Assembly (NCBI GenBank): GCA_945929965.1
Contig: CAMEOT010000013.1
Coordinates: 1 to 64,000, forward strand
Length of the DNA: 64,000 bases
Direction of reading: 5' to 3'
Origin: an uncultured Lachnospiraceae bacterium
Lineage (GTDB): Bacteria; Bacillota; Clostridia; Lachnospirales; Lachnospiraceae
Position numbers and translations under genes: made by a program. Positions within the stretch are counted from its first letter, which is position 1. Every line of letters starts with the position of its first letter. The notes below the pieces were generated by a model, which saw nothing but the letters and a program-made list of their open reading frames with translations, did no database searches and was not told the origin of the DNA. Positions 1 through 64,000 of this stretch are shown piece after piece.

Positions 1-25
1 AAAGGATAATCCCATATTATCCTTT
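1..25. terminator. AT-rich hairpin, possible terminator of an upstream gene
   Basis: A perfect 10-bp inverted repeat (AAAGGATAAT / ATTATCCTTT) with a 5-nt loop opens the window, and a T-rich stretch follows at 41-47. The stem is AT-rich and the upstream gene is outside the window, so assignment as a terminator is tentative. Confidence 0.35.
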
Positions 26-48
26 ATTGGTGAATGATTTGTTTTTTG

Positions 49-259
49 GTAAGCGCCAAATAATCCCGTGGTACCTATAAATTTACCCCAGCCTATTTTC
101 AGGTTGGAGTATTTTACTACAAATTCATTATTATATTTTTAGAGTTTGGAGTTTTTCACTCCAGGGGGCCAGATCTGCAAGCTGTTCATCACTCCAGTTT
201 TCATTCGGTCTTTGTTTCAGAACGTAACTGAGGTATTGATAAATGTACAGGTTCTCCTA
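49..259 (-). mobile_element. IS66-family transposase C-terminal remnant with terminal repeat
   Basis: Reading the minus strand from 256 to 131 gives about 41 codons ending in consecutive stops. They include YQYLSYVLKQRPN and LADLAPWSEKLQ, which match the extreme C-terminus of IS66-family (TnpC) transposases. An in-frame TAG (259-257) interrupts the frame just upstream, so the gene is dead and most of it is gone. Downstream of the stop the plus strand carries GTAAGCGCC from 49, which resembles the GTAAGCG start of IS66 terminal inverted repeats and probably marks the old element end. The other end and any target duplication could not be found. The family is recognised from the conserved tail only. 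Confidence 0.6.
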
Positions 260-480
260 TCGTATATGTAATCAGAATATCAACTCTGATGAATATTTAC
301 GTATATTTGACCTAAATGAGATATATTTTGCTTAAGCATAGTAAAACTTGATTCTTGAGATGAAAAATAAGATTTAGATGAAGAAAAACTGCAATCAAGT
401 TAAAAATGCGTAGTGTTTGATAGAGTAATGTATAATAAATAGCTATTACGAAAGATAAAATATGATGGGAGCAAAGATAA

Positions 481-643
481 ATGGAAAGGAAAAAAGTAGA
501 AAATAGGATAAGAGAATTACGAGAAATGCATAACTATACCCGAGAAGGAATGGTTGAGATGTTATGTGAAGGACTGCGGAGAGAAAAAACTTGATCTGTT
601 AAAGTACTGCCGCAACTGTTTTTTTCAAGTACAAATTACCTAA
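481..643 (+). pseudogene. Broken XRE-family HTH regulator remnant
   Basis: An ATG at 481, preceded by GGGAG about 11 nt upstream, opens 37 codons with RIRELREMHNYTREGMVEML, a typical first half of an XRE/Cro-type helix-turn-helix. It then hits TGA at 592-594. In a shifted frame the following DNA reads LDLLKYCRNCFFQVQIT up to 643, which resembles the second half of the same domain (LxKLxxxFxVSTDYLL). The simplest reading is a frame-disrupted, internally deleted regulator. Its target genes cannot be inferred. Confidence 0.5.
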
Positions 644-681
644 AGGTATTTTTATTATACAAGAACAAACTGCTGTTAGAG

Positions 682-710
682 TGGAAAAAAGAAATAAAAA
701 GAGTTATAAT
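682..710 (+). promoter_or_regulatory. Sigma-A type promoter for the EAL gene
   Basis: TGGAAA (682-687) and a perfect TATAAT (705-710) are separated by 17 nt and lie about 50 nt before the start at 760. Confidence 0.5.
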
Positions 711-759
711 AGATAAATAGAGAAGGTACTGATAACATGGATTCTTGTGAGGGATGTTT

Positions 760-2163
760 ATGGCATATCAGAGAGCAAAAGAAGAAATAGTGGAGGCGTC
801 TCCGCAGACTACGGATGCCGGGAAGGAAGAACTGTATCTGTATTCTCTCCGGAAAATGGCAGAGGATAATGTGGAAAATAATCGTACGGAGCTGACACAC
901 CTGCATAACATGAAATCCTTTTTTTATTTGTGCGGAGAAATGATCAAGGCAGAACCGAATCAAAAATATAGTGTCGTGATCCTGGACATTGTTCAGTTTA
1001 AAGCGGTGAATGAATTCTGCGGCAGGAATGAAGGGGACAGACTGCTAAAATTTATAGCAGAATGTTTTCAGTGGTACGAAGATCATCGGCCTGACACCTA
1101 TTGTTGTCATATCCGGGCGGATATTTTCTGCCTGTGTACACGGTATGAGGATGTAGGGGAACTGGAGAACATCGTCGGTGAGATCAAGAAGAAGATCGAC
1201 GAATTCCCCTTCACTTATAAAGTACAGCCTTCCTTCGGCATCGGTATCTCTCCGGAGAGAGAACCGGCAGTCAGTTACCTGAAGGACTGTGCCACCATGG
1301 CAATGAACAGTGTCAAGGGAAAGGTATACAAGACCTACGCTGTTTTTGATGACAAAATGCGCAGACAGCTGATGCGGGAACGACAGGTGGAAAATGATAT
1401 TGTGGGAGCTCTGGAGAATGGAGAACTTCTGCTGTATATACAGCCTAAGGTGAATATGAATACCGGAGAGATCATTGGCGGGGAAGCACTGGTACGCTGG
1501 CAACATCCGGAGAAGGGGATGATATCTCCCGGAGAATTTATTCCGGTATTGGAGAAGAACGGTTTTATTATCAATGTGGATGATTATATCTGGGAGAAAG
1601 TGTTTGCCTATCTCAGTAAACTCCGAAAGGCGGGGCGAACGCTTGTCCCAATTTCCATCAATGTGTCCAGATTACATGCTTATGATGACAAGCTGACAGA
1701 TACATTGCTCCGGCTTACGAAAGAATATGAGGTTCCGGCTGGATATGTTCCGTTAGAATTGACAGAAAGCGCGTTCCTCGAGGACGAAGAGGGAATGTAT
1801 CAGCGGATGGAAAATCTGCGGGCACATGGTTTTTTGGTGTCCATGGACGATTTCGGAACAGGTTATTCCACTATGAATATGTTGAAGAACCAGACACTGG
1901 ATGAGATCAAGATTGACAGAGAGTTTATCCGGGATCTGGAGAAGGACAAGAGCCGGATCATTATCCGTAATACCATTGCCATGCTGCAGCAGCTTGGGGT
2001 ACATATTGTCATCGAAGGGGTGGAAACACAGGAACAGAAAAAATTCCTTTTGGGCTGCGATTGTGCAGATGTACAAGGCTTTCTTTTCTACCGCCCGATG
2101 CCGGTGGAGGAATTCGACCGCCTGTTACTCGCCCAGGAACAGGGCTCCCATAGTGCAAAATAG
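760..2163 (+). CDS. Cyclic-di-GMP phosphodiesterase with degenerate GGDEF and intact EAL domain
   Basis: The first ~190 residues form a GGDEF-fold domain (LDIVQFKAVNEFCG region) in which the signature loop reads RADIF near residue 119. Cyclase activity is therefore probably lost and the domain may be regulatory. The EAL domain follows with the catalytic set in place: EALVRW near residue 242, NVS, ELTES, DDFGTGYS near 363, KIDR and EGVE. It is expected to hydrolyse c-di-GMP in the cytosol. No membrane or sensory segment is visible. ATG codons occur at 754 and 760. GAGGG (749-753) abuts the first but sits 6 nt before the second, so 760 is preferred. It lies just upstream of the Tad pilus operon, which suggests but does not prove c-di-GMP control of surface attachment. 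A strong terminator follows. Confidence 0.9.
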   Translation: MAYQRAKEEIVEASPQTTDAGKEELYLYSLRKMAEDNVENNRTELTHLHNMKSFFYLCGEMIKAEPNQKYSVVILDIVQFKAVNEFCGRNEGDRLLKFIAECFQWYEDHRPDTYCCHIRADIFCLCTRYEDVGELENIVGEIKKKIDEFPFTYKVQPSFGIGISPEREPAVSYLKDCATMAMNSVKGKVYKTYAVFDDKMRRQLMRERQVENDIVGALENGELLLYIQPKVNMNTGEIIGGEALVRWQHPEKGMISPGEFIPVLEKNGFIINVDDYIWEKVFAYLSKLRKAGRTLVPISINVSRLHAYDDKLTDTLLRLTKEYEVPAGYVPLELTESAFLEDEEGMYQRMENLRAHGFLVSMDDFGTGYSTMNMLKNQTLDEIKIDREFIRDLEKDKSRIIIRNTIAMLQQLGVHIVIEGVETQEQKKFLLGCDCADVQGFLFYRPMPVEEFDRLLLAQEQGSHSAK

Positions 2164-2186
2164 ACAAAGACAAAATACACAAAGCA

Positions 2187-2244
2187 AAAGACCGCATTCT
2201 GACTGGATTTTTGAAGAACATCCGTCAGAATACGGTCTTTTTTT
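2187..2244 (+). terminator. Rho-independent terminator after the EAL gene
   Basis: A 17-bp stem (AAAGACCGCATTCTGAC pairing with GTCAGAATACGGTCTTT, one G-U type mismatch) ends in a run of seven T residues. It isolates the EAL gene from the Tad operon. Confidence 0.9.
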
Positions 2245-2342
2245 GAGCATTATCATGAAAATGGGGAAATAGTTTTAGAGGCATTGACATATCTTTGCAG
2301 AGGGAGTAATCTGCATATTACCGACAGGTTCTATCAGAGTCG

Positions 2343-2490
2343 GTGTCTTATGATCGGGTCATATTCGACCAGGGTTCACATTACAGAAGAAGTGATTTGG
2401 AAGCGTTCAAGGGCAGGTTTTTAAAGCCTGAATAGAACGATATTAAGAATTATATACAACGCAATAAAATTTATAATGAAAAGAGGGAGA
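2343..2490 (+). pseudogene. IS3-like transposase C-terminal fragment
   Basis: One frame from 2343 reads VSYDRVIFDQGSHYRRSDLE followed by AFKGRFLKPE and a TAG at 2433-2435. The same frame then continues with a NYIQRNKIYNEKR-like stretch. The FDQGSHY segment resembles the HSDQGSHYTS block of IS3-family integrase cores, and the later part resembles the final YIxxYNxxR motif, implying an internal deletion. No terminal repeats were found. It fills most of the 2245-2492 gap, whose remainder shows nothing recognisable. Family assignment rests on short motifs. Confidence 0.4.
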
Positions 2491-2492
2491 AA

Positions 2493-3608
2493 ATGGAAGA
2501 GGAATTACAGAGACTGATAGAAGATTTCCTGACGCAGAAACAGACGCTGTTATTACAGGTGAAGAAGGGACTCCTGGGAAAAGAAGATTTTCTTGCGGAA
2601 GCGGAGAAGCACCTGGACAGAAGCTACTCCTTCCTCAAGGATAAAAAAGAAGTGCTGTTAAAGGAATTTGAGCAATATGTGTTTGGATATTCCAGACTGT
2701 CACCACTCATGGATGATAAGGAAATCTCGGACATCCGTGTGGTGAGCCATGACTGTATCCGGATCAAAAGGCAGGGAAAACGTATGGACGCCGGGATCGC
2801 TTTTACCTCGGAGAGGGAATACCGCCAGTTTATCGACTATATTGCTGCCAGGAACCAGGTGAATATCTCGAATCTGAATGCAATTCAGAGATTTACGGAT
2901 ACGGAGAGCCATCCGGATTTTATTTTCCGTTTTACTCTGTCCATGCCGATTGTGAATACGTACAGTGAACCATATCTTTGTATCCGTAAGGTCCCGAAGG
3001 CTTTTCCCATGATGACGGAGCTGGTGGAGAGAGAAATGCTAGACCGAAACACTGCAGAGCTTCTGGTACAGAGATTCCGGCAGGGATCAACGCTGATCTG
3101 CGGAGGTAATTCTTCCGGTAAGACCACACTACTGAATGCACTGAAGGAGACACTTCCCGATGATATGGCGATTCTGGTGGCACAGCAGGCGGATGAACTG
3201 ACGACGATCTACCATCCGGATATGATGTTTCTGCATTCGCTCCCCGGTACTTCGGAGAGTAGTGTGAACTATGACCTGAAGCATATCAGCATCGCGGGAC
3301 TTACGATGGATGTGGACTTTTTTATTATCGGTGAAGTGAAAGGAGGAGAGGCATTGTATCTGTTAAATGCTGCCTATACGGGACAGATCTGTGCTGCTAC
3401 GGTTCATGCCCCGTCGGCGGACAGGGCACCGGAGAAGATTGTGGATTATGCCATGTATGACAGCAGGTATTCCCGCAATGAGTTAATGAAAATGATGGAC
3501 TGCTTTCAGACCCTGGTGTTCATGGAACATTATAAAGTAAAAGAAATTTTTGCCTGCCTTGGCTGGAATGCGGAGAAAGAGAATCTGGAATATGAGAGAT
3601 TGTTTTGA
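2493..3608 (+). CDS. tadA: Tad/Flp pilus assembly ATPase, TadA/CpaF family
   Basis: This is the predicted secretion ATPase that powers Flp/Tad pilus extension at the inner face of the membrane. At 371 residues it is shorter than typical CpaF, mainly at the N-terminus. It carries a Walker A loop GGNSSGKTTL near residue 204, the Asp-box region with HSLPG, a Walker B-type FFIIGEVKGGEA near 275 and the HAPSADRAPEKI segment typical of CpaF/VirB11-like enzymes. A GAGGGAG ribosome site precedes the ATG. It is the first gene of a nine-gene operon on one strand, and no clear promoter was seen between the IS3 remnant and the start. Confidence 0.9.
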   Translation: MEEELQRLIEDFLTQKQTLLLQVKKGLLGKEDFLAEAEKHLDRSYSFLKDKKEVLLKEFEQYVFGYSRLSPLMDDKEISDIRVVSHDCIRIKRQGKRMDAGIAFTSEREYRQFIDYIAARNQVNISNLNAIQRFTDTESHPDFIFRFTLSMPIVNTYSEPYLCIRKVPKAFPMMTELVEREMLDRNTAELLVQRFRQGSTLICGGNSSGKTTLLNALKETLPDDMAILVAQQADELTTIYHPDMMFLHSLPGTSESSVNYDLKHISIAGLTMDVDFFIIGEVKGGEALYLLNAAYTGQICAATVHAPSADRAPEKIVDYAMYDSRYSRNELMKMMDCFQTLVFMEHYKVKEIFACLGWNAEKENLEYERLF

Positions 3609-3631
3609 ACAATACCTGAGAGGAGAAACGT

Positions 3632-4570
3632 ATGATCATATACGCATGGATCTTTTGTTTAATATTTATGGGATTTTTGCTCCTTTTCGGTCAGATGACA
3701 TGGATGAAAAAGGTGCAGGAACTATTGCGGCGGACAGAGGAAGGGATGGATCAGGCTTCCCATCTGCGGGCACTGGAAAACAGACACCGGCTGATGGAAC
3801 TTAGGCAGAGAAACAGTATCTGGCGCCGCATGGAAGATATCCTACGATACAGCGGACTGTCGAGAAGATTTCCGGGGTGCACCGCGGAGAAGTGGATCGC
3901 AGGGAATCTCCTTATGTATGCCGGAGTGTTCTGCATAGTGCAGGTGGCCGGCGGAAATGTGACAGTTTCAGTGGCTGTAACGGGGAGCATAGTGGTTATG
4001 GAATGGATGGTCATGAATACCTTACGTTTTTTGGAATTTCGCTCTGTGAACGAGGATCTGTTAAAGTGTCTGAATTTTTTGGGAAATTACAGCCTCACCG
4101 CAGGAGAGATCACCTCCGTATTGGGACAGGTCAGCAAATACATGGAGGAACCGCTGCGAAGCGCAATGGAGGAATGTGCTTATGAAGCCCAGATTACCGG
4201 AGACCACTCCACAGCACTGCTAACGATGGCGGAAAAGGTGGAGCATCCAAAATTCAAAGAACTGGCAAGGAATCTGGAGATCAGCATACGGTACATGGCT
4301 GATCTGACCACACTGGTGGACAGTAGCAGACGCTCCGTGCGGGAATATCTGAGGACGGAGGAAGAACGGAAAGGAATGCTACGGGAGGCAGCAATCAATA
4401 TGGGGCTTCTGGCAGCCATGTCAATATTTGCACTTCTGACGGTGGATCGTCTGATCGATGAATCTGTTTGGAAGATATTGCTTCAAACGCTTCCGGGACA
4501 TCTGGCGGTAGGCAGCTATGTGGGGATCTTTTTCCTGTTCCTGCGCAAGGTGTACGGATTCCGGAGATAA
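3632..4570 (+). CDS. tadB: Tad pilus inner-membrane protein TadB (T2SS F family)
   Basis: This is a 312-residue membrane protein with N-terminal hydrophobic segments near residues 3-20 and 93-130 and two C-terminal helices around 255-310. The central cytoplasmic domain is of GspF/TadB type, with the LRFLEFRSVNEDLLK and EYLRTEEERKGMLREAAIN stretches. The family forms the platform on which the pilus ATPase acts. AGAGGAG lies just before the ATG. It follows tadA by 23 nt and precedes tadC. Confidence 0.8.
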   Translation: MIIYAWIFCLIFMGFLLLFGQMTWMKKVQELLRRTEEGMDQASHLRALENRHRLMELRQRNSIWRRMEDILRYSGLSRRFPGCTAEKWIAGNLLMYAGVFCIVQVAGGNVTVSVAVTGSIVVMEWMVMNTLRFLEFRSVNEDLLKCLNFLGNYSLTAGEITSVLGQVSKYMEEPLRSAMEECAYEAQITGDHSTALLTMAEKVEHPKFKELARNLEISIRYMADLTTLVDSSRRSVREYLRTEEERKGMLREAAINMGLLAAMSIFALLTVDRLIDESVWKILLQTLPGHLAVGSYVGIFFLFLRKVYGFRR

Positions 4571-4617
4571 GAACGCGCCTGAACGAAACTGCAAAAGAGG
4601 AAAAGGAGGAAACAAGA

Positions 4618-5442
4618 TTGAGCTTTCGTACATTATGGATACCGCAGCTGTTGGAGGCGGTGCTTAGCGGAATATTTGTATTCCGACTGGGAATGGGCAC
4701 GACGCCGCAGACAATCGTGCACACATGGGAGGAACTGACCGGGCTGATTCGTCAGAATCAAAAGCTTGGCAGTTGGAGGGAGAAAACAGAAAAAAAGTTG
4801 AGGCGCAATGGCGCAAAGTACCATTACGGGAAAAATATTACCGCCATGAAATATTTTTTGGGAAGAATTCTGCTGGCGTGTGCAGGGGCAGTGGGAATGT
4901 CGGTGATCGGCATCGGATATGCACTGCTTGCAGCGGTACTTTTGTATTATCTGCCGGAGGTACTTATGATATACATAAACGAGTGCGACAACCGGAGCAT
5001 GCTGCCGGAGATCAAACTGATCTATCAGGCGTTGGAGGTGCAGATCCATGCAGGAATCTATGCAACAGATGCCCTGACAGAGTGCTGCCAGAGTGTGAGA
5101 CAGCGGAGACTGCAGCAGGCGCTGATGGAATTGGCCGGGGACCTGGTCATGCAGTCGGATACGTTGACGGCATTATCTGATTTCCAGGAGAAATTCGATA
5201 ATCGTCAGATAGATGCTTTGTGTATTACTCTGATCCAGGCGGGAGAATCCGGACAGGCTGTGGAACTGCTTCAGGACATGGGAGAACAGCTGAAAGATCT
5301 GGAACTGACGGCACTGAGACACCAGAAGAGTGCTCTGGACCGCAGCATTACTTTCTACCAGCTGGGAATGCTCGGTGCGACACTGGGAGTGATCCTGTAT
5401 GCCTGCGTGGGATATATGTTCCGGGCGGCAGTGAAATTCTAA
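4618..5442 (+). CDS. tadC: Tad pilus inner-membrane protein TadC (T2SS F family)
   Basis: This is the second GspF-like platform protein, about 274 residues. It has membrane helices near residues 80-115 and at the C-terminus (GATLGVILYACVGYM), and a helical cytoplasmic domain containing DALCITLIQAGESGQ and the RHQKSALDRS region seen in TadC. The frame stays open further upstream and overlaps tadB. However, a TTG at 4618 sits 8 nt after a strong GGAGG (4605-4609), whereas the upstream ATG at 4468 has no site and would encode a non-family extension. TTG is therefore chosen. Confidence 0.8.
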   Translation: MSFRTLWIPQLLEAVLSGIFVFRLGMGTTPQTIVHTWEELTGLIRQNQKLGSWREKTEKKLRRNGAKYHYGKNITAMKYFLGRILLACAGAVGMSVIGIGYALLAAVLLYYLPEVLMIYINECDNRSMLPEIKLIYQALEVQIHAGIYATDALTECCQSVRQRRLQQALMELAGDLVMQSDTLTALSDFQEKFDNRQIDALCITLIQAGESGQAVELLQDMGEQLKDLELTALRHQKSALDRSITFYQLGMLGATLGVILYACVGYMFRAAVKF

Positions 5443-5486
5443 ACAGACCAAAACAAAGAACACAAAACAAAAAGGAGAAACGACAA

Positions 5487-5708
5487 ATGAAAAATCAGTG
5501 GATGAGAAAGTGGGAACAGATCAGAAAAACAGTAAAGGAACATGCCCTGCGCAGGGAACCGGGGATCGACGGGATCCTGGTGACGGTGGGATTATGCATT
5601 ATTGCACTGCTGTTATGCGTTGTAATGAAAGACAGTCTGACAGCGTTTATACAGACCATTGTGACGGCTATGCAGACGAAAGCTGCGGATATTCTCACGG
5701 GTGTATAA
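5487..5708 (+). CDS. Flp1-like small pilin candidate
   Basis: This 73-residue protein has a basic N-terminal ~30 residues, one hydrophobic helix (GILVTVGLCIIALLLCVVM) and an amphipathic tail ending in KAADILTGV. Size, layout and position directly after tadC match the Flp1-like domain proteins of clostridial Tad operons, which are thought to supply the pilin subunit. A classical G/xxxxEY prepilin cleavage site is not obvious. AAAGGAG lies 8 nt before the ATG. It is likely the most highly translated gene of the operon if it is the major pilin. Confidence 0.65.
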   Translation: MKNQWMRKWEQIRKTVKEHALRREPGIDGILVTVGLCIIALLLCVVMKDSLTAFIQTIVTAMQTKAADILTGV

Positions 5709-5721
5709 GATGGGAGCAGGT

Positions 5722-6087
5722 ATGGCAGGACGAAAAAGGGAACCCGGAAATGTGGGGGAGATACTGGCGATGGGGTTGTGTGTACTGGCGCTTACAGCGG
5801 TGATGTTAAGCTATATGGAGAATGTACAACTGATCGCGAAAAAGGCAGAAGTGGGACAGCTGGCAAGGTGCTATCTGTTGAAAATGGAGACGGTCGGCTA
5901 TCTGACGGCGCCAGATCAGGCGGAACTGAAAGACCGGCTGGAGGTTCTTGGACTTACACAGATTGATTATGACGGCAGTTCCCTGGAACCGGTGGGGTAT
6001 GGCAACGACGTAGTGCTGCAGATCCGAGGGCGGTTGGGAGAAGACTATGAAATATACGAGAAGAGAGTATCTACGGCAAAAAATTAA
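5722..6087 (+). CDS. TadE-like pseudopilin (DUF4320 type)
   Basis: This is a protein of about 121 residues with a GNVGEILAMGLCVLALTAVM segment near its N-terminus (one membrane helix, with GE(I) before it as in prepilin-like signals) and a small extracellular domain. It resembles the DUF4320 proteins found in clostridial Tad loci, which probably play a TadE/F minor-pilin role. The frame opens at GTG 5701 and ATG 5710. The ATG at 5722 is preferred because GGGAG (5712-5716) lies 5 nt upstream. It starts almost on top of the Flp1 stop and overlaps the next gene. Confidence 0.65.
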   Translation: MAGRKREPGNVGEILAMGLCVLALTAVMLSYMENVQLIAKKAEVGQLARCYLLKMETVGYLTAPDQAELKDRLEVLGLTQIDYDGSSLEPVGYGNDVVLQIRGRLGEDYEIYEKRVSTAKN

Positions 6088-6682
6088 GACAAAGATGTGG
6101 GATACAGAACGTGGACAGGTATCCTGGGTGTTTGGACTGTTTCTTCTGCTGTTTTTATCAATTTTATTGTGCATGCAGCTGCAGATCGCTCTGTACAGGG
6201 AATCCGCTATGTATATGGAAGATGCGCTGGCGTTGTCGGGGCTGGCATCCGCAGTAATCGATGTGGAAGAATACGGCATTACGCAGAAAGTGCGGATCAC
6301 GGATCCGAAAGCAGCCTATGAACGGTACTGCCATGCCCTGAAGGAGAATCTGGGACTGAATGATACGTTCTATGCCGGGAACCGGAAGCTGATCTCGGGA
6401 CAGGTCACGGTACAGCAATATATCCTGTACAATGTCGAGGGGGAGCGGGTGGAAGTATGGCAGAAGGGTGCAGACGGACAGATACAGGAATGGGAAGGAA
6501 CACTGGGTGAAGTAAAAGCTCCCGATGGGCAGTACATAGAACACACAGGTGTATACAGTGAGATCACTTATTTTGTAGAAGGATTTATGGGAACTGACAT
6601 GGAGGCACATAAGGGAAAACTTGTAGATGTGGTAAGAGAAAATAACAGGGAGAGGGAAGATGAAATTACAGAAGCCGAATAA
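6047..6682 (+). CDS. TadE/TadF-like pseudopilin, 211 aa
   Basis: An N-terminal cytoplasmic stretch (ERGQVSWVFGLFLLLFLSIL) runs into a single membrane helix near residues 25-45, followed by a ~160-residue extracellular domain with no recognised fold. The ERGQ-helix start is what TadE/F and Archaea-type pilin precursors look like. The ATG at 6047 has GGGAG 7 nt upstream, and the gene overlaps its predecessor by 41 nt and its successor by 23 nt, implying translational coupling. It is most likely a minor pilin, with the assignment based on topology and context. Confidence 0.6.
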   Translation: MKYTRREYLRQKIKTKMWDTERGQVSWVFGLFLLLFLSILLCMQLQIALYRESAMYMEDALALSGLASAVIDVEEYGITQKVRITDPKAAYERYCHALKENLGLNDTFYAGNRKLISGQVTVQQYILYNVEGERVEVWQKGADGQIQEWEGTLGEVKAPDGQYIEHTGVYSEITYFVEGFMGTDMEAHKGKLVDVVRENNREREDEITEAE

Positions 6683-7343
6683 ATGGAATAAAACCATAAA
6701 AAACAGAATATGGAACGGCAGCATTCTGGCAGCCTTTATTGCTGCCGCTGCGGTATTTGCCGTAATGCTTCAGACAGAGAAGAGGACGCTTGCGGAATAC
6801 GAGAAAAAGGAGGTATATGTGGCAACAACGGATATTCCCCGGGGAGAGGAACTGACGCAGGAGAATATCGAAGATTATGTAATGCCTCTGGAGATTGACC
6901 AAAGAATCGTGCCGGGGACGGCAGTGACGGACAGGGAAAGTCTGTATGGCAGAATAACGGTATGTGATATCGGACAGAGCAGCGTTATCACCGGGGAAAT
7001 GACAGAGGGTAAGGAGCAGATTCTGGGAGAAATGACGGAACCGGTGATCGCCGGTTTCCGGGCAGAAGATCTCTACCAGGCAGTGGGAGGTGTCCTGCGT
7101 GCCGGGGACAGAATACATATCTATTGCATCGATAAGGATAAGGACGATTTTTCCGGTGAAAATCCGGGCTGGCAGAATCTGTTCGTACAGCAGGTGTTTG
7201 ATCAGAGCGGCAACATCATTCCCTGTGAGGATACCACTACACCGGCGCAGAGAGTGAATATTTATCTGGACAATAAAAATGTGGAGGAGTTTTACAGGAA
7301 TCTGGCAAAAGGGTCGCTGAGGGTCGTTAAGATCTGCAACTGA
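6660..7343 (+). CDS. cpaB: Flp pilus assembly protein CpaB/RcpC, SAF domain
   Basis: One N-terminal membrane helix (ILAAFIAAAAVFAVML) leads to an SAF domain: VYVATTDIPRGEELTQENIE, VMPLEIDQRIVPG and the DIGQSSVITGEM region around residues 50-115. An RcpC-like domain with RAGDRIHIYC follows. In Tad systems CpaB/RcpC proteins are periplasmic or cell-wall-side stabilisers of the pilus. At 227 residues it is within the short end of the family. GGGAGAGGGAAG precedes the ATG. It is followed by a 76-nt spacer made of short degenerate repeats and then the large secreted protein. Confidence 0.8.
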   Translation: MKLQKPNKWNKTIKNRIWNGSILAAFIAAAAVFAVMLQTEKRTLAEYEKKEVYVATTDIPRGEELTQENIEDYVMPLEIDQRIVPGTAVTDRESLYGRITVCDIGQSSVITGEMTEGKEQILGEMTEPVIAGFRAEDLYQAVGGVLRAGDRIHIYCIDKDKDDFSGENPGWQNLFVQQVFDQSGNIIPCEDTTTPAQRVNIYLDNKNVEEFYRNLAKGSLRVVKICN

Positions 7344-7361
7344 TCCGTCATAGGAAGGACA

Positions 7362-7411
7362 CTGTAAAAAGACCCTGTAAGAAGATGCGTAAGAAGATAC
7401 TGCAAGAAGGA
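7362..7411 (+). repeat. Four degenerate 12-13-bp tandem units before the giant secreted gene
   Basis: Units near 7362, 7375, 7388 and 7400 follow the pattern CTGTAAGAAGAT with one to three changes each. The last unit supplies the AAGAAGGAG ribosome site of the gene at 7420. The array may be a simple slippage product. Confidence 0.5.
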
Positions 7412-7419
7412 GAACTCGC

Positions 7420-10400
7420 ATGACAAAGAAAAAGCGCTGCAGGCTGTGCATTGCTGCTATGCTGGCATTGGGGATCGTACTGTTACTTCCCGTACGAACG
7501 GTACAGGCTTATGAGAAGAAGACCATTTATAACAGCCCTTACGTGTCCTTCAGTCCGGACGGGAAAGCATGGACTACCTGTGCCGGAGAGAAAGGATATC
7601 GTTGGTATGAAGAAAATACGGTCGTATTTACGGGAATGAAATCTTCTCTGAGAAAGCCCGTTGCGGGAGAACATTATTACAGTGTCAGCCGCATGGGAGA
7701 AGTACCGATCGGAGCCTGGAAGGTCTGCTGGCGGAGGGCACAGTGTATTCATAATGCCTATGGGAGGAAACAGGGCTGGCATGGTCTGCGGTTTGGTACG
7801 GCAAAATGTCAGGGATACTATAATTCCGGTTGGAAACCGGTCTGCGCGGATTGTGGGGAATGGATAGAAACGTGGAACATCTATATGAGCAGAGAGGCGG
7901 CAGCGACAATCCACTACATGGAGCTTGGTAGTGAGGAGGCACCGGCGACCTATTATTATCTGTGTCCGCATTGTGCCAACCTGGAGCAGGGAGTGACATT
8001 CCCGGCACACCGATGCAAGAAGATTTCTCCCAATCAGTATAAGGTAATATATGATGCAAATGCAGATCCCGGATCCTGTGTAGGATTTATGGGGGGAAGC
8101 TATCATATGTATGATAACGCGGAAGTTTACGAAGGTGGCGAAGTGACTCCGGTCACCCATCTAACGAAGAACAATTATACCCGTATCGGCTATCTGTTTA
8201 CCGGGTGGAATACCGCACCGGACGGAAGCGGCGATTCCTACGCGGATGAGGCCGAGATATGTAATCTTGCCACAGCGGATCACCGGGACAGGACGACCTG
8301 GACCGACAGAGACAACGGATCGGTCACACTGTACGCCCAGTGGACTCCATGTGAGAGTACATTGTGTATCGATGCCGGCGGTGGTAAATATCTGGGTAAA
8401 AACATTTTGGAGATTACGGATGTATACGGTAAAAAATACCGCCTGCATACGGAAGGGATTCAGCCTCCGACCGGATCTACACTGACTTTTGAGACAAACG
8501 GTGGAACGGCAGTACCTTCCATCCGGGGAACACAGCATTTTGAAGAATGGACGCGTGTGCTTCCCTTCCTGGGAGAACTGGAGGGAAATGTCTATACCTA
8601 CTGTGCCACGGAAGGAAATAGGGATACTGTAAAGGCGCTGTACCGGAGGGATTGCGTGACTCTGCCGGGGACAGTCAGAGAAGGCTGGTCTTTCGGAGGC
8701 TGGTATTATGATAAAGCATTTACATTGCCGGCGGGGGCGGCAGGGGAAGAGATTATTCCTTCTGCTGACTGCACACTGTATGCCCAGTGGGTCGATCTGA
8801 AGCTAGAGTCTGCAGACAATTATAAGGCAAATGGTGGGAAGGGTGCAGTGGATCTTAGCTGGTCACAGACGGACCAGAAGAACAAGACCTATCTGTTGTT
8901 CCAAAAGAAGGAGAACGGCACTTGGACCCGCATTAATTCCGCTGAGGATATCAGCAGCATGACACGGGTCGCGATAACGGAGAATTACAGCGGCAGTGCC
9001 GAAGAATATACCATCCCTTACACGGGGCTGTATACGCTTACGGCAGAGGGGGCCCAGGGACAGGATTTTGAATCCTGCACAGGAGGATACGGTGGGCGCG
9101 TGTCCGGAACCTTCTGGCTGCAAAAGGGAGAGAAGATTACATGTTTCCCGGGAGGACAGGATGGCGGTAACGGCGGAGGAACTGCTTCTGCTTACGGGAA
9201 TGGAGGCGGTATGACATCTGTGACATCAGACCGCAAGGGAATCCTGCTCATTGCCGGTGGCGGCGGAGGCGCTTCCCCGGCGGGAGACGGAAAAAGCGGT
9301 GGCAGTGCGGAGAGCGTGCGGGAAGAAAGCAGCAGTGAGGACGGAATGGCGGGTGGTGGTGCCGGATACCGGGGAGGAAGTGCTGGAGAGAAGATTGTAC
9401 ACTCCCATACGAATCAATGTTACAGGGAGGCAGCCTATACCCCGGCACTTGGCAGCTGGGAGCACTATGTGACCGGCCATGATGATTATTGTGAGACTTA
9501 CACTGCCACCAGGGCTTACAGCCATACCAAGGACGACGATCCTTATCATATTATCCGTGCAGGCTGGTCCCGGTATTACTGGGATGAGGGGAATCGGTGG
9601 AATACGAGAGGATACCCGGGAATCAACACTAACGGTAATACGAAATTAAATATTTCGGTCTATGCGGACAGCTGGGGATCCTCCTGTAATTTTTCTCTGA
9701 ATAAGTCACAATATACGATTTTGAACCAGGACGGAAAAGTAATCCTGTCCGGCAGCTTCCGTGATGCGGTTTATTCCATGAGCGGGTCTTCCAGCTCTGC
9801 ATGGGAGAATCCGGACGGTTCCTGGGGCGGTGCACCGGGCGGCAGTAAGTTCGCCGGTACCTTTCATTTTACCCTGCCGGAGGGGACGACGAAGATCTTC
9901 GTAGACCTGAAGTTTTCCCATGACTGTTCGGATGCATGGCTCACTTCGGAGATCACGGGCTTAAGCTTTTCCGGCGGAAGAATGCTGACCTGCGGTTATA
10001 CGGAGGGACAGGTACTTTCCTCGAAACCGGCTTACGGAGGAAGTAATTATGTGAATACGGCGTATGCCCGGATGTACGAAAGCGAAAGCGGCGTACACCG
10101 GGGAGACGGAAGCGTACAGATACAGTCCGAGGCAATAGGTTATCAGGAAGAGTGTCATATGGAGGGCGTTGTGGCGACAGACCTGGCAGCACCGGATCGG
10201 ATTCCTGCGGAAATGACCATGGAAGCACTGGATCATAAGCGGGTACAGATTACCTGGCAGCAGCCAAAAGATAACGGAACCTGGTACTATCATAAGGCAG
10301 AATCCTATCTGACCGGGAGTACTAAAAGACTTTGTACTTCTAATATTACCGGGAATCTGTTGGTCAGCGGCATTGCAGGTTATTATTTCATAATAGACGA

Positions 10401-11736
10401 CGCGGCAGATACAAAGGTGGGAGCGCAGAATGCAAAATACACCGAAAAACCGGTTGCTGAGTTGACTGCAAACGGAAAAACACAGTATTTTCATGTGGCA
10501 GCTGTGGACGTGGCAGGCAATGTAGGACCTACGACACATTTTAGTATGAAAGATACCGATGTAAAGTGGAAGATTTATACCGGACCGTTGGAAATAGAGA
10601 GCGGAGACAACGTGTATCCTGCGCCGGAGGCAAAAAGCTGGTATGTCCGAGCGGATGGTAAGACCCCGTTCACTTTAAAAAATAATGCTTCTCTGGACGG
10701 GGATGCCTGTGAGGAATATCAGCCCAATGAAAATATCTATGAGACCCGAAGCGAAGACGGCACCGTAGCACGCAATATCATCCACACGCCTTCCGGAGAA
10801 ATCCGTAAGGGCAATATCCGTACCGATGCTTCTGGACTGTCCTATACCACAGAAGGAGTGGCAGTACTGCAGCAATATCCGTATTCCTATACGGTAAGAT
10901 CGAATTTGTGCAGGGAGCTTATCGGTGTGCAGAAATTCACGATCGATGCAGCTTATTCCGGACAGAGAATCCAGGCGATTCCCATTGCGGAGGCAGATGC
11001 GGGAGATACAAAAGTATATTCGACACATGCACTGGATGAAAAAAATAAGATCACGCTGATTGCAGATGGAGAGGCTCCGACAATCTACGGACTGGATCTG
11101 TTAGAAGACCGTAAACTGATCGACCGCAGGGAGGGAGAGGTCACCGTTACCGTGACAGCCTCCGACGCGGTCAGCGGCGTAAAAGAATTCTACGTCAGAA
11201 TACAGAATACCGATAATACGGTAGCGAAGACCTTTGTACCGGATGACACCGGAAGTATCCGGATCGTGATCACGGAGGATGACGCAATGTTCAGCGGGGA
11301 TTTTACGGTATTGGCATATGTGGCAGATTATGTGGGAAACGAGACGGAGATAACCAAAGGGACAACGGAATTCGGTCTGGAAGCGGATGTTATGAGAATA
11401 CGGGAACCACAGGGGACGACATTTCGCTGCGGCGAGAGCGGTATACTGACATTTACGGTATGGGGATATGCGGATCTGGTGGAGGTGATCTTCCCGGAAG
11501 AGATGACGAGACAGAATCCGGAACTGAACAGGGTCTATGATTATAGGGATCAGCCGGGGTATCGAATCACGGAAAGTATACAGTTCATGGTGCCGCTGTA
11601 TACACCGGAGAATGAACAGCTACCGATCACTGTGCGGGCTTATAAAGGGGATAAGAAACTGGAAGATCATCCCCAGATCAGTGTCATCGGTGTGAAAGGA
11701 AGTGTATTAGAGGATCTGCGGACGAGACTGCGGTAA
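7420..11736 (+). CDS. Giant secreted protein with Listeria-Bacteroides repeats and glycine-rich domain, in Tad operon
   Basis: This 1438-residue protein has a signal peptide (LCIAAMLALGIVLLLPVRTV, then QA/YEKK). A four-cysteine ribbon-like module with CADC near residue 140 and CPHC near 182 could bind metal. Two InlB/Listeria-Bacteroides-type repeats ending in TLYAQW occupy about 207-309 and 355-457, each with a GYxFTGW or GWSFGGW core. A glycine-rich, beta-type domain spans about 530-660 (LLIAGGGGGASPAGDG). After that come fibronectin- or Ig-like stretches and a C-terminal region rich in charged beta strands. There is no LPXTG or terminal membrane helix, so surface retention would depend on something else. 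Lying between cpaB and the prepilin peptidase, it is a good candidate for a pilus-associated adhesin. That role is inferred from position. Confidence 0.75.
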   Translation: MTKKKRCRLCIAAMLALGIVLLLPVRTVQAYEKKTIYNSPYVSFSPDGKAWTTCAGEKGYRWYEENTVVFTGMKSSLRKPVAGEHYYSVSRMGEVPIGAWKVCWRRAQCIHNAYGRKQGWHGLRFGTAKCQGYYNSGWKPVCADCGEWIETWNIYMSREAAATIHYMELGSEEAPATYYYLCPHCANLEQGVTFPAHRCKKISPNQYKVIYDANADPGSCVGFMGGSYHMYDNAEVYEGGEVTPVTHLTKNNYTRIGYLFTGWNTAPDGSGDSYADEAEICNLATADHRDRTTWTDRDNGSVTLYAQWTPCESTLCIDAGGGKYLGKNILEITDVYGKKYRLHTEGIQPPTGSTLTFETNGGTAVPSIRGTQHFEEWTRVLPFLGELEGNVYTYCATEGNRDTVKALYRRDCVTLPGTVREGWSFGGWYYDKAFTLPAGAAGEEIIPSADCTLYAQWVDLKLESADNYKANGGKGAVDLSWSQTDQKNKTYLLFQKKENGTWTRINSAEDISSMTRVAITENYSGSAEEYTIPYTGLYTLTAEGAQGQDFESCTGGYGGRVSGTFWLQKGEKITCFPGGQDGGNGGGTASAYGNGGGMTSVTSDRKGILLIAGGGGGASPAGDGKSGGSAESVREESSSEDGMAGGGAGYRGGSAGEKIVHSHTNQCYREAAYTPALGSWEHYVTGHDDYCETYTATRAYSHTKDDDPYHIIRAGWSRYYWDEGNRWNTRGYPGINTNGNTKLNISVYADSWGSSCNFSLNKSQYTILNQDGKVILSGSFRDAVYSMSGSSSSAWENPDGSWGGAPGGSKFAGTFHFTLPEGTTKIFVDLKFSHDCSDAWLTSEITGLSFSGGRMLTCGYTEGQVLSSKPAYGGSNYVNTAYARMYESESGVHRGDGSVQIQSEAIGYQEECHMEGVVATDLAAPDRIPAEMTMEALDHKRVQITWQQPKDNGTWYYHKAESYLTGSTKRLCTSNITGNLLVSGIAGYYFIIDDAADTKVGAQNAKYTEKPVAELTANGKTQYFHVAAVDVAGNVGPTTHFSMKDTDVKWKIYTGPLEIESGDNVYPAPEAKSWYVRADGKTPFTLKNNASLDGDACEEYQPNENIYETRSEDGTVARNIIHTPSGEIRKGNIRTDASGLSYTTEGVAVLQQYPYSYTVRSNLCRELIGVQKFTIDAAYSGQRIQAIPIAEADAGDTKVYSTHALDEKNKITLIADGEAPTIYGLDLLEDRKLIDRREGEVTVTVTASDAVSGVKEFYVRIQNTDNTVAKTFVPDDTGSIRIVITEDDAMFSGDFTVLAYVADYVGNETEITKGTTEFGLEADVMRIREPQGTTFRCGESGILTFTVWGYADLVEVIFPEEMTRQNPELNRVYDYRDQPGYRITESIQFMVPLYTPENEQLPITVRAYKGDKKLEDHPQISVIGVKGSVLEDLRTRLR

Positions 11737-11774
11737 ACAGACAGGATAATAGGGGAAAACCACAGGACAGGAGC

Positions 11775-12266
11775 ATGAAGAGAGTGCGGAAGGGAGCGGG
11801 TGTGATCCGGATTATGGCATATATCATGCTGTCAGGAGGACTTCTGATGGCATCCTGGATGGATAGGAAAGAGTGTTGGGTGTATAATTATGTATGGTGG
11901 TGGTGTCTGCCCTGGGCCTGTCTGCTCGCCCTGTCGGAAGGATGGGATATCAGAACCTGGATTGCGGCAGCAGGATTTGCAGCCTTGCAGCAGCTGGTAT
12001 TTGGTCATATGTACGGAAGGGCGGACTGCTATGCTTTTTCGGTGTGTGCATTGGCGGAATGTACCGGGGATACCGGAATCCTATGGCCGTTGTGTCATAT
12101 GCTGCTGGCGGTGATACTGCTTACGGTGGTGCAGCTGTTTCACGGAAATGTTACGAGAGACGGGAGACTGCGGGTTCCACACCCGTTTATTCCTTATATT
12201 ACCGTTTCTTTCTGGATGGTTACGGTGTTACGATATTTCCAAAATGCAACGTATATTTATGCATAA
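11775..12266 (+). CDS. tadV: TadV-like A24 prepilin peptidase
   Basis: This 163-residue integral membrane protein has about five or six hydrophobic segments. Two aspartates sit where A24 prepilin peptidases have theirs: SWMDRKECWVYN near residue 30, and GRADCYAF near residue 85 in place of the GxGD motif. The last part has the PFIPYI segment common in short CpaA/TadV enzymes. The predicted role is to cleave and mature the Flp1/TadE-like pilins at the membrane. Similarity is motif-level, and divergence is high. It is the last gene of the Tad operon. No terminator hairpin is obvious before the next promoter. Confidence 0.65.
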   Translation: MKRVRKGAGVIRIMAYIMLSGGLLMASWMDRKECWVYNYVWWWCLPWACLLALSEGWDIRTWIAAAGFAALQQLVFGHMYGRADCYAFSVCALAECTGDTGILWPLCHMLLAVILLTVVQLFHGNVTRDGRLRVPHPFIPYITVSFWMVTVLRYFQNATYIYA

Positions 12267-12270
12267 ACAG

Positions 12271-12299
12271 TTGCGTATTTCGGGAAAAAGTGATATAGT
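12271..12299 (+). promoter_or_regulatory. Sigma-A promoter of the amino acid ABC operon
   Basis: TTGCGT (12271-12276) and TATAGT (12294-12299) are separated by exactly 17 nt, 55 nt before the start at 12354. Confidence 0.75.
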
Positions 12300-12353
12300 A
12301 AGCAAAGTTTAGGGGAGGATGGCTCCCGTATAAACAGACAGGAGGAAAATATT

Positions 12354-13193
12354 ATGAAAAAAGCAATCGCAATTTTACTTGCAACTGTAATGAGTACAGC
12401 AATGCTGACAGGTTGTGGTTCTGATTCCACAACAAAGGAGAGCACCCAGGCTACTGAGAGCAGTGTAGCTGAAACTGCTGCTGCAACTACCGAAGCTGCA
12501 GCTACTGAGGCAGCTGATAAGACCGAGGGCGGCGTACTGGTATTCGGTACCAACGCAGAATTCCCTCCCTTTGAGTATGTAGGAGATGACGGAGAGCCTG
12601 ATGGTTTTGACGTAGCTCTGATCAAGGCAGTAGGCGAGAAGCTGGGCATGGAAGTCCAGGTAGAGAACATGGAGTTCGATTCTCTGGTAAGCTCTATTGG
12701 CAACAGAATTGATGGTGCTATCGCAGGCATGACCGTTACCGACGAACGTAAGGAACAGGTGGATTTCTCTGATCCTTATTACGAGGCTGTACAGTTCGTC
12801 ATCGTACCGGCAGATTCCGATATTGCAACCGCTGATGATCTGAAGAACAAGACGATCGGCAGCCAGCTGGGTACTACCGGAATGTTCCTTTCCGAGGACA
12901 TTGAAGGTGTTACTGCACAGACCTATAACAGAGCCATCGATGCTGTCAACGATCTGGTAAACGGCAGAGTAGATGCGGTTATCATCGACAAGAACCCTGC
13001 AGAAGTATTCAACACGAAGTTCGAAGGCAAGGTTAAGATTATCGATGGTGCAGAGTTCGGTTTCGAGACCGAAGAATATGCAATTGCACTTCCTAAGGGA
13101 AGCGAACTGGTAGAGCAGGTAAATCAGGCACTGGCAGACCTGAAGGCAGACGGTACCTTTGATACACTGGTATCTGAGTACATCGGTGAATAA
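12354..13193 (+). CDS. Polar amino acid ABC transporter substrate-binding lipoprotein
   Basis: This 279-residue SBP has a lipoprotein signal (MLTGC, lipid-anchored Cys near residue 21) and a Thr/Glu/Ala linker to about residue 60. An SBP_bac_3 domain follows, with FGTNAEFPPFEYV, the GFDVALIKAVGEKLG block, IAGMTVTDERKEQVDFSDPY and the GTTG hinge. The family captures polar amino acids such as glutamine, arginine or cystine outside the membrane. Ligand specificity cannot be read from sequence here. AGGAGG precedes the ATG. A perfect terminator between it and the permease should make it the most abundant component. Confidence 0.9.
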   Translation: MKKAIAILLATVMSTAMLTGCGSDSTTKESTQATESSVAETAAATTEAAATEAADKTEGGVLVFGTNAEFPPFEYVGDDGEPDGFDVALIKAVGEKLGMEVQVENMEFDSLVSSIGNRIDGAIAGMTVTDERKEQVDFSDPYYEAVQFVIVPADSDIATADDLKNKTIGSQLGTTGMFLSEDIEGVTAQTYNRAIDAVNDLVNGRVDAVIIDKNPAEVFNTKFEGKVKIIDGAEFGFETEEYAIALPKGSELVEQVNQALADLKADGTFDTLVSEYIGE

Positions 13194-13235
13194 TTTATAC
13201 AAAATATGTGTTAAAAATATGCATGAAATATATAT

Positions 13236-13274
13236 AAAAAAGAAGAGAATGGCTTGTGCCATTCTCTTCTTTTT
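13236..13274 (+). terminator. Intra-operon terminator between binding protein and permease
   Basis: A perfect 17-bp stem with a TTGT loop: AAAAAGAAGAGAATGGC pairs with GCCATTCTCTTCTTTTT, and the stem itself provides the T tract. Partial read-through probably feeds the permease and ATPase genes. Confidence 0.9.
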
Positions 13275-13346
13275 GCTATATTAAGGTAGGTAATGGCAAT
13301 TTTTATACATTTCATCATTTCATTTAAGAAAGGCATAGGAAATAAC

Positions 13347-14036
13347 ATGCAAAATATCTGGCAACATATTTATGCAGCCTTCATTGAAGCGGACAGATGG
13401 AAGCTTTATCTGAAAGGACTGGGAGTAACCTTAGAGGTTTCATTTTTTGCGTCACTGCTCGGCATTCTGATCGGAACCATAGCAGCATTTTTAAAACTTT
13501 CTACGAGAAAGAACGGATCGAAGACCATAGCGTCCCGCATCGCAAGTGCTTATATTGATATTATAAGGGGAACACCTACCACAGTACAGCTACTGATCAT
13601 GTGGTCCGGTATTCTGGCTACCTGTAAGAACAGTGTGCTGATCGCCAGCTTGACTTTCGGTATTAACTCCGGAGCCTATGTGGCGGAGATCGTAAGAGCA
13701 GGTATCCTGGCAGTGGACAAGGGACAGATGGAAGCCGGAAGATCCCTGGGACTGAACAAACTCCAGACCATGCGTTACATCATTATCCCTCAGGCATTTA
13801 AGAGCATTCTGCCTCCTCTCGGCAATGAGTTTATCGTGCTGATCAAGGAGACTTCTATTGTAGGTTACGTAGGAATGAGTGACCTTACCCGTGTGGCAAA
13901 TCAGATGACTTCCAAGCTGTTCGATGTATTTACACCGCTGCTTGGTATCGCGTTCATCTATTTCGTGCTGACCAAGGTACTGTCTATCCTGCTTGCAAAA
14001 TTGGAAAGGAGGCTGCGTAAGAGTGATAATCGTTAA
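13347..14036 (+). CDS. Polar amino acid ABC transporter permease
   Basis: This 229-residue inner-membrane permease of the HisMQ/GlnP type carries the [20 protein letters not shown] start. The EAA loop reads [23 protein letters not shown]-like in two segments. The conserved ETSIVGYVG and DLTRVANQ stretches follow. The frame opens at 13293, but the ATG at 13347 follows AGGAAAT and gives the family-typical N-terminus, while the upstream part lies beside the terminator. It overlaps the ATPase gene by 14 nt. Confidence 0.9.
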
Positions 14037-14745
14037 AGATCTGCATAAAAGCTTTGAAGATAATCAGGTGTTAAAGGGAGTAAATTACCATATTCATCCC
14101 GGAGAGAAGATCGTAGTGGTAGGACCCTCCGGATCCGGTAAGAGTACTTTTCTGCGTTGCCTGAACCTATTGGAGAGACCTACTAGCGGTGAAATCTGGT
14201 TTGACGGACAGAACATCACGGATCCAAAAATCGACATCAACAAAATCCGCCAGCATATGGGTATGGTGTTCCAGCATTTTAACCTGTTTAATAATCTGAC
14301 CATCATGAATAATATTACTCTCGCTCCGGTGAAGTTAAAGCTGATGAACGAGGAAGAAGCCAAAGAAAATGCGCTGAAACTGTTAAAGAGAGTAGGGCTG
14401 GAGGAAAAAGCGGATGCATATCCTGCCTCCTTAAGCGGCGGTCAGAAGCAGAGAATCGCCATCGTAAGATCCCTGGCGATGAACCCCAGAGTAATGCTGT
14501 TCGATGAGCCTACCTCCGCACTGGATCCTGAGATGGTAGGAGAAGTACTGGAAGTTATGAAGGAACTGGCAGAGAGCGGCATGACCATGGTGGTGGTTAC
14601 CCACGAGATGGGCTTTGCCAGAGAAGTAGGTACGAAGGTGCTCTTTATGGATGGCGGTAATATCGTGGAGGAGAATACGCCGCAGGAATTCTTTACCAAT
14701 CCCCAGAGTCCGAGATTACAGGAATTTTTATCCAAAGTACTGTAG
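14023..14745 (+). CDS. Polar amino acid ABC transporter ATP-binding protein
   Basis: This GlnQ-type ATPase of 240 residues has Walker [15 protein letters not shown]-loop VFQHFNLF, signature [11 protein letters not shown], Walker [15 protein letters not shown] and the H-loop VVTHEMGFA. The frame opens at 13993, but GTG at 14023 follows AAAGGAGG (10-nt spacing) and gives the standard [10 protein letters not shown] start. With the two preceding genes it forms a complete importer. Confidence 0.93.
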
Positions 14746-14786
14746 GAACAGCATCGCATGTAAAAATGCGGGAACGGAGATCCGAA

Positions 14787-15812
14787 ATGATCACAATCTC
14801 TTTATGCATGATCGTTAAAAATGAAGAACGGATTCTGGCTAGATGTCTGGACAGTGTGAAAGACCTGGTGGATGAGATCATTATCGTGGATACGGGATCA
14901 GCGGATGCCACGAAGCGGATTGCTGCAGAATATACCGATAAGATATACGATTTTACCTGGATCGATGATTTCAGCGCAGCAAGGAATTTCGCCTTTTCCA
15001 AGGCGTCGAAGGAATACATATATTCAGCGGATGCGGATGAGGTGCTTTCGGAGGAGAACAGGCAGAGATTCCGCCAGCTAAAAGAAACACTGCTTCCTGA
15101 AATTGAGATCGTCCAGATGAAATACGGCAATCAGCTGCACAACGGCACGGTCTATAATTTTGATGAAGAGTATCGTCCCAAATTATTCCGCAGACTGCGG
15201 AACTTTGTGTGGGAGGAGACGATCCATGAAATGGTACGGCTTGCACCGGTGGTCTATGACAGTGACATCGTGATCACTCACATGCCGGAGCAGAATCATG
15301 CAGGCAGAGATCTGGGCAATTTCCGAAAACAGATTGCTGCGGGGAGACAATTATCCAGAAGACTGTACGGCATGTATGCCAGAGAACTGTTCCTGGCAGG
15401 AAGTGTGCAGGATCTTCAGGAAGCGGAAAATTACTTCCGGACGGAAGTTTCTTCCCCGGACAGAAGTACGGACGAGATCACGGAAGGCTGCTGTGTGGCA
15501 GCCAAAGCGGCCAGACTGCGGGGCGATACCGTGGCGTTTTTCAAGCACACGTCCAAGGTGATCGCGGGAGAAGGGTGTTCGGAGATCTGTTGTGAACTGG
15601 GTCATTTTTATGAAGAGAAGCAAGACTACGAAGAAGCAGCCATCTGGTATTATAATGCAGCATATGAGACACAGCCGGCGTTAACGCTTAGAAGCGCAGG
15701 AGAAGAACCGTTACAGGGACTGATCCGGTGTTATGAACAGTTAGAGGATCCTGAACAGGCGGAAAGCTATCGGAAAGAGTTAAAACAGCGACAGAACGAA
15801 AATGAGAAATAA
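14787..15812 (+). CDS. Family 2 glycosyltransferase with C-terminal TPR-like region
   Basis: This cytosolic GT2 enzyme of 341 residues starts ITISLCMIVKNEERILARCL and has DEIIIVDTGSADAT and the SADADEVLSEENR metal-binding region. Residues after ~230 are helical and TPR-like (GHFYEEKQDYEEAAIWYYNA). This layout occurs in SunS-like and related protein or peptide glycosyltransferases, but the acceptor is unknown. ATG 14787 has GGAG about 8 nt upstream, and the earlier ATG at 14766 has no site. It stands 40 nt after the ABC genes and may be a separate unit. Confidence 0.8.
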   Translation: MITISLCMIVKNEERILARCLDSVKDLVDEIIIVDTGSADATKRIAAEYTDKIYDFTWIDDFSAARNFAFSKASKEYIYSADADEVLSEENRQRFRQLKETLLPEIEIVQMKYGNQLHNGTVYNFDEEYRPKLFRRLRNFVWEETIHEMVRLAPVVYDSDIVITHMPEQNHAGRDLGNFRKQIAAGRQLSRRLYGMYARELFLAGSVQDLQEAENYFRTEVSSPDRSTDEITEGCCVAAKAARLRGDTVAFFKHTSKVIAGEGCSEICCELGHFYEEKQDYEEAAIWYYNAAYETQPALTLRSAGEEPLQGLIRCYEQLEDPEQAESYRKELKQRQNENEK

Positions 15813-15875
15813 CTGCCCGGCACATAGGGTAATGAAGTCATGAAAAAGTGTGCGGAATGAGGAGCAAACAACATT

Positions 15876-16937
15876 ATGAAATGGGAAGAAAATGTACGTA
15901 AGGTGGTGCCCTATGTGGCAGGCGAGCAGCCGAACCGCCCGAACATGATCAAACTGAATACCAATGAATGCCCGTATCCTCCGGCACCCGGAGTACGGCA
16001 GGCAGCGGAAAATATGGAAAGCGCATCTCTGCGGCTGTATCCGAATTCCAATGCACAGCCCTTAGTGGATGCGCTGGCTGCATACTATCATGTGAAGCCG
16101 GAACAGGTATTTGTAGGTGTGGGATCCGACGATGTATTATCCATGGCATTCCTGACCTTTTTTAACAGCGGAAAACCGATCCTGTTCCCGGATGTGACAT
16201 ATTCCTTTTACGATGTATGGGCGGATCTGTACCGGATCCCGTATCGTACCTGTGCCCTGGATGAGAACTGGCACATGAATCCCGAGGACTACAAACAGCC
16301 AAACGGCGGCGTGATCTTCCCGAACCCCAACGCACCCACCGGTGTGGAGGAATCGCTGGAAATGATCGAAGAGATCCTGCAGGCGAATCCCGACGTGGTA
16401 GTGATCGTGGATGAGGCTTATGTGGACTTCGGCGGTAAGAGTGCCCTGCCACTGCTTAAAAAATACGAAAACCTTCTGGTGGTGCAGACTTTTTCCAAGT
16501 CCAGAGCCATGGCAGGAATGCGTATCGGTTTCTGTATTGGTAATGAAAAGCTGATCCACTATCTGAATGATGTGAAATTTTCCTTCAATTCCTACACCAT
16601 GAACCTGCCTTCTCAGGTCATGGGTGTGGAAGCGGTAAAGGATGATGCTTATTTTAAAGAGACTACGGCGAAGATCGTGGCGACCAGAGAGCGTATTAAG
16701 AAGGAGCTTTCGCATCTTGGATTTACTTTCCCGGATTCTAAGGCGAACTTTATCTTCGCTTCTCATAAGGAAGTACCTGCCGAAGAACTTTTTCTTGCAC
16801 TTCGCACAGCAGACATCTATGTCAGACACTGGAACAAAGAAAGAATTGCCAACTCTCTGCGTATCACTGTCGGTACGGATGAGGAAATGGACCGTCTGAT
16901 CGCTTTCCTGAAAGAATATCTGGAAAAGCGGGCATAA
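15876..16937 (+). CDS. hisC: Histidinol-phosphate aminotransferase
   Basis: This is a PLP-dependent fold-type I aminotransferase, 353 residues. It has the N-terminal IKLNTNECPYPP block, the VGVGSDDVL loop, FPNPNAPTG, VDEAYVDFGG and the Schiff-base lysine in TFSKSRAMAGMRIGF near residue 207. It would convert imidazole acetol phosphate and glutamate to histidinol phosphate. No other his genes are in the window, so a broader role (aromatic amino acid transamination) remains possible. GAGGAG precedes the ATG. Confidence 0.9.
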   Translation: MKWEENVRKVVPYVAGEQPNRPNMIKLNTNECPYPPAPGVRQAAENMESASLRLYPNSNAQPLVDALAAYYHVKPEQVFVGVGSDDVLSMAFLTFFNSGKPILFPDVTYSFYDVWADLYRIPYRTCALDENWHMNPEDYKQPNGGVIFPNPNAPTGVEESLEMIEEILQANPDVVVIVDEAYVDFGGKSALPLLKKYENLLVVQTFSKSRAMAGMRIGFCIGNEKLIHYLNDVKFSFNSYTMNLPSQVMGVEAVKDDAYFKETTAKIVATRERIKKELSHLGFTFPDSKANFIFASHKEVPAEELFLALRTADIYVRHWNKERIANSLRITVGTDEEMDRLIAFLKEYLEKRA

Positions 16938-16966
16938 TTAAAAAATAAAAGAATTGGAGCAAACAC

Positions 16967-17443
16967 ATGTTAAAAAAGTATTTGATCATTTTTCTGGTAT
17001 CTATGGTTCCTTTGATTGAGCTTCGAGGCGCTGTTCCTATTGCGGTGGGAATGAATCTGCCGCTGCTTCCCAGCTATATTGTCTGCATCCTGGGCAATAT
17101 GCTTCCTGTGCCGTTTATTTTCTTTTTTGCCAGAAAGGTATTGGAATGGGGCGCAGACAAGCCGGTCATTGGCAAGTTCTTCACCTTCTGCCTGGAAAAG
17201 GGACATAAGGGTGGTCAGAAGCTGCAGGCGAAAGCGGGCAGAGGTCTGTTCGTAGCACTGCTTCTCTTCGTAGGTATCCCCCTGCCCGGAACCGGTGCCT
17301 GGACCGGAACCCTGGCAGCCAGCCTGTTAGATATGGATTTTAAGTCCAGCGTCATTGCCGTGATGCTGGGAGTGGTACTGGCAGGTGTGATCATGGGACT
17401 GCTCAGTATGGGCGTATTTGGAGCACTGGGGACTATTTTCTAA
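16967..17443 (+). CDS. Small multi-drug export family membrane protein
   Basis: This 158-residue integral membrane protein has about four helices and the family landmarks PLIELRGAVPIAVG, NMLPVPFIFFFARKVLEW and VGIPLPGTGAWTGTLAASLL. These identify the Sm_multidrug_ex family (COG2426). The family name is historical and actual transport function is largely untested. It follows hisC by 29 nt and precedes a methyltransferase by 21 nt, so the three may be cotranscribed. Confidence 0.85.
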   Translation: MLKKYLIIFLVSMVPLIELRGAVPIAVGMNLPLLPSYIVCILGNMLPVPFIFFFARKVLEWGADKPVIGKFFTFCLEKGHKGGQKLQAKAGRGLFVALLLFVGIPLPGTGAWTGTLAASLLDMDFKSSVIAVMLGVVLAGVIMGLLSMGVFGALGTIF

Positions 17444-17464
17444 AAAAACGGGGATACTGTAATT

Positions 17465-18277
17465 ATGGAAAATACAGAAGAAATCTACACAGACTTTGCA
17501 AGAGTATATGATGAACTCATGGACAACACGCCCTATGATATGTGGTGCGAACGCTTAAGTGAGCTGATTGCGGCTTACGGTGTATCCAAACCTACGCGGG
17601 ATGTGGAGGGCATTCTGGATTCCGAGCGGAATCTGGTGGTGGATTTAGGCTGTGGCACCGGTACGCTGACGGAGCTGTTGTATAAAAAGGGCTATGACTG
17701 CATTGGCGTGGATAATTCCGAGGAAATGCTGAACATTGCCATGGACAAAAAGGCACAGAGTGGTTCGGAGATCCTCTATCTGCATCAGGACATGAGGGAA
17801 CTGGATCTGTATTCTACCGTAGGTACGGTGATCAGTGTCTGTGATTCTGTGAATTATATTCTGGAAGAAGAGGAACTGCTTCAGGTGTTTCAACTGGTGA
17901 ACAATTATCTCTATCCCGGAGGAGTATTTATTTTTGATTTTAATACCGCTTATAAATACCGGGAAGTCATCGGCAATACCACTATCGCGGAAAATAGAGA
18001 GGACTGCAGTTTTATCTGGGAGAATTATTACGATCCGGAAGAAGAGATCAACGAGTACGATCTGACCATCTTCGTACAGGAAGAGGATGATATTTTCCGG
18101 AGGTTTACAGAGACCCATCTGCAGCGGGGCTATACCGTGGAGCAGATGCGGGCGCTTGTGGAGCAGGCTGGATTAAAAGTCCTTGAAATCAAGGATTCCG
18201 ATACCGGTGAAGCAGCGACCGAGACCAGCGAGAGAGTATATATCGTAGCAAAAGAGCAGCAAAAGAAGCTGCCGTAA
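17465..18277 (+). CDS. Class I SAM-dependent methyltransferase
   Basis: This 270-residue protein has a Rossmann methyltransferase core: motif I VVDLGCGTGTLTELL near residue 59, the acidic motif CIGVDNSEEML, an LHQDMREL motif and the CDSVNYILEEEEL region. These match the YqeM-like methyltransferases common in Firmicutes. Substrate is unknown. It lies 9 nt before hslO. Confidence 0.85.
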   Translation: MENTEEIYTDFARVYDELMDNTPYDMWCERLSELIAAYGVSKPTRDVEGILDSERNLVVDLGCGTGTLTELLYKKGYDCIGVDNSEEMLNIAMDKKAQSGSEILYLHQDMRELDLYSTVGTVISVCDSVNYILEEEELLQVFQLVNNYLYPGGVFIFDFNTAYKYREVIGNTTIAENREDCSFIWENYYDPEEEINEYDLTIFVQEEDDIFRRFTETHLQRGYTVEQMRALVEQAGLKVLEIKDSDTGEAATETSERVYIVAKEQQKKLP

Positions 18278-18286
18278 GAAAGGTAC

Positions 18287-19168
18287 GTGAATTTAAGAAT
18301 GAAAGATTATATGGTACGCGCAACCGCAGCAAATGCACAGATCCGTGCATTTGCCTGTACGACGAGAGAGACAGTGGAGACAGCGCGGGCAGCGCATAAT
18401 ACAAGCCCTGTGGTCACGGCTGCACTGGGAAGACTCCTCAGTGCCGGAGCTATGATGGGCAGTATGTTAAAAGGAGAAGATGAACTGATCACACTGCAGA
18501 TCAAGGGAGACGGTCCCGTGGGAGGACTTACGGTGACAGCAGACGGTAACGGACATGTAAAGGGCTACGCGAATGTACCCGATGTGATGCTGCCTGCAAA
18601 CGCCCAAGGGAAACTGGATGTGGGCGGCGCCGTGGGAAACGGTGTCTTAAGTGTGATCCGGGATATGGGACTGAAGGATCCTTACGTGGGACAGACCGAG
18701 TTACAGACCGGCGAGATTGCAGAAGATCTGACCTATTATTTTGCCGTATCCGAGCAGGTGCCTTCCGTGGTAGGTCTGGGAGTACTGATGAACAGAGACA
18801 ACACCGTCAGACAGGCCGGCGGATTTATTGTACAGCTGATGCCCTTCGCAGAGGAGGAGACCATCAGCAGGCTGGAAGAGAATATCAAAAATCTCTCCTC
18901 CGTGACCGCTATGCTGGATGCAGGTAAGACTCCGGAGGGAATGCTTGAAGTACTGCTTTCCGGAATGAATCCGGAGATCACGGATACGCTTCCTGTGGAA
19001 TTTGCCTGCAATTGCAGCAAGGACAGAGTGCGCAAGGCCCTGATCAGTATCGGAAGAGAAGAGCTGCAGTCTATGATCGATGATGCTAAGCCGATCGAGG
19101 TGAACTGCCATTTCTGTAATAAAAACTATAACTTTACCGTGGATGAATTAAAACAGATGATCCAGTAA
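18287..19168 (+). CDS. hslO: Redox-regulated chaperone Hsp33
   Basis: Hsp33 is a cytosolic holdase activated by oxidation. The ~290-residue protein has the N-terminal MVRATAANAQIRAFACTTRE block, LGRLLSAGAMMGSMLKG and DGNGHVKGYANVPDV. The C-terminal redox switch consists of four zinc-binding cysteines: CNC near 241-243 and CHFC near 272-275. The GTG at 18287 sits a few nt after AAAGG, and an ATG four codons on (18299) is the alternative. Confidence 0.93.
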   Translation: MNLRMKDYMVRATAANAQIRAFACTTRETVETARAAHNTSPVVTAALGRLLSAGAMMGSMLKGEDELITLQIKGDGPVGGLTVTADGNGHVKGYANVPDVMLPANAQGKLDVGGAVGNGVLSVIRDMGLKDPYVGQTELQTGEIAEDLTYYFAVSEQVPSVVGLGVLMNRDNTVRQAGGFIVQLMPFAEEETISRLEENIKNLSSVTAMLDAGKTPEGMLEVLLSGMNPEITDTLPVEFACNCSKDRVRKALISIGREELQSMIDDAKPIEVNCHFCNKNYNFTVDELKQMIQ

Positions 19169-19193
19169 TGGATTCCGTAAAGTGAGGAAGCTT

Positions 19194-21104
19194 ATGAAAC
19201 AGGGATTTGTCAAAGTTGCGTCCGCTACACTGGGGATCCGGGTGGCGGATCCGGTCTATAATGCCCGGGCAATCTGTACCCAGGCAAAAGAAGCGGCGGA
19301 ACACGGAGCGAAGATAATAGTGTTCCCCGAACTGTGTATTACCGGGTATACCTGTAATGACCTTTTTTTGCAGAATCTTTTGCTGAAGAAGGCAAAAGAA
19401 GCACTGCTTACGATCGCAGAAGAGACAAGCCGGTTGGGAGCATTGCTTTTTGTGGGTCTTCCCGTGGAAAAGGACGGTCGTCTGTATAACGTGGCTGCCG
19501 CAGTATATCGTGGAAGTATTTTGGGCATGATCCCAAAGAAAAATATTCCGACATATGCGGAATTTTACGAGGGCAGATATTTTACTTCCGGGGAGGAAAG
19601 GATAACGAATTTCTGCCTGGGAGAATATGAGGTCCCTTTTGGAACGAATCTTTTGTTTTGTTGTGAGGAATTGCCGGAGCTGGTTCTTGGCTGTGAGATC
19701 TGCGAGGATCTGTGGGTGGCGGATCCGCCATCCACTTCCCATGCATTGGCAGGGGCTACGGTGATCGCCAATCTGTCGGCATCTAATGAGACGGTATCCA
19801 AGGACGCTTACCGTGAACTATTGGTAAAATCCACCAGCGCAAGACTTCTGTGTGGGTATATTTATACTTCCGCCGGAGAAGGAGAATCCACTCAGGATCT
19901 GGTATTCGGAGGGCATAATCTGATTGCGGAGAACGGAACACTGCTGGCACAGTCTTCCCGTTTCGCCACAGGAATTCTCTACACAGACCTGGATGTGCTC
20001 AAAATAAGCAGCGAGCGCAGAAGAATGGGAACCTTTGGAAAACAGCCGACGGCTTCCTATTGTAAGATTCCGTTTTCCATGGAACTTACGGAGACCAAAC
20101 TGGAACGGAAGTTCGCGGCGCATCCTTTTGTACCGGAGGATCCGGCTCTTCGTAACAGAAGATGTGAAGATATTTTATCCATTCAGGCGTATGGTCTGAA
20201 AAAACGCTATGAACATATCGGTGGTAAGACGGCAGTTCTGGGGATCTCGGGAGGACTGGATTCCACACTGGCACTTTTGGTGACGGTGAGGACGTTTGAT
20301 CTGTTAGGACTTGCAAGAAAAGGAATCATTGCCGTGACCATGCCCTGCTTTGGCACCACGGACCGGACCTATGAGAATGCCTGCCTGCTAGCGAAGACTC
20401 TGGGTACGACACTTCGGGAAGTGGATATCCGTGAGGCAGTGACCGGACATTTCGCAGATATCGGACAGGATATGGAATGCCATGATATTACCTATGAGAA
20501 CGGGCAGGCGAGAGAACGCACTCAGGTGCTTATGGATATTGCGAACAAGGAGAATGCCCTGGTCATCGGTACGGGAGATATGTCAGAACTGGCACTTGGC
20601 TGGGCTACCTATAATGGAGACCACATGTCTATGTATGGCGTCAATGCGGGCGTGCCGAAGACACTGGTAAGACACTTAGTGCAGTATTACGCGGATACCT
20701 GTGAACGGGATGAACTGTCGAAAGTACTGAAGGATGTGCTGGATACGCCGGTGAGTCCGGAACTGCTTCCGCCGGTAGAAGGAAATATCGCGCAGAAGAC
20801 AGAGGACCTTGTGGGACCTTATGAACTGCACGACTTCTTCTTATATTATATGCTGCGCTGCGGCTATGCGCCGGATAAGGTATATCGGATCGCAGAAGAG
20901 ACCTTTGCCGGAAAATATGATGCAAAGACCATTAAAAAATGGCTGAAAAATTTCTATCGGAGGTTTTTCTCGCAGCAGTTTAAACGCTCCTGCCTGCCGG
21001 ACGGACCCAAAGTGGGAAGCGTGGCACTTTCCCCCAGAGGGGATCTGCGTATGCCCAGTGATGCCTGTGCAAGGATCTGGCTGGACCGCCTGGAGGAAAT
21101 ATAA
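19194..21104 (+). CDS. nadE: Glutamine-dependent NAD+ synthetase
   Basis: This two-domain enzyme of 636 residues makes NAD+ from deamido-NAD+ using ammonia channelled from glutamine. The N-terminal nitrilase-type amidase has Glu in FPELCITGY (~46), Lys in PKKNIPTYAEF (~115) and Cys in GCEICEDLW (~168). The C-terminal synthetase has the ATP-binding LGISGGLDSTLALLV near residue 348 and GTGDMSELALGW. GAGG lies 8 nt before ATG 19194, and the GTG at 19182 is a less likely start. No clear terminator follows before the promoter at 21152. Confidence 0.95.
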   Translation: MKQGFVKVASATLGIRVADPVYNARAICTQAKEAAEHGAKIIVFPELCITGYTCNDLFLQNLLLKKAKEALLTIAEETSRLGALLFVGLPVEKDGRLYNVAAAVYRGSILGMIPKKNIPTYAEFYEGRYFTSGEERITNFCLGEYEVPFGTNLLFCCEELPELVLGCEICEDLWVADPPSTSHALAGATVIANLSASNETVSKDAYRELLVKSTSARLLCGYIYTSAGEGESTQDLVFGGHNLIAENGTLLAQSSRFATGILYTDLDVLKISSERRRMGTFGKQPTASYCKIPFSMELTETKLERKFAAHPFVPEDPALRNRRCEDILSIQAYGLKKRYEHIGGKTAVLGISGGLDSTLALLVTVRTFDLLGLARKGIIAVTMPCFGTTDRTYENACLLAKTLGTTLREVDIREAVTGHFADIGQDMECHDITYENGQARERTQVLMDIANKENALVIGTGDMSELALGWATYNGDHMSMYGVNAGVPKTLVRHLVQYYADTCERDELSKVLKDVLDTPVSPELLPPVEGNIAQKTEDLVGPYELHDFFLYYMLRCGYAPDKVYRIAEETFAGKYDAKTIKKWLKNFYRRFFSQQFKRSCLPDGPKVGSVALSPRGDLRMPSDACARIWLDRLEEI

Positions 21105-21151
21105 AAATATTGTTAAAATTTCGTCGAAATTCTTAATTTTCTGTTTTTTAC

Positions 21152-21180
21152 TTGAAATGGGAAACGGAAAATCGTATATT
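21152..21180 (+). promoter_or_regulatory. Sigma-A promoter of the small HTH regulator
   Basis: TTGAAA (21152-21157) and TATATT (21175-21180) are spaced by 17 nt, 41 nt before the start at 21221. Confidence 0.65.
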
Positions 21181-21220
21181 ATAGCTGTACCAAGTTTAGA
21201 GGATATGTGGAGGAATAAAT

Positions 21221-21571
21221 ATGACTAAGGCGGAAATCTTAAAAAAAGAAATCTTAAGACAGTATCGCAGTGTCAGACAGTTTGCCATGGAGATGAATAT
21301 TCCTTACAGCACACTGGTAACGGCTCTGGAGCGCGGCATTGAAGGGATGGCATACGGAACAGTTATCAAAATGTGTGACAAGCTGAGTCTGAATCCTGTA
21401 GATTTTTCATCATTGGAGAGGGATGCATCCCTGGGAGCACAGCTTTTGGAAAATCGTGTCATGCAGAATTATGTGAAACTGAATCAGACCGGAAGAGATA
21501 AGATTCTGGAGCTGATGGATGATTTTGTACAGATTGATAAGTACAAGGCAAAAAACAAGAAAACAAAATAA
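21221..21571 (+). CDS. Small XRE-like helix-turn-helix regulator
   Basis: This 116-residue protein has an N-terminal HTH spanning about residues 12-60 (SVRQFAMEMNIPYSTLVTAL, then LERGIEGMAYGTVIKMCDKL). A helical C-terminal part contains KLNQTGRDKILELMDDFVQI, a segment often seen at the end of clostridial XRE regulators. The basic tail KAKNKKTK may contact nucleic acid. It has its own promoter and AGGAGG-type site. Targets are unknown, and the convergent FliD-like gene is the nearest neighbour. Confidence 0.75.
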   Translation: MTKAEILKKEILRQYRSVRQFAMEMNIPYSTLVTALERGIEGMAYGTVIKMCDKLSLNPVDFSSLERDASLGAQLLENRVMQNYVKLNQTGRDKILELMDDFVQIDKYKAKNKKTK

Positions 21572-21597
21572 GAAGTAAAAAAATAAGTAAAAATAAA

Positions 21598-21643
21598 ACA
21601 GCTACTGATCGAATCCCCTAAAACGGGGATCAACAGTAGCTGT
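21598..21643 (-). terminator. Terminator overlapping the 3' end of the FliD-like gene
   Basis: ACAGCTACTG pairs with CAGTAGCTGT, and an inner ATCCCC / GGGGAT pair extends the stem. On the minus strand it is followed by T-rich sequence, so it ends the FliD-like transcript. The stem includes the last codons and stop at 21630. It may also slow transcription from the convergent regulator gene. Confidence 0.75.
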
Positions 21644-22925
21644 TGAACATCATGCCGCTGTAAGCGCTGGTGGTATAAGGACTGATGAAATTGTGACCGG
21701 GATTTTTGTAGGCCACAATTTTTTTGTCTACATAATTCATGGGATTCAGCGAGACCTGATCGCTTTTGCGTAACAGAGAGCTGCTGAAATCCTTTAATAC
21801 ACTGAAAGCCGACAGATCATTTCCCGAGGCTGCCGCGGTCTGCCGCAGCCTTTCGTCATTGATGGAGAGCATACCGTCATCCTCCAGATTCATTCCCATA
21901 CTTTCCAAAGAATTGCCGTACAGGGATGCGATGGATGAAAATTCCCGTACCAGTTGTCTGCTTCTGGACTGGGTATTCAGATAGGAAGATGCCGCACGTA
22001 TGAAATTATTGTAACTGCCTACCAGCTGGTTAATATTGTCGGTGATGGATTCGGTATCTGTCTTCAGCCCGATATGTACCGGCTTATCTTCGGGGCTTAC
22101 GGCCTTGATCTGTACATCGAACAACTTGCCCACCGTGAAATGGTTGGAAGAGGAAGAACGTTCCTCACCGTTGATCAGGAAGCTTGCGTTGTCAGCGGAA
22201 TGACTGATATAATTCAGTCCCATATTGTCTACGACACCGGAGGTCTTGCTGGTATGATCATCGCTGACCCGGAAATGATACGGTCTGCCGTTCGGAATAC
22301 CGGTGGCGTCGGATGTCAGGCGGAGTGCGTAACGGGAATCGGATTCCGCTACCTCTGCACGGATGCCGATGTCCGCGTTGTTGATCAGCCTTGACAGCCG
22401 CTCCATGATCTGACGGTTGGTATCGCCCTCGTTAATATTGAACTGGAATTCATAGTTCATATCGTTGATTGCAACATCAAAGGAATAAGTATCCGGAGCC
22501 AGTGTGGTAGCCAGATCCGGGAGAAAATATCCAAGATTCTCCTGGGGAGTGGCAAGGGCGCGTACCTCCAGATCGAATTCAGGAGAAGCGGCGGAAGAAG
22601 CTTCGGAACCAATATAGGCAACCTCAGCGATATCGTCATTGGTGGAATAGGCACTTTTTTTACGGAACATGCCGTCCTGCTCCAGGCCGCCGAGCTGTGC
22701 GATGGAGTTGTGAAGCTCTCTGGCGTTCTCCTTGACATCCACAGCATAATACTGAGTATCCTTACTGGTGGTGGGGAGATACCAGGGTGCATCCTTGTTC
22801 AGCTTTATGATGGAATTATAGACACTGCGAAGTTCACTCTTTTTATGTGTGTCGTATTTCGTCAGCTGTCTGGGCGAGTACGCTGTCAGATAATTATTGT
22901 AAACAGTATTGAGAGCTGCACTCAT
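21630..22925 (-). CDS. Orphan FliD-like flagellar capping-protein homologue
   Basis: This 431-residue protein has no signal peptide and begins with MSAALNTVYNNYLTAY. The middle contains FDLEVRALATPQENLGYF, resembling the FliD N-terminal domain (xVxxLAxxQ). LSRLINNADIGIRAEV and YALRLTSDATG follow, the latter as in the hook-associated FliD insertion. The C-terminal half has NINQLVGSYNNFIRAASSYL and LEDDGMLSINDERLRQT, both typical of FliD_C. FliD normally caps the flagellar filament and is exported by the flagellar system. No flagellar neighbours exist here, so it may be a detached flagellar gene or a repurposed relative. AGGAG precedes the ATG. Confidence 0.7.
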   Translation of the reverse strand: MSAALNTVYNNYLTAYSPRQLTKYDTHKKSELRSVYNSIIKLNKDAPWYLPTTSKDTQYYAVDVKENARELHNSIAQLGGLEQDGMFRKKSAYSTNDDIAEVAYIGSEASSAASPEFDLEVRALATPQENLGYFLPDLATTLAPDTYSFDVAINDMNYEFQFNINEGDTNRQIMERLSRLINNADIGIRAEVAESDSRYALRLTSDATGIPNGRPYHFRVSDDHTSKTSGVVDNMGLNYISHSADNASFLINGEERSSSSNHFTVGKLFDVQIKAVSPEDKPVHIGLKTDTESITDNINQLVGSYNNFIRAASSYLNTQSRSRQLVREFSSIASLYGNSLESMGMNLEDDGMLSINDERLRQTAAASGNDLSAFSVLKDFSSSLLRKSDQVSLNPMNYVDKKIVAYKNPGHNFISPYTTSAYSGMMFNSYC

Positions 22926-22996
22926 AGATATCTCCTTTCTCCTCCGTAATCAAGGATATTTTATAAAAAATTACAATAACCCACTTTTATGAGAGG

Positions 22997-23025
22997 ATTA
23001 TAGCATAAATAATAAGAAGAAACAA
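22997..23025 (-). promoter_or_regulatory. Probable promoter of the FliD-like gene
   Basis: On the minus strand TATAAT (complement of 22997-23002) is preceded, after 17 nt, by a weak TTGTTT. No sigma-D-like element (TAAA with GCCGATAA) was seen, which argues against flagellar-type control. Confidence 0.4.
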
Positions 23026-23055
23026 GAAAAATAAAGGGATTTTCGGGAAAAACAG

Positions 23056-23084
23056 TTGACGGACAGGGCGGATTATGGTATAGT
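23056..23084 (+). promoter_or_regulatory. Sigma-A promoter of rpmG-secE-nusG
   Basis: TTGACG (23056-23061), a 17-nt spacer and TATAGT (23079-23084) precede rpmG by 75 nt. The intergenic region 22926-23159 otherwise holds only the divergent promoter. Confidence 0.85.
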
Positions 23085-23159
23085 ATCCAAGCGAGATGAG
23101 ATTTAGGTCTTTTTTTTATGCTTAAATTTAGAGATCAGAAAACAAGTGGAGGTAGAAAA

Positions 23160-23309
23160 ATGCGTACAAAAATTACTTTAGCATGTACCGAGTGCAAGCA
23201 GCGTAACTACAATACTACCAAGGATAAGAAGACTCATCCTGATAGAATGGAAACCAAGAAGTATTGTAGATTCTGCAAAACACATACATTGCACAAAGAA
23301 ACCAAATAA
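23160..23309 (+). CDS. rpmG: 50S ribosomal protein L33
   Basis: This 49-residue protein starts [17 protein letters not shown] and ends [14 protein letters not shown]. The two CxxC pairs (CTEC, CRFC) are complete, so this is the zinc-binding form rather than the Cys-less form induced by zinc shortage. GTGGAGGTAG lies before the ATG. It is first in the rpmG-secE-nusG unit. Confidence 0.97.
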
Positions 23310-23336
23310 TCAGCCGTTCTAACATGGGAGGTCGAA

Positions 23337-23540
23337 ATGGGAGATTCCGCAGAAAAACAGAAGCGCCCAAGTTTCTTCAAAGGCGTAAAAGCTGAATTTA
23401 AGAAAATTTCATGGCCGGACAGACAATCCACATTGAAGCAATCCGTAGCGGTTGTTGCAATTTCAGTTGTAGTTGGTGTGATTATTGCAGTGCTGGATTA
23501 TTTTATTCAGTACGGCGTAAACTTCTTAACATCATTATAG
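23337..23540 (+). CDS. secE: Preprotein translocase subunit SecE
   Basis: This 67-residue short Gram-positive SecE has an amphipathic FKGVKAEFKKISWPDRQST segment and one C-terminal membrane helix (SVAVVAISVVVGVIIAVLDY). It clamps SecY in the translocon. GGGAGG precedes the ATG. It is 16 nt upstream of nusG. Confidence 0.96.
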   Translation: MGDSAEKQKRPSFFKGVKAEFKKISWPDRQSTLKQSVAVVAISVVVGVIIAVLDYFIQYGVNFLTSL

Positions 23541-23555
23541 AGCGAGGGTGATTGT

Positions 23556-24074
23556 ATGGCAGAGGCAAAATGGTATGTAGTCCATACCTATTCAGGATAT
23601 GAGAACAAGGTCAAAGCCAATATCGAGAAGACCATAGAGAACAACAAGAATCTGGCAGAACAGATTCTTGAGGTAAGAGTCCCTATGCAGGATGTGGTGG
23701 AACTGAAGGACGGAGCCCGCAAGACGGTATCCAAGAAGATGTTCCCCGGATATGTGCTTCTTAATATGGAAATGAACGATGATACCTGGTATGTCGTTCG
23801 TAATACCCGTGGTGTGACCGGTTTCGTAGGTCCCGGAAGTAAACCTGTACCTCTTACAGAAGCTGAGATGAAGCCTTTGGGCATTAAGACCGAGAATGTA
23901 TCGATCGACTTTGGCGAGGGCGACAGCATTGCTGTTGTGGCCGGAGTATGGAAAGATACCGTCGGCGTGGTGCAGAAACTGGACTATGGCAAACAGACAG
24001 CTACCATCAATGTAGAACTGTTTGGAAGAGAGACCCCTGTGGAAATCAGCTTTGCAGAGGTCAGAAAGCTTTAA
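23556..24074 (+). CDS. nusG: Transcription termination/antitermination protein NusG
   Basis: NusG has 172 residues. The NGN domain starts KWYVVHTYSGYENKVKANIE and contains KMFPGYVLLNMEMND and VRNTRGVTGFVG. The KOW domain follows (GDSIAVVAGVWKDTVGVVQK). It binds RNA polymerase and couples or modulates pausing. It ends the rpmG-secE-nusG set. Confidence 0.97.
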   Translation: MAEAKWYVVHTYSGYENKVKANIEKTIENNKNLAEQILEVRVPMQDVVELKDGARKTVSKKMFPGYVLLNMEMNDDTWYVVRNTRGVTGFVGPGSKPVPLTEAEMKPLGIKTENVSIDFGEGDSIAVVAGVWKDTVGVVQKLDYGKQTATINVELFGRETPVEISFAEVRKL

Positions 24075-24243
24075 AAGCAGACAAAGATATTTTCTTCCGG
24101 AGATTTCCGGGATAAAATATAAACTTTCAGGTCCGTAAGGATCGGAAAGAGGCAGCACAAAAGGAACGGAAACGTTCCAGTGGGAGCAGGAGGCAGCAAC
24201 AAAGCAGCCTGCGCCGAATTACCACATTATAGGAGGTGCCACA
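24075..24243 (+). promoter_or_regulatory. nusG-rplK leader with a GNRA-capped hairpin
   Basis: The 169-nt spacer contains GGAACG-GAAA-CGTTCC at 24163-24178, a perfect 6-bp stem closed by a GAAA tetraloop. GC-rich GCAGG / CCTGC pairings lie around 24187-24217. AGGAGG directly precedes rplK. It probably folds as the L11 operon leader. No clear promoter hexamers or T tract were seen. Confidence 0.4.
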
Positions 24244-24669
24244 ATGGCAAAGAAAGTAGAAGGATATATCAAGTTACAGATCCCTGCCGGCAAAGCAACA
24301 CCGGCTCCCCCTGTTGGTCCTGCACTTGGACAGCACGGGGTGAACATCGTTGAATTTACAAAGCAGTTCAACGCAAGAACAGCAGACAAGGGAGATCTTA
24401 TCATTCCCGTAGTTATTACTGTATATGCAGACAGAAGCTTTAGTTTCGTTACAAAGACTCCCCCTGCAGCAGTACTGTTAAAGAAAGCCTGCAACATCAA
24501 GTCCGGTTCCGGCGTTCCCAATAAGACCAAGGTAGCTACCATTTCCAAGGCTAAGGTTCAGGAAATCGCTGAGATGAAGATGCCGGATCTGAATGCAGCA
24601 AGCCTGGAAGCAGCTATGAGCATGATCGCTGGTACTGCACGCAGCATGGGTATTGTTGTTGAGGAGTAA
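24244..24669 (+). CDS. rplK: 50S ribosomal protein L11
   Basis: L11 has 141 residues, with [40 protein letters not shown] and the C-terminal rRNA-binding [20 protein letters not shown] and [13 protein letters not shown]. It forms the GTPase-associated centre with L10/L7-L12. Codon use is strongly biased, as expected for a ribosomal gene. Confidence 0.98.
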
Positions 24670-24686
24670 CTTATAAATATTTGGGA

Positions 24687-24708
24687 GGCAATCGACAATG
24701 AGATTGCC
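24687..24708 (+). promoter_or_regulatory. rplK-rplA intercistronic hairpin, possible L1 target
   Basis: GGCAATC and GATTGCC form a perfect 7-bp stem with an 8-nt loop in the 62-nt spacer, flanked by GGGA and GCTGGAACC and followed by the rplA AGGAGG. L1 represses its own operon in other bacteria by binding an RNA that mimics its 23S site, so this stem is a candidate. That link is inference. Confidence 0.4.
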
Positions 24709-24731
24709 GCTGGAACCTAGGAGGTAAAATA

Positions 24732-25421
24732 ATGAAACATGGTAAGAAATATACCGAAGCTGCCAAGCTGGTAGATCGCGCTACATTCTATGAGCCTAAC
24801 GATGCTATCGCTCTGGTTAAGAAAACTGCAACTGCTAAATTCGATGAGACCATCGAAGTTCACATCAGAACCGGTTGTGACGGACGTCACGCTGAGCAGC
24901 AGATCCGTGGCGCAGTTGTACTGCCTAACGGAACTGGTAAGACTGTAAAAGTTCTGGTATTCGCAAAGGGCGATAAGATCAACGAGGCTGAAGCAGCAGG
25001 CGCTGATTATGTCGGCGGCGAAGAGCTGATCCCGAAGATCCAGAACGAAGGATGGCTGGACTTCGATGTTGTAGTAGCAACCCCTGATATGATGGGTGTT
25101 GTAGGTCGTCTGGGTAAGGTTCTCGGACCTAAGGGCTTAATGCCTAACCCTAAGGCTGGTACCGTAACCATGGATGTAACCAAGGCAGTTAACGATATCA
25201 AAGCCGGTAAGATCGAGTACAGACTTGACAAGACCAACATCGTACATGTTCCCGTTGGTAAGGCTTCTTTCTCTGAGGAAGCTCTGCAGGAGAACTTCAA
25301 TGCACTTATGGACGCTATCGTAAAGGCTAAGCCCAGCGCATTAAAGGGTCAGTATCTGAGAAGCATCACCCTGACCAGCACTATGGGACCTGGCGTTAAG
25401 GTCAGCGTTGCAAAATTCTAA
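24732..25421 (+). CDS. rplA: 50S ribosomal protein L1
   Basis: L1 has 229 residues, with [17 protein letters not shown], the [20 protein letters not shown] and [14 protein letters not shown] core, and [19 protein letters not shown] near the end. It forms the L1 stalk and is the likely translational regulator of rplK-rplA. A terminator follows at 25461. Confidence 0.98.
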
Positions 25422-25460
25422 TCTGATCTCTAATCTAATTAGATAACGAATGCAAGAAGA

Positions 25461-25492
25461 GCCGCTTCACTGTTTACAGTGAGGCGGTTTTT
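25461..25492 (+). terminator. Terminator after rplA
   Basis: GCCGCTTCACTG, loop TTTA, CAGTGAGGCGGT (G-U pairs) and a T run. The remaining gap to 25632 shows no convincing promoter hexamers, although the rubrerythrin gene must start there. Confidence 0.9.
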
Positions 25493-25632
25493 GTGATAAA
25501 ATATATTTACCCATAGGAAACAACAACTGACTGCGTACAGGCATGTTATGTATCCTATGAGGGAATCATGTGTTTTAGAATAAAGGTTACCTCGAAAGGG
25601 CATATTACACAAAAAGAGAAGGAGAGACCACT

Positions 25633-26169
25633 ATGAACAAATATCAGGGTACACAGACAGAGAAAAATCTTCAGGCAGCATTTGCCGGAGAATCCCAGGC
25701 GCGTAATAAATACACCTATTTTTCATCCGTAGCGAAAAAGGAAGGCTATGAGCAGATCGCCGCTATTTTCTTAAAGACCGCAGACAACGAAAAAGAACAT
25801 GCAAAAATGTGGTTCAAGGAACTGAACGGCATCGGTGATACCAAGGCGAACCTCGCAGCGGCAGCCGATGGAGAGAACTTCGAGTGGACCGACATGTACG
25901 AGGAATTTGCTGTAACAGCGGAGAAAGAAGGATTCCCCGAACTGGCGAAGAAATTCCGCATGGTCGGCGAAATCGAGAAGCATCATGAGGACAGATATCG
26001 TGAGCTTCTGAACAACGTGGAGACTGCCAAAGTGTTCGAGAAGAGTGAAGTGAAAGTATGGGAGTGCAGAAACTGCGGACATATCGTGGTAGGTACCAAA
26101 GCACCGGAAGTATGCCCGGTATGCAATCATCCCCAGAGCTATTTTGAAATTCATGCAGAAAATTATTAA
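25633..26169 (+). CDS. rbr: Rubrerythrin
   Basis: This peroxide-detoxifying diiron protein of 178 residues has an N-terminal ferritin-like four-helix domain with the iron-ligand patterns [20 protein letters not shown] and [11 protein letters not shown]-terminal rubredoxin-like domain follows, with CRNCGHIV and [11 protein letters not shown] holding the FeS4 site. It acts in the cytosol of anaerobes, reducing H2O2. It sits between rplA and the rplJ leader, an unusual insertion in an otherwise conserved block, and has flanking terminator and promoter, so it is a separate unit. Confidence 0.95.
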
Positions 26170-26176
26170 ATAATCC

Positions 26177-26205
26177 TTGACAAGCACGGTCTCCTATGCT
26201 ATTCT
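26177..26205 (+). promoter_or_regulatory. Strong sigma-A promoter of rplJ-rplL
   Basis: Perfect TTGACA (26177-26182), a 17-nt spacer and TATTCT (26200-26205). It begins 8 nt after the rubrerythrin stop and drives the L10 leader. Confidence 0.85.
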
Positions 26206-26208
26206 ATC

Positions 26209-26322
26209 TGAGGTTGTAAAACCATGCCGAAGACAGCAGGTGCAAGGGAGACCGAGCGTAAGTCCTGCCGAGGAGATAAGTATGATGATATCATCTCTCT
26301 GTGTCTTCACAGAGAGTTTTTT
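26209..26322 (+). ncRNA. L10 ribosomal protein leader
   Basis: The leader carries the family hallmark CCGAAGACAGCAGGTGC followed by GTAAGTCCTGCCGAGG, forming the kink-turn-bearing stem that L10 (with L7/L12) binds. It ends in the attenuator hairpin at 26295-26322. Excess L10 complex should favour termination. Recognition is from the conserved core, not a covariance search. Confidence 0.85.
26295..26322 (+). terminator. Attenuator hairpin of the L10 leader
   Basis: CTCTCTGTG, loop TCTT, CACAGAGAG, then six T residues: a perfect 9-bp intrinsic terminator upstream of rplJ. Upstream GGAGAT can compete for ATCTCT at the base of the hairpin, giving a possible antiterminator. Confidence 0.9.
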
Positions 26323-26367
26323 AATTTATTCTTCTTATCGGCACAAAATCTATAAGGAGGTAAAGAA

Positions 26368-26904
26368 ATGGCAAAAGTTGAATTAAAACAGCCTATAGTA
26401 GAAGAGATTTCTGCTGGTATCAAGGATGCCCAGTCTGTAGTTCTGGTAGACTACCGTGGACTTACTGTTGAGCAGGATACCCAGTTACGTAAGAGCTTAC
26501 GTGAGGCAGGAGTTACCTACAAGGTTTACAAGAACACCATGATGAACTTCGCGTTCAAGGGTACACAGTTCGAAGGTCTGTCCGAGTATCTGGAAGGACC
26601 CAGCGCAATGGCTTACTCTACTGAGGATGCAACCGCTCCTGCAAGAGTACTGGCTCAGTTCGCTAAGACTGCTGATAAGCTTGAGATCAAGGCCGGTGTG
26701 GTAGAAGGTACTGTTTATGATGCTAAGGGTATGGCTGCAATCGCTAACATCCCTTCCAGAGACGTACTCATCTCCAAACTGCTTGGCAGCTTACAGAGTC
26801 CTATCACCAATTTTGCACGTGTTATGAATCAGCTGGCTGAAAAAGGCGGCGCAGCAGCTTGCGAAGCAGCAGCACCCGCAGAAGAAGCACCCGCAGCTGA
26901 ATAA
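26368..26904 (+). CDS. rplJ: 50S ribosomal protein L10
   Basis: L10 has 178 residues. The N-terminal rRNA-binding domain includes ISAGIKDAQSVVLVDYRGL, LRKSLREAGVTYKVYKNTMM and LEGPSAMAYS. The C-terminal L7/L12-binding helix is followed by an Ala/Glu-rich tail (AACEAAAPAEEAPAAE). AAGGAGG precedes the ATG. It is regulated by the leader above. Confidence 0.98.
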   Translation: MAKVELKQPIVEEISAGIKDAQSVVLVDYRGLTVEQDTQLRKSLREAGVTYKVYKNTMMNFAFKGTQFEGLSEYLEGPSAMAYSTEDATAPARVLAQFAKTADKLEIKAGVVEGTVYDAKGMAAIANIPSRDVLISKLLGSLQSPITNFARVMNQLAEKGGAAACEAAAPAEEAPAAE

Positions 26905-26956
26905 TATTGCAGCTAATTGACAATCAATCAAAATATTTCAAATGGAGGAAATTAAA

Positions 26957-27328
26957 ATGGCTAAATTAACAGCACAGGAATTAATCGATGCTATCAAAGA
27001 GTTATCTGTATTAGAGTTAAATGATCTCGTAAAGGCTTGCGAGGAGGAGTTCGGTGTATCCGCAGCAGCTGGCGTTGTTGTAGCAGCAGCTGGTCCTGCT
27101 GAAGCAGCAGAAGAGAAGACCGAGTTCGACGTAGAGCTGACCGAGGTTGGCGCTGAGAAGGTTAAGGTTATCAAGGTTGTTCGTGAAGTAACCGGTCTGG
27201 GCCTGAAGGAAGCTAAGGACGTAGTTGACGGAGCTCCTAAGGTTGTTAAGGAAGGCGCTTCTAAGGAAGAGGCTGAGGACATCAAGAAGAAGCTTGAAGA
27301 AGTTGGCGCAAAGGTTACTCTGAAGTAA
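26957..27328 (+). CDS. rplL: 50S ribosomal protein L7/L12
   Basis: L7/L12 has 123 residues. The dimerisation domain ([20 protein letters not shown]) is followed by an Ala-rich hinge and the factor-binding C-terminal domain with [20 protein letters not shown] and [16 protein letters not shown]. The frame opens five codons upstream (26942), but ATG 26957 gives the usual MAKLT start and has GGAGG before it. Confidence 0.98.
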
Positions 27329-27349
27329 TTTTTAACCAGTATATGACGG

Positions 27350-27386
27350 ACCATGTGCCGGCACCTGCCGGTGCATGGTTCTTTCT
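27350..27386 (+). terminator. Terminator after rplL
   Basis: ACCATGTGCCGGC, loop ACCT, GCCGGTGCATGGT, then a T-rich TCTTTCTTATT. The stem has one T-T mismatch. Confidence 0.85.
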
Positions 27387-27438
27387 TATTTGTATTTTCT
27401 AAATTATTCATTTTTTCAAAAATATTCAAAATATTTCC

Positions 27439-27467
27439 TTGACGTATTTCCATCATTGTGCTATTAT
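27439..27467 (+). promoter_or_regulatory. Sigma-A promoter of rpoBC
   Basis: TTGACG (27439-27444), 17-nt spacer, TATTAT (27462-27467). About 118 nt of leader follow before rpoB, in which no obvious regulatory hairpin was recognised. Confidence 0.8.
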
Positions 27468-27584
27468 GGATAGTGCACTATTGTGCGGTGCTATGCTTAT
27501 TTGTCATGCATAAAATTTGACGTTTATATATATTGCATTGTTGCCGACGCAAAATAGGCTTTAAATCTGAAAGAACGGGGTGAA

Positions 27585-30500
27585 ATGTCAATGGAAAAGA
27601 ACAGAATACGTCCGATTGCCGGTACCAAGGTTATGCGTATGAGTTATTCAAGACAAGAAGAGGTTTTAGAGATGCCCAATCTGATCGAGGTCCAGAAGGA
27701 CTCCTATCAGTGGTTTTTAGACGAAGGCTTGAAGGAAGTCTTTGACGACATCTCTCCGATCGCTGACTACAGCGGTGCCTTAAGTCTGGAATTTGTGGAT
27801 TTTGAACTCTGCAGGGACGATGTGAAGTATTCTATCGAAGAGTGTAAAGAGAGAGATGCTACCTATGAGGCACCTCTTAAGGTTAAGGTCCGCCTCTATA
27901 ATAAGGAGAAGGAAGAGATCAGTGAGCACGAGATCTTCATGGGTAATCTTCCGCTGATGACTGATACCGGAACATTCGTGGTAAATGGCGCAGAGCGTGT
28001 TATCGTCAGCCAGCTGGTTCGTTCTCCCGGTATCTACTACGGAATCGGACATGATAAGATTGGTAAGAAGCTCTTCTCCTGCACCGTGATCCCGAACCGT
28101 GGTGCATGGCTGGAGTATGAGACAGACTCCAACGATGTCTTCTATGTACGTGTGGACAGGACCCGTAAGGTTCCCATTACTGTACTGATCCGTGCACTGG
28201 GCATCGGTACTAACGATGAGATCCGTGAGCTGTTTGGCGACGAGCCTAAGATTGAGGCAAGCTTTACCAAGGACACTGCTGAGAATTATCAGGAGGGTCT
28301 GTTAGAGTTATACAAAAAGATCCGTCCCGGTGAGCCTTTAAGTGTTGAGAGCGCAGAGAGCCTGATCAATGCTATGTTCTTCGACCCCAGAAGATATGAT
28401 TTAGCCAAAGTCGGAAGATATAAATTTAATAAGAAATTAGCTCTGAAGAATCGAATCCGTCATCAGATCCTGGCTGCAGATGTAGTAGATCCTTCCACCG
28501 GTGAAGTGATCGCATCCGCAGGTGACAAGGTGACAGCAGAACTGGCTGATACCATTCAGAACAGCGCAGTTCCTTTCGTATATATTCAGACAGAAGAGAA
28601 GAATGTAAAAGTACTGTCTAACCTGATGGTAGACCTGACCCATTATGTAGACTGCAATCCCAGAGATTTCGGTATCCATGAACTGGTATACTATCCCGTT
28701 CTGGAGAAGATTCTTGAGGAGTTCGGCGAGGATCCCGAGAAGCTGGCAGAGGCAATCAAGAAGAATGTACATGAACTGGTACCCAAGCATATCACGAAGG
28801 AAGATATCTTAGCTTCCATCAACTATAATATGCATCTGGAGTATGGTCTGGGCAACGATGACGATATCGACCATCTGGGCAACAGACGTATCCGTGCGGT
28901 AGGTGAACTGCTGCAGAACCAGTATCGTATCGGTCTGTCCAGAATGGAGAGAGTGGTACGTGAGCGTATGACTACCCATGACGCTGAGGAGATCTCTCCC
29001 CAGTCTCTGATCAATATTAAGCCTGTGACCGCAGCAGTGAAGGAGTTCTTCGGATCTTCCCAGCTGTCTCAGTTCATGGACCAGAATAACCCTCTGGGTG
29101 AGCTGACCCACAAGAGACGTCTGTCTGCACTGGGTCCCGGCGGTCTGTCCAGAGATCGTGCCGGATTCGAGGTTCGAGATGTACATTACTCCCATTACGG
29201 AAGAATGTGTCCTATCGAGACTCCCGAAGGTCCTAACATCGGTCTGATCAACTCTCTTGCAAGTTATGCGAGAATTAATGAATATGGTTTCGTAGAGGCT
29301 CCTTACCGTAAGATCGACAAGTCCGATCCGAAGAACCCTCGCGTTACCGATGAAGTAGTCTATATGACTGCGGACGAAGAAGATAATTACCATGTAGCAC
29401 AGGCGAATGAAGCACTGGATGCAGAAGGACATTTCGTGAGAAATTCCGTATCCGGTCGTTACCGCGAAGAGACCCAGGAATATCCCAAGGCTATGTTCGA
29501 TTACATGGACGTATCCCCGAGAATGGTATTCTCTGTGGCTACCGCACTGATTCCTTTCCTGCAGAACGATGATGCGAACCGTGCGCTGATGGGATCCAAC
29601 ATGCAGCGTCAGGCCGTACCTCTGTTAAGCACCGAGGCACCTGTAGTAGGTACCGGTATGGAAGTAAAGACAGCGGTTGACTCCGGTGTCTGTGTTGTGG
29701 CTAAAAAGCCCGGAACCATTACTTACGTATCTTCCAAGACCATTCGTATCGCTTATGATGACGGTGAGAAGGCAGAGATCCATCTGACCAAGTTCTCCCG
29801 CAGTAACCAGTCCAACTGCTACAATCAGAAGCCCATCGTATTCAAGGGCGACCATGTAGCGGCAGGTCAGGTCATTGCAGACGGCCCTTCCACTTCACAG
29901 GGTGAGCTGGCTCTGGGTAAGAACCCTCTGATCGGTTTCATGACCTGGGAAGGTTACAACTACGAGGATGCTGTTCTGTTAAGTGAGAGACTGGTACGTG
30001 ATGATGTCTATACTTCTGTTCATATCGAGGAGTATGAGGCAGAAGCACGTGACACCAAGTTAGGACCCGAGGAGATCACCCGTGATGTTCCCGGTGTCGG
30101 TGATGATGCACTGAAGGATCTGGATGACAGAGGTATCATCCGTATCGGTGCAGAAGTCCGTGCCGGAGATATTCTGGTAGGTAAGGTTACTCCTAAGGGA
30201 GAGACTGAGCTGACTGCTGAAGAGAGACTGTTACGCGCGATCTTCGGTGAGAAGGCAAGAGAAGTAAGAGATACCTCCTTGAAGGTACCTCACGGTGAAT
30301 ACGGTATCGTAGTGGATGCCAAGGTATTTACCCGCGAGAATAGCGATGAGCTGGCTCCCGGAGTAAATCAGGCAGTCCGTATCTATATTGCACAGAAGAG
30401 AAAGATCTCCGTAGGTGATAAGATGGCAGGTCGTCACGGTAACAAGGGTGTCGTATCCCGCGTGCTTCCGGTAGAAGATATGCCTTATCTGCCCAACGGA

Positions 30501-31520
30501 CGCCCTCTGGACATCGTGCTGAATCCTTTGGGTGTGCCTTCCCGTATGAATATCGGACAGGTCCTGGAGATCCACCTTTCCCTGGCTGCCAAGGCACTGG
30601 GCTTCAATGTGGCAACACCTGTCTTCGACGGTGCAAACGAGAAAGACATTATGGATACGTTGGATCTTGCCAACGATTATGTAAATCTTCCTTTCGACGA
30701 TGCAGAGAGTGCAGAGTGGAAGGAAAAGGGTCAGGAGACTACCGCAGACGGTAAGCCCTGGGCCGGAGAGACCTTCACCAGCAAGCACGGTGAGGAGCTT
30801 CTCCCTGAAGTTATGCAGTATCTGTCCGAGAACAGAGAACACAGATCCGTATGGAAGGGAGTTCCTATTTCCAGAGACGGTAAGGTACGTCTGCGCGACG
30901 GTAGAACCGGTGAATACTTCGACGGTCCTGTAACCATCGGACACATGCATTACCTGAAACTGCATCATCTGGTAGATGATAAGATTCATGCGCGTTCTAC
31001 CGGACCGTACTCCCTGGTAACACAGCAGCCTCTGGGTGGTAAAGCACAGTTCGGCGGACAGCGTTTCGGAGAGATGGAAGTATGGGCACTGGAGGCGTAT
31101 GGTGCATCCTACACCCTGCAGGAGATTCTGACTGTGAAGTCCGATGATGTTGTAGGACGTGTGAAGACTTACGAAGCGATCATCAAGGGAGACAATATCC
31201 CTGAGCCCGGTATCCCCGAGTCCTTCAAGGTTCTGCTGAAGGAACTGCAGGCACTGGGTCTGGATGTCAGAGTGCTGCGTGAGGATCATACCGAGGTTGA
31301 GATCATGGAGACCGTTGATTACGGTGATACCGATTACCGTTATGAGATGGAAGGTGATCGTAAGTACGATGACGATTACGATAAGAACTCCCTTGGCGAG
31401 ATGGGCTATCAGTCACAGGAATTCGATGATAACGGTGAACTGGTGAACTCCGAGGACGACGATTACGTTGACGACGATTACACCGATGATAGCTTTGACG
31501 GCAGTGATGATGAATTTTAA
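27585..31520 (+). CDS. rpoB: DNA-directed RNA polymerase subunit beta
   Basis: RpoB has 1311 residues. The start [12 protein letters not shown]-like block is followed by [19 protein letters not shown]. The rifampicin region near 487-520 ([31 protein letters not shown]) has the susceptible-type residues at the classic resistance positions. Fork and active-site parts include [21 protein letters not shown] and [20 protein letters not shown]. The protein ends in an unusual tail of about 60 residues rich in Asp, Glu and Tyr. ATG codons occur at 27585 and 27591, and the second gives the commoner MEKNRIRPI start. Confidence 0.98.
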
Positions 31521-31556
31521 TGCTTTGTATAGTTTGTATAGAAGGGAGTGCCATTA

Positions 31557-34500
31557 ATGTCAGAAACAAAAAATGAAACAACCTACCAGCCTATGACATT
31601 TGATTCCATCAAGATCGGATTAGCTTCCCCGGAGAAAATCCGGGAGTGGTCCCATGGAGAGGTATTAAAGCCGGAGACAATCAACTACAGAACACTGAAG
31701 CCCGAGAGAGACGGTCTGTTCTGTGAGAGAATTTTCGGACCCAGCAAGGACTGGGAATGTCATTGCGGTAAATATAAAAAGATCAGATATAAGGGCGTTG
31801 TCTGCGATCGTTGTGGCGTAGAAGTTACCAAGGCCAGCGTTCGTAGAGAGCGTATGGGTCATATCGAGCTTGCTGCTCCGGTATCCCATATCTGGTATTT
31901 CAAAGGTATCCCCAGCCGTATGGGTCTGATCCTGGATCTGTCTCCCAGAATCCTGGAAAAGGTTCTGTACTTTGCTTCCTATATCGTTTTGGATCCGGGA
32001 ACCACCAACCTTGAGTACAAGGCAGTGCTGTCCGAGAAGGAATATCAGGATGCAAGAGAGACCTGGGGCAACAAGTTCCGTGTAGGCATGGGTGCGGAAG
32101 CTATCAAAGAGCTGCTGCAGGCCATTGACCTGGAGAAGGATGCAGCAGAACTGAAGACCGGACTGAAGGAATCCTCCGGTCAGAAGCGTGCCCGCATCAT
32201 TAAGAGACTGGAAGTCGTGGAAGCTTTCCGTGAGTCCGGCAATAAGCCCGAATGGATGATCATGGACGTGATCCCTGTGATCCCGCCTGATCTTCGTCCT
32301 ATGGTACAGTTGGATGGCGGACGTTTTGCAACCTCCGACCTGAATGATCTGTACAGAAGAATTATCAACCGTAATAACCGTCTGAAGAGACTGTTGGAGT
32401 TAGGTGCTCCTGATATTATCGTTCGTAACGAGAAGAGAATGCTGCAGGAAGCTGTAGATGCTCTGATCGATAACGGCAGACGCGGACGTCCTGTTACCGG
32501 CCCCGGTAACAGAGCACTGAAGTCTCTGTCCGATATGTTAAAGGGTAAGACCGGTCGTTTCCGTCAGAACCTGTTAGGTAAGCGTGTAGACTACTCCGGA
32601 CGTTCCGTTATCGTCGTAGGACCGGAACTGAAGATTTATCAGTGTGGTCTGCCCAAGGAAATGGCAATTGAGCTGTTTAAGCCCTTTGTAATGAAAGAGC
32701 TGGTAGCCAAGGGAATCAGCCAGAACATCAAGAATGCCAAGAAGCTGGTAGAGAGACTGGATACGCAGGTATGGGATGTGCTGGAAGAGGTTATTAAGGA
32801 ACATCCTGTTATGCTGAACCGTGCACCGACACTGCACAGACTTGGTATTCAGGCATTTGAGCCCATTCTGGTAGAAGGTAAGGCCATCAAGCTGCATCCC
32901 CTGGTATGTACCGCATTTAACGCGGACTTCGATGGAGACCAGATGGCAGTACATCTTCCTCTGTCCCAGGAGGCACAGGCAGAGTGTCGTTTCCTGCTGC
33001 TGTCTCCGAACAACTTACTGAAGCCTTCCGATGGTGGTCCAGTAGCCGTTCCTTCCCAGGATATGGTACTTGGTATCTACTATCTGACCCAGGAGAGACC
33101 CGGAGCAATCGGCGAAGGCAAGTATTTCAAGAGTGTAAATGAGGCGATTCTGGCATACGAGAATCAGGCACTGACCTTACATTCCCGTATCCATGTGCGT
33201 ATGCACAAGGTAAATGCAGCCGGAGAGACCATCACCGGTACGGTAGAGTCCACTCTGGGAAGATTTATCTTCAATGAGATCCTGCCTCAGGATCTGGGAT
33301 TCGTAGACAGAAGCGATCCCGAGAACTTCATGAAGCTGGAAGTAGACTTCCATGTAGGTAAGAAGCAGCTGAAGCAGATCCTGGAGAAGGTTATCAATAC
33401 TCACGGAGCATCCAAGACTGCGGAAGTACTGGATGATGTTAAGGCAATCGGTTATAAGTACTCTACCAGAGCAGCTATGACCGTATCCATCTCCGATATG
33501 ACTGTCCCTGAGAAGAAGGGTGAAATGCTGGCAGCCGCACAGGCTACCGTAGACAAGATCGCAAGCAACTTCAGACGTGGTCTGATCACTGAGGAAGAGC
33601 GTTATCGTGCCGTTGTAGAGACCTGGAACGAGACCGATAAAGAGCTGACTGACGTACTGTTGTCCGGTCTGGATAAATACAACAACATCTTCATGATGGC
33701 AGACTCCGGTGCGCGTGGTTCCAGTCAGCAGATCAAACAGCTGGCAGGTATGCGTGGACTGATGGCAGATACCACAGGTAGAACCATCGAGCTGCCCATT
33801 AAATCAAACTTCCGTGAAGGTCTGGACGTACTGGAGTACTTCATGTCTGCACATGGTGCACGAAAAGGTATGTCTGATACCGCTCTGCGTACCGCAGACT
33901 CCGGTTATCTGACCAGACGAATGGTTGATGTATCTCAGGAGCTTTCTATCCGTGAGGTAGACTGCTGCGAGGGTCAGGCAGAGATCCCCGGTATGGTAGT
34001 CAAAGCATTCATGGATGGTAAGGAGACCATTGAAGGCCTGAAAGACAGAATCACAGGAAGATATTCCTGTGAGGATATTTACGATAAAGACGGTAACATG
34101 ATCGTGAAGCACAACCACATGATCACCCCCAGCCGTGCAGCCAAGATCTTAAGCGTTGGTGTAAATGCACAGGGTGAGCCCATTGAGGAAGTGAAGATCC
34201 GTACGATCTTAACCTGTCGTTCCCACGTTGGTATCTGTGCAAAATGTTACGGCGCCAACATGGCAACCGGTGAAGCTGTACAGGTAGGTGAAGCAGTCGG
34301 TATTATCGCTGCACAGTCTATCGGTGAACCCGGTACCCAGCTGACCATGAGAACCTTCCACAGTGGTGGTGTCGCAGGTGACGATATCACACAGGGTCTT
34401 CCCCGTGTCGAGGAGTTGTTCGAGGCCAGAAAGCCTAAGGGACTTGCAATCATCGCTGAATTCGGCGGTAAGGCGGAGATCCGTGATACCAAGAAAAAGC

Positions 34501-35255
34501 GTGAAGTTGTGATCACAAATGAAGAGACCGGTGAATCCAAGGCATATCTGATTCCTTACGGTTCCCGTATCAAGGTAGTGGACGGACAGGTATTAGAGGC
34601 CGGTGATGAACTGACCGAAGGTAGCGTAAATCCTCACGATCTGTTGAAGATCAAGGGAATCCGTGCCGTACAGGATTACATGCTGCGTGAAGTACAGCGT
34701 GTATACCGTTTACAGGGTGTAGATATCGCTGATAAGCATATCGAAGTCCTGGTACGCCAGATGTTGAAGAAAGTTCGTATCGAGAATAACGGAGACACCG
34801 AGTTCCTGCCCGGAACTCTGGTAGATGTTCTGGATTTCGAAGAGATGAACGAGAAGCTGATTGCAGAAGGCAAAGAGCCTGCAGAAGGCAAGCGTATCAT
34901 TCTTGGTATTACCAAGGCAGCATTGGCAACCGAATCCTTCCTGTCAGCAGCATCCTTCCAGGAGACCACCAAGGTTCTGACCGAAGCTGCGATCAAGGGT
35001 AAGGAAGATAAACTGATCGGTCTGAAGGAGAACGTTATCATCGGTAAGCTGATTCCTGTAGGAACCGGTATGAAGAGATATCGTAACACCAGACTGAGCA
35101 CCGATGCCGTAGAAACCATTGATTTTAGTGGTGATATGTACGGTGATGATGCAGAGTTGAATCTGAGCGATGGAACCGATCTGGATGCAGAGAATGCAGA
35201 TGCCAGTGCAGAAGCAGAAACTGTAGAAGTAGGAACCGAAGCTGATAATCAGTAA
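31557..35255 (+). CDS. rpoC: DNA-directed RNA polymerase subunit beta'
   Basis: RpoC has 1232 residues, with N-terminal zinc ribbon [20 protein letters not shown] near 67, clamp and lid regions, and catalytic [12 protein letters not shown] near 454. The second zinc site lies in [15 protein letters not shown], and bridge-helix sequence [17 protein letters not shown] is present. The C-terminal ~45 residues are an acidic Asp/Glu/Ala tail. The frame opens at GTG 31548 but GGGAG is 8 nt before ATG 31557. It is cotranscribed with rpoB and ends at a strong terminator. Confidence 0.98.
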
Positions 35256-35262
35256 AATAAAG

Positions 35263-35292
35263 CTCCCCGGGAATTAACCCGGGGAGTTTTTT
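35263..35292. terminator. Bidirectional terminator between rpoC and the pseudopilus operon
   Basis: CTCCCCGGG, loop AATTAA, CCCGGGGAG, then TTTTTT on the plus strand. On the minus strand the stem is followed by CTTTATTTTA, so it can also stop the convergent operon. Confidence 0.9.
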
Positions 35293-35322
35293 GTCTTAAA
35301 ATCAATAGTTTAAGATCCATAG

Positions 35323-35739
35323 TTATTGTAATTCATCGACATTCAGTACCTGCCAGGCGGTAATGCGGTAGAAAGTATCCTCATCGGTCTGTGGATAGAG
35401 AATCTCGATAGTGACCTGCAAGGACTGCAGATCGGAGATGGGGATCACGTAGGACTTCCCATGGCCCACAGAAGCGAAATAGGCATCTTCACTGTCTGAG
35501 GAAGCATAGATGCGTTGTAATGTTTTGTCCATGCCGGCTAACGACTGTTCCGCCTGATTGCAGGCGTCATAATAAGCGGTGGTACGTTCCAGTACCCGGT
35601 TGCTTAACTTACTGTCGGCATTGGCACTGACGATGGACAGTACCGCAAAGGATACCAGACAAAGGATCACGAATACCAGCAGGATAGAAGCAGATCCGAT
35701 ATTCATGCCGAATTGTTTTTTCTTAGAAGCATTACTCAT
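35323..35739 (-). CDS. Small membrane-anchored pilus-locus protein
   Basis: This is a protein of about 138 residues with a basic start, one membrane helix (ASILLVFVILCLVSFAVLSI) and a ~95-residue extracellular domain with LSNRVLERTTAYYDACNQAE and YRITAWQVLNVDE. The frame continues 25 codons further upstream, but ATG at 35739 has AAAGGA at good spacing and removes a non-family extension. It overlaps the preceding gene by 8 nt. It resembles minor pilin or GspK/PilX-like accessory components by topology only. It is the last gene of the nine-gene operon. Confidence 0.55.
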   Translation of the reverse strand: MSNASKKKQFGMNIGSASILLVFVILCLVSFAVLSIVSANADSKLSNRVLERTTAYYDACNQAEQSLAGMDKTLQRIYASSDSEDAYFASVGHGKSYVIPISDLQSLQVTIEILYPQTDEDTFYRITAWQVLNVDELQ

Positions 35740-36184
35740 GTAAGTCTTTCCTTTCTGCGGCGTGGTGCATGACAGAGAGCGTATAAATGGGAGAATCCGG
35801 GGAAGAAATCTCAATGATACTGATCTGAGCTTCCATAATACCGGTTCCGGGATCCGGTATATGTGTCAGTTCTGCCGAAAAGCCGGCGTTGTCACCGGGG
35901 GAACACAGATTCCATTGGCTGTCGAAGTACAGCGTCATGGTATCTTCTTCTGTCTGTTGTGAAGGGGTAAACAGGTCGTGCATGGCGCCCAGATCGCCCT
36001 CCGAAGCCAGATAAGATTCCGCCAGATTCTGTGCCCAGATAACGGCGTGATTTTTGTTGACTGTCTGTGTGCTCAGCAGATGCGATTTGGCGAACAACTG
36101 AATGCAGACAGCACTGGCAAGGGAGAAAAACAGGATCGCTATGATCATTTCCATTAAAAATAAACTGGATCTGGAGTGCTTCAT
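35732..36184 (-). CDS. Type IV pilin-like pseudopilin
   Basis: This 150-residue protein begins with a short basic leader and FLMEMIIAILFFSLASAVCI, a pilin-type hydrophobic helix carrying Glu at the +5-like position. The processing residue before it is not a clear glycine. The globular part contains WAQNLAESYLASEGDL and ends LSVMHHAAERKDLHE. It probably forms part of a pseudopilus. AAAGGA precedes the ATG, and it is coupled to the next gene by overlap. Confidence 0.65.
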   Translation of the reverse strand: MKHSRSSLFLMEMIIAILFFSLASAVCIQLFAKSHLLSTQTVNKNHAVIWAQNLAESYLASEGDLGAMHDLFTPSQQTEEDTMTLYFDSQWNLCSPGDNAGFSAELTHIPDPGTGIMEAQISIIEISSPDSPIYTLSVMHHAAERKDLHE

Positions 36185-36219
36185 AATAAATTCCGAATCC
36201 TTTCCATCATTCTATTCTT

Positions 36220-36723
36220 CTATTCCGTAGTACTGCAATGTACATGAATGTAAAAGGTATGGGTCTCCCGGGAGGGTGTCTGTAAACAGACCCGGATCAG
36301 ATCATTGCCTGCATAGGAAAAGGTAAGATCCGTCAGCTCCAAAATATCCGTACCGGCGGGCAAAAGCTGTCCGCCGAGGGAAGTTCCCTGTCGCATGAAG
36401 AGCTCTTTCAGATGACCCTCGTAATAATAGAGATAAGTGCAGTAAGTATCTTCATCGATCTTTGAAAGCATACAGAGTGCCGGAACATCCTCCAATGTAG
36501 TTAAGGAGATGCTATCTGCTGTGTCACTTTGACGCACCTTTTCCATAATATAGGATACTGCAGTCCGGCTGTCATAGTTCACACTCATATCTTCCACCGT
36601 ATGCTGGTAGACGTCTGCTCCGATAGTGACGAGAGCCAGGGCGGAGACGGCAAATACACCGAACAGCGCCAAAACGAACAAGATATCCACAATAAAATGT
36701 TTTTCCTGTGTCTTATGGTTCAT
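36220..36723 (-). CDS. DUF4860-like pseudopilin candidate
   Basis: This 167-residue protein has a charged N-terminus (NHKTQEKHFIVDILFVLALF), one membrane helix and an extracellular domain with YDSRTAVSYIMEKVRQSD. That segment resembles GspJ-type minor pseudopilins and DUF4860 proteins. AAAGGAG lies upstream. Position within the pilus operon supports a minor pseudopilin role, but function is not established. Confidence 0.55.
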   Translation of the reverse strand: MNHKTQEKHFIVDILFVLALFGVFAVSALALVTIGADVYQHTVEDMSVNYDSRTAVSYIMEKVRQSDTADSISLTTLEDVPALCMLSKIDEDTYCTYLYYYEGHLKELFMRQGTSLGGQLLPAGTDILELTDLTFSYAGNDLIRVCLQTPSRETHTFYIHVHCSTTE

Positions 36724-36737
36724 ATGTCAGAACTCCT

Positions 36738-37076
36738 TTAACGGGCACCGGTTCTGCGGAGTACCGTGACCTCCGGCAGAAGGTTGCTGCCATAGTATTC
36801 GTAGTCAATGAAGAAGCTGTCCTCATCATATAACAATCCGTAATGCTGCTCCAGATATTCCAGGGATGGAGGATAACTGCCCTCTACAGCGTAACACTGG
36901 GAAATGCTTCGTTCCAGGGCTGTCTCCAGACTTTCCTGTTGTTTGTTTAAGGTAGATTCGCTGACCGATCCGATGCCCTGCAGAAAAAGAACAAATAACA
37001 CTATGAATGCCAGGATCGGAAGCAGGTAGATCAGCTTCTGCCAGAGAGACCTGTTTTTTTGTTCAAAACGATTCAT
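36738..37076 (-). CDS. Small single-helix pilus-locus protein
   Basis: This 112-residue protein has helix LIYLLPILAFIVLFVLFL near residues 16-33. An amphipathic helix (QQESLETALERSISQCYAVE) and GSYPPSLEYLEQHYGL follow, a pattern seen in the first part of GspG/PulG pseudopilins where a helix precedes a PxSLxxLxxxG-like motif. It lacks the classical N-terminal methylation site. It sits 12 nt after the GspF gene and 14 nt before the next gene. Its role is inferred from context. Confidence 0.5.
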   Translation of the reverse strand: MNRFEQKNRSLWQKLIYLLPILAFIVLFVLFLQGIGSVSESTLNKQQESLETALERSISQCYAVEGSYPPSLEYLEQHYGLLYDEDSFFIDYEYYGSNLLPEVTVLRRTGAR

Positions 37077-37087
37077 AAGCAGCGCTC

Positions 37088-38140
37088 CTATCCGATACTG
37101 GTCATAATACCCATCAGGGGCAGGATGACCGATAACAGAATCAATCCGACAATAACGGAGAGAATGATGACCAGTGTAGGCTCTAAGACAGCGATGATGG
37201 ACTGTAGTTTACGGTTGGTATTTTCTTCATAGCGGTCGGCAATCTTTTTGAGCACGATATCTACGTTACCGCTGCGGAAACCAACGGATACCATCTGGGA
37301 ATAGAGATGATTGAAAATACCGGCACCGGTCAGAGCTTCGGCAAAATTAGCCCCGGCATTTATGGCTTCCTTGCAGCTTAGAATCTTTTGTTTCATTTTC
37401 TCATTGCCTACCAGGGAAGCGACCATGTCTAGACTGGAGTAGGTATCCATGCCGCTGCTTAAGGTCAGTGCCATACCGCTGGCGAAACGCTCACAGGCAA
37501 CACTCTCATAAAAATTTCTTGTCAGAGGTAACCAGTTTAAGAACCGGGCGGTGACACGTTTACCGGTCTGAGTCCTGGTGGCGAACAGATATAACAGAAG
37601 TAATATACATAAAATACTTACAAATACAAAGGAATAGCGGTTCAGATGATTGCCCACCCGCAAAAGAGAAGCGGCAAATCCGGTCATCTCACTGCCCAGT
37701 TCCACATAGACCTGCTCAAAGATCGGCATAACGCGGCTGACCAGTACCACAATGACGGCAGCCATCATGGCAATCATAATAAAAGGATAGGTCACGGCAT
37801 CCCGGATGCTGTGAGAGATGGCCTCTTCCTTCTCGTAATAATCCGCCAGGGAAAGCATACATACGTCCAAATTACCGGATTCTTCTCCCAATGCGATCAT
37901 GCGTAGGCAGTAATCCGGAAAAACATTTGTAGATTCCAATGCTTTGTGAAAGCTTTCTCCCTGTTGGCAGACGGTGAGGATCTCGTCAAAGATCGCTTTT
38001 CCCTCCGGGGATCCGGCATCGCTCTGTAAGATCGCCATACCCTCCATAGGGGGAATTCCCGCCTGGAACAGCATGGCTGCCTGGCTGCAGAAAGAAGCGA
38101 TTTCTTCGTTGGACAGTAATTTTTTCTCCGTAGTCTTCAT
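37088..38140 (-). CDS. Type II secretion F/PilC-type platform protein
   Basis: This 350-residue inner-membrane protein has the duplicated GspF layout. The first F domain includes FCSQAAMLFQAGIPPMEGM and DYCLRMIALGEESGNLDVCM. Membrane helices lie near 122-140 and 172-190. The second F domain (CERFASGMALTLSSGMDTYS) is followed by SVGFRSGNVDIVLKKIADRY and a last helix. It is the assembly platform of T4P/T2SS-like machines and needs a GspE/PilB ATPase, which is absent from this operon. AAGGGA precedes the ATG. Confidence 0.88.
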   Translation of the reverse strand: MKTTEKKLLSNEEIASFCSQAAMLFQAGIPPMEGMAILQSDAGSPEGKAIFDEILTVCQQGESFHKALESTNVFPDYCLRMIALGEESGNLDVCMLSLADYYEKEEAISHSIRDAVTYPFIMIAMMAAVIVVLVSRVMPIFEQVYVELGSEMTGFAASLLRVGNHLNRYSFVFVSILCILLLLYLFATRTQTGKRVTARFLNWLPLTRNFYESVACERFASGMALTLSSGMDTYSSLDMVASLVGNEKMKQKILSCKEAINAGANFAEALTGAGIFNHLYSQMVSVGFRSGNVDIVLKKIADRYEENTNRKLQSIIAVLEPTLVIILSVIVGLILLSVILPLMGIMTSIG

Positions 38141-38159
38141 TTCGATTTGTTCCCTTTCA

Positions 38160-39188
38160 CTAATACATTTTCTGAAGGATATAATTGGTGCCGTCTCCGA
38201 TGAACTTCTTCAGAGTCTTGTCATCGGTGTTGGCACCGAAGGTGGGATCCACCAGTGTCCATACATTGCCGTCGAATTCGATAATGCCGTTCAGCCATCC
38301 CGTATCCGCAGTATATACGCTGATCCAGGCATGGTAGGCATCCTGTGCATAACCCACTTCCAGTCTGGTGGGGATCCGTTGGCTTCTGAGCATGCTCGCC
38401 ATAACGGCGGCATAGTCCAGACAGATACCGGTTCCGGAAGTCAGGATAGAATCCACATCGGAAGTATATCCGGTGGGGGGATCGGAAGCTTTCGCATAAT
38501 CATAAGTGATATTTTGTGTGATATAGTCGTATACCCGGGTGATCACTTCCAGGTCCGAGGAAGCGCCCTCGGCAAGTTCCCGGCCCTTCGCCACGACTTT
38601 GCTGTCCGCATTGAAATTCACATACTGGTTCGGATAGAGGAAAGGACCGAAAGTATCGGTGATCTGTACCTCCAGATCTGCATACAGGCAGGTGGCATAG
38701 TTCGTACCGGAGATATTCTCATAGATCGTCACATCATAATAGCCGTCCCCGGAGGACAGAGGAAAGGTCTCATAGCCGTTCCCGTGCAGGTCGTAGGTAT
38801 AGACTACTGTGTCGGGACCGGTGATCCGCAGCTTGACTTTCGGGCAAGTGCCGGTATAACTGGCACAGATATATCCGTCCGACATATGGGAATAGTCGAT
38901 GACTGCCACATCGTTGGAGGTGACCTGACTGCCATCCGCTTTTGGCACGAGACATACCGGAGTGGCATCCCGCAGAGGTTTTGCAGGGGCGGTGCTTTCT
39001 GTCTCCGTGGAAGTTGTGCCGGTATCCGCAGAAGCGGGAACTGCGGGGGACTGGTCATCGTAAGTGTCCGTCGCAGGGGCAGCCGCAGACAGAGAGTCAG
39101 AAGCAGAACCACAGGCACATAACCCGGCCATGATACAATATGTAATTAATAAAATGCGCAGCCGCGCAAAGGATCCGGGTATTTGCAT
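38160..39188 (-). CDS. Transglutaminase-like lipoprotein
   Basis: This 342-residue protein has a lipoprotein-type signal (IMAGLCACGS, Cys near residue 26) and a Ser/Thr/Pro linker to ~75. A beta-rich domain and a transglutaminase-like cysteine protease-fold domain follow. The catalytic triad is visible as Cys in TGICLDYAAVMASML (~254), His in AYHAWIS (~288) and Asp in LVDPTFG (~313). It would act outside the membrane, cutting, crosslinking or modifying a peptide bond. A substrate among the operon pseudopilins is plausible but unproven. It lies between the anti-sigma and GspF genes. Confidence 0.8.
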   Translation of the reverse strand: MQIPGSFARLRILLITYCIMAGLCACGSASDSLSAAAPATDTYDDQSPAVPASADTGTTSTETESTAPAKPLRDATPVCLVPKADGSQVTSNDVAVIDYSHMSDGYICASYTGTCPKVKLRITGPDTVVYTYDLHGNGYETFPLSSGDGYYDVTIYENISGTNYATCLYADLEVQITDTFGPFLYPNQYVNFNADSKVVAKGRELAEGASSDLEVITRVYDYITQNITYDYAKASDPPTGYTSDVDSILTSGTGICLDYAAVMASMLRSQRIPTRLEVGYAQDAYHAWISVYTADTGWLNGIIEFDGNVWTLVDPTFGANTDDKTLKKFIGDGTNYILQKMY

Positions 39189-39209
39189 AGAAACATCAAC
39201 ATCCTGTTG

Positions 39210-39722
39210 TTATTGTGTCATTCCTGTGACATTGTCGGGGGTAAAGAGGAGATGTATCGTCTCGCCGCCACTCACGGGAACATAAATATTGGCTTCCTCT
39301 GTAAGGAAAGGAAAACTGATCACGCCCCTGGCACTGTCCACGGAGAGCGGCTCGATGATCTCACCGGACAGCGTCTCCATAAAAGCCTCGTCATAGAGAA
39401 TGTTATCTCCGGTAAACTTAAGGCTTAAAACATTATTCTCCACATAATCCAGAGTAAGCTCCGCGGGAGCGGGGGCAAACACTTTCCCGTTAAATTCGGA
39501 GAGCGGAACGATGATTAAGGGCGACAGAAAAGTCAGCACAAAGATCACAGTGGTAGCCACGATCAGACGGTTATAGGAAGCTGCATTGATTTTTTTACGA
39601 AGCACCAGCTTGTCAAAAGGAATGGTATTGACTGGCTGGTTACAGGTGGACAGGATATTCTGCAGAGCATTGTTTGCGGTGTTCATGTCCAACTCATAAC
39701 GGTTCTTTTTATGAAAAAACAT
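39210..39722 (-). CDS. Probable anti-sigma factor, single membrane helix
   Basis: This 170-residue protein has a cytoplasmic ~50-residue N-terminus, a membrane helix (LIVATTVIFVLTFLSPLIIV) and a C-terminal extracellular beta-type domain ending SGGETIHLLFTPDNVTGMTQ. It follows the ECF sigma gene by 16 nt and has the topology of anti-sigma factors that hold ECF sigma at the membrane. There is no ZAS zinc motif, so the family is not certain. Confidence 0.55.
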   Translation of the reverse strand: MFFHKKNRYELDMNTANNALQNILSTCNQPVNTIPFDKLVLRKKINAASYNRLIVATTVIFVLTFLSPLIIVPLSEFNGKVFAPAPAELTLDYVENNVLSLKFTGDNILYDEAFMETLSGEIIEPLSVDSARGVISFPFLTEEANIYVPVSGGETIHLLFTPDNVTGMTQ

Positions 39723-39738
39723 AACTGTATTATCCTTT

Positions 39739-40302
39739 CTATCCTCTCATGCTGGCTTTCAGCTGCTCCTGCCCGGAGGCGATATAGCGTTTTACGCTGC
39801 TGCGGCTGATCTCCATGGCGGCAGCGATCTCCTCAAGCTTCATGTCGTTATAGTATCGCATGATCAGGACCTGCTTCTCATTGAAAGGAAGCTGTTCTAA
39901 GGCGTCCGTCAGCCGGGAATATTCATCCTTCTGCTGGTAATGCAGTTCCGGATTGGTATCCGGGTGAGGATCCTGTACAATATCGAGAATCTCCTGATTT
40001 AAGGTCTGACAGTCGTTCTGCGGCCGCTGCTTCTTGGTCATATCGTAGCAGACATGGAAGCAGATACGATTCAGCCAGGCGATAAAAACAGTAGGATCAT
40101 TCAGTTTTCCGATGTTTTTCAGAGCCAGTATGTAGACCTCCTGCATGGCATCTTGAGCGAGAAAGTCATCTCTCAGATAATGTCTGGCATAGTTGTATAC
40201 TTTATTATAGGTAAGAGCATACAATTCTGCGAAGGCATCCGAGTCGCTGTGCTGGGCACGGATCACAAGACCGGCAATGTAAGAAATATTCAAATCTTTC
40301 AT
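39739..40302 (-). CDS. ECF-type RNA polymerase sigma factor
   Basis: This 187-residue protein has region 2 (SDAFAELYALTYNKVYNYAR and LAQDAMQEVYILALKNIGKL), a WLNRICFHVCYD stretch and region 4 with LPFNEKQVLIMRYYNDMKLE followed by the HTH EEIAAAMEISRSSVKRYI. It directs RNA polymerase to a regulon that probably includes its own operon. It lies directly between a GGDEF gene and a probable anti-sigma gene. Confidence 0.9.
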   Translation of the reverse strand: MKDLNISYIAGLVIRAQHSDSDAFAELYALTYNKVYNYARHYLRDDFLAQDAMQEVYILALKNIGKLNDPTVFIAWLNRICFHVCYDMTKKQRPQNDCQTLNQEILDIVQDPHPDTNPELHYQQKDEYSRLTDALEQLPFNEKQVLIMRYYNDMKLEEIAAAMEISRSSVKRYIASGQEQLKASMRG

Positions 40303-40322
40303 GCGTTCGTCTCACTGTCTGG

Positions 40323-41036
40323 TTAACGGGTTCCTTGAGAGTGGAGCTTATTGTATGTCTCGGTAAGCAGAGTGGAGAAATACTCTGCATGTGCTTCTTC
40401 ATTTAAAATATATGCGTACTTGATCTGAATGGGCGCATTGCTGTGTTCCTCGTTGTATTCCTTCAGCTGCTGCGCCAGACTTTCGATAAAATAGTCCATG
40501 GTATCATGGGAACCGTGATTGACGATCATTAAGAATTCGTTACCGCCGTTACGTCCCACCACACCGAAGGCATCACCGACACTCTCTAAGATACCGGAGA
40601 AATCCTTCAACATCTGGTCGCCCACGACATGTCCCATGGTCTGATTGATCTCCTTTAAGTTGGTGATGGTGACCATATAGCAGGCTACATGCTCCAGAGA
40701 TTCCGGGGAGTCATAAGTCTCAAACACGACATCCAGTCCGTGTCTGTTGGGGATGCCGGTCAGATGATCCAGGAAAGCTGCGCGGTTCAGCGCATGACTT
40801 TCTTCGGCGAAGGTGCGCAATTTATAGAAATCATATAATAACCATACCAGATTAAATAAAGCAAGAATCCAGGAGAGTGTGCATAAGATAAAAAGTGTCC
40901 GGTTCTCAAACAGCTGTGTGCCGAGTGCGGGATGCAGGGTCAGCACCAGAACATACGCAGCTTCCAACAGAAGCAGAAGGATTAACTGCACGGTTTTGGT
41001 GTTACGGAAGGTTTTTACAAATTTTTTATTTCGCAT
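40323..41036 (-). CDS. Membrane GGDEF-domain protein with variant active site
   Basis: This 237-residue protein has two N-terminal membrane helices (LILLLLLEAAYVLVLTLHPA, LFILCTLSWILALFNLVWLL) with a very short outside loop, then a GGDEF domain with FLDHLTGIPNRHGLD. The signature is GGNEF rather than GGDEF, and the metal-binding Asp of the first strand is replaced (VTITNLKEINQ), so cyclase activity is doubtful. It may act as a c-di-GMP or GTP sensor. It is first in the operon. A TATACT (complement of 41083-41088) upstream could be its -10, without a clear -35. Confidence 0.8.
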   Translation of the reverse strand: MRNKKFVKTFRNTKTVQLILLLLLEAAYVLVLTLHPALGTQLFENRTLFILCTLSWILALFNLVWLLYDFYKLRTFAEESHALNRAAFLDHLTGIPNRHGLDVVFETYDSPESLEHVACYMVTITNLKEINQTMGHVVGDQMLKDFSGILESVGDAFGVVGRNGGNEFLMIVNHGSHDTMDYFIESLAQQLKEYNEEHSNAPIQIKYAYILNEEAHAEYFSTLLTETYNKLHSQGTR

Positions 41037-41165
41037 AGCAACAAAGCTCCTTTGTATAAGGTAAATACATGAATTTACTTATAGTATAGGGCAGAATGAA
41101 AAAAAAAGAAAGAATTTCTGAACCTTTTTTCAAAATACGACAGTCTTTATAGATGAAAAGTAATT

Positions 41166-41546
41166 ATGGAGGAACCGGTTATGCTCGGTATCATATATTC
41201 CGGATTTGCCATGTTGGCAAGTTACCGGATCATAAGAATTGAAGATGATCCTACCCCATTGGCTGCAGGTACGCACAGCACAGGAATCTACAGTCGGGCA
41301 GTACAGGAAGGTTATTACGGTGATACGCTGGCGGCAATGCTGCTCATCGGTCTGATCCTGATGGCTACAGCATACATCCTGTTATGCATAAGATACCGTA
41401 AGAGGATCCGGGAACTACAGCCGGGGGAACATCCGGGATGGAATTGGTGGAAGCTAAGAAGACAGATCACAGAGCTGGAATATCAGAAAGCGGAAGGAAT
41501 TGTAGAAGACATCCGTAAAGCGGCAGAAGGTTATATGACGGTTTAA
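41166..41546 (+). CDS. Mini-anchor membrane protein with IEDDPTPLAAG motif
   Basis: This 126-residue protein has a hydrophobic start (MLGIIYSGFAMLASYRI), the motif RIEDDPTPLAAG, then a membrane helix (AAMLLIGLILMATAYILLCI) and a basic cytoplasmic tail with RKRIREL. The motif, helix and tail closely parallel the last 65 residues of the large surface protein encoded next (IEDEAAPLAAS, helix, NKKINEL). It therefore looks like a free-standing copy of that anchor module. Function is unknown. GGAGGA precedes the ATG, and it is 20 nt from the next gene. Confidence 0.6.
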   Translation: MEEPVMLGIIYSGFAMLASYRIIRIEDDPTPLAAGTHSTGIYSRAVQEGYYGDTLAAMLLIGLILMATAYILLCIRYRKRIRELQPGEHPGWNWWKLRRQITELEYQKAEGIVEDIRKAAEGYMTV

Positions 41547-41566
41547 AAGTGATAGGAGAGGAAGAT

Positions 41567-44500
41567 ATGAAGAAAAAATTATTCAAAAGAATCTTAACAA
41601 TCTGTATGTGCGCTACTATGCTGGTAGAGACAGTGAACGTCAGCACACTTACCGTAAGAGCAAGCGAGGAAAGCACAGCTGTGTCTGCCATCACGCAGGA
41701 CTCCGATCTCAAGGTTGCAGTGGAAAACGGCGAAGTGGCGGACAAGGCAGCTTACGATGTAGCCCAGGCAGCCCAGAAGGCAGCGGTAGCAGCGGAGAAT
41801 GCGAAGGACGCGGCAGTTAATCTTGGAAAAAAAGCAGCAGATGCTGTCTTGGCCAGTCCCGCTCCGGAAGCTACCGAGGACCCGTCTGTTACTCCGGAAC
41901 CCACACCGGCATTAAAAGAAGAGATTGAAAAAGAGATCAGCGAAGCGGAGACGGCAGTAGCCGACTCCAATCAGAAAGTAGAAGCAGAGTCCAAGAATCT
42001 GGAGAACATTGCAACCGAGGCACAGAATAAGACCGCGGAAGAAGCGCAGAAAGCCCAGGATGCAGCAACTAAAGCCCAGGATGCTGCAGATCAGGCAGAG
42101 GCTCTGAAATCACAGATTGAAAATGCAGGCCGTGCGGATTCCAATCTGGAGGATGTGCTGGATGCCGCAAAGAAAGCTGCGGAGGATGCGCAGGCAGCAG
42201 CAGATCAGGCAAAGCAGGCATACGATAATGCAAAGGATACATTGGATACGGCACAGAAAGCCTATGATGAGGCAAAGGCACAGGCGGAAGCAGATATCGA
42301 AGCCGGTATCGAAAATGCAGACAAAGAACTGGCAGAGGCTGAGGTAGCACTTGCAGCGGCAGAAGCAGAAGTAGTTAAGGCAGAGGATGCTTACAAGACC
42401 GCTACCGACAGCAATGAGATCGCACAGAAGACAGCAGAGGCTGCAAAAGAAGCAGCGGATCAGGCGGGAATTGCTGCCGAAAAATCCGACGAAGCAAAAG
42501 CGGCTGCTGACGTAGTGAATGCGAAAAAAGAAGCAAAAGAGTCAAATAACGCACAGCTGGAAAAGCAGAAGTCCGAGATTCAGGAACAGCAGGATGCCCT
42601 GAGAAGCGAGATCACCGCCAAAGAAGCACAGATCGCAGCCAAGGAAGCAGAGATCAAAGCCGTAGAGAAAGCAATTGATGATCTGGGCGTAAGAAGATAT
42701 CTGGTATGGTCCGATGAATATAAAAAAGCACAGGAACTGAAAGATCAGATTAACAATTTAGAAAATGATATCGACACCCTGAAGGGTGACATCAATATTG
42801 CGAAGGACACTATTTCCCTGAAAGATACCGAGATTGCCGCAAAGGATGCACAGATTGCCGAGAATAATACATACATTGCAGGTATTGTGGCATCACAGAA
42901 GGTCGTAGAAGATCTGGTAGCTGATAATAATACCCAGATCACTTATCTGGACAAGGAAAAACAGGATGAGTTCAATACGCTGCTGGACGAATTGAAGGAA
43001 TCTACCCGAAAGTATGAAGATGCGAAGGAACTTCGGGAAGAGTATCAGGATGCCATTGACAGAAGCAATGTTGGACTGATCGAATGGTTCCGCAAGGTAC
43101 ACAAAGAGTTGCTCATTGAGGCCAAGAATGACAATGCGAAGATCGAGATGGACTGGGAGCATCTGGAACTGAAATACACCAACGACGGACTGACCCTGTT
43201 ACTGGGCAAGAACAAGAATAACGAGCAGGTATTACTGACCTGGGAAAACAATAAACTGACCGCAACGCTGGTAGATGAGCATGAATTCGCTGCATACTCC
43301 ACCGCTTTTGATAAGGTGGCAGCAGCACAGGCAGCAACAAAGGCAGCAGACGCCGCAACCGCAGCAGCGAAGGCAGAACAGGCAGAGAAAGACGCACTGG
43401 ATCAGTACAACGCTGCAAAAGAAGCTCTGGAGGCAGCAAAGAAGAGACTGGAAGCGGCCAGAAATGCTAAACTGAATGATTTGCAGCTGGATGCAGCACG
43501 GAAGGCATTGGAAACAGCTAAAAAAAATGTAGCGGATGCCAAGGAGGCTTACGAGGACGCACAGAGTGCAGCAGATGAAGCAAAAAAGGATTATGAAGAT
43601 GCTCAAAAGGATTTCGCTGAGAAACCGGTAACGGCATACTTCTATATCCTGAACAGAGGACTGACACAGCCCTCCGAGGTAAGCTCTTATCCTTCCTCAA
43701 ATTACAGCAAGGCTCGTCCCGGACAGTTGAAAAAGGGTGAAAACAACAGCTATCTTGATCAGTATGCAAGAGGCAGGGGAATCAAGGATACGGATCTGAC
43801 ACCTTACATCGAAAAGGCACCAACTGCGGCAGACTTCGGACTGACTCTGAAGGAAGGCGAATATATCAAATGGTATGTAATTAAAACAGAGAGTGATAAT
43901 TCGATCCATGTAGACGGCATTATCATGAACCAGAAGTTTAATGTGACAGTACATTATCTGTATGAGGATGAAACCGGTAACACGGTAAAGGTAGCAGAAG
44001 ATTTCGTAGGAACCTACGGACTGGGTGAAGAATATCACATTACCACTCCGAGTGCAGTCATTGACGGATTTAGTTTCACTGCTAAAAACGCAACGGAGGC
44101 GGAGATTAGCGGTACCGCGACTGCCGACAGAGAAGTAACCGTATGGTACAGTAAGGAAGAAGGCGTACCTATTACCGTGAACTACTACCGCGGCAGCGTG
44201 AACGGAACACTCCTGCACACAGAGACCCGTAACATCGGAAAGTCTCAGGCAGCTGATTATCACGCAACGCTCACAGTAGATTCTCTGAATGCATGGAGAC
44301 CCGGTGATTGCGAGAACGGTGTTCTGGCAGGATATGAGAAGACTGAAGACGGATATGTAGCAAATATTATATACCAACCGATCATCGTAACTCCTTCCGA
44401 AACTGAACCCACCGGTGGTGAAGGTGGCGGAGAGTCCGGAGAAGATGGTACGACTACCGGAACCGTAACGGCACCGGAAGCAGCTGCTCCCGCAGACAAC

Positions 44501-44818
44501 ACAACCGTAGCTACCGTACAGCAGGTAGCAGGTGCTAGACAGCAGCCCGTTGCTCAGACAGTGATCGAAGAGGAGACCACTCCTTTGGCACCTGCTGCGA
44601 CAGAAGAACCGGAGCAGGGAATTACAGCAACAACGAATAATAATGTAGTCAGCATTGAGGATGAGGCGGCACCTCTGGCAGCATCTGCAAACTGTTGGAT
44701 CCACTGGCTGATCCTGTTGCTGACAGTCGTATATACTGCATATGAATTGATCCGTTGCATCAACAGAAACAAAAAGATCAATGAACTTCGCGGTGAAGCA
44801 CGCCAGACAGAGGTGTAA
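41567..44818 (+). CDS. Large coiled-coil surface protein with MucBP-like domains and PLAA anchor
   Basis: This 1083-residue protein starts with a signal peptide (KRILTICMCATMLVETVNVS). Two long Ala/Glu/Lys/Gln coiled-coil blocks span about 40-320 and 330-480, and a further alanine-rich coil lies near 590-690. Between the coils a small domain contains WEHLELKYTNDGLTLLLGKN. After ~690 come two MucBP-like beta domains (NVTVHYLYEDETGNTVKV; PITVNYYRGSVNGTLLHTET). A Gly/Glu/Thr-rich linker is followed by IEDEAAPLAAS, one membrane helix (WLILLLTVVYTAYELIRCI) and a basic tail NKKINELRGE. There is no LPXTG. The stalk-plus-binding-head layout suggests an adhesin. The frame opens at 41549, but AGGAGAGGA favours ATG 41567. 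Confidence 0.8.
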   Translation: MKKKLFKRILTICMCATMLVETVNVSTLTVRASEESTAVSAITQDSDLKVAVENGEVADKAAYDVAQAAQKAAVAAENAKDAAVNLGKKAADAVLASPAPEATEDPSVTPEPTPALKEEIEKEISEAETAVADSNQKVEAESKNLENIATEAQNKTAEEAQKAQDAATKAQDAADQAEALKSQIENAGRADSNLEDVLDAAKKAAEDAQAAADQAKQAYDNAKDTLDTAQKAYDEAKAQAEADIEAGIENADKELAEAEVALAAAEAEVVKAEDAYKTATDSNEIAQKTAEAAKEAADQAGIAAEKSDEAKAAADVVNAKKEAKESNNAQLEKQKSEIQEQQDALRSEITAKEAQIAAKEAEIKAVEKAIDDLGVRRYLVWSDEYKKAQELKDQINNLENDIDTLKGDINIAKDTISLKDTEIAAKDAQIAENNTYIAGIVASQKVVEDLVADNNTQITYLDKEKQDEFNTLLDELKESTRKYEDAKELREEYQDAIDRSNVGLIEWFRKVHKELLIEAKNDNAKIEMDWEHLELKYTNDGLTLLLGKNKNNEQVLLTWENNKLTATLVDEHEFAAYSTAFDKVAAAQAATKAADAATAAAKAEQAEKDALDQYNAAKEALEAAKKRLEAARNAKLNDLQLDAARKALETAKKNVADAKEAYEDAQSAADEAKKDYEDAQKDFAEKPVTAYFYILNRGLTQPSEVSSYPSSNYSKARPGQLKKGENNSYLDQYARGRGIKDTDLTPYIEKAPTAADFGLTLKEGEYIKWYVIKTESDNSIHVDGIIMNQKFNVTVHYLYEDETGNTVKVAEDFVGTYGLGEEYHITTPSAVIDGFSFTAKNATEAEISGTATADREVTVWYSKEEGVPITVNYYRGSVNGTLLHTETRNIGKSQAADYHATLTVDSLNAWRPGDCENGVLAGYEKTEDGYVANIIYQPIIVTPSETEPTGGEGGGESGEDGTTTGTVTAPEAAAPADNTTVATVQQVAGARQQPVAQTVIEEETTPLAPAATEEPEQGITATTNNNVVSIEDEAAPLAASANCWIHWLILLLTVVYTAYELIRCINRNKKINELRGEARQTEV

Positions 44819-44830
44819 GGAGGAGACAAA

Positions 44831-45028
44831 ATGAAAAAAATGAAATGCATTGATATTGCGATTCCGGTTTTGTTTGTCCTGGCGCTTGTCGTTCTGTATT
44901 TCTTCTGGGGATGCCATCTGGATCTGTATGTGACGATCCTGGCAGCTATTATTCTCGGAGTGACGGTTCTGACTACGTATATCCAGTATAAGAAAATAGA
45001 TAAGTTACAAAAGCACGAGGAATCGTAA
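44831..45028 (+). CDS. Small two-helix membrane protein
   Basis: This 65-residue protein consists of two hydrophobic helices (IAIPVLFVLALVVLYFFWGC, YVTILAAIILGVTVLTTYI) and a basic tail YKKIDKLQKHEES. The KKIDKL after the helix echoes NKKINEL and RKRIREL in the two preceding proteins. AAGGAGG lies 12 nt after the surface-protein stop, so the two are cotranscribed. A terminator follows. It may help anchor or export the surface protein, but this is inference. Confidence 0.6.
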   Translation: MKKMKCIDIAIPVLFVLALVVLYFFWGCHLDLYVTILAAIILGVTVLTTYIQYKKIDKLQKHEES

Positions 45029-45040
45029 AAAACGAAAAAG

Positions 45041-45082
45041 TCCATCGTCCGAAGGAAAGAACCGGAGGACGATGGAATTTTT
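45041..45082 (+). terminator. Terminator between surface module and EPS operon
   Basis: TCCATCGTCC and GGACGATGGA form a perfect 10-bp stem, followed by ATTTTTA. No convincing promoter was seen between it and the first EPS gene, so read-through or a non-standard promoter must drive the operon. Confidence 0.85.
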
Positions 45083-45125
45083 ACTGTTTATTATCAGAAA
45101 ACAGGATAGGAAACGGAAGGGGAAT

Positions 45126-45584
45126 ATGAAATTATGCTTTACGGCGTCCTCGGGAGGCCATTTGGAAGAGATCACGTGTCTGAGACAGATTACTAATGAG
45201 AACGATTCCTTTTTGATTACGGAAAAAAGCGGAGAAGACATTACAACAGCATGGGGAGACAGAACTTACTTTTTACGACAGATCAATCGCAAGGAACCGT
45301 TTTTTCTTATTCATTTTATCAAGCTTTTTTTTCAGGCGTATGCTATCTTGAAGAAGGAAAAGCCGGACTGTATCATATCCACAGGAGCATTGATGACATA
45401 TCCGGTCTGTCTGTTAGGTAAAATGAGAAAAATTCATATTATATATATAGAATCTTTTGCCCGGGTAGATGAAGCTTCCCTTACGGGGAAGCTGATGTAC
45501 CCATTAGCAGACCTGTTCCTGGTACAATGGGAAGATATGCTGAAGGTGTTTCCGAAGGCGATTTATGCGGGAGGAATTTTTTGA
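45126..45584 (+). CDS. PssD/Alg14-type glycosyltransferase subunit
   Basis: This 152-residue protein begins KLCFTASSGGHLEEITCLRQ, the GGH-containing membrane-associating subunit fold of Alg14, PssD and Cps14F. KPDCIISTGALMTYPVCLLG and YIESFARVDEASLTGKLMYP follow. With the next protein it forms a two-part transferase that adds the second sugar to a lipid-linked intermediate. The frame opens at 45072 inside the terminator stem. ATG 45126 follows GGAAGGGGA and gives the family start. Confidence 0.85.
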   Translation: MKLCFTASSGGHLEEITCLRQITNENDSFLITEKSGEDITTAWGDRTYFLRQINRKEPFFLIHFIKLFFQAYAILKKEKPDCIISTGALMTYPVCLLGKMRKIHIIYIESFARVDEASLTGKLMYPLADLFLVQWEDMLKVFPKAIYAGGIF

Positions 45585-46087
45585 TGAAGGGAAAGCTGAT
45601 ATTTGTGGTGCTGGGAACCCAGAAATTCCAGTGTAACAGATTGTTGAAACAGATAGACCGGCTGGTCGAAGAGCAGAAAATAACAGATCCGGTATTTGCG
45701 CAGAAAGGCCACTCCGACTATATCCCACAATACTATCCTTCGGTGGATTTTCTGAACAAAGAAGACTTTGAGCAGAAGATGGAGGAATGTTCTCTGCTGA
45801 TCACCCATAGCGGTGTCGGGACCATATTGTCGGGAATCCGTCATGGGAAACCTGTGATCGTATTTCCACGACTGAAAAAATATAAAGAACATGTGGATGA
45901 CCACCAATGGGACATTGCAAAAGCTTTTGGGAAAAAACATCTGGTGTTGGTATGTGGGGAAGAAGATTCGTTGGAGAATATCATTCGGGAAAGCGAAACG
46001 TTTGATTTTCAGCCATACGAATCGCACAGAGATCAGATGCTGCAGACGATAGAAACTTATCTGAGAGAGGAGATCGAAAATGTTTAA
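45584..46087 (+). CDS. PssE/Alg13-type glycosyltransferase catalytic subunit
   Basis: This 167-residue protein starts KGKLIFVVLGTQKFQCNRLL and contains the GT28-type donor-binding stretch LLITHSGVGTILSGIRHGKP and VIVFPRLKKYKEHVDDHQ. It is the catalytic partner of the PssD-like protein. Its ATG overlaps the upstream stop (TGATG), which fixes stoichiometric coupling. The acceptor is probably a lipid-linked first sugar. The enzyme making that first link is not in the window. Confidence 0.85.
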   Translation: MKGKLIFVVLGTQKFQCNRLLKQIDRLVEEQKITDPVFAQKGHSDYIPQYYPSVDFLNKEDFEQKMEECSLLITHSGVGTILSGIRHGKPVIVFPRLKKYKEHVDDHQWDIAKAFGKKHLVLVCGEEDSLENIIRESETFDFQPYESHRDQMLQTIETYLREEIENV

Positions 46088-47459
46088 GACGATTCTGTCT
46101 AACTTTCATTTGGAAAAAATATTTTGGACATTAAAGAAGAAAGCATTATACATTTTCCTGAGCACAGCAGTATTGGGAATGGTGGCAGGGGCTTACGCCA
46201 GCATTACCAGTACATCCCTGTATATGGCACAGATTTCATTTTATGTATACAGTAATCCGGATTATATTACGGACTCGTCTGTAAATATCGGAAGTTCTGA
46301 TATCACGCAGGCGAAAAATCTGATCACGAGCTATATGCAGATATTGAAGAGCCGGACCTTTCTGGAAAAAGTAAAAGAGGAAACGGGACTGGGTTATTCC
46401 ACGGATTATCTGAAATCCCAGATCAGTGCCAGTGCGATTGAAAACACGGCTGCATTTGTGGTACGTGTAGTCGATCAAAACCCGGTGAATGCCATGGATA
46501 TAGCAAATGCTATCGGTGAACTGGCGCCGAATGAGATCATACGGATCGTGAAATCCGGTGGAATCGAAGTACTGGATGAGGCAGAGCTTCCAACGGTACC
46601 TTACCAGTCCACCAGTGTGTTGAAATATGCAATATTGGGTGCGGCAGCAGGTTTCCTTCTGGCTGCGGCATGGTTCCTGCTACGAAGTATGCTGGATACT
46701 ACCGTCCGCCGGAAATATGAGATTGAAGATCTGTTTACCATTCCTATTCTGGGAGATGTACCACAGATGGAACCGGCGGCAAAAGGTGAAAAGGTCAATA
46801 AAATATTACATAATGAGAGCCCTTTTGCAGTGCGCGAATCTTATAACAGTATCCGTGCAAAGCTCCTGTTTACCGGTAAAGGTGAGAAATGTCCTGTATA
46901 CGCCATTACCAGTGCGGATCCCGGGGAGGGAAAAACACTGACCTGTATCAATCTTGCTTCCGCTTACGCTCAATTAGGGAAAAAGATTTTATTGATTGAT
47001 GCGGATATGAGAAAGAGCAACCTGAAAAGTCTGCTGGACATTGAGGGGAAGGAAGGTTTAAGTGAATACCTTGCAGGGATCACGAAAGAACTGAAGGTCT
47101 ATAAGAGAGCCGAGAATCTCTATGTTGCAATGGCGGGAGAAGTACCGCCCAATCCGGCAGAACTTCTGTCCGGTGAGCGCTGGAGTGAGCTTTTGGAAAA
47201 ATGCAAGGAGGAATATGACTGTATTTTCGTAGACCTGCCTCCGGCAGGAATCGTGGCAGATGCTCTGGTCCTGGCTGCAACAGCGACCGCATATATTCTG
47301 GTGGTAAGAGAAGGCGTGACAAAATTTGACAGAGAGCAGATGATCGTGCAGATGCTGGAGCCGGTGGGAGCGAATATCTGTGGATTCGTGTTCAACGGAA
47401 TCTCTATGAAATCTCAGGATTATCATTATAAACATTATGCAAAAGACTACAAATACTGA
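46080..47459 (+). CDS. Fused chain-length regulator and BY-kinase
   Basis: This 459-residue protein joins a Wzz-type membrane domain (helices near 24-44 and 180-205, extracellular loop between) to a cytoplasmic tyrosine autokinase. Kinase motifs are Walker A SADPGEGKTLTCINLA near 279, Walker A' LLIDADMRKSNLK near 302 and Walker B CIFVDLPPAG. The C-terminal tyrosine cluster YHYKHYAKDYKY is the autophosphorylation site. In many Firmicutes these parts are two proteins (CpsC and CpsD), but here they are one. It controls polymer length and export together with the phosphatase that follows. Confidence 0.9.
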   Translation: MFKTILSNFHLEKIFWTLKKKALYIFLSTAVLGMVAGAYASITSTSLYMAQISFYVYSNPDYITDSSVNIGSSDITQAKNLITSYMQILKSRTFLEKVKEETGLGYSTDYLKSQISASAIENTAAFVVRVVDQNPVNAMDIANAIGELAPNEIIRIVKSGGIEVLDEAELPTVPYQSTSVLKYAILGAAAGFLLAAAWFLLRSMLDTTVRRKYEIEDLFTIPILGDVPQMEPAAKGEKVNKILHNESPFAVRESYNSIRAKLLFTGKGEKCPVYAITSADPGEGKTLTCINLASAYAQLGKKILLIDADMRKSNLKSLLDIEGKEGLSEYLAGITKELKVYKRAENLYVAMAGEVPPNPAELLSGERWSELLEKCKEEYDCIFVDLPPAGIVADALVLAATATAYILVVREGVTKFDREQMIVQMLEPVGANICGFVFNGISMKSQDYHYKHYAKDYKY

Positions 47460-48189
47460 TATTCTTAAGATATATGATTTTCACAGCCATATTTTGCCCG
47501 GTTTGGACCATGGATGCAGTGATACTGCGGTAGCAATGGAGCAGATCCGGCGAGCCGTGTGGGCAGGGGTTCACTGTATCCTTGCCACCTCCCATTTTTA
47601 CCCACATGTGGAGAGTGTGGACAGTTTCTTAAAACGCCGCAGGCTGGCGTGGGTGCAGCTGCAAAAGGAACTTGCCGGAGAGGAAGAGATCCGGGCAGCA
47701 GGAATACAAATTGTGCAGGGAGCGGAGGTCCTGATCTGTAAAGGACTGGAACGGATGGAAGGGCTTGAACAACTTTGTATAGATGGAACGAAGGTATTAC
47801 TGCTGGAAATGCCTTTTACGGAGATATGGGATCCGGAATTGATAAATACAGTGACAGCATTACAGGACAAATGTGGTCTGCAGGTGGTGCTTGCCCATGT
47901 AGAGCGATACCGGATGTCACAGATTATGCCTTTATTAGAGGCAGGATGCCTTGCACAGGTGAATATAGGCAGTCTGGTGGGAAGATGGAACAGGCAGAGG
48001 TTCCGCGCACAACAGTATTTGAGACATGACAGGATCAGTGCACTGGGCAGTGATATCCATGGTGTCGGTGACCAATATACAGACTTTACTCATATAATAA
48101 AAAAGCATAACAAGGCGGTTGGGATGATCATGGAATGGACACGGGAATTACTGGGAGAACGTACGGATGCGCATCCTAAGATACCATAG
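47437..48189 (+). CDS. PHP-family tyrosine phosphatase CpsB/YwqE-like
   Basis: This 250-residue metal-dependent phosphatase has FHSHILPGLDHGCSD near residue 13, ATSHFYPH, GAEVLICKGL, VLAHVERY and GSDIHGVGD. Together these make the PHP metal site. It removes phosphate from the BY-kinase tail. The gene starts inside the last codons of the kinase, overlapping by 23 nt, with no strong ribosome site, which suggests translational coupling. Confidence 0.9.
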   Translation: MQKTTNTDILKIYDFHSHILPGLDHGCSDTAVAMEQIRRAVWAGVHCILATSHFYPHVESVDSFLKRRRLAWVQLQKELAGEEEIRAAGIQIVQGAEVLICKGLERMEGLEQLCIDGTKVLLLEMPFTEIWDPELINTVTALQDKCGLQVVLAHVERYRMSQIMPLLEAGCLAQVNIGSLVGRWNRQRFRAQQYLRHDRISALGSDIHGVGDQYTDFTHIIKKHNKAVGMIMEWTRELLGERTDAHPKIP

Positions 48190-48200
48190 AGGGGAAAAAG

Positions 48201-49190
48201 ATGGATACAGCAAGCAGGCAGGTGAGTGTGATCGTACCGGTTTATAATACAGAAAAATATCTACGCAGATGTCTGGAAAGTCTGGTACATCAAACACTGA
48301 AGGATCTGGAGATCCTGGTGGTGGATGATGGTTCTACGGATCACTCTCCGGAGATTCTTTCTGAATTTGAAAACAATTATCCGGGAAGAGTCAGAGTTAT
48401 CCGCAAGGAGAACGGAGGACAGGCAAGTGCACGGAATCTGGGAATCCGGGAGTGCATTGGGGATTATGTAGGGTTTGTGGATTCGGACGATTATGTAGAT
48501 ACCGCAATGTATGAGGAAATGCTTCGGGCAGCGCTTGCGGACAATTGTGATATGGTGGAATGCAGTTATCACTATCTTCAGGAAAAGGATGGTCAGCAGA
48601 AGGAACTGGCTACCAGAGGAAATATCAGGCAGTACCGGGACAGGAAAGATATGTTTATCGATCCTATGACCTGCCCCTGGAACAAGCTGATCCGCAGGGA
48701 GATCCTGCTGCGGGAGGGAATGGAATTCCCGGAGGGAAGAATCTATGAGGATACGGCATTCTGTATCAAACTGATCCCGTATCTTCAGCGGGAAACCTAT
48801 GTAGACCGTCCCTTTGTATCTTATATCCTCAGGGAGACCTCTACTATGAATGCCAACAAAAGTAAAAAAGTGGCTGATATTTTTCCGGTGTTACAGAATA
48901 TACTGGATTTTTACAGGGAGAGAGGGTTTTACGAGGAATATCGACAGGAGCTGGAATACTTTTGCGTTAAGATACTTCTGTGCAGTTCCTTGAGCCGGAT
49001 CGGCAGAGTACCGGATGCAAGGCTGCGCAAGGATCTGCTGGATCAGACCTTTGCCTTTTTACAGGAGCATTTTCCGGACTATCGAACGAACCCGTATGTA
49101 CGGGGGAAAATCGGCATCTATCTGAGAAATGTCCGCAGATGGAATTGTCAGCCGGTGGCGGTACTGAGTGGCAGGATTCTGAAAGGATAG
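48201..49190 (+). CDS. Family 2 glycosyltransferase
   Basis: This 329-residue GT-A enzyme starts VSVIVPVYNTEKYLRRCLES and has ILVVDDGSTDHSPEIL, NGGQASARNLGI and DYVGFVDSDDYVD (DxD-type metal site). The CPWNKLIRREIL and GRIYEDTAFCIKLI segments match the EpsJ/CpsI-like group. It probably adds a sugar to the EPS repeat unit on the cytosolic face. Donor and acceptor cannot be read from sequence. GGGGA precedes the ATG. Confidence 0.88.
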   Translation: MDTASRQVSVIVPVYNTEKYLRRCLESLVHQTLKDLEILVVDDGSTDHSPEILSEFENNYPGRVRVIRKENGGQASARNLGIRECIGDYVGFVDSDDYVDTAMYEEMLRAALADNCDMVECSYHYLQEKDGQQKELATRGNIRQYRDRKDMFIDPMTCPWNKLIRREILLREGMEFPEGRIYEDTAFCIKLIPYLQRETYVDRPFVSYILRETSTMNANKSKKVADIFPVLQNILDFYRERGFYEEYRQELEYFCVKILLCSSLSRIGRVPDARLRKDLLDQTFAFLQEHFPDYRTNPYVRGKIGIYLRNVRRWNCQPVAVLSGRILKG

Positions 49191-49194
49191 TATT

Positions 49195-50127
49195 ATGATA
49201 AGAACATCCGTAGCAATGGCAACTTACAATGGAGCGGAATATGTGGTGGAGCAACTGGAGTCTATCCGGACCCAGAGCATGCCGGTGGATGAAGTGATCA
49301 TCCACGATGATCGTTCCACTGACGATACCGTAGCAATCGTGGAAAAATATATCAGGGAACATGGACTGGAAAGAACCTGGAAGGTATCGCAGAATCCGAA
49401 GAATCTGGGATATGCTGCAAATTTTATCGGTGCAGTGAAGGAGACGGAGGGAGAATATATTTTCTTCTGCGATCAGGATGATATCTGGGTACCGGACCGG
49501 GTGGAGGTCATGGTGGGACAGATGGAGGAGCATCCGGGGATCCTGTTGTTGTGTTCGGAATTCGAGTCTTTTGTGTCTTCTCCGGACGCCCCCAGTGTTC
49601 CGACATGGGAACAGAAGCAGTTCCGCCGGGATCATTCCCTTGAGCATCTACCCTATGAAGCGCATAATCTGTTTATCAACTGTCAGGGATGCAGCATGTG
49701 CATCCGCCGGAAATTCTGGCAGGAGGTGGAAAACAGATGGTATCCGAACTGGGCCCATGATGAATTTGTCTGGAAGCTGGCATTATGCAGAGATGGACTG
49801 TACGTCTACCATGGGGTGACACTGCGCAGAAGACTTCATTCCAATAACGTGACAATGCATAAAATGCGTGATCTTCCAGAGAGAGTCCGTTTTTTGGAGG
49901 ATCTGAAGAAAAGCCATGAGGCTACCCTGGTCTTTGCAGAGTCACTGTCAATGAGTGAACGGGATTGTAGACTATTACATCGGAATATACGGGCAACGCA
50001 GCTGAGGATCGAATTGCTGCGTGACCGTAAAGTATGGAATACTTTGCTGCTGTTATTTGGATATGCGGACTGTTATCACAGCAGAAAGTCTATTCCCGTA
50101 GAGCTGATGATGGCGATCCGGGGATAG
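49195..50127 (+). CDS. Family 2 glycosyltransferase, rhamnosyltransferase-like
   Basis: This 310-residue GT2 protein has RTSVAMATYNGAEYVVEQLE, VIIHDDRSTDDTVAIVEKY, YIFFCDQDDIWVPDRV and INCQGCSMCIRRKF. The CDQDDIW motif and the WAHDEFVWKLA segment are typical of putative rhamnosyltransferases of EPS loci. The sugar assignment is not certain. It starts 4 nt after the previous stop. Confidence 0.87.
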   Translation: MIRTSVAMATYNGAEYVVEQLESIRTQSMPVDEVIIHDDRSTDDTVAIVEKYIREHGLERTWKVSQNPKNLGYAANFIGAVKETEGEYIFFCDQDDIWVPDRVEVMVGQMEEHPGILLLCSEFESFVSSPDAPSVPTWEQKQFRRDHSLEHLPYEAHNLFINCQGCSMCIRRKFWQEVENRWYPNWAHDEFVWKLALCRDGLYVYHGVTLRRRLHSNNVTMHKMRDLPERVRFLEDLKKSHEATLVFAESLSMSERDCRLLHRNIRATQLRIELLRDRKVWNTLLLLFGYADCYHSRKSIPVELMMAIRG

Positions 50128-50172
50128 AGGATCAAAGAGATCAGTGGGAAAATTGTGGGAAGGAGGAGAGAA

Positions 50173-51528
50173 ATGGCACAACAAAGCAGATATCTGAAAC
50201 CGCAGAGAGAACTGAAAATCTTTCAGGCGGTTGCAGTGTTGTTCTTTTTTACATTATATGTATTGCCGCAGTATTTCGGACTGCCGTTTCCTCTGTTCGA
50301 CCTGACGGCACTGCGCATCATGATCGTGGCGGTATTACTTCTGATGATGGCAGAGCCGGAGCGTATCCGGGAATTCGTGCTGCTGGTGGTGGAAGAACCA
50401 TGTACCAAAGTGTTACTTCCTTACCTTATGGTGATCGGATATACTATGGTATTACGTGCGGATGTCAACGCCTTTTTAAATCCGTTTATTGAATTGTTGA
50501 CGTTTTATCTGTTGATTTATCTCATCCGGAACACCTTGGGAGTGGAAAAAACGATACAGATGATCGTTGTATTTTCTTATGTGATCGCATTGCTGGGCAT
50601 CGTGGAATATGTGCTGGGGAGATCACCGTTCTCCTATCTGGAGACGATCAAGGGACTCTATACGGGACGATTTGTACGATCGGGAAGCTATCGTATCATG
50701 AGCTCCTGTAACCACTCTCTGGGTTATGGTCTGATGCTGGTCACCATGGTTCCCTTTGCCTGTTACGACAGAAAAAATAAGAGCGTCAATCTGTTGGCAC
50801 AGCCGCTCTTGTTACTATTGCTGGGGGTCAACGTATTTTTATGTGGGTCGAGATCCACACTGAGCGTATTTCTTTTGGAAGTGATCCTGCTGGTGGGCTT
50901 ATCTTCTAAAATGGAGATTAAAAAATTTGTGATGATCGCGCTTTTGCTGGCGGGTATTTTTGCAGTAATTCTGGCAGCTATCAGAAATACGACGATGGGA
51001 AGATACATATTGTTACAGATCACCAGTATCCTGGATGAACTGCTGGGAACGGAACTGGCAGTAAACTATGGCGCTAATATAGAGGCGTTAAGCAGCAGTT
51101 CCAATTACCGGGACCAGCTCAAATATATTTTCACGGTGGACTGGCTGAATCCGCTGCTGGGGCTGGGAAGGAAGCGCTCGTTTAAGTCGGAGATCAACGG
51201 TTCTTTCATTGAATCTGTGGATAATTTCTACATTGCGGAATATGTACGTTATGCGTATCCGGGAATGATCACCTATCTGCTGTTTCTCGGAAGTATGATC
51301 GCGGGTATGATAAAGAGGGTCCGCAGAGATAAAATCGGACTGCCGAAGATCCTTCTGGTAGGCAGTGTCTGTTATCTGATCAATCTTTTTTGGGTCGATT
51401 CACTGCAGACTTTGAAATATCTCTATATTTTGTTCGCCCTTTCTCTGTGCCTGGATCCGGTACGGGAGGGGGAAGATGCACCGCCCATGACAACATCGAA
51501 GTATTTGAAGAAAAGAGGAGCAAGATGA
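50173..51528 (+). CDS. Wzy-type polymerase / O-antigen ligase-like membrane protein
   Basis: This is a protein of about 451 residues with 10-12 predicted membrane helices. An extracytoplasmic loop before the last helices contains SSNYRDQLKYIFTVDWLNPL and GLGRKRSFKSEI, resembling the periplasmic-loop motif of Wzy/WaaL proteins. It probably polymerises flipped repeat units outside the membrane. GGAGGAG just before ATG 50173 decides the start over a GTG at 50155. It ends in an ATGA overlap with the next gene. Confidence 0.8.
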   Translation: MAQQSRYLKPQRELKIFQAVAVLFFFTLYVLPQYFGLPFPLFDLTALRIMIVAVLLLMMAEPERIREFVLLVVEEPCTKVLLPYLMVIGYTMVLRADVNAFLNPFIELLTFYLLIYLIRNTLGVEKTIQMIVVFSYVIALLGIVEYVLGRSPFSYLETIKGLYTGRFVRSGSYRIMSSCNHSLGYGLMLVTMVPFACYDRKNKSVNLLAQPLLLLLLGVNVFLCGSRSTLSVFLLEVILLVGLSSKMEIKKFVMIALLLAGIFAVILAAIRNTTMGRYILLQITSILDELLGTELAVNYGANIEALSSSSNYRDQLKYIFTVDWLNPLLGLGRKRSFKSEINGSFIESVDNFYIAEYVRYAYPGMITYLLFLGSMIAGMIKRVRRDKIGLPKILLVGSVCYLINLFWVDSLQTLKYLYILFALSLCLDPVREGEDAPPMTTSKYLKKRGAR

Positions 51529-52541
51529 ATCCGTTAGTAAGCATTGTAGTGCCGGTATATAATGGAGAACGTTATATTGACGACTGTATGAAACGGCTGT
51601 TGGAACAGACCTATGCTCCTTTGGAGATCCTGCTGGTGGACGACGGCAGCGGGGATGGCTCCGGTGGCATCTGTGACCGCTATGCGGCGGCTGTCTCCCA
51701 TGTCAGAGTCATTCATCAGGAAAACGGCGGCCCCAGCAGGGCGAGAAATACCGGAATTGCACATGCACAGGGAAAGTATCTGATGTTCACGGATGTGGAC
51801 GATCTGCTGCAGGCGGATGCCGTGGAGAAAAATGTCCGGATCGCGGAAGAGAGCGATGCGGATGTGCTGATGTTCGGGTTCTGGTATTATGATGTGGCCA
51901 ATGACCGCAAAGTGACGAGACCGATGAAAACATCCTTTTGTGGAAGCAGAGAAGAGTTTTTCCGGGACTGTCTGGTGGAAACCGTGGAGACAGAGGTGAT
52001 CAACGCACCCTGGAACAAAGTGTTTCGCAGAGAATTTCTGCGGGAACAAAATCTTGCGTTTGATCCGCAGATCCGTATTTACGAAGATCTGTATTTTTCA
52101 CTGCAGGCAGTGAGCAGGGCCCATAAGATTGCAGTCAATCCGGGGCTGTTCTATCAGTATAATGTGCAGACCCAGGGAACCCAGTTAAACAGTTACGATC
52201 CACGCTTTTTTGATAATATCACGAAGATTTATCATTATGCGATGGATTTCTGTCGGGAATTCCCGGAACACGAAGAGCAGGAGATGGCATTCTGCCGGGT
52301 CTATTCCGGGCTGGGACTGACATTTCTCAAGCAGCTCAGCTGCCGCAGAGGAATCGACGACTCTGAGAGAAAAGAGATTGTACGGAGAATCTGTCGGGAA
52401 CAAGATTTCCTGGAAGCGGTAAAAAAATCCGGACTTCAGGGAAAACGAAGACTGCTTTATCTGTTGTTGAAGACGCAAAGTACCAGATGGATCATTGCAC
52501 TGTACCGGAGCTGGAACGGTATTCAGCAGAGATGTTTTTGA
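51525..52541 (+). CDS. Family 2 glycosyltransferase
   Basis: This 338-residue GT2 enzyme starts NPLVSIVVPVYNGERYIDDC, with ILLVDDGSGDGSGGICD, NGGPSRARNTGIAHAQ and YLMFTDVDDLLQAD. The CPxNK-equivalent reads APWNKVFRREFL and is followed by RIYEDLYFSLQAV. It has the same architecture as the transferase at 48201. The ATG overlaps the Wzy stop codon and lies after AGAGGAG, excluding the longer upstream frame. Confidence 0.88.
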   Translation: MNPLVSIVVPVYNGERYIDDCMKRLLEQTYAPLEILLVDDGSGDGSGGICDRYAAAVSHVRVIHQENGGPSRARNTGIAHAQGKYLMFTDVDDLLQADAVEKNVRIAEESDADVLMFGFWYYDVANDRKVTRPMKTSFCGSREEFFRDCLVETVETEVINAPWNKVFRREFLREQNLAFDPQIRIYEDLYFSLQAVSRAHKIAVNPGLFYQYNVQTQGTQLNSYDPRFFDNITKIYHYAMDFCREFPEHEEQEMAFCRVYSGLGLTFLKQLSCRRGIDDSERKEIVRRICREQDFLEAVKKSGLQGKRRLLYLLLKTQSTRWIIALYRSWNGIQQRCF

Positions 52542-52554
52542 GAAGGGGACAAGC

Positions 52555-53505
52555 ATGGGAGATACTTCATTGCGAAGAATCAAAGAAAAAATACAGGATC
52601 ATATGTTGCTGGGGTCGATCTATGACAATGTGATGCTGAAGACAAAGTACCGGGATGCAAAATTGTCCTTTTTGTACAATGTGATGATCGGGCAAAAGCA
52701 CCGGATGCTGTATTATAAAACATTAAAAAGAAAATATCTGGAGAAAGTGACGGCGGACCGTCCATGGGAGACACTGGAAAAGAAAGCGAACCAGGGCAGA
52801 ATCTGGTTCTGCTGGCTGCAGGGATTGGAGCAGGCACCGCCTTTGGTGAAGCTGTGCTATGAAGCTCTTGGACAAAAGCTTCCGGACCGGGAGATCGTCG
52901 TGATCGATGCGAAGAATGTATTTGATTATATCACACTTCCGGAAGAGATTGTTGAAAAATGGAAGAGAGGGATCATCGGTCCGGCACATTTCTCAGATCT
53001 GATCCGTCTGGAGCTTCTGGTCCGTTACGGCGGATACTGGATCGATGCAACGGTCTACTGTACGGACGGGGGACTACTGGCATATACAGATCAATTGCCG
53101 GTTTTCATGTACAGCTTTTATTATTTCGGATTCAATCCGGAGATCATGGAGACAAATAACTGGTTTCTGTACGGAACCACGAATCAGAACATCTATTGTC
53201 TGACCAGAGAACTGCTCTATGCTTACTGGAAGGACAACGACCGGGCAGTGGATTACTATATTTTTCACCTGTTTATGACTATGGCATGCGATTATTATCG
53301 GGAAGAGTATCAGGCGATGCCTATTGTAAGTCAGGTGGAGTCGCATGTGCTGGCGACATATATGGGACAACCATACGACGGAATCAAATATGAGGTTCTG
53401 AAATCAAGATGCGGATTCCATAAGTTAAGTACACGTTTCAGTGAGAAAGAGACTTCGGGGCAAGATACCTTTTATCAGTATCTGATGCAGGGAAAATTAA
53501 GATAA
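52555..53505 (+). CDS. Capsular polysaccharide synthesis transferase (DXD type)
   Basis: This 316-residue cytosolic protein has RIWFCWLQGLEQAPPLVKLC, HFSDLIRLELLVRYGGYWID followed by ATVYC, matching the Caps_synth/OCH1-like group in which YGGxxxD supplies the nucleotide-sugar contact. The usual second Asp is present as DAT. The N-terminal ~75 residues are helical and basic, perhaps membrane-associating. AAGGGG precedes ATG 52555. Donor sugar is unknown. Confidence 0.8.
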   Translation: MGDTSLRRIKEKIQDHMLLGSIYDNVMLKTKYRDAKLSFLYNVMIGQKHRMLYYKTLKRKYLEKVTADRPWETLEKKANQGRIWFCWLQGLEQAPPLVKLCYEALGQKLPDREIVVIDAKNVFDYITLPEEIVEKWKRGIIGPAHFSDLIRLELLVRYGGYWIDATVYCTDGGLLAYTDQLPVFMYSFYYFGFNPEIMETNNWFLYGTTNQNIYCLTRELLYAYWKDNDRAVDYYIFHLFMTMACDYYREEYQAMPIVSQVESHVLATYMGQPYDGIKYEVLKSRCGFHKLSTRFSEKETSGQDTFYQYLMQGKLR

Positions 53506-53521
53506 TTGTGAGGAGAGAAGT

Positions 53522-54370
53522 ATGGAAGGAAAGGGAAGTAAGGGGACGATACCCAAGATCATACATTACTGCTGGTTCGGCGGTAAGCCGATTCCGGAGG
53601 ATCTGCAGAAATGCATTGATTCCTGGAGCAGACTGGAAGGTTACAGGGTCATGCGATGGGATGAGAGCAACTGTACCTTTGATGAAAATGAATTTGTACG
53701 CAGAACCTATGCGGAAAAGCAGCTGGGATTTATCGGTGATTATTATCGCCTGAAGGCGGTATATGAATACGGTGGGATTTATCTGGATACCGATGTGAAG
53801 GTATGCCGCTCCTTTGATCCGCTGCTATCCTACCCGGCATTTTTCAATTTTATTTTTGATTGTTCGGTGGGATCGGCCATTATCGGAGCACAGCCGGGAA
53901 ATCCTTTGGTGAAAGCGCTGTTGGATATGTACGATGCCACCGAATTCGGCAGGAATCCGGATGGAAAAGTATTTAACTTCCGGGACGGCAGACTTATCGT
54001 GGATGGATATGCCACCAGCAATTATTATTATACCTACTATATTTTGAAACATTATCCGCAGTTTCGCCTGAATAATCAGTTCCAGGATCTGGGGGATTTC
54101 GTGATCTTCCCGAAGGAGCTGTTCGAGATCGGAACGATCACAGGGAAACAATATGCAGTACATCTGTGTGCCGGAGAGTGGAGATTGAAAACGGATGACA
54201 GTAAGACAATGAAGAACCGCATCAAAAAAATGATCGGGAAATGGCCATGGCTGTTTGACAAAGTCCAGATACTGGTGCGGAAAAAACGCTATGACAAGCT
54301 CAAGACCCAGATACCATTCTATGAATACTATCTTGCACAAAAGGAAAACCATCCTCTTCCGGAGCTGTAA
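53522..54370 (+). CDS. GT32-type glycosyltransferase with DXD motif
   Basis: This 282-residue protein starts IPKIIHYCWFGGKPIPEDLQ and has LGFIGDYYRLKAVYEYGGIY followed by LDTDVKV, where DTD is the metal-binding DXD motif. The region with HLCAGEWR is also typical of the family. It is a mannosyl- or galactosyl-type transferase of capsule loci. AGGAGAG precedes the ATG. The C-terminal ~60 residues are basic and may bind the membrane. Confidence 0.87.
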   Translation: MEGKGSKGTIPKIIHYCWFGGKPIPEDLQKCIDSWSRLEGYRVMRWDESNCTFDENEFVRRTYAEKQLGFIGDYYRLKAVYEYGGIYLDTDVKVCRSFDPLLSYPAFFNFIFDCSVGSAIIGAQPGNPLVKALLDMYDATEFGRNPDGKVFNFRDGRLIVDGYATSNYYYTYYILKHYPQFRLNNQFQDLGDFVIFPKELFEIGTITGKQYAVHLCAGEWRLKTDDSKTMKNRIKKMIGKWPWLFDKVQILVRKKRYDKLKTQIPFYEYYLAQKENHPLPEL

Positions 54371-54399
54371 ATAATTCGTAGAGGAAGGAAGGGTTGACA

Positions 54400-54990
54400 A
54401 TGGAAGAGTTTATAGTCAGATGTAATGCACTGATCGCAGAACAGTTGGAGGGAATCTCCTGGACATTATTGCTTCTCATGATGACAGCAGTTTTTTTGCT
54501 GGTGCATGTCGCAGTGCTGATTTGGTCCAGGCTGCAGGGGAAAGAAATGCGCCCCGGAAAAGAGATACTGCTGATGCTTCTGGCGGGATATGCATGCTTT
54601 CTGTTTCAAATAACATTCTATAATCGGGAAGAAGGAAGCCGTTCCGGAATTTTCACTCATATTTCCATGTGGTTGAAAAGTGGAAGTCCGGATCTGTCCA
54701 ATCAGATGATCTATGACCTGCTCAACGTATGTCTCTTCGTTCCCTGGGGAGCGCTGATTGCCCTGTTCCGCGGACAAGAGAAGATAGGTAGGAAATTGTT
54801 TCTAACGACCTGCTACAGTTTCCTGACCAGCTTCTGTATCGAAGTGATCCAGCTGCTGACACATAGAGGTTATTTTGAATTGATGGATATTCTTACAAAT
54901 GTTACAGGTGGAATTCTGGGTGGTCTGGCAGCGGTGATTTTGTATGTAATTGCGCCGGCTCAGGGAAAGACAAGGAGCAATCATGGATAA
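54400..54990 (+). CDS. VanZ-family membrane protein
   Basis: This 196-residue protein has four to five helices and the family landmarks LNVCLFVPWGALIALF and SFCIEVIQLLTHRGYFELMD followed by ILTNVTGGILGG. VanZ proteins occur in teicoplanin resistance and in many EPS loci, where function is unclear. ATG 54400 lies after GGAAGG, whereas the TTG at 54394 is less likely. It overlaps the CotH gene by 8 nt. Confidence 0.85.
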   Translation: MEEFIVRCNALIAEQLEGISWTLLLLMMTAVFLLVHVAVLIWSRLQGKEMRPGKEILLMLLAGYACFLFQITFYNREEGSRSGIFTHISMWLKSGSPDLSNQMIYDLLNVCLFVPWGALIALFRGQEKIGRKLFLTTCYSFLTSFCIEVIQLLTHRGYFELMDILTNVTGGILGGLAAVILYVIAPAQGKTRSNHG

Positions 54991-57076
54991 AAAAACAAGA
55001 TTTTCTAAAAAAGATAGGATTGTGATCCTGCTGAGTCTTGCGTCAGTGCTGGTGCTCGGATATATTATGTGGGATTCCTCCCGCAAACAGCAGCAGGAAC
55101 AGGAGATGCTGCAGGAGATCAGTGAGGAACAGAGTACGGCAGATGCAAAACAAAAAGACCTGACGCAGCTGGCAGAAGGGCTTTACATCAACGAGATAAA
55201 TCAGGCAGGCTGGATCGAACTGTACAACGGATTATCCCGGGATGAAATTCCCCTGCAGGACTATAAGATCACAGTGAACGGACAGGTGAAAAAAGAATTT
55301 ACCAAAGAAGAGGTATTGCCGGCAGCAGGGTATCTGTGCGTGGAGAATCTGGGATCTCTGGCAGCGGGAGATGTGATCAGCATATTTTTTCCGGAAGAGG
55401 TATTGCACAGCAGTATGCTGGTCCCGGATCTGGAAAGCGGAGAAAGTTACGGACGGATCACGGATGGCGCAGAAGTCATGGAATGGATGACTGCCACCAA
55501 AGGAGAAAGCAATACGCAGGGAGAAGTTGTAGAGACGGAGAAGTTGCATTTCTCTGTTCCCGGAGGTTTCTATGATAATGACATACAGGTGGAATTGTCT
55601 GCCGGGGAGAACAGCCGGATCTATTATACCCTGGATGGTTCCGAGCCTACCACACAGTCTGCGCTGTACGAGGATCCGATTACGATTAAAAACCGGAGCG
55701 GCTCGGACATGACGCTGGCAGTGAATTCTCAGATGGAGTATTCCTATGCATATCAGCCTGCCAGTCTGACTATGGGAACAGTAGTGAAAGCCATGGCTGT
55801 GGATAGTCGGGGGCAAAGCAGCAATACGGAAACACAGTCGTATTTTATTGGAATCGCAAAGTCGGGCGATGTGGCAAGTCTTCCGGTATTGTCAATCTCC
55901 ACAGAAGCAGATAATTTCTTTGATTATTTTGATGGTATTTATGTCAGGGGACGCACATACGAAGACGCAATTGCCCAGGGTACGGATGGCGGACATGCCG
56001 CAAACTATTATCAAGGATGGAGCAGACCGGTCTGTGTGGAATTTTTTACAACGCAGAAGGATAAGACTTTTCAGGAAGATATGACGGTTCAGATGCTGGA
56101 TGACTTTAGCATCACATCCTCACAAAAGAGTATGCAGTTTACAGGGAATGTGGCAGCAGGAATAGGAACCGGACTCGAAAATTATTACAGAGATCCGGAA
56201 ATGACTCTGACGTTGCAGACGCATCGAAGAGACAACGATTATATGACCAGGGATTATCTGGCACAGAGATTATTGGCAGGCACAACAGTAAGAAGCCGCG
56301 ACATGCAGCCCTGTGCGGTATTTCTGAATGGAGAATACTGGGGTGTCTATATGTTGAAGGGAGCTTACGATGCGGAATTTGCGGAACAAGCCTACGGAGT
56401 GAATGCCGGGGATGTGACTATTGTCAGTATGGATCCGGAGACAATTCCGATGCAGGAAGATTATGGGGAGCTATATAGGTTTGTAATAGAAAATGATATG
56501 GAAAATACTTCCAATTATCAGAGAGTACAGGAACAGATGGATATCGACAATTATCTGGAATATTTCTGTGCAAATATGTATCTTTCCAATGCATTTTACG
56601 GTCAGGACCAGCTGACAGTCTGGAGAGTGGATCCGGACAAGGCAACAGGAAATGGTTATGAAGATGGTCGGTGGAGATATCTGATGCCCCGCATGGATAA
56701 CAGTATGGCAAACGGGACGACTGGAGGGATGTGCACCGCCAGTATTGACTCTTATCTGATGCAAAGTGTTACGGAAGATCAGTTTTTTACTTCCTTGTTA
56801 AGAAACAAGGAATTCAGGAATCGCCTGAGTGGTACGATGACAGAAATGGCGGAGACTGTGTTTGGAATAGATCAGGTGGACCAGGTGCTGGATGAACTTG
56901 CCGGGGAGAGAAAGAAAGCAGCAACCGGTAATTATAAGAGGTTTTTTGGAAATACAGACGATTCAGCATATATCCGTGAAATGGAGAAGATCCGCACATT
57001 TTTTGAGGAAAGGACCGGGTACATTCTGTTCTATACGACAGAGGTGGTGGAAGGAGAGGAAACGATGAATGAGTAG
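54983..57076 (+). CDS. CotH-kinase-family surface protein with chitobiase-like domain
   Basis: This 697-residue protein has an N-terminal membrane anchor (IVILLSLASVLVLGYIMW) and a lamin-tail-like beta domain near 60-170 (GLYINEINQAGWIELYNGLS). A chitobiase/HEX-type domain near 190-290 contains VPGGFYDNDIQVELSAGENS and IYYTLDGSEPTTQSALYEDP. A CotH domain from ~310 has SITSSQKSMQF, YMTRDYLAQRL, GVYMLKGAYDAEFAEQAYGV and RYLMPRMDNSMANG. CotH of spore-forming Bacillus is an atypical protein kinase. Here the domain faces outward, so a role on cell-surface polymer or protein is plausible. AGGAG precedes the ATG at 54983. Confidence 0.82.
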   Translation: MDKKTRFSKKDRIVILLSLASVLVLGYIMWDSSRKQQQEQEMLQEISEEQSTADAKQKDLTQLAEGLYINEINQAGWIELYNGLSRDEIPLQDYKITVNGQVKKEFTKEEVLPAAGYLCVENLGSLAAGDVISIFFPEEVLHSSMLVPDLESGESYGRITDGAEVMEWMTATKGESNTQGEVVETEKLHFSVPGGFYDNDIQVELSAGENSRIYYTLDGSEPTTQSALYEDPITIKNRSGSDMTLAVNSQMEYSYAYQPASLTMGTVVKAMAVDSRGQSSNTETQSYFIGIAKSGDVASLPVLSISTEADNFFDYFDGIYVRGRTYEDAIAQGTDGGHAANYYQGWSRPVCVEFFTTQKDKTFQEDMTVQMLDDFSITSSQKSMQFTGNVAAGIGTGLENYYRDPEMTLTLQTHRRDNDYMTRDYLAQRLLAGTTVRSRDMQPCAVFLNGEYWGVYMLKGAYDAEFAEQAYGVNAGDVTIVSMDPETIPMQEDYGELYRFVIENDMENTSNYQRVQEQMDIDNYLEYFCANMYLSNAFYGQDQLTVWRVDPDKATGNGYEDGRWRYLMPRMDNSMANGTTGGMCTASIDSYLMQSVTEDQFFTSLLRNKEFRNRLSGTMTEMAETVFGIDQVDQVLDELAGERKKAATGNYKRFFGNTDDSAYIREMEKIRTFFEERTGYILFYTTEVVEGEETMNE

Positions 57077-58583
57077 TCGTATTAAAAATTCAGCCCGTAA
57101 TATGTTGTCCGGATTTGCCTATCAGTTTATTTCACTGGTACTAAGCTTTGTATCCAGGACAGTGTTTGTTCATACGCTGGGTACGGAATATCTGGGACTG
57201 AACGGTATCTTTTCTGATGTGCTAAATCTGTTGTCCATGGCAGATCTTGGCTTTAATACTACTATGGCTTACAGTTTTTATAAGCCTTTGGCGGAACATG
57301 ACGAAGAGAAGCTGGCTGGATTGATCCATTTTTACAAAAGGGTCTATAATGTAATAGCAGGAGTTGTAACAGTAGTGGGAATTGCAGTGATCCCATTCCT
57401 GAAATATATCGTCAATACGGAGAAGGAGATTCCTCATCTTGAGATATACTATCTGTTTTCACTGGCAAATGTGGTAATTTCCTATCTGTTTGTCTATAAA
57501 TCAACGATACTTACTGCAGATCAGAAAAACTACAAGGTGGTTAATATTTCAATTTGGACCAGTCTGCTCAAGACAATTCTGCAGATCCTTGCACTTTTAT
57601 TACTGCAAAATTATATTCTGTATCTGGCGATTGGAGTGTCAGTGCAATTTTTTAATAATCTCATGGCCTCCAGAGAAGCACAGAAGCAGTATCCGTTCAT
57701 TAATAGAAAAGCTGCGGTCACTGTGGATGAAGAAAAGAGTATTTTTGAAAATATGCGCTCCGTTTTTTTGTATAAGATCAGTTCCACAGTCTTCACGGCC
57801 ACGGATAATATCCTGATCTCCGTGCTGGTGGGAACAGCAATGACGGGAATCTATTCTAATTATCTGATGGTGAGTAATAAACTCCTCCTGATCATCCAGA
57901 TCATCTTCTCGGCGCTGACGGCCAGCATAGGCAATGTCATTGTCAGGGAGAAGAGTGGGAAGCGTTACGAAGTGTTCTGCGTAATACAATCTGTCAGCTT
58001 CATTCTCTGTGGAACTATTGTTAGCGCATTTTGCATCATGGCAAATGATTTCGTCTATGTGTGGCTGGGAAGTGACTTTACAATCAGCACAGGTGCCATT
58101 TTGGCGATGACGCTGAATACGTATCTTTCCTGTGTGCTTCAGCCGCTGTGGATCTATCGGGATGCCACCGGACTTTATGTACGCACGAAGTATGTTATGC
58201 TTGCCGGTGCGGTGCTGAACCTTGTGCTCTCGGTTCTTCTGGGAAAGGCTATGGGACTGACCGGAATCATTCTGGCATCGGCGATCGCAAGGCTGAGTAC
58301 TTATTTCTGGTATGAACCGAGGCTTTTGTTTCGGGAGTATTTTGAGAAAAGTGCAGCGGGATACTATGCATCACTTTTCAAAAATGCATTACTTATGGTA
58401 GTTACGATAGGGGGACTATGGATGCTTTTATCCGGAGTGCAGGCACAAAACTGGCTGCAGTTGATCGGTAAAGGGGTTGTGATCGGGGGAATCTGCAGTG
58501 TGGTATTCTTATTGGCATATTGCCGGACAGAAGGCTTCCGGCTCATCGTAAAAAAGCTGAAGAGTATTTTGCCGAAAATATAG
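57069..58583 (+). CDS. Wzx-type lipid-linked repeat unit flippase
   Basis: This 504-residue MATE/MOP superfamily exporter has about 12-14 helices. It starts SRIKNSARNMLSGFAYQFIS and has GTEYLGLNGIFSDVLNLLSM and ADLGFNTTMAYSFYKPLAE, typical of Gram-positive Wzx. It would flip undecaprenyl-linked repeats to the outside for Wzy. It overlaps the CotH gene by 8 nt. Confidence 0.9.
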   Translation: MSSRIKNSARNMLSGFAYQFISLVLSFVSRTVFVHTLGTEYLGLNGIFSDVLNLLSMADLGFNTTMAYSFYKPLAEHDEEKLAGLIHFYKRVYNVIAGVVTVVGIAVIPFLKYIVNTEKEIPHLEIYYLFSLANVVISYLFVYKSTILTADQKNYKVVNISIWTSLLKTILQILALLLLQNYILYLAIGVSVQFFNNLMASREAQKQYPFINRKAAVTVDEEKSIFENMRSVFLYKISSTVFTATDNILISVLVGTAMTGIYSNYLMVSNKLLLIIQIIFSALTASIGNVIVREKSGKRYEVFCVIQSVSFILCGTIVSAFCIMANDFVYVWLGSDFTISTGAILAMTLNTYLSCVLQPLWIYRDATGLYVRTKYVMLAGAVLNLVLSVLLGKAMGLTGIILASAIARLSTYFWYEPRLLFREYFEKSAAGYYASLFKNALLMVVTIGGLWMLLSGVQAQNWLQLIGKGVVIGGICSVVFLLAYCRTEGFRLIVKKLKSILPKI

Positions 58584-58607
58584 CATGATGTAATTGGAGG
58601 AATTGGG

Positions 58608-60659
58608 ATGCTGGAACAGCATTTGATCACAGTGATCATACCGGTGTACAAAGTAGAAGAATATTTGGAAAAGTGTGTTCAGGCGGTTTGCCGACAAACC
58701 TATAAAAATCTGGAGATCCTGTTGGTGGATGACGGATCGCCTGATCGCTGTCCGGAAATGTGTGATGCGTTCGCATTGCAGGATGATCGTATCCGAGTAA
58801 TCCATAAAAAAAACGGTGGTTTATCCAGTGCCAGAAATGCTGCGCTGGATGTGGCACGAGGAGAATATATTGCATTTGTGGACAGCGATGATACAGTAGA
58901 AGCAGATATGATCGAGAGTCTCTACCGCGGAATACAGAAATACAATTGTGAGATCGCCATCTGCAATCACTATGTGGAGGAAAATGAGAGACTGGTGATG
59001 GAAATACCACCACTGGATGAAGAAAAGGTATACACTGCAGAGCAGGCACTTAAGCTTTTGTTGGGAGATATTTACATACGGAATTATGCATGGGATAAGC
59101 TTTATGCTGGAAAACTGTTCCGGGGGATCCGGTATCCGGAGGGAAGAAATTACGAGGATATTGCCACGACCTATTTGCTGTTTGACCGGGCTGAAAAAAT
59201 CTGTCAGGTGCTGGAGTACGGTTATTATTACGAAAAAAGGGATAGCAGCATTTCCGCTAATCTGACGAAGGAAAAATGGTTTTGTAATACCGGAAATATT
59301 GTAAAAGGAATGGAAGAAAGATATCTTTATTTCCAAAAAATGGGGAGACGGGAATTGGCAGACAGAAGTATGGTCAATCTGGAAAAATATATGGTCACGT
59401 TTCTGAATCTCAGTTTTATCCTGCATGACAAACGGGAACGCAAATATTACCGGTCTTTCCTGAAAGAACATCTGGAGGAGATCCGGCAGAATCCGCAGAT
59501 CCCGGAAAAAGAGAAAAAAATAGCAAAAATATATACCATGAAAACACCCGTGGCAGCCGCATATGCGGAAGCTTCTTATCTGCGCAGAGAGAATCGGTTG
59601 TTTCAAAAAATGTTTCAGGCCATGCAACGCATAAAACAACGGATGAGAGCGGAACAGGTTAAATTTGATTTTTCATGCATGCAGGGAAAGCAAAGAAGAA
59701 TTTTTATGTTTGAACTTCCCTGTTTTGATAATTTGGGAGATCATGCGATCGCTTACGCAGAGTGGAAGTTTTTACAGCAGATAGAAAAAGACCACCCGGA
59801 GATACAACTGATCCGGATCGAGGGGTGGGATACTCCGGCAGCGGTACGGCAGCTGAAGCGGGAGATTACGCCACAGGATATGATATTCTGCCAGGGAGGC
59901 GGCAATTTGGGGAACCTGTATTCGTTCGGTGAAGCATTCCGCCGTACTATCTTCAGGGCATTCCCTGAACAGTTTTTACTGGTATTTCCACAGACGATGT
60001 ACTTTACTCCGGATGATGCCGGTTGGAAAGAACTTAAGAAGAGTCAAAAAATTTATAATCGGTGTCGTAATTTAACGCTTCTGGCCAGGGATGAACGCTC
60101 CTATTCCCTGATGAAGGACACGTTTACCTGTAACCTGTTGCCTGCGAAAGACATTGTTACCATGCTGGATGAAACGGAATATGCTGCTGGGCGGCGGGAG
60201 GGAAGTATTCTGTGTCTGCGTTCTGATAAGGAGGCAGCACTCACCGCGGAACAGAAGAGGACACTGAAGGAAATGTGTGTCCGGAATACGGGAAATGTAT
60301 TGATCACAGACACAGTTACATTAACCGAGATATCCGGACAGGACAGAGAGCAGGTCTTAAGAAAAAAGTGGGAGACATTCGGAAAGCGGAGAATAGTGGT
60401 GACAGACCGGCTTCATGGGATGATTTTTTCTTTAATAACTGCGACTCCTTGTGTGGTGCTTGGAAACAATCATTTTAAAGTTCGGGAGACTTATAGAACA
60501 CTGAGTACATGTTCCTATTTGAGATATGTGGAAACGGTGGAGGAAGTACAGGGAGCCATGAAGGAGCTTTTGGCAGATGGACAGATATTTGAAAAACCTT
60601 CGTTTTCTCAAGATTTTAACAGACTGTATCGCTATATAGAGGATAGGATGAAAGAGTAG
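58608..60659 (+). CDS. GT2 glycosyltransferase fused to polysaccharide pyruvyltransferase
   Basis: This is a 683-residue two-domain protein. Residues 1-330 form a GT2 enzyme (LITVIIPVYKVEEYLEKCVQ, ILLVDDGSPDRCPEM, YIAFVDSDDTVEA, GRNYEDIATTYLL). Residues ~365-683 resemble polysaccharide pyruvyltransferases (FELPCFDNLGDHAIAYAEWK, FCQGGGNLGNLY, VVTDRLHGMIFSLITATPCV, NHFKVRET). The fusion could add a sugar and ketal pyruvate to the same repeat unit, giving an acidic EPS. GGAGG precedes the ATG. Confidence 0.87.
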   Translation: MLEQHLITVIIPVYKVEEYLEKCVQAVCRQTYKNLEILLVDDGSPDRCPEMCDAFALQDDRIRVIHKKNGGLSSARNAALDVARGEYIAFVDSDDTVEADMIESLYRGIQKYNCEIAICNHYVEENERLVMEIPPLDEEKVYTAEQALKLLLGDIYIRNYAWDKLYAGKLFRGIRYPEGRNYEDIATTYLLFDRAEKICQVLEYGYYYEKRDSSISANLTKEKWFCNTGNIVKGMEERYLYFQKMGRRELADRSMVNLEKYMVTFLNLSFILHDKRERKYYRSFLKEHLEEIRQNPQIPEKEKKIAKIYTMKTPVAAAYAEASYLRRENRLFQKMFQAMQRIKQRMRAEQVKFDFSCMQGKQRRIFMFELPCFDNLGDHAIAYAEWKFLQQIEKDHPEIQLIRIEGWDTPAAVRQLKREITPQDMIFCQGGGNLGNLYSFGEAFRRTIFRAFPEQFLLVFPQTMYFTPDDAGWKELKKSQKIYNRCRNLTLLARDERSYSLMKDTFTCNLLPAKDIVTMLDETEYAAGRREGSILCLRSDKEAALTAEQKRTLKEMCVRNTGNVLITDTVTLTEISGQDREQVLRKKWETFGKRRIVVTDRLHGMIFSLITATPCVVLGNNHFKVRETYRTLSTCSYLRYVETVEEVQGAMKELLADGQIFEKPSFSQDFNRLYRYIEDRMKE

Positions 60660-60685
60660 AAGCAGATTGTGGAGGAGGTGTGCCT

Positions 60686-61855
60686 ATGGGAAAGAAAGAA
60701 AAATACCTGGCAAAACTGATACGCGCCCAGCTGAAACAGGAGGAAGTACCTTCCCTGCCGGAAGGCGTGACGGTGGATGAAATCGTGCAGATTGCGAAAA
60801 AACATCATCTGAATTACCTCCTATTGGGAGCTTTGATCCGGGTAGACAATCTTACAGAGGAAGAACGCAGCAGGCTGCGGGCTCCGTTAATGAACAGTAT
60901 TTTGCGCTGCGGTGTGCAGGTGCAGGAACAGAGAGAGCTGGAAAGATTGTTTGAGGAAAAGGGGATTATCAATCAACCCATGAAAGGGGCGGTATTGCGA
61001 TTCTACTATCCGGCACCGCAGATGCGGGAGATGAGTGACCTCGATATTTTGTTCGCCGAACAAAACATGGGAGAGGCACAGGAGTTGTTAAAAGAACGGG
61101 GATACACTCTGTACCGTGCAGTAAAACACCATGATATTTTCCAAAAACCGCCGTTTCTGGTGATCGAGGCTCATCGTGCCATGTACGACAAGACGGTGGA
61201 CCGCAATCAGTACGGTTATTTCAAAAACTTTTCCCGCACGCATACCAGAAACGGATGTACATATACACAGGACTTCGGAACGGAAGATTTTTACGTATAT
61301 ATGATGGCGCATGCGGCCAAGCATTTCTATCAGACCGGCTGCGGTATCAGACATCTGATCGATATCTATGTTTATCTGGAACGATTTGGCGAACAGATGG
61401 ACAGAAACTATCTGGATAAAGAACTGGAACAGTGTGGCATTCTCACATTTACCGGGCACATGGAGAAACTGGCCTATCTGTGGCTGGAGGAAGAGGAGAG
61501 CAATGCATTGTATGACAATCTCTTCGCCTATCTGCTGGACAGCGGTATCTACGGCAAAGATGAGAACGGTATCTGGAATAAATTTGCCGAGGAGAAAAAG
61601 AAGGGAAAAACCGCAGGCAGACAACAACTGAAATTCTGGTATGCATTTCCCCCATTGCACTATATGGCAGAATACTATCCTTACCTGGAGGATTGTCCAT
61701 GGCTGCTCCCCTGGGCATGGCTGGTCAGAGGAATCACAGGTCTGGCAAAGCATAAAGGCACCTATAAACGTCAGATGATGAATCACATTGATGAAGAACG
61801 GATCCGGACGGTACAGGATATCTATGAGAAGATGGATCTGAAGTTCCAGTCATAG
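60686..61855 (+). CDS. NTP_transf_5-type nucleotidyltransferase
   Basis: This is a protein of about 389 residues with the GAVLRFYYPAPQMREMSDLD and ILFAEQNM region (MSDLDIL, the metal-binding Asp pair of the nucleotidyltransferase fold). The HAAKHFYQTGCGIRHLIDIY and VYLERFG segments are typical of the NTP_transf_5 family. Such genes are found in Firmicutes lasso-peptide and related RiPP clusters. They may nucleotidylate a small molecule or peptide, but chemistry here is unknown. GGAGGAGG before ATG 60686 supports the start. It is followed by the B2 gene. Confidence 0.8.
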   Translation: MGKKEKYLAKLIRAQLKQEEVPSLPEGVTVDEIVQIAKKHHLNYLLLGALIRVDNLTEEERSRLRAPLMNSILRCGVQVQEQRELERLFEEKGIINQPMKGAVLRFYYPAPQMREMSDLDILFAEQNMGEAQELLKERGYTLYRAVKHHDIFQKPPFLVIEAHRAMYDKTVDRNQYGYFKNFSRTHTRNGCTYTQDFGTEDFYVYMMAHAAKHFYQTGCGIRHLIDIYVYLERFGEQMDRNYLDKELEQCGILTFTGHMEKLAYLWLEEEESNALYDNLFAYLLDSGIYGKDENGIWNKFAEEKKKGKTAGRQQLKFWYAFPPLHYMAEYYPYLEDCPWLLPWAWLVRGITGLAKHKGTYKRQMMNHIDEERIRTVQDIYEKMDLKFQS

Positions 61856-61872
61856 AAAGGCAGAAAACGGAA

Positions 61873-62310
61873 ATGACAATTTTGAAGAGAGGATATCGTT
61901 TCCTCAGATACAACGATCATAAATGGTTGTCTGTACAATGCTGGATTTATTCTGCCATCTATCGCCTGCAGGTGCTCTACGGTAATACAACCAGGCTGCG
62001 CGTGAAATGGGGCAGCGAGGGCGAAGAGTCTCCCGAGGAGGAGACAATCGAGCATTATCGATATGCCAAAAAGGTGGCATACTGTGTGAACCGGGTCTGC
62101 AGCAGGACGAGCTGGGAGAGCAAGTGTCTGGTGCGGGCACTTACTGCGCAGAGATTATTGAAAAACAAAGGGATTTCTTCTACAATGTATCTGGGATGTA
62201 AGCTCGAAGAAGGAAAGATGGTAGCCCATGCATGGATACGTTGCGGCAGAATGTACGTCAGCGGAGGAAGCGGAGAAGATTATTCGGTAGTGGATAAATT
62301 CCGAAAATAA
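61873..62310 (+). CDS. Lasso-peptide-type B2 protein (transglutaminase-like protease)
   Basis: This 145-residue protein has the Transglut_core3 signature WESKCLVRALTAQRLLKNKG with the catalytic Cys near residue 81, STMYLGCKLEEGKMVAHAWI with the catalytic His near 119, and a GGSGEDYSVVDKF tail. B2 proteins cleave the leader peptide from lasso and related precursors with help from a PqqD-like B1. The protein is complete. There is no in-window precursor. Confidence 0.83.
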   Translation: MTILKRGYRFLRYNDHKWLSVQCWIYSAIYRLQVLYGNTTRLRVKWGSEGEESPEEETIEHYRYAKKVAYCVNRVCSRTSWESKCLVRALTAQRLLKNKGISSTMYLGCKLEEGKMVAHAWIRCGRMYVSGGSGEDYSVVDKFRK

Positions 62311-62359
62311 GTGGAAATAAGAGAAAAATAAGTTAAGTAAGAAAACGGAGGGTAAAAGG

Positions 62360-62626
62360 ATGGAGAAAAATGCAATCATCAAACTGAAGAAGCAATTAAA
62401 TGTGACAGATCTGGCAGGAGAAAAGGTCATGATCGATTTTGAATCGGGAAAATATTTTCTGATCAAAGGAGCGGGCAACGATATCTGGGATATGCTGCAG
62501 GAGGAGATCACTCCCACGCAGATCGTGGACCGGTTACTGACCATCTATGAGGTGTCCAGAGAGGAGTGTGAAGAGTCTGTCATGAAGTTCCTGGAACAGA
62601 TGAAGGGGAATGGCTTTATAGAGTAA
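62360..62626 (+). CDS. PqqD-like RiPP recognition protein (B1-type)
   Basis: This 88-residue protein has DLAGEKVMIDFESGKYFLIK and GAGNDIWDMLQEEITPTQIV, followed by a helical end DRLLTIYEVSREECEESVMK. It is the winged-helix RiPP recognition element that binds precursor leaders and hands them to B2. GGAGGG precedes the ATG. It lies 49 nt after B2 and 18 nt before the transporter. Confidence 0.87.
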   Translation: MEKNAIIKLKKQLNVTDLAGEKVMIDFESGKYFLIKGAGNDIWDMLQEEITPTQIVDRLLTIYEVSREECEESVMKFLEQMKGNGFIE

Positions 62627-62644
62627 ATCCGAGGGCTGTGAGAT

Positions 62645-64000
62645 ATGGGTAAAATTAAAAAAATATGGCAGGATCGGGGAAATCAGTACCGGTATGCTCA
62701 ATGGTTATGGCAGTATTCCAGACCGTATCTGGGGAAAATACTTCTGGTCATGGTGTTCGGACTGCTGGAGACAGTTGCATCACTGCTGATGGTTCAGATC
62801 TCCAAAGAAATCATAGACCATGCCACCTTTGGCAATGCATTTGTACGCCTGATGGTGGTCTATGTATTGTTAATGCTTGGAATGCAGGCGGTGACGGTAA
62901 TTTCGTCGCTGGTATCTACCATGCTGACGGAGAGATTTTCTTTTGGCATACGGAAACAGATCTATGAAAAGATCATTCATTCCCACTGGATGGATGTGAA
63001 AAAATATCACACCGGGGATCTGATGACGAGACTTACCAGCGATGCGGGGAATGTGGCGGACGGTATTATCGGAACTATTCCAAGTATTATCCAACTGGCG
63101 GTGGAACTGCTGCTGGTATTTTTTACGCTGTTCTATTATTCGCCGATGCTGGCAATGTTCGCCCTGCTGGTAGCTCCGGTGGCAGCACTCAGCTCCTGGT
63201 GGCTTGGCAAAAAACTTCGAAAACTTCAGGTGAAGGTGCAGGAGAGTGAAGCAGCATATCGGTCTTTTTTACAGGAAAGTCTGGCAAATCTACTGATCGT
63301 AAAAGCGTTTGCCAACGAGGATTATTCCACGGGGCGTCTGACACAGCTTCGGGGGGAGAGGTTTCACTGGGTATACCGTCGGACGAAAATGGGAGTAGCC
63401 AGTTCCACAGTGATGTCCTTGGCATTTCAGACCGGATATATTGTAGCATTTTGCTATGGAGCAATACAGATTTCCCACAAGATGATCACCTACGGAACCA
63501 TGTCGGTATTTTTGACACTGGTAAACCGTGTGCAGGCACCGGTCATGGGGCTTGCGCAACAGATTCCCAAGGTAGTGTCTATACTGGCTTCCGCAGGAAG
63601 AATCATGGAATTGCAGCAGATTCCACTGGAGATGAAAACGGACACTCAGATCCCGTCGGCCCGGATCGGCGTGGAGATAAAAGACATGACCTTTGGTTAT
63701 ACGGATGAGACAGTACTGGAGAATGTAAATCTGCGGATCGGACCCGGAGAATTTGTGGCTATTATCGGAGAATCCGGTATCGGCAAGACCACGCTGATCC
63801 GTATTATCATGTCCTTTATGAGTAACATCCGGGGCAGTGTTACCTTTTTTAATGAAAAAGGGGATCTGGAGCGGGCGAATGCCGCTACCCGGAAATTTAT
63901 ATCTTATGTACCCCAGGGGAATACATTGTTCAGCGGTACGGTGCGGGAGAATATCCGTATGGGGAAACTGGATGCAACGGAGGAAGAAATGTATGAGGCA
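62645..64000 (+). CDS. ABC exporter with fused membrane and ATPase domains, cut by window end
   Basis: 452 codons are present and the gene runs off the window. The six-helix membrane domain (residues ~25-310) is followed by an ATPase domain from ~340 with Walker A GESGIGKTTLIR and the Q-loop YVPQGNTLFSGTVREN. Signature and Walker B lie beyond the end. In this context it is the probable D-type exporter of the RiPP product or a lipid/peptide exporter for the EPS system. GAGGG lies upstream of ATG 62645. There is no peptidase C39 domain. Confidence 0.9.
   Translation, partial: MGKIKKIWQDRGNQYRYAQWLWQYSRPYLGKILLVMVFGLLETVASLLMVQISKEIIDHATFGNAFVRLMVVYVLLMLGMQAVTVISSLVSTMLTERFSFGIRKQIYEKIIHSHWMDVKKYHTGDLMTRLTSDAGNVADGIIGTIPSIIQLAVELLLVFFTLFYYSPMLAMFALLVAPVAALSSWWLGKKLRKLQVKVQESEAAYRSFLQESLANLLIVKAFANEDYSTGRLTQLRGERFHWVYRRTKMGVASSTVMSLAFQTGYIVAFCYGAIQISHKMITYGTMSVFLTLVNRVQAPVMGLAQQIPKVVSILASAGRIMELQQIPLEMKTDTQIPSARIGVEIKDMTFGYTDETVLENVNLRIGPGEFVAIIGESGIGKTTLIRIIMSFMSNIRGSVTFFNEKGDLERANAATRKFISYVPQGNTLFSGTVRENIRMGKLDATEEEMYEA

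Follow-up and report, generated by a model that had tools for sequence, protein, structure and literature searches.

The 64,000-nucleotide stretch of a Lachnospiraceae genome analysed here (the window, located on contig C13) carries nine minus-strand genes at 35323-41036, separated by 11-35 nt except for one 8-nt overlap, which is obtained when pil6 starts at the ATG at 35739 instead of the TTG at 35814. The nine-gene operon proposed in an earlier note on this DNA is real. The features of the locus are as follows:

40323..41036, minus strand: membrane protein with a degenerate GGDEF domain (GGNEF; PF00990, E=2.9e-19)
39739..40302, minus strand: ECF sigma factor (Pfam Sigma70_r2/r4, NCBIfam TIGR02937)
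39210..39722, minus strand: one-helix membrane protein, putative function as anti-sigma factor (no significant Pfam match)
38160..39188, minus strand: TGL, transglutaminase-like lipoprotein (PF01841, E=5.5e-20; lipobox read from the sequence)
37088..38140, minus strand: GspF/PilC/ComGB-type platform protein, 350 aa (PF00482, E=2.1e-49, two stretches)
36738..37076, minus strand: pil3, candidate major pilin, 112 aa (predicted fold)
36220..36723, minus strand: DUF4860, GspJ-like minor pseudopilin (Pfam DUF4860, 5e-27; predicted fold)
35732..36184, minus strand: pil5, minor pilin with Glu5 (probably GspI-like, from its place and motif)
35323..35739, minus strand: pil6, pilin-like protein lacking Glu5 and candidate for the tip subunit (putatively GspK-like)
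35259..35290, no strand: bidirectional terminator-like site, lying after pil6 and before rpoC

The GspF, transglutaminase core, ECF sigma and GGDEF domains named in the earlier note gave clear Pfam matches, and no significant match was obtained for pil3, pil5, pil6 or the anti-sigma candidate in the Pfam search of the operon proteins. Relatives of this candidate sit between the ECF and transglutaminase genes at their loci. The original description was upheld in that the operon is of the pseudopilus type, encodes a transglutaminase-like lipoprotein and an ECF sigma/likely anti-sigma pair, and has no motor gene of its own.

The platform protein is devoid of the N-terminal extension of the 409-aa PilC of this genome's type IV pilus, to which it is 25% identical in an alignment beginning at PilC residue 69; the NCBIfam ComGB model aligns to it almost over its full length, with a score below the cut-off of that model. 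By its Cys-His-Asp triad, each residue of which is invariant in 99/99 sequences, TGL belongs to the transglutaminase-like superfamily. Its gene was missing from the expected position in 15 of 100 carrier genomes, some of which are cut by contig ends.

The “membrane GGDEF protein” of the earlier note retains its domain match (3e-19), but its motif reads GGNEF, with Asn as the third residue in 26/26 of the upstream copies compared, counting that of the window, and the GG(D/E)EF active site of an active diguanylate cyclase is absent from the 40323-41036 protein. Control of the operon by c-di-GMP via an active cyclase was rejected, since the degenerate motif leaves it unsupported. The shared promoter upstream of 41036 that had been envisaged was not recovered there as an ECF promoter: a simple AAC/CGT pattern matched at 3 scattered places across 27 upstream stretches, none of them in the window, and the number of sigma-70-like sites was close to the mean of shuffled sequence (14 vs 10.4).

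The earlier claim of four pilin-like proteins holds at two levels. The two modelled subunits, pil3 (type IV pilin-like) and DUF4860 (GspJ-like), are predicted to adopt the type IV pilin shape, with a long N-terminal helix and a head; pil5 and pil6 were judged pilin-like from their N-termini only. Glu5 of pil5 is present in 122/122 sequences, and in pil6 a Gly occupies the -1 column in 122/123 and a hydrophobic residue the +5 position in 123/123. The identification of the pilins came from fold comparison rather than from sequence searches of solved structures, which were weak: the best match of pil3 was to a type IV pilin (E 1.1) and that of pil5 to geopilin domain 1 (E 0.13), and the top matches of DUF4860 were unrelated. 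Profile-profile comparison of DUF4860 with pil5 also gave nothing (probability 6).

Pil3 and DUF4860 have no prepilin cut site left, that of pil5 is relaxed and pil6 has kept its own; the motif is intact in the type IV pilus pilins of this genome (4/4, contig C3). A distant locus, L296, was the only one seen with a PilD gene beside the operon, and there DUF4860 and pil5 carry prepilin motifs, the pil5 relative matching N_methyl (PF07963, 3.7e-6). The PilD N-domain was not found in 62 of 100 carriers, and A24 peptidases were present in all 41 genomes examined. Together with the conserved Gly of pil6, these peptidases mean that the pilins may be processed.

The operon occurs widely in the window's family: DUF4860 is carried by 100 of the 299 Lachnospiraceae genomes sampled (G650, below the cut-off, is not among the loci compared). 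The order TGL-GspF-pil3-DUF4860-pil5-pil6-PilT was found in 65 of 101 family loci and the same order minus PilT in a further 18, and gene order is conserved across families. The neighbour-order table comprised 114 loci, L125 (G334), a TGL relative without the operon, being excluded. No description of the operon, or of DUF4860, was found in the literature searched, to which most subscription papers and all preprints were external. The gene combination can be considered a variant so far without a published description in that literature, built on a known type of machine.

According to the earlier note, neither an ATPase nor a prepilin peptidase was present. This is true of the nine genes, among which no gene of either kind was found, but the genome has PilB and PilD on contig C3 and PilT on contig C16; the apparent lack arose because only one window had been read. 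The tadA and tadV genes had been named as sole candidates in the window, and a tadA-like match was indeed located at C13:2961-3455. As no A24 peptidase match was obtained on contig C13, tadV is unconfirmed. The C3 locus (PilB, PilC, pilin and PilD) is a normal type IV pilus locus separate from the operon, which is in agreement with the view that the latter is not a standard annotated one. No extension ATPase of the PilB/GspE/ComGA/TadA type was found in the operon, and the linked ATPases belong to the PilT family; since this genome encodes PilB and there are ATPases of the Tad type as well, an extension partner acting in trans is possible.

The consistent absence of GspE/PilB from Lachnospiraceae with the gene set, raised in the same note, was not what the sample gave: the operon is carried irrespective of PilB (odds ratio 0.99) and of PilD (1.06), two genes that do go together (108). 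PF05157 was not found in 59 of 100 carriers, and by the searches used 56 have neither the PilB-type nor the PilD N-domain; 55 of these 56 have PilT. To the letter, the PilB and PilD encoded elsewhere in this genome are the counter-evidence envisaged in the earlier note, but given these 56 carriers the operon has no fixed partnership with either. Two readings of the operon were rejected, namely part of a standard type IV pilus (given the 56 carriers) and part of an ATPase-free machine, given the PilT-type ATPase in most relatives' operons.

In most relatives a PilT-type ATPase gene directly follows pil6. Of the 100 carrier genomes, 79 have it in the operon and on the same strand and 19 do not (in one of these, G095, it is inverted and approximately 1 kb away), 2 genomes being beyond assessment. 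The operon ATPases keep their key residues in 86/86 sequences, namely Gly and Lys of Walker A, Glu of Walker B and the final His of the His box. The window's lineage has no PilT-like gene in the operon, and the canonical PilT of this genome is encoded on C16 in the cluster lepA-hemW-HD-pilT-comM-dprA. In a PilT tree (exact duplicate proteins removed) all 44 operon ATPases fall on one side of a branch with 100/100 support, the bootstrap not having settled; the PilT of this genome lies outside them, in a group (97/96) with 10 PilTs from carriers without PilB/PilD.

Among the 168 genomes without PilB and PilD, strong PilT (defined by a best E under 1e-80, which 183 genomes reach, against 180 at the curated cut-off) was found in 55/56 carriers vs 7/112 non-carriers; Fisher p-values for this association ignore kinship, and tree counts are fairer. 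The seven non-carriers (G001, G008, G022, G143, G173, G251 and G261) may include some holding a DUF4860 too diverged for detection. For the tree and pair counts 108 of the 114 loci were used, on a quick platform tree without bootstrap. Loci without a platform frame of at least 250 aa were left out, as was L103, a second DUF4860 locus of G149 without an ATPase (the other G149 locus has one); two more loci carried no label, the contig ending there. G095 was recoded as having its ATPase, PilB labels of same-genus rows were assigned by hand reading, and “canonical PilT” denotes at least 440 bits, our own cut, which misses some PilTs beside PilB.

Rows with an operon ATPase comprised 47 with neither PilB nor canonical PilT, 23 with both, 12 with PilB only and 0 with PilT only; across 14 independent pairs PilT accompanied PilB on average 7.8 times, and the opposite never occurred. 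Rows without it comprised 13 with PilB and PilT, 10 with PilT only and 1 with neither. Canonical pilT is thus encoded elsewhere in 23/24 ATPase-less rows, and in 10/11 where PilB is gone; in these rows PilB changes 8 times on the tree and PilT once. Absence of the operon ATPase itself corresponds to no more than 1-2 changes on the platform tree. The contrast between loci with and without it therefore rests on few origins, and an independent-pairs test is powerless for it. Two genomes depart from the pattern: G137 has neither operon ATPase nor PilT (it is 81% complete), and G096 has, besides its operon ATPase, a second, distant PilT at 421.6 bits, among the matches listed down to about 420 bits.

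The computation gives the gene set and its order, the predicted pilin folds of two subunits and the pattern of PilT absence and retention. In our judgement the locus most likely encodes a short T2SS/Com-like pseudopilus powered by PilT. The operon would supply the membrane and extracellular parts of a type IV filament-like machine, presumably a short one: GspF as platform, pil3 as candidate major pilin, DUF4860 and pil5 as GspJ-like and Glu5 minor pilins, and pil6 as candidate tip, with the transglutaminase-like lipoprotein probably on the outer face of the membrane. PilT is known as a retraction motor. Here a PilT-type ATPase, i.e. the dedicated enzyme encoded after pil6 in most relatives, or the canonical PilT taking over in the window's lineage, would drive the platform; its hexamers would push and pull it, making the pseudopilus travel out through the cell wall and back. 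Pil3 and DUF4860 may work with the leader uncut, the lipoprotein may process or anchor something handled by the pseudopilus, and the ECF/anti-sigma pair would switch the operon on. A bolder proposal, which we put forward tentatively, is that these loci constitute a distinct branch with a PilT-type ATPase as sole motor and with pil3 and the GspJ-like pilin working uncut, an ancestral PilD having been lost and the cut sites having then faded.

Other explanations were weighed against this one. It is unlikely that the operon is an accessory to the normal type IV pilus, contributing an extra platform and minor pilins to it, with the PilB of C3 for assembly and the PilD of C3 for processing. PilB, PilC, pilins and PilD are all in this genome and its PilB/PilD could serve the operon; moreover, prepilin peptidases are common to several systems, according to the available excerpt of PMC6668835. 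However, carriage follows neither PilB nor PilD, more than half of the carriers show neither of them, and pil3 and DUF4860 are without the cut motif of the C3 pilins. We are also doubtful about a DNA-uptake pseudopilus, a counterpart of ComG retracted by PilT. The genes comM and dprA occur near canonical pilT in 13/19 loci (of carriers that are ATPase-less or of unassessable ATPase status), but both are widespread, and we know of no place for a transglutaminase in DNA uptake. The ATPase, the 350-aa platform and the four pilins do resemble the eight-part Com pilus as outlined in the accessible portions of PMC10790768 and PMC10191384, the latter giving ComGA as the extension ATPase and ComC as the peptidase. 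The linked ATPases are nevertheless of the PilT type, unlike ComGA, and a PilD gene accompanies only L296.

The ATPase-less operon of the window and its weakened prepilin motifs might suggest a relic, i.e. an old type IV pilus locus shedding motor, cut sites and function. This is highly improbable in view of the conservation of Glu5 in pil5, the Gly of pil6, the TGL triad, the motor residues and the gene order across families. The idea of the earlier note, namely pilin crosslinking or trimming by the transglutaminase in a motorless machine, draws on an intact triad adjoining pilin genes; as a whole it seems improbable, because the family does have a motor. Proteins of the transglutaminase fold are often proteases or other amidases, and the triad does not tell the chemistry; crosslinking by this enzyme is possible.

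The proposed PilT-powered pseudopilus is of wider interest. A 2023 review lists four components common to all type IV filament systems, namely a pilin, a platform, an extension ATPase and a prepilin peptidase (PMC10191384, available excerpt). Of this core set, the operon has the platform (PF00482, 2.1e-49) and, by prediction, the pilin fold in two of four subunits, and more than half of the carriers keep it without PilB-type or PilD N-domains by the searches used, unlike that universal set, nearly all of them with PilT. Two questions therefore become directly testable in one small system: whether PilT on its own, with no PilB, can both push and pull, and whether a pilin can function with its leader attached.

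Comparison with known systems places the operon close to several of them. With the T2SS pseudopilus (GspFGHIJK, GspE, GspO) it shares the platform, a minor pilin that is GspJ-like by predicted fold, another that has Glu5, and a candidate tip pilin that does not; it differs in its linked motor, which is PilT-like instead of GspE, in having no peptidase gene (L296 being the one exception seen) and in the added transglutaminase lipoprotein. GspE, GspC/L/M and a secretin were not found among the nine genes. The Com pilus (ComGA-GG, ComC) has a similarly minimal set and a platform of ComGB size, and no PilMNO was found among the nine genes; it has a ComGA-type ATPase, whereas the one linked to the operon in most relatives is PilT-type, and five pilins versus four, and the operon is without ComC and has lost the cut motif in two pilins.

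The type IVa pilus shares the PilT family motor, with canonical PilT kept in the window's lineage, and the PilC-type platform. Unlike it, the operon is without PilB and PilMNO, neither being found among the nine genes by family search, and PilT is kept in PilB-less carriers of the window's lineage (10/11). The MSHA pilus differs in having its own extension ATPase, other pilins and another host. It resembles the operon in that its locus is also without its own prepilin peptidase (PMC6668835, available excerpt), and in Vibrio cholerae PilT takes part in MSHA extension, as stated in the accessible part of PMC9815625.

The operon is a tightly spaced set of nine genes, as an earlier note had claimed, with gaps of 11-35 nt and a single 8-nt overlap. 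The features discussed here are as follows.

35323-41036, minus strand: the operon, in transcription order GGDEF-like membrane protein, ECF sigma factor, one-helix protein, transglutaminase-like lipoprotein (TGL), GspF platform protein, pil3 (candidate major pilin), DUF4860 (GspJ-like pilin), pil5 and pil6 (pilin-like)
40323-41036, minus strand: the GGDEF-like membrane protein
35259-35290: two-way terminator-like site 3' of the operon, followed by rpoC on the opposite strand
41549-44818, plus strand: coiled-coil protein of 1089 aa, transcribed divergently from the operon
2961-5397: Tad-type locus encoding a TadA-like ATPase and two half-platform proteins

The coiled-coil protein is likely a surface protein; it has a hydrophobic stretch near its C-terminus and a MucBP match under the cut-off (E 0.0016).

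In the family sample, 100 of 299 genomes carry DUF4860 (PF16152); in the phylum sample it passed the cut-off in 13/398 genomes, 11 of them outside the family. Its neighbourhoods were scored at 114 loci from 113 genomes, comprising all 100 carriers together with same-genus and same-order loci. The order TGL-GspF-pil3-DUF4860-pil5-pil6-PilT was found at 65/101 family loci and the same order without PilT at 18; at the remaining 18, at least one member is missing, TGL has moved or a contig end cuts the locus. All 11 loci fetched from outside the family encode GspF, four pilins and PilT, and nine encode TGL. The TGL triad of Cys, His and Asp is intact in 99/99 proteins. GGDEF and ECF genes lie upstream in 20/100; in all 26 copies of the GGDEF-like protein upstream of the operon, a subfamily that includes that of the window, the third motif residue is Asn. 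Since Asn at this place speaks against an ordinary cyclase, the sequence makes such a role unlikely. A distant version of the operon (L296 of genome G543, 4258-10236), with PilD still encoded and prepilin motifs in two pilins, offers a natural comparison for lost pilin processing.

In most relatives a PilT-type ATPase gene follows pil6. In 79/100 carriers it shares the strand of the adjoining pilins; it is absent from 19, including G095, where it is inverted about 1 kb away, and two carriers were untestable. A tree of 103 PilT proteins with a PilB outgroup placed the 44 operon ATPases in one group (100/100), separate from canonical PilT, which is encoded away from the operon. The Walker A Gly and Lys, Walker B Glu and last His-box His are intact in 86/86 operon ATPases. 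The presence of the gene requires 1-2 changes on the platform tree, and rpoC lies within 5 kb at 16 loci, 15 of them lacking the ATPase (the exception being G241). Same-genus genomes also encode a further PilT-like group, separate from both types in this tree (L187-L190; G302:C65, G301:C17, G300:C3 and G307:C60).

The earlier note held that an assembly ATPase and a prepilin peptidase are lacking. This is true of the operon but not of the genome (3.04 Mb, 99.9% complete), in which contig C3 carries a normal type IV pilus locus with PilB (565 aa), PilC (409 aa), a pilin and PilD (251 aa), and contig C16 a canonical PilT (350 aa). The genes after PilD are presumably PilM-like, PilO-like and minor pilins, judging by length and order. 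The PilT on C16 is one of 18 proteins in a group (97/96) that also contains same-genus PilTs and 10 PilTs whose carriers lack both PilB and PilD. The congener G304 has a GspF 94% identical to that of the window. The tadA and tadV also noted in the window fared unequally: the TadA-like ATPase is there, but no A24 peptidase matched on contig C13, to which the window belongs.

Across the 299 genomes, DUF4860 is distributed independently of the PilD N-domain (38/62/73/126, carriers with and without it, then non-carriers; odds ratio 1.06) and the PilB N-domain (41/59/82/117; odds ratio 0.99), against an odds ratio of 108 between PilB and PilD. Neither N-domain was found in 56/100 carriers, or in 36 of the 72 that are at least 95% complete. 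Among the 168 genomes without PilB and PilD, a strong PilT occurs in 55/56 carriers versus 7/112 others. A24 peptidase matches were obtained in 41/41 genomes examined (these 36 carriers, G208 and four congeners); most lie in short frames of TadV-like size.

Canonical PilT and PilB were compared in the two operon types. Of the 82 rows with the operon ATPase, 47 have neither protein, 23 have both and 12 have PilB alone; no row has PilT alone, this zero applying at the 440-bit threshold (canonical PilT being at least 440 bits, which misses some beside PilB; in G096 a second PilT scores 421.6 bits). Across 14 independent pairs, PilT accompanies PilB 7.8 times on average, never the opposite. In the 24 rows lacking the ATPase, both proteins occur in 13, PilT alone in 10 and neither in one, an 81% complete genome; here PilB changes eight times and PilT once. 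Around canonical pilT in ATPase-less or untestable lineages (n=19, own genome excluded), lepA and hemW are adjacent in 16 loci and comM and dprA in 13; none of the four occurs within the available stretch in G267, G213 and G319. In the own genome's cluster on C16 (L021, 3633-8686), pilT has an HD-domain gene on one side and comM-dprA on the other; several relatives share this arrangement, and a link of PilT to DNA uptake is possible.

In the proposed working, GspF and PilT would act as the engine, a short pseudopilus would be built from pil3 and three minor pilins, and TGL would sit at the outer face of the membrane. The available text of two reports describes a PilT requirement for MSHA extension in Vibrio cholerae (PMC9815625) and a single ATPase driving both extension and retraction in Tad (PMC11300603); by analogy, a single PilT-type motor is plausible. 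The machine may act at the cell wall, in secretion or remodelling, or it may serve DNA uptake.

The portions available of Denise et al. (PMC6668835) and of a 2023 review (PMC10191384) cover T4aP, T4bP, MSH, T2SS, Com, Tad and archaeal filaments, and in them a PilT-linked TGL/pseudopilus operon is not described. Imam et al. (2011, PMC3244431), in the text available, describe Gram-positive pil operons that include pilT and, in most such bacteria, a second operon without it; "transglutaminase" is absent from its main text and a PilB-less operon is not described there. The operon would add a variant to the known kinds of type IV filament.
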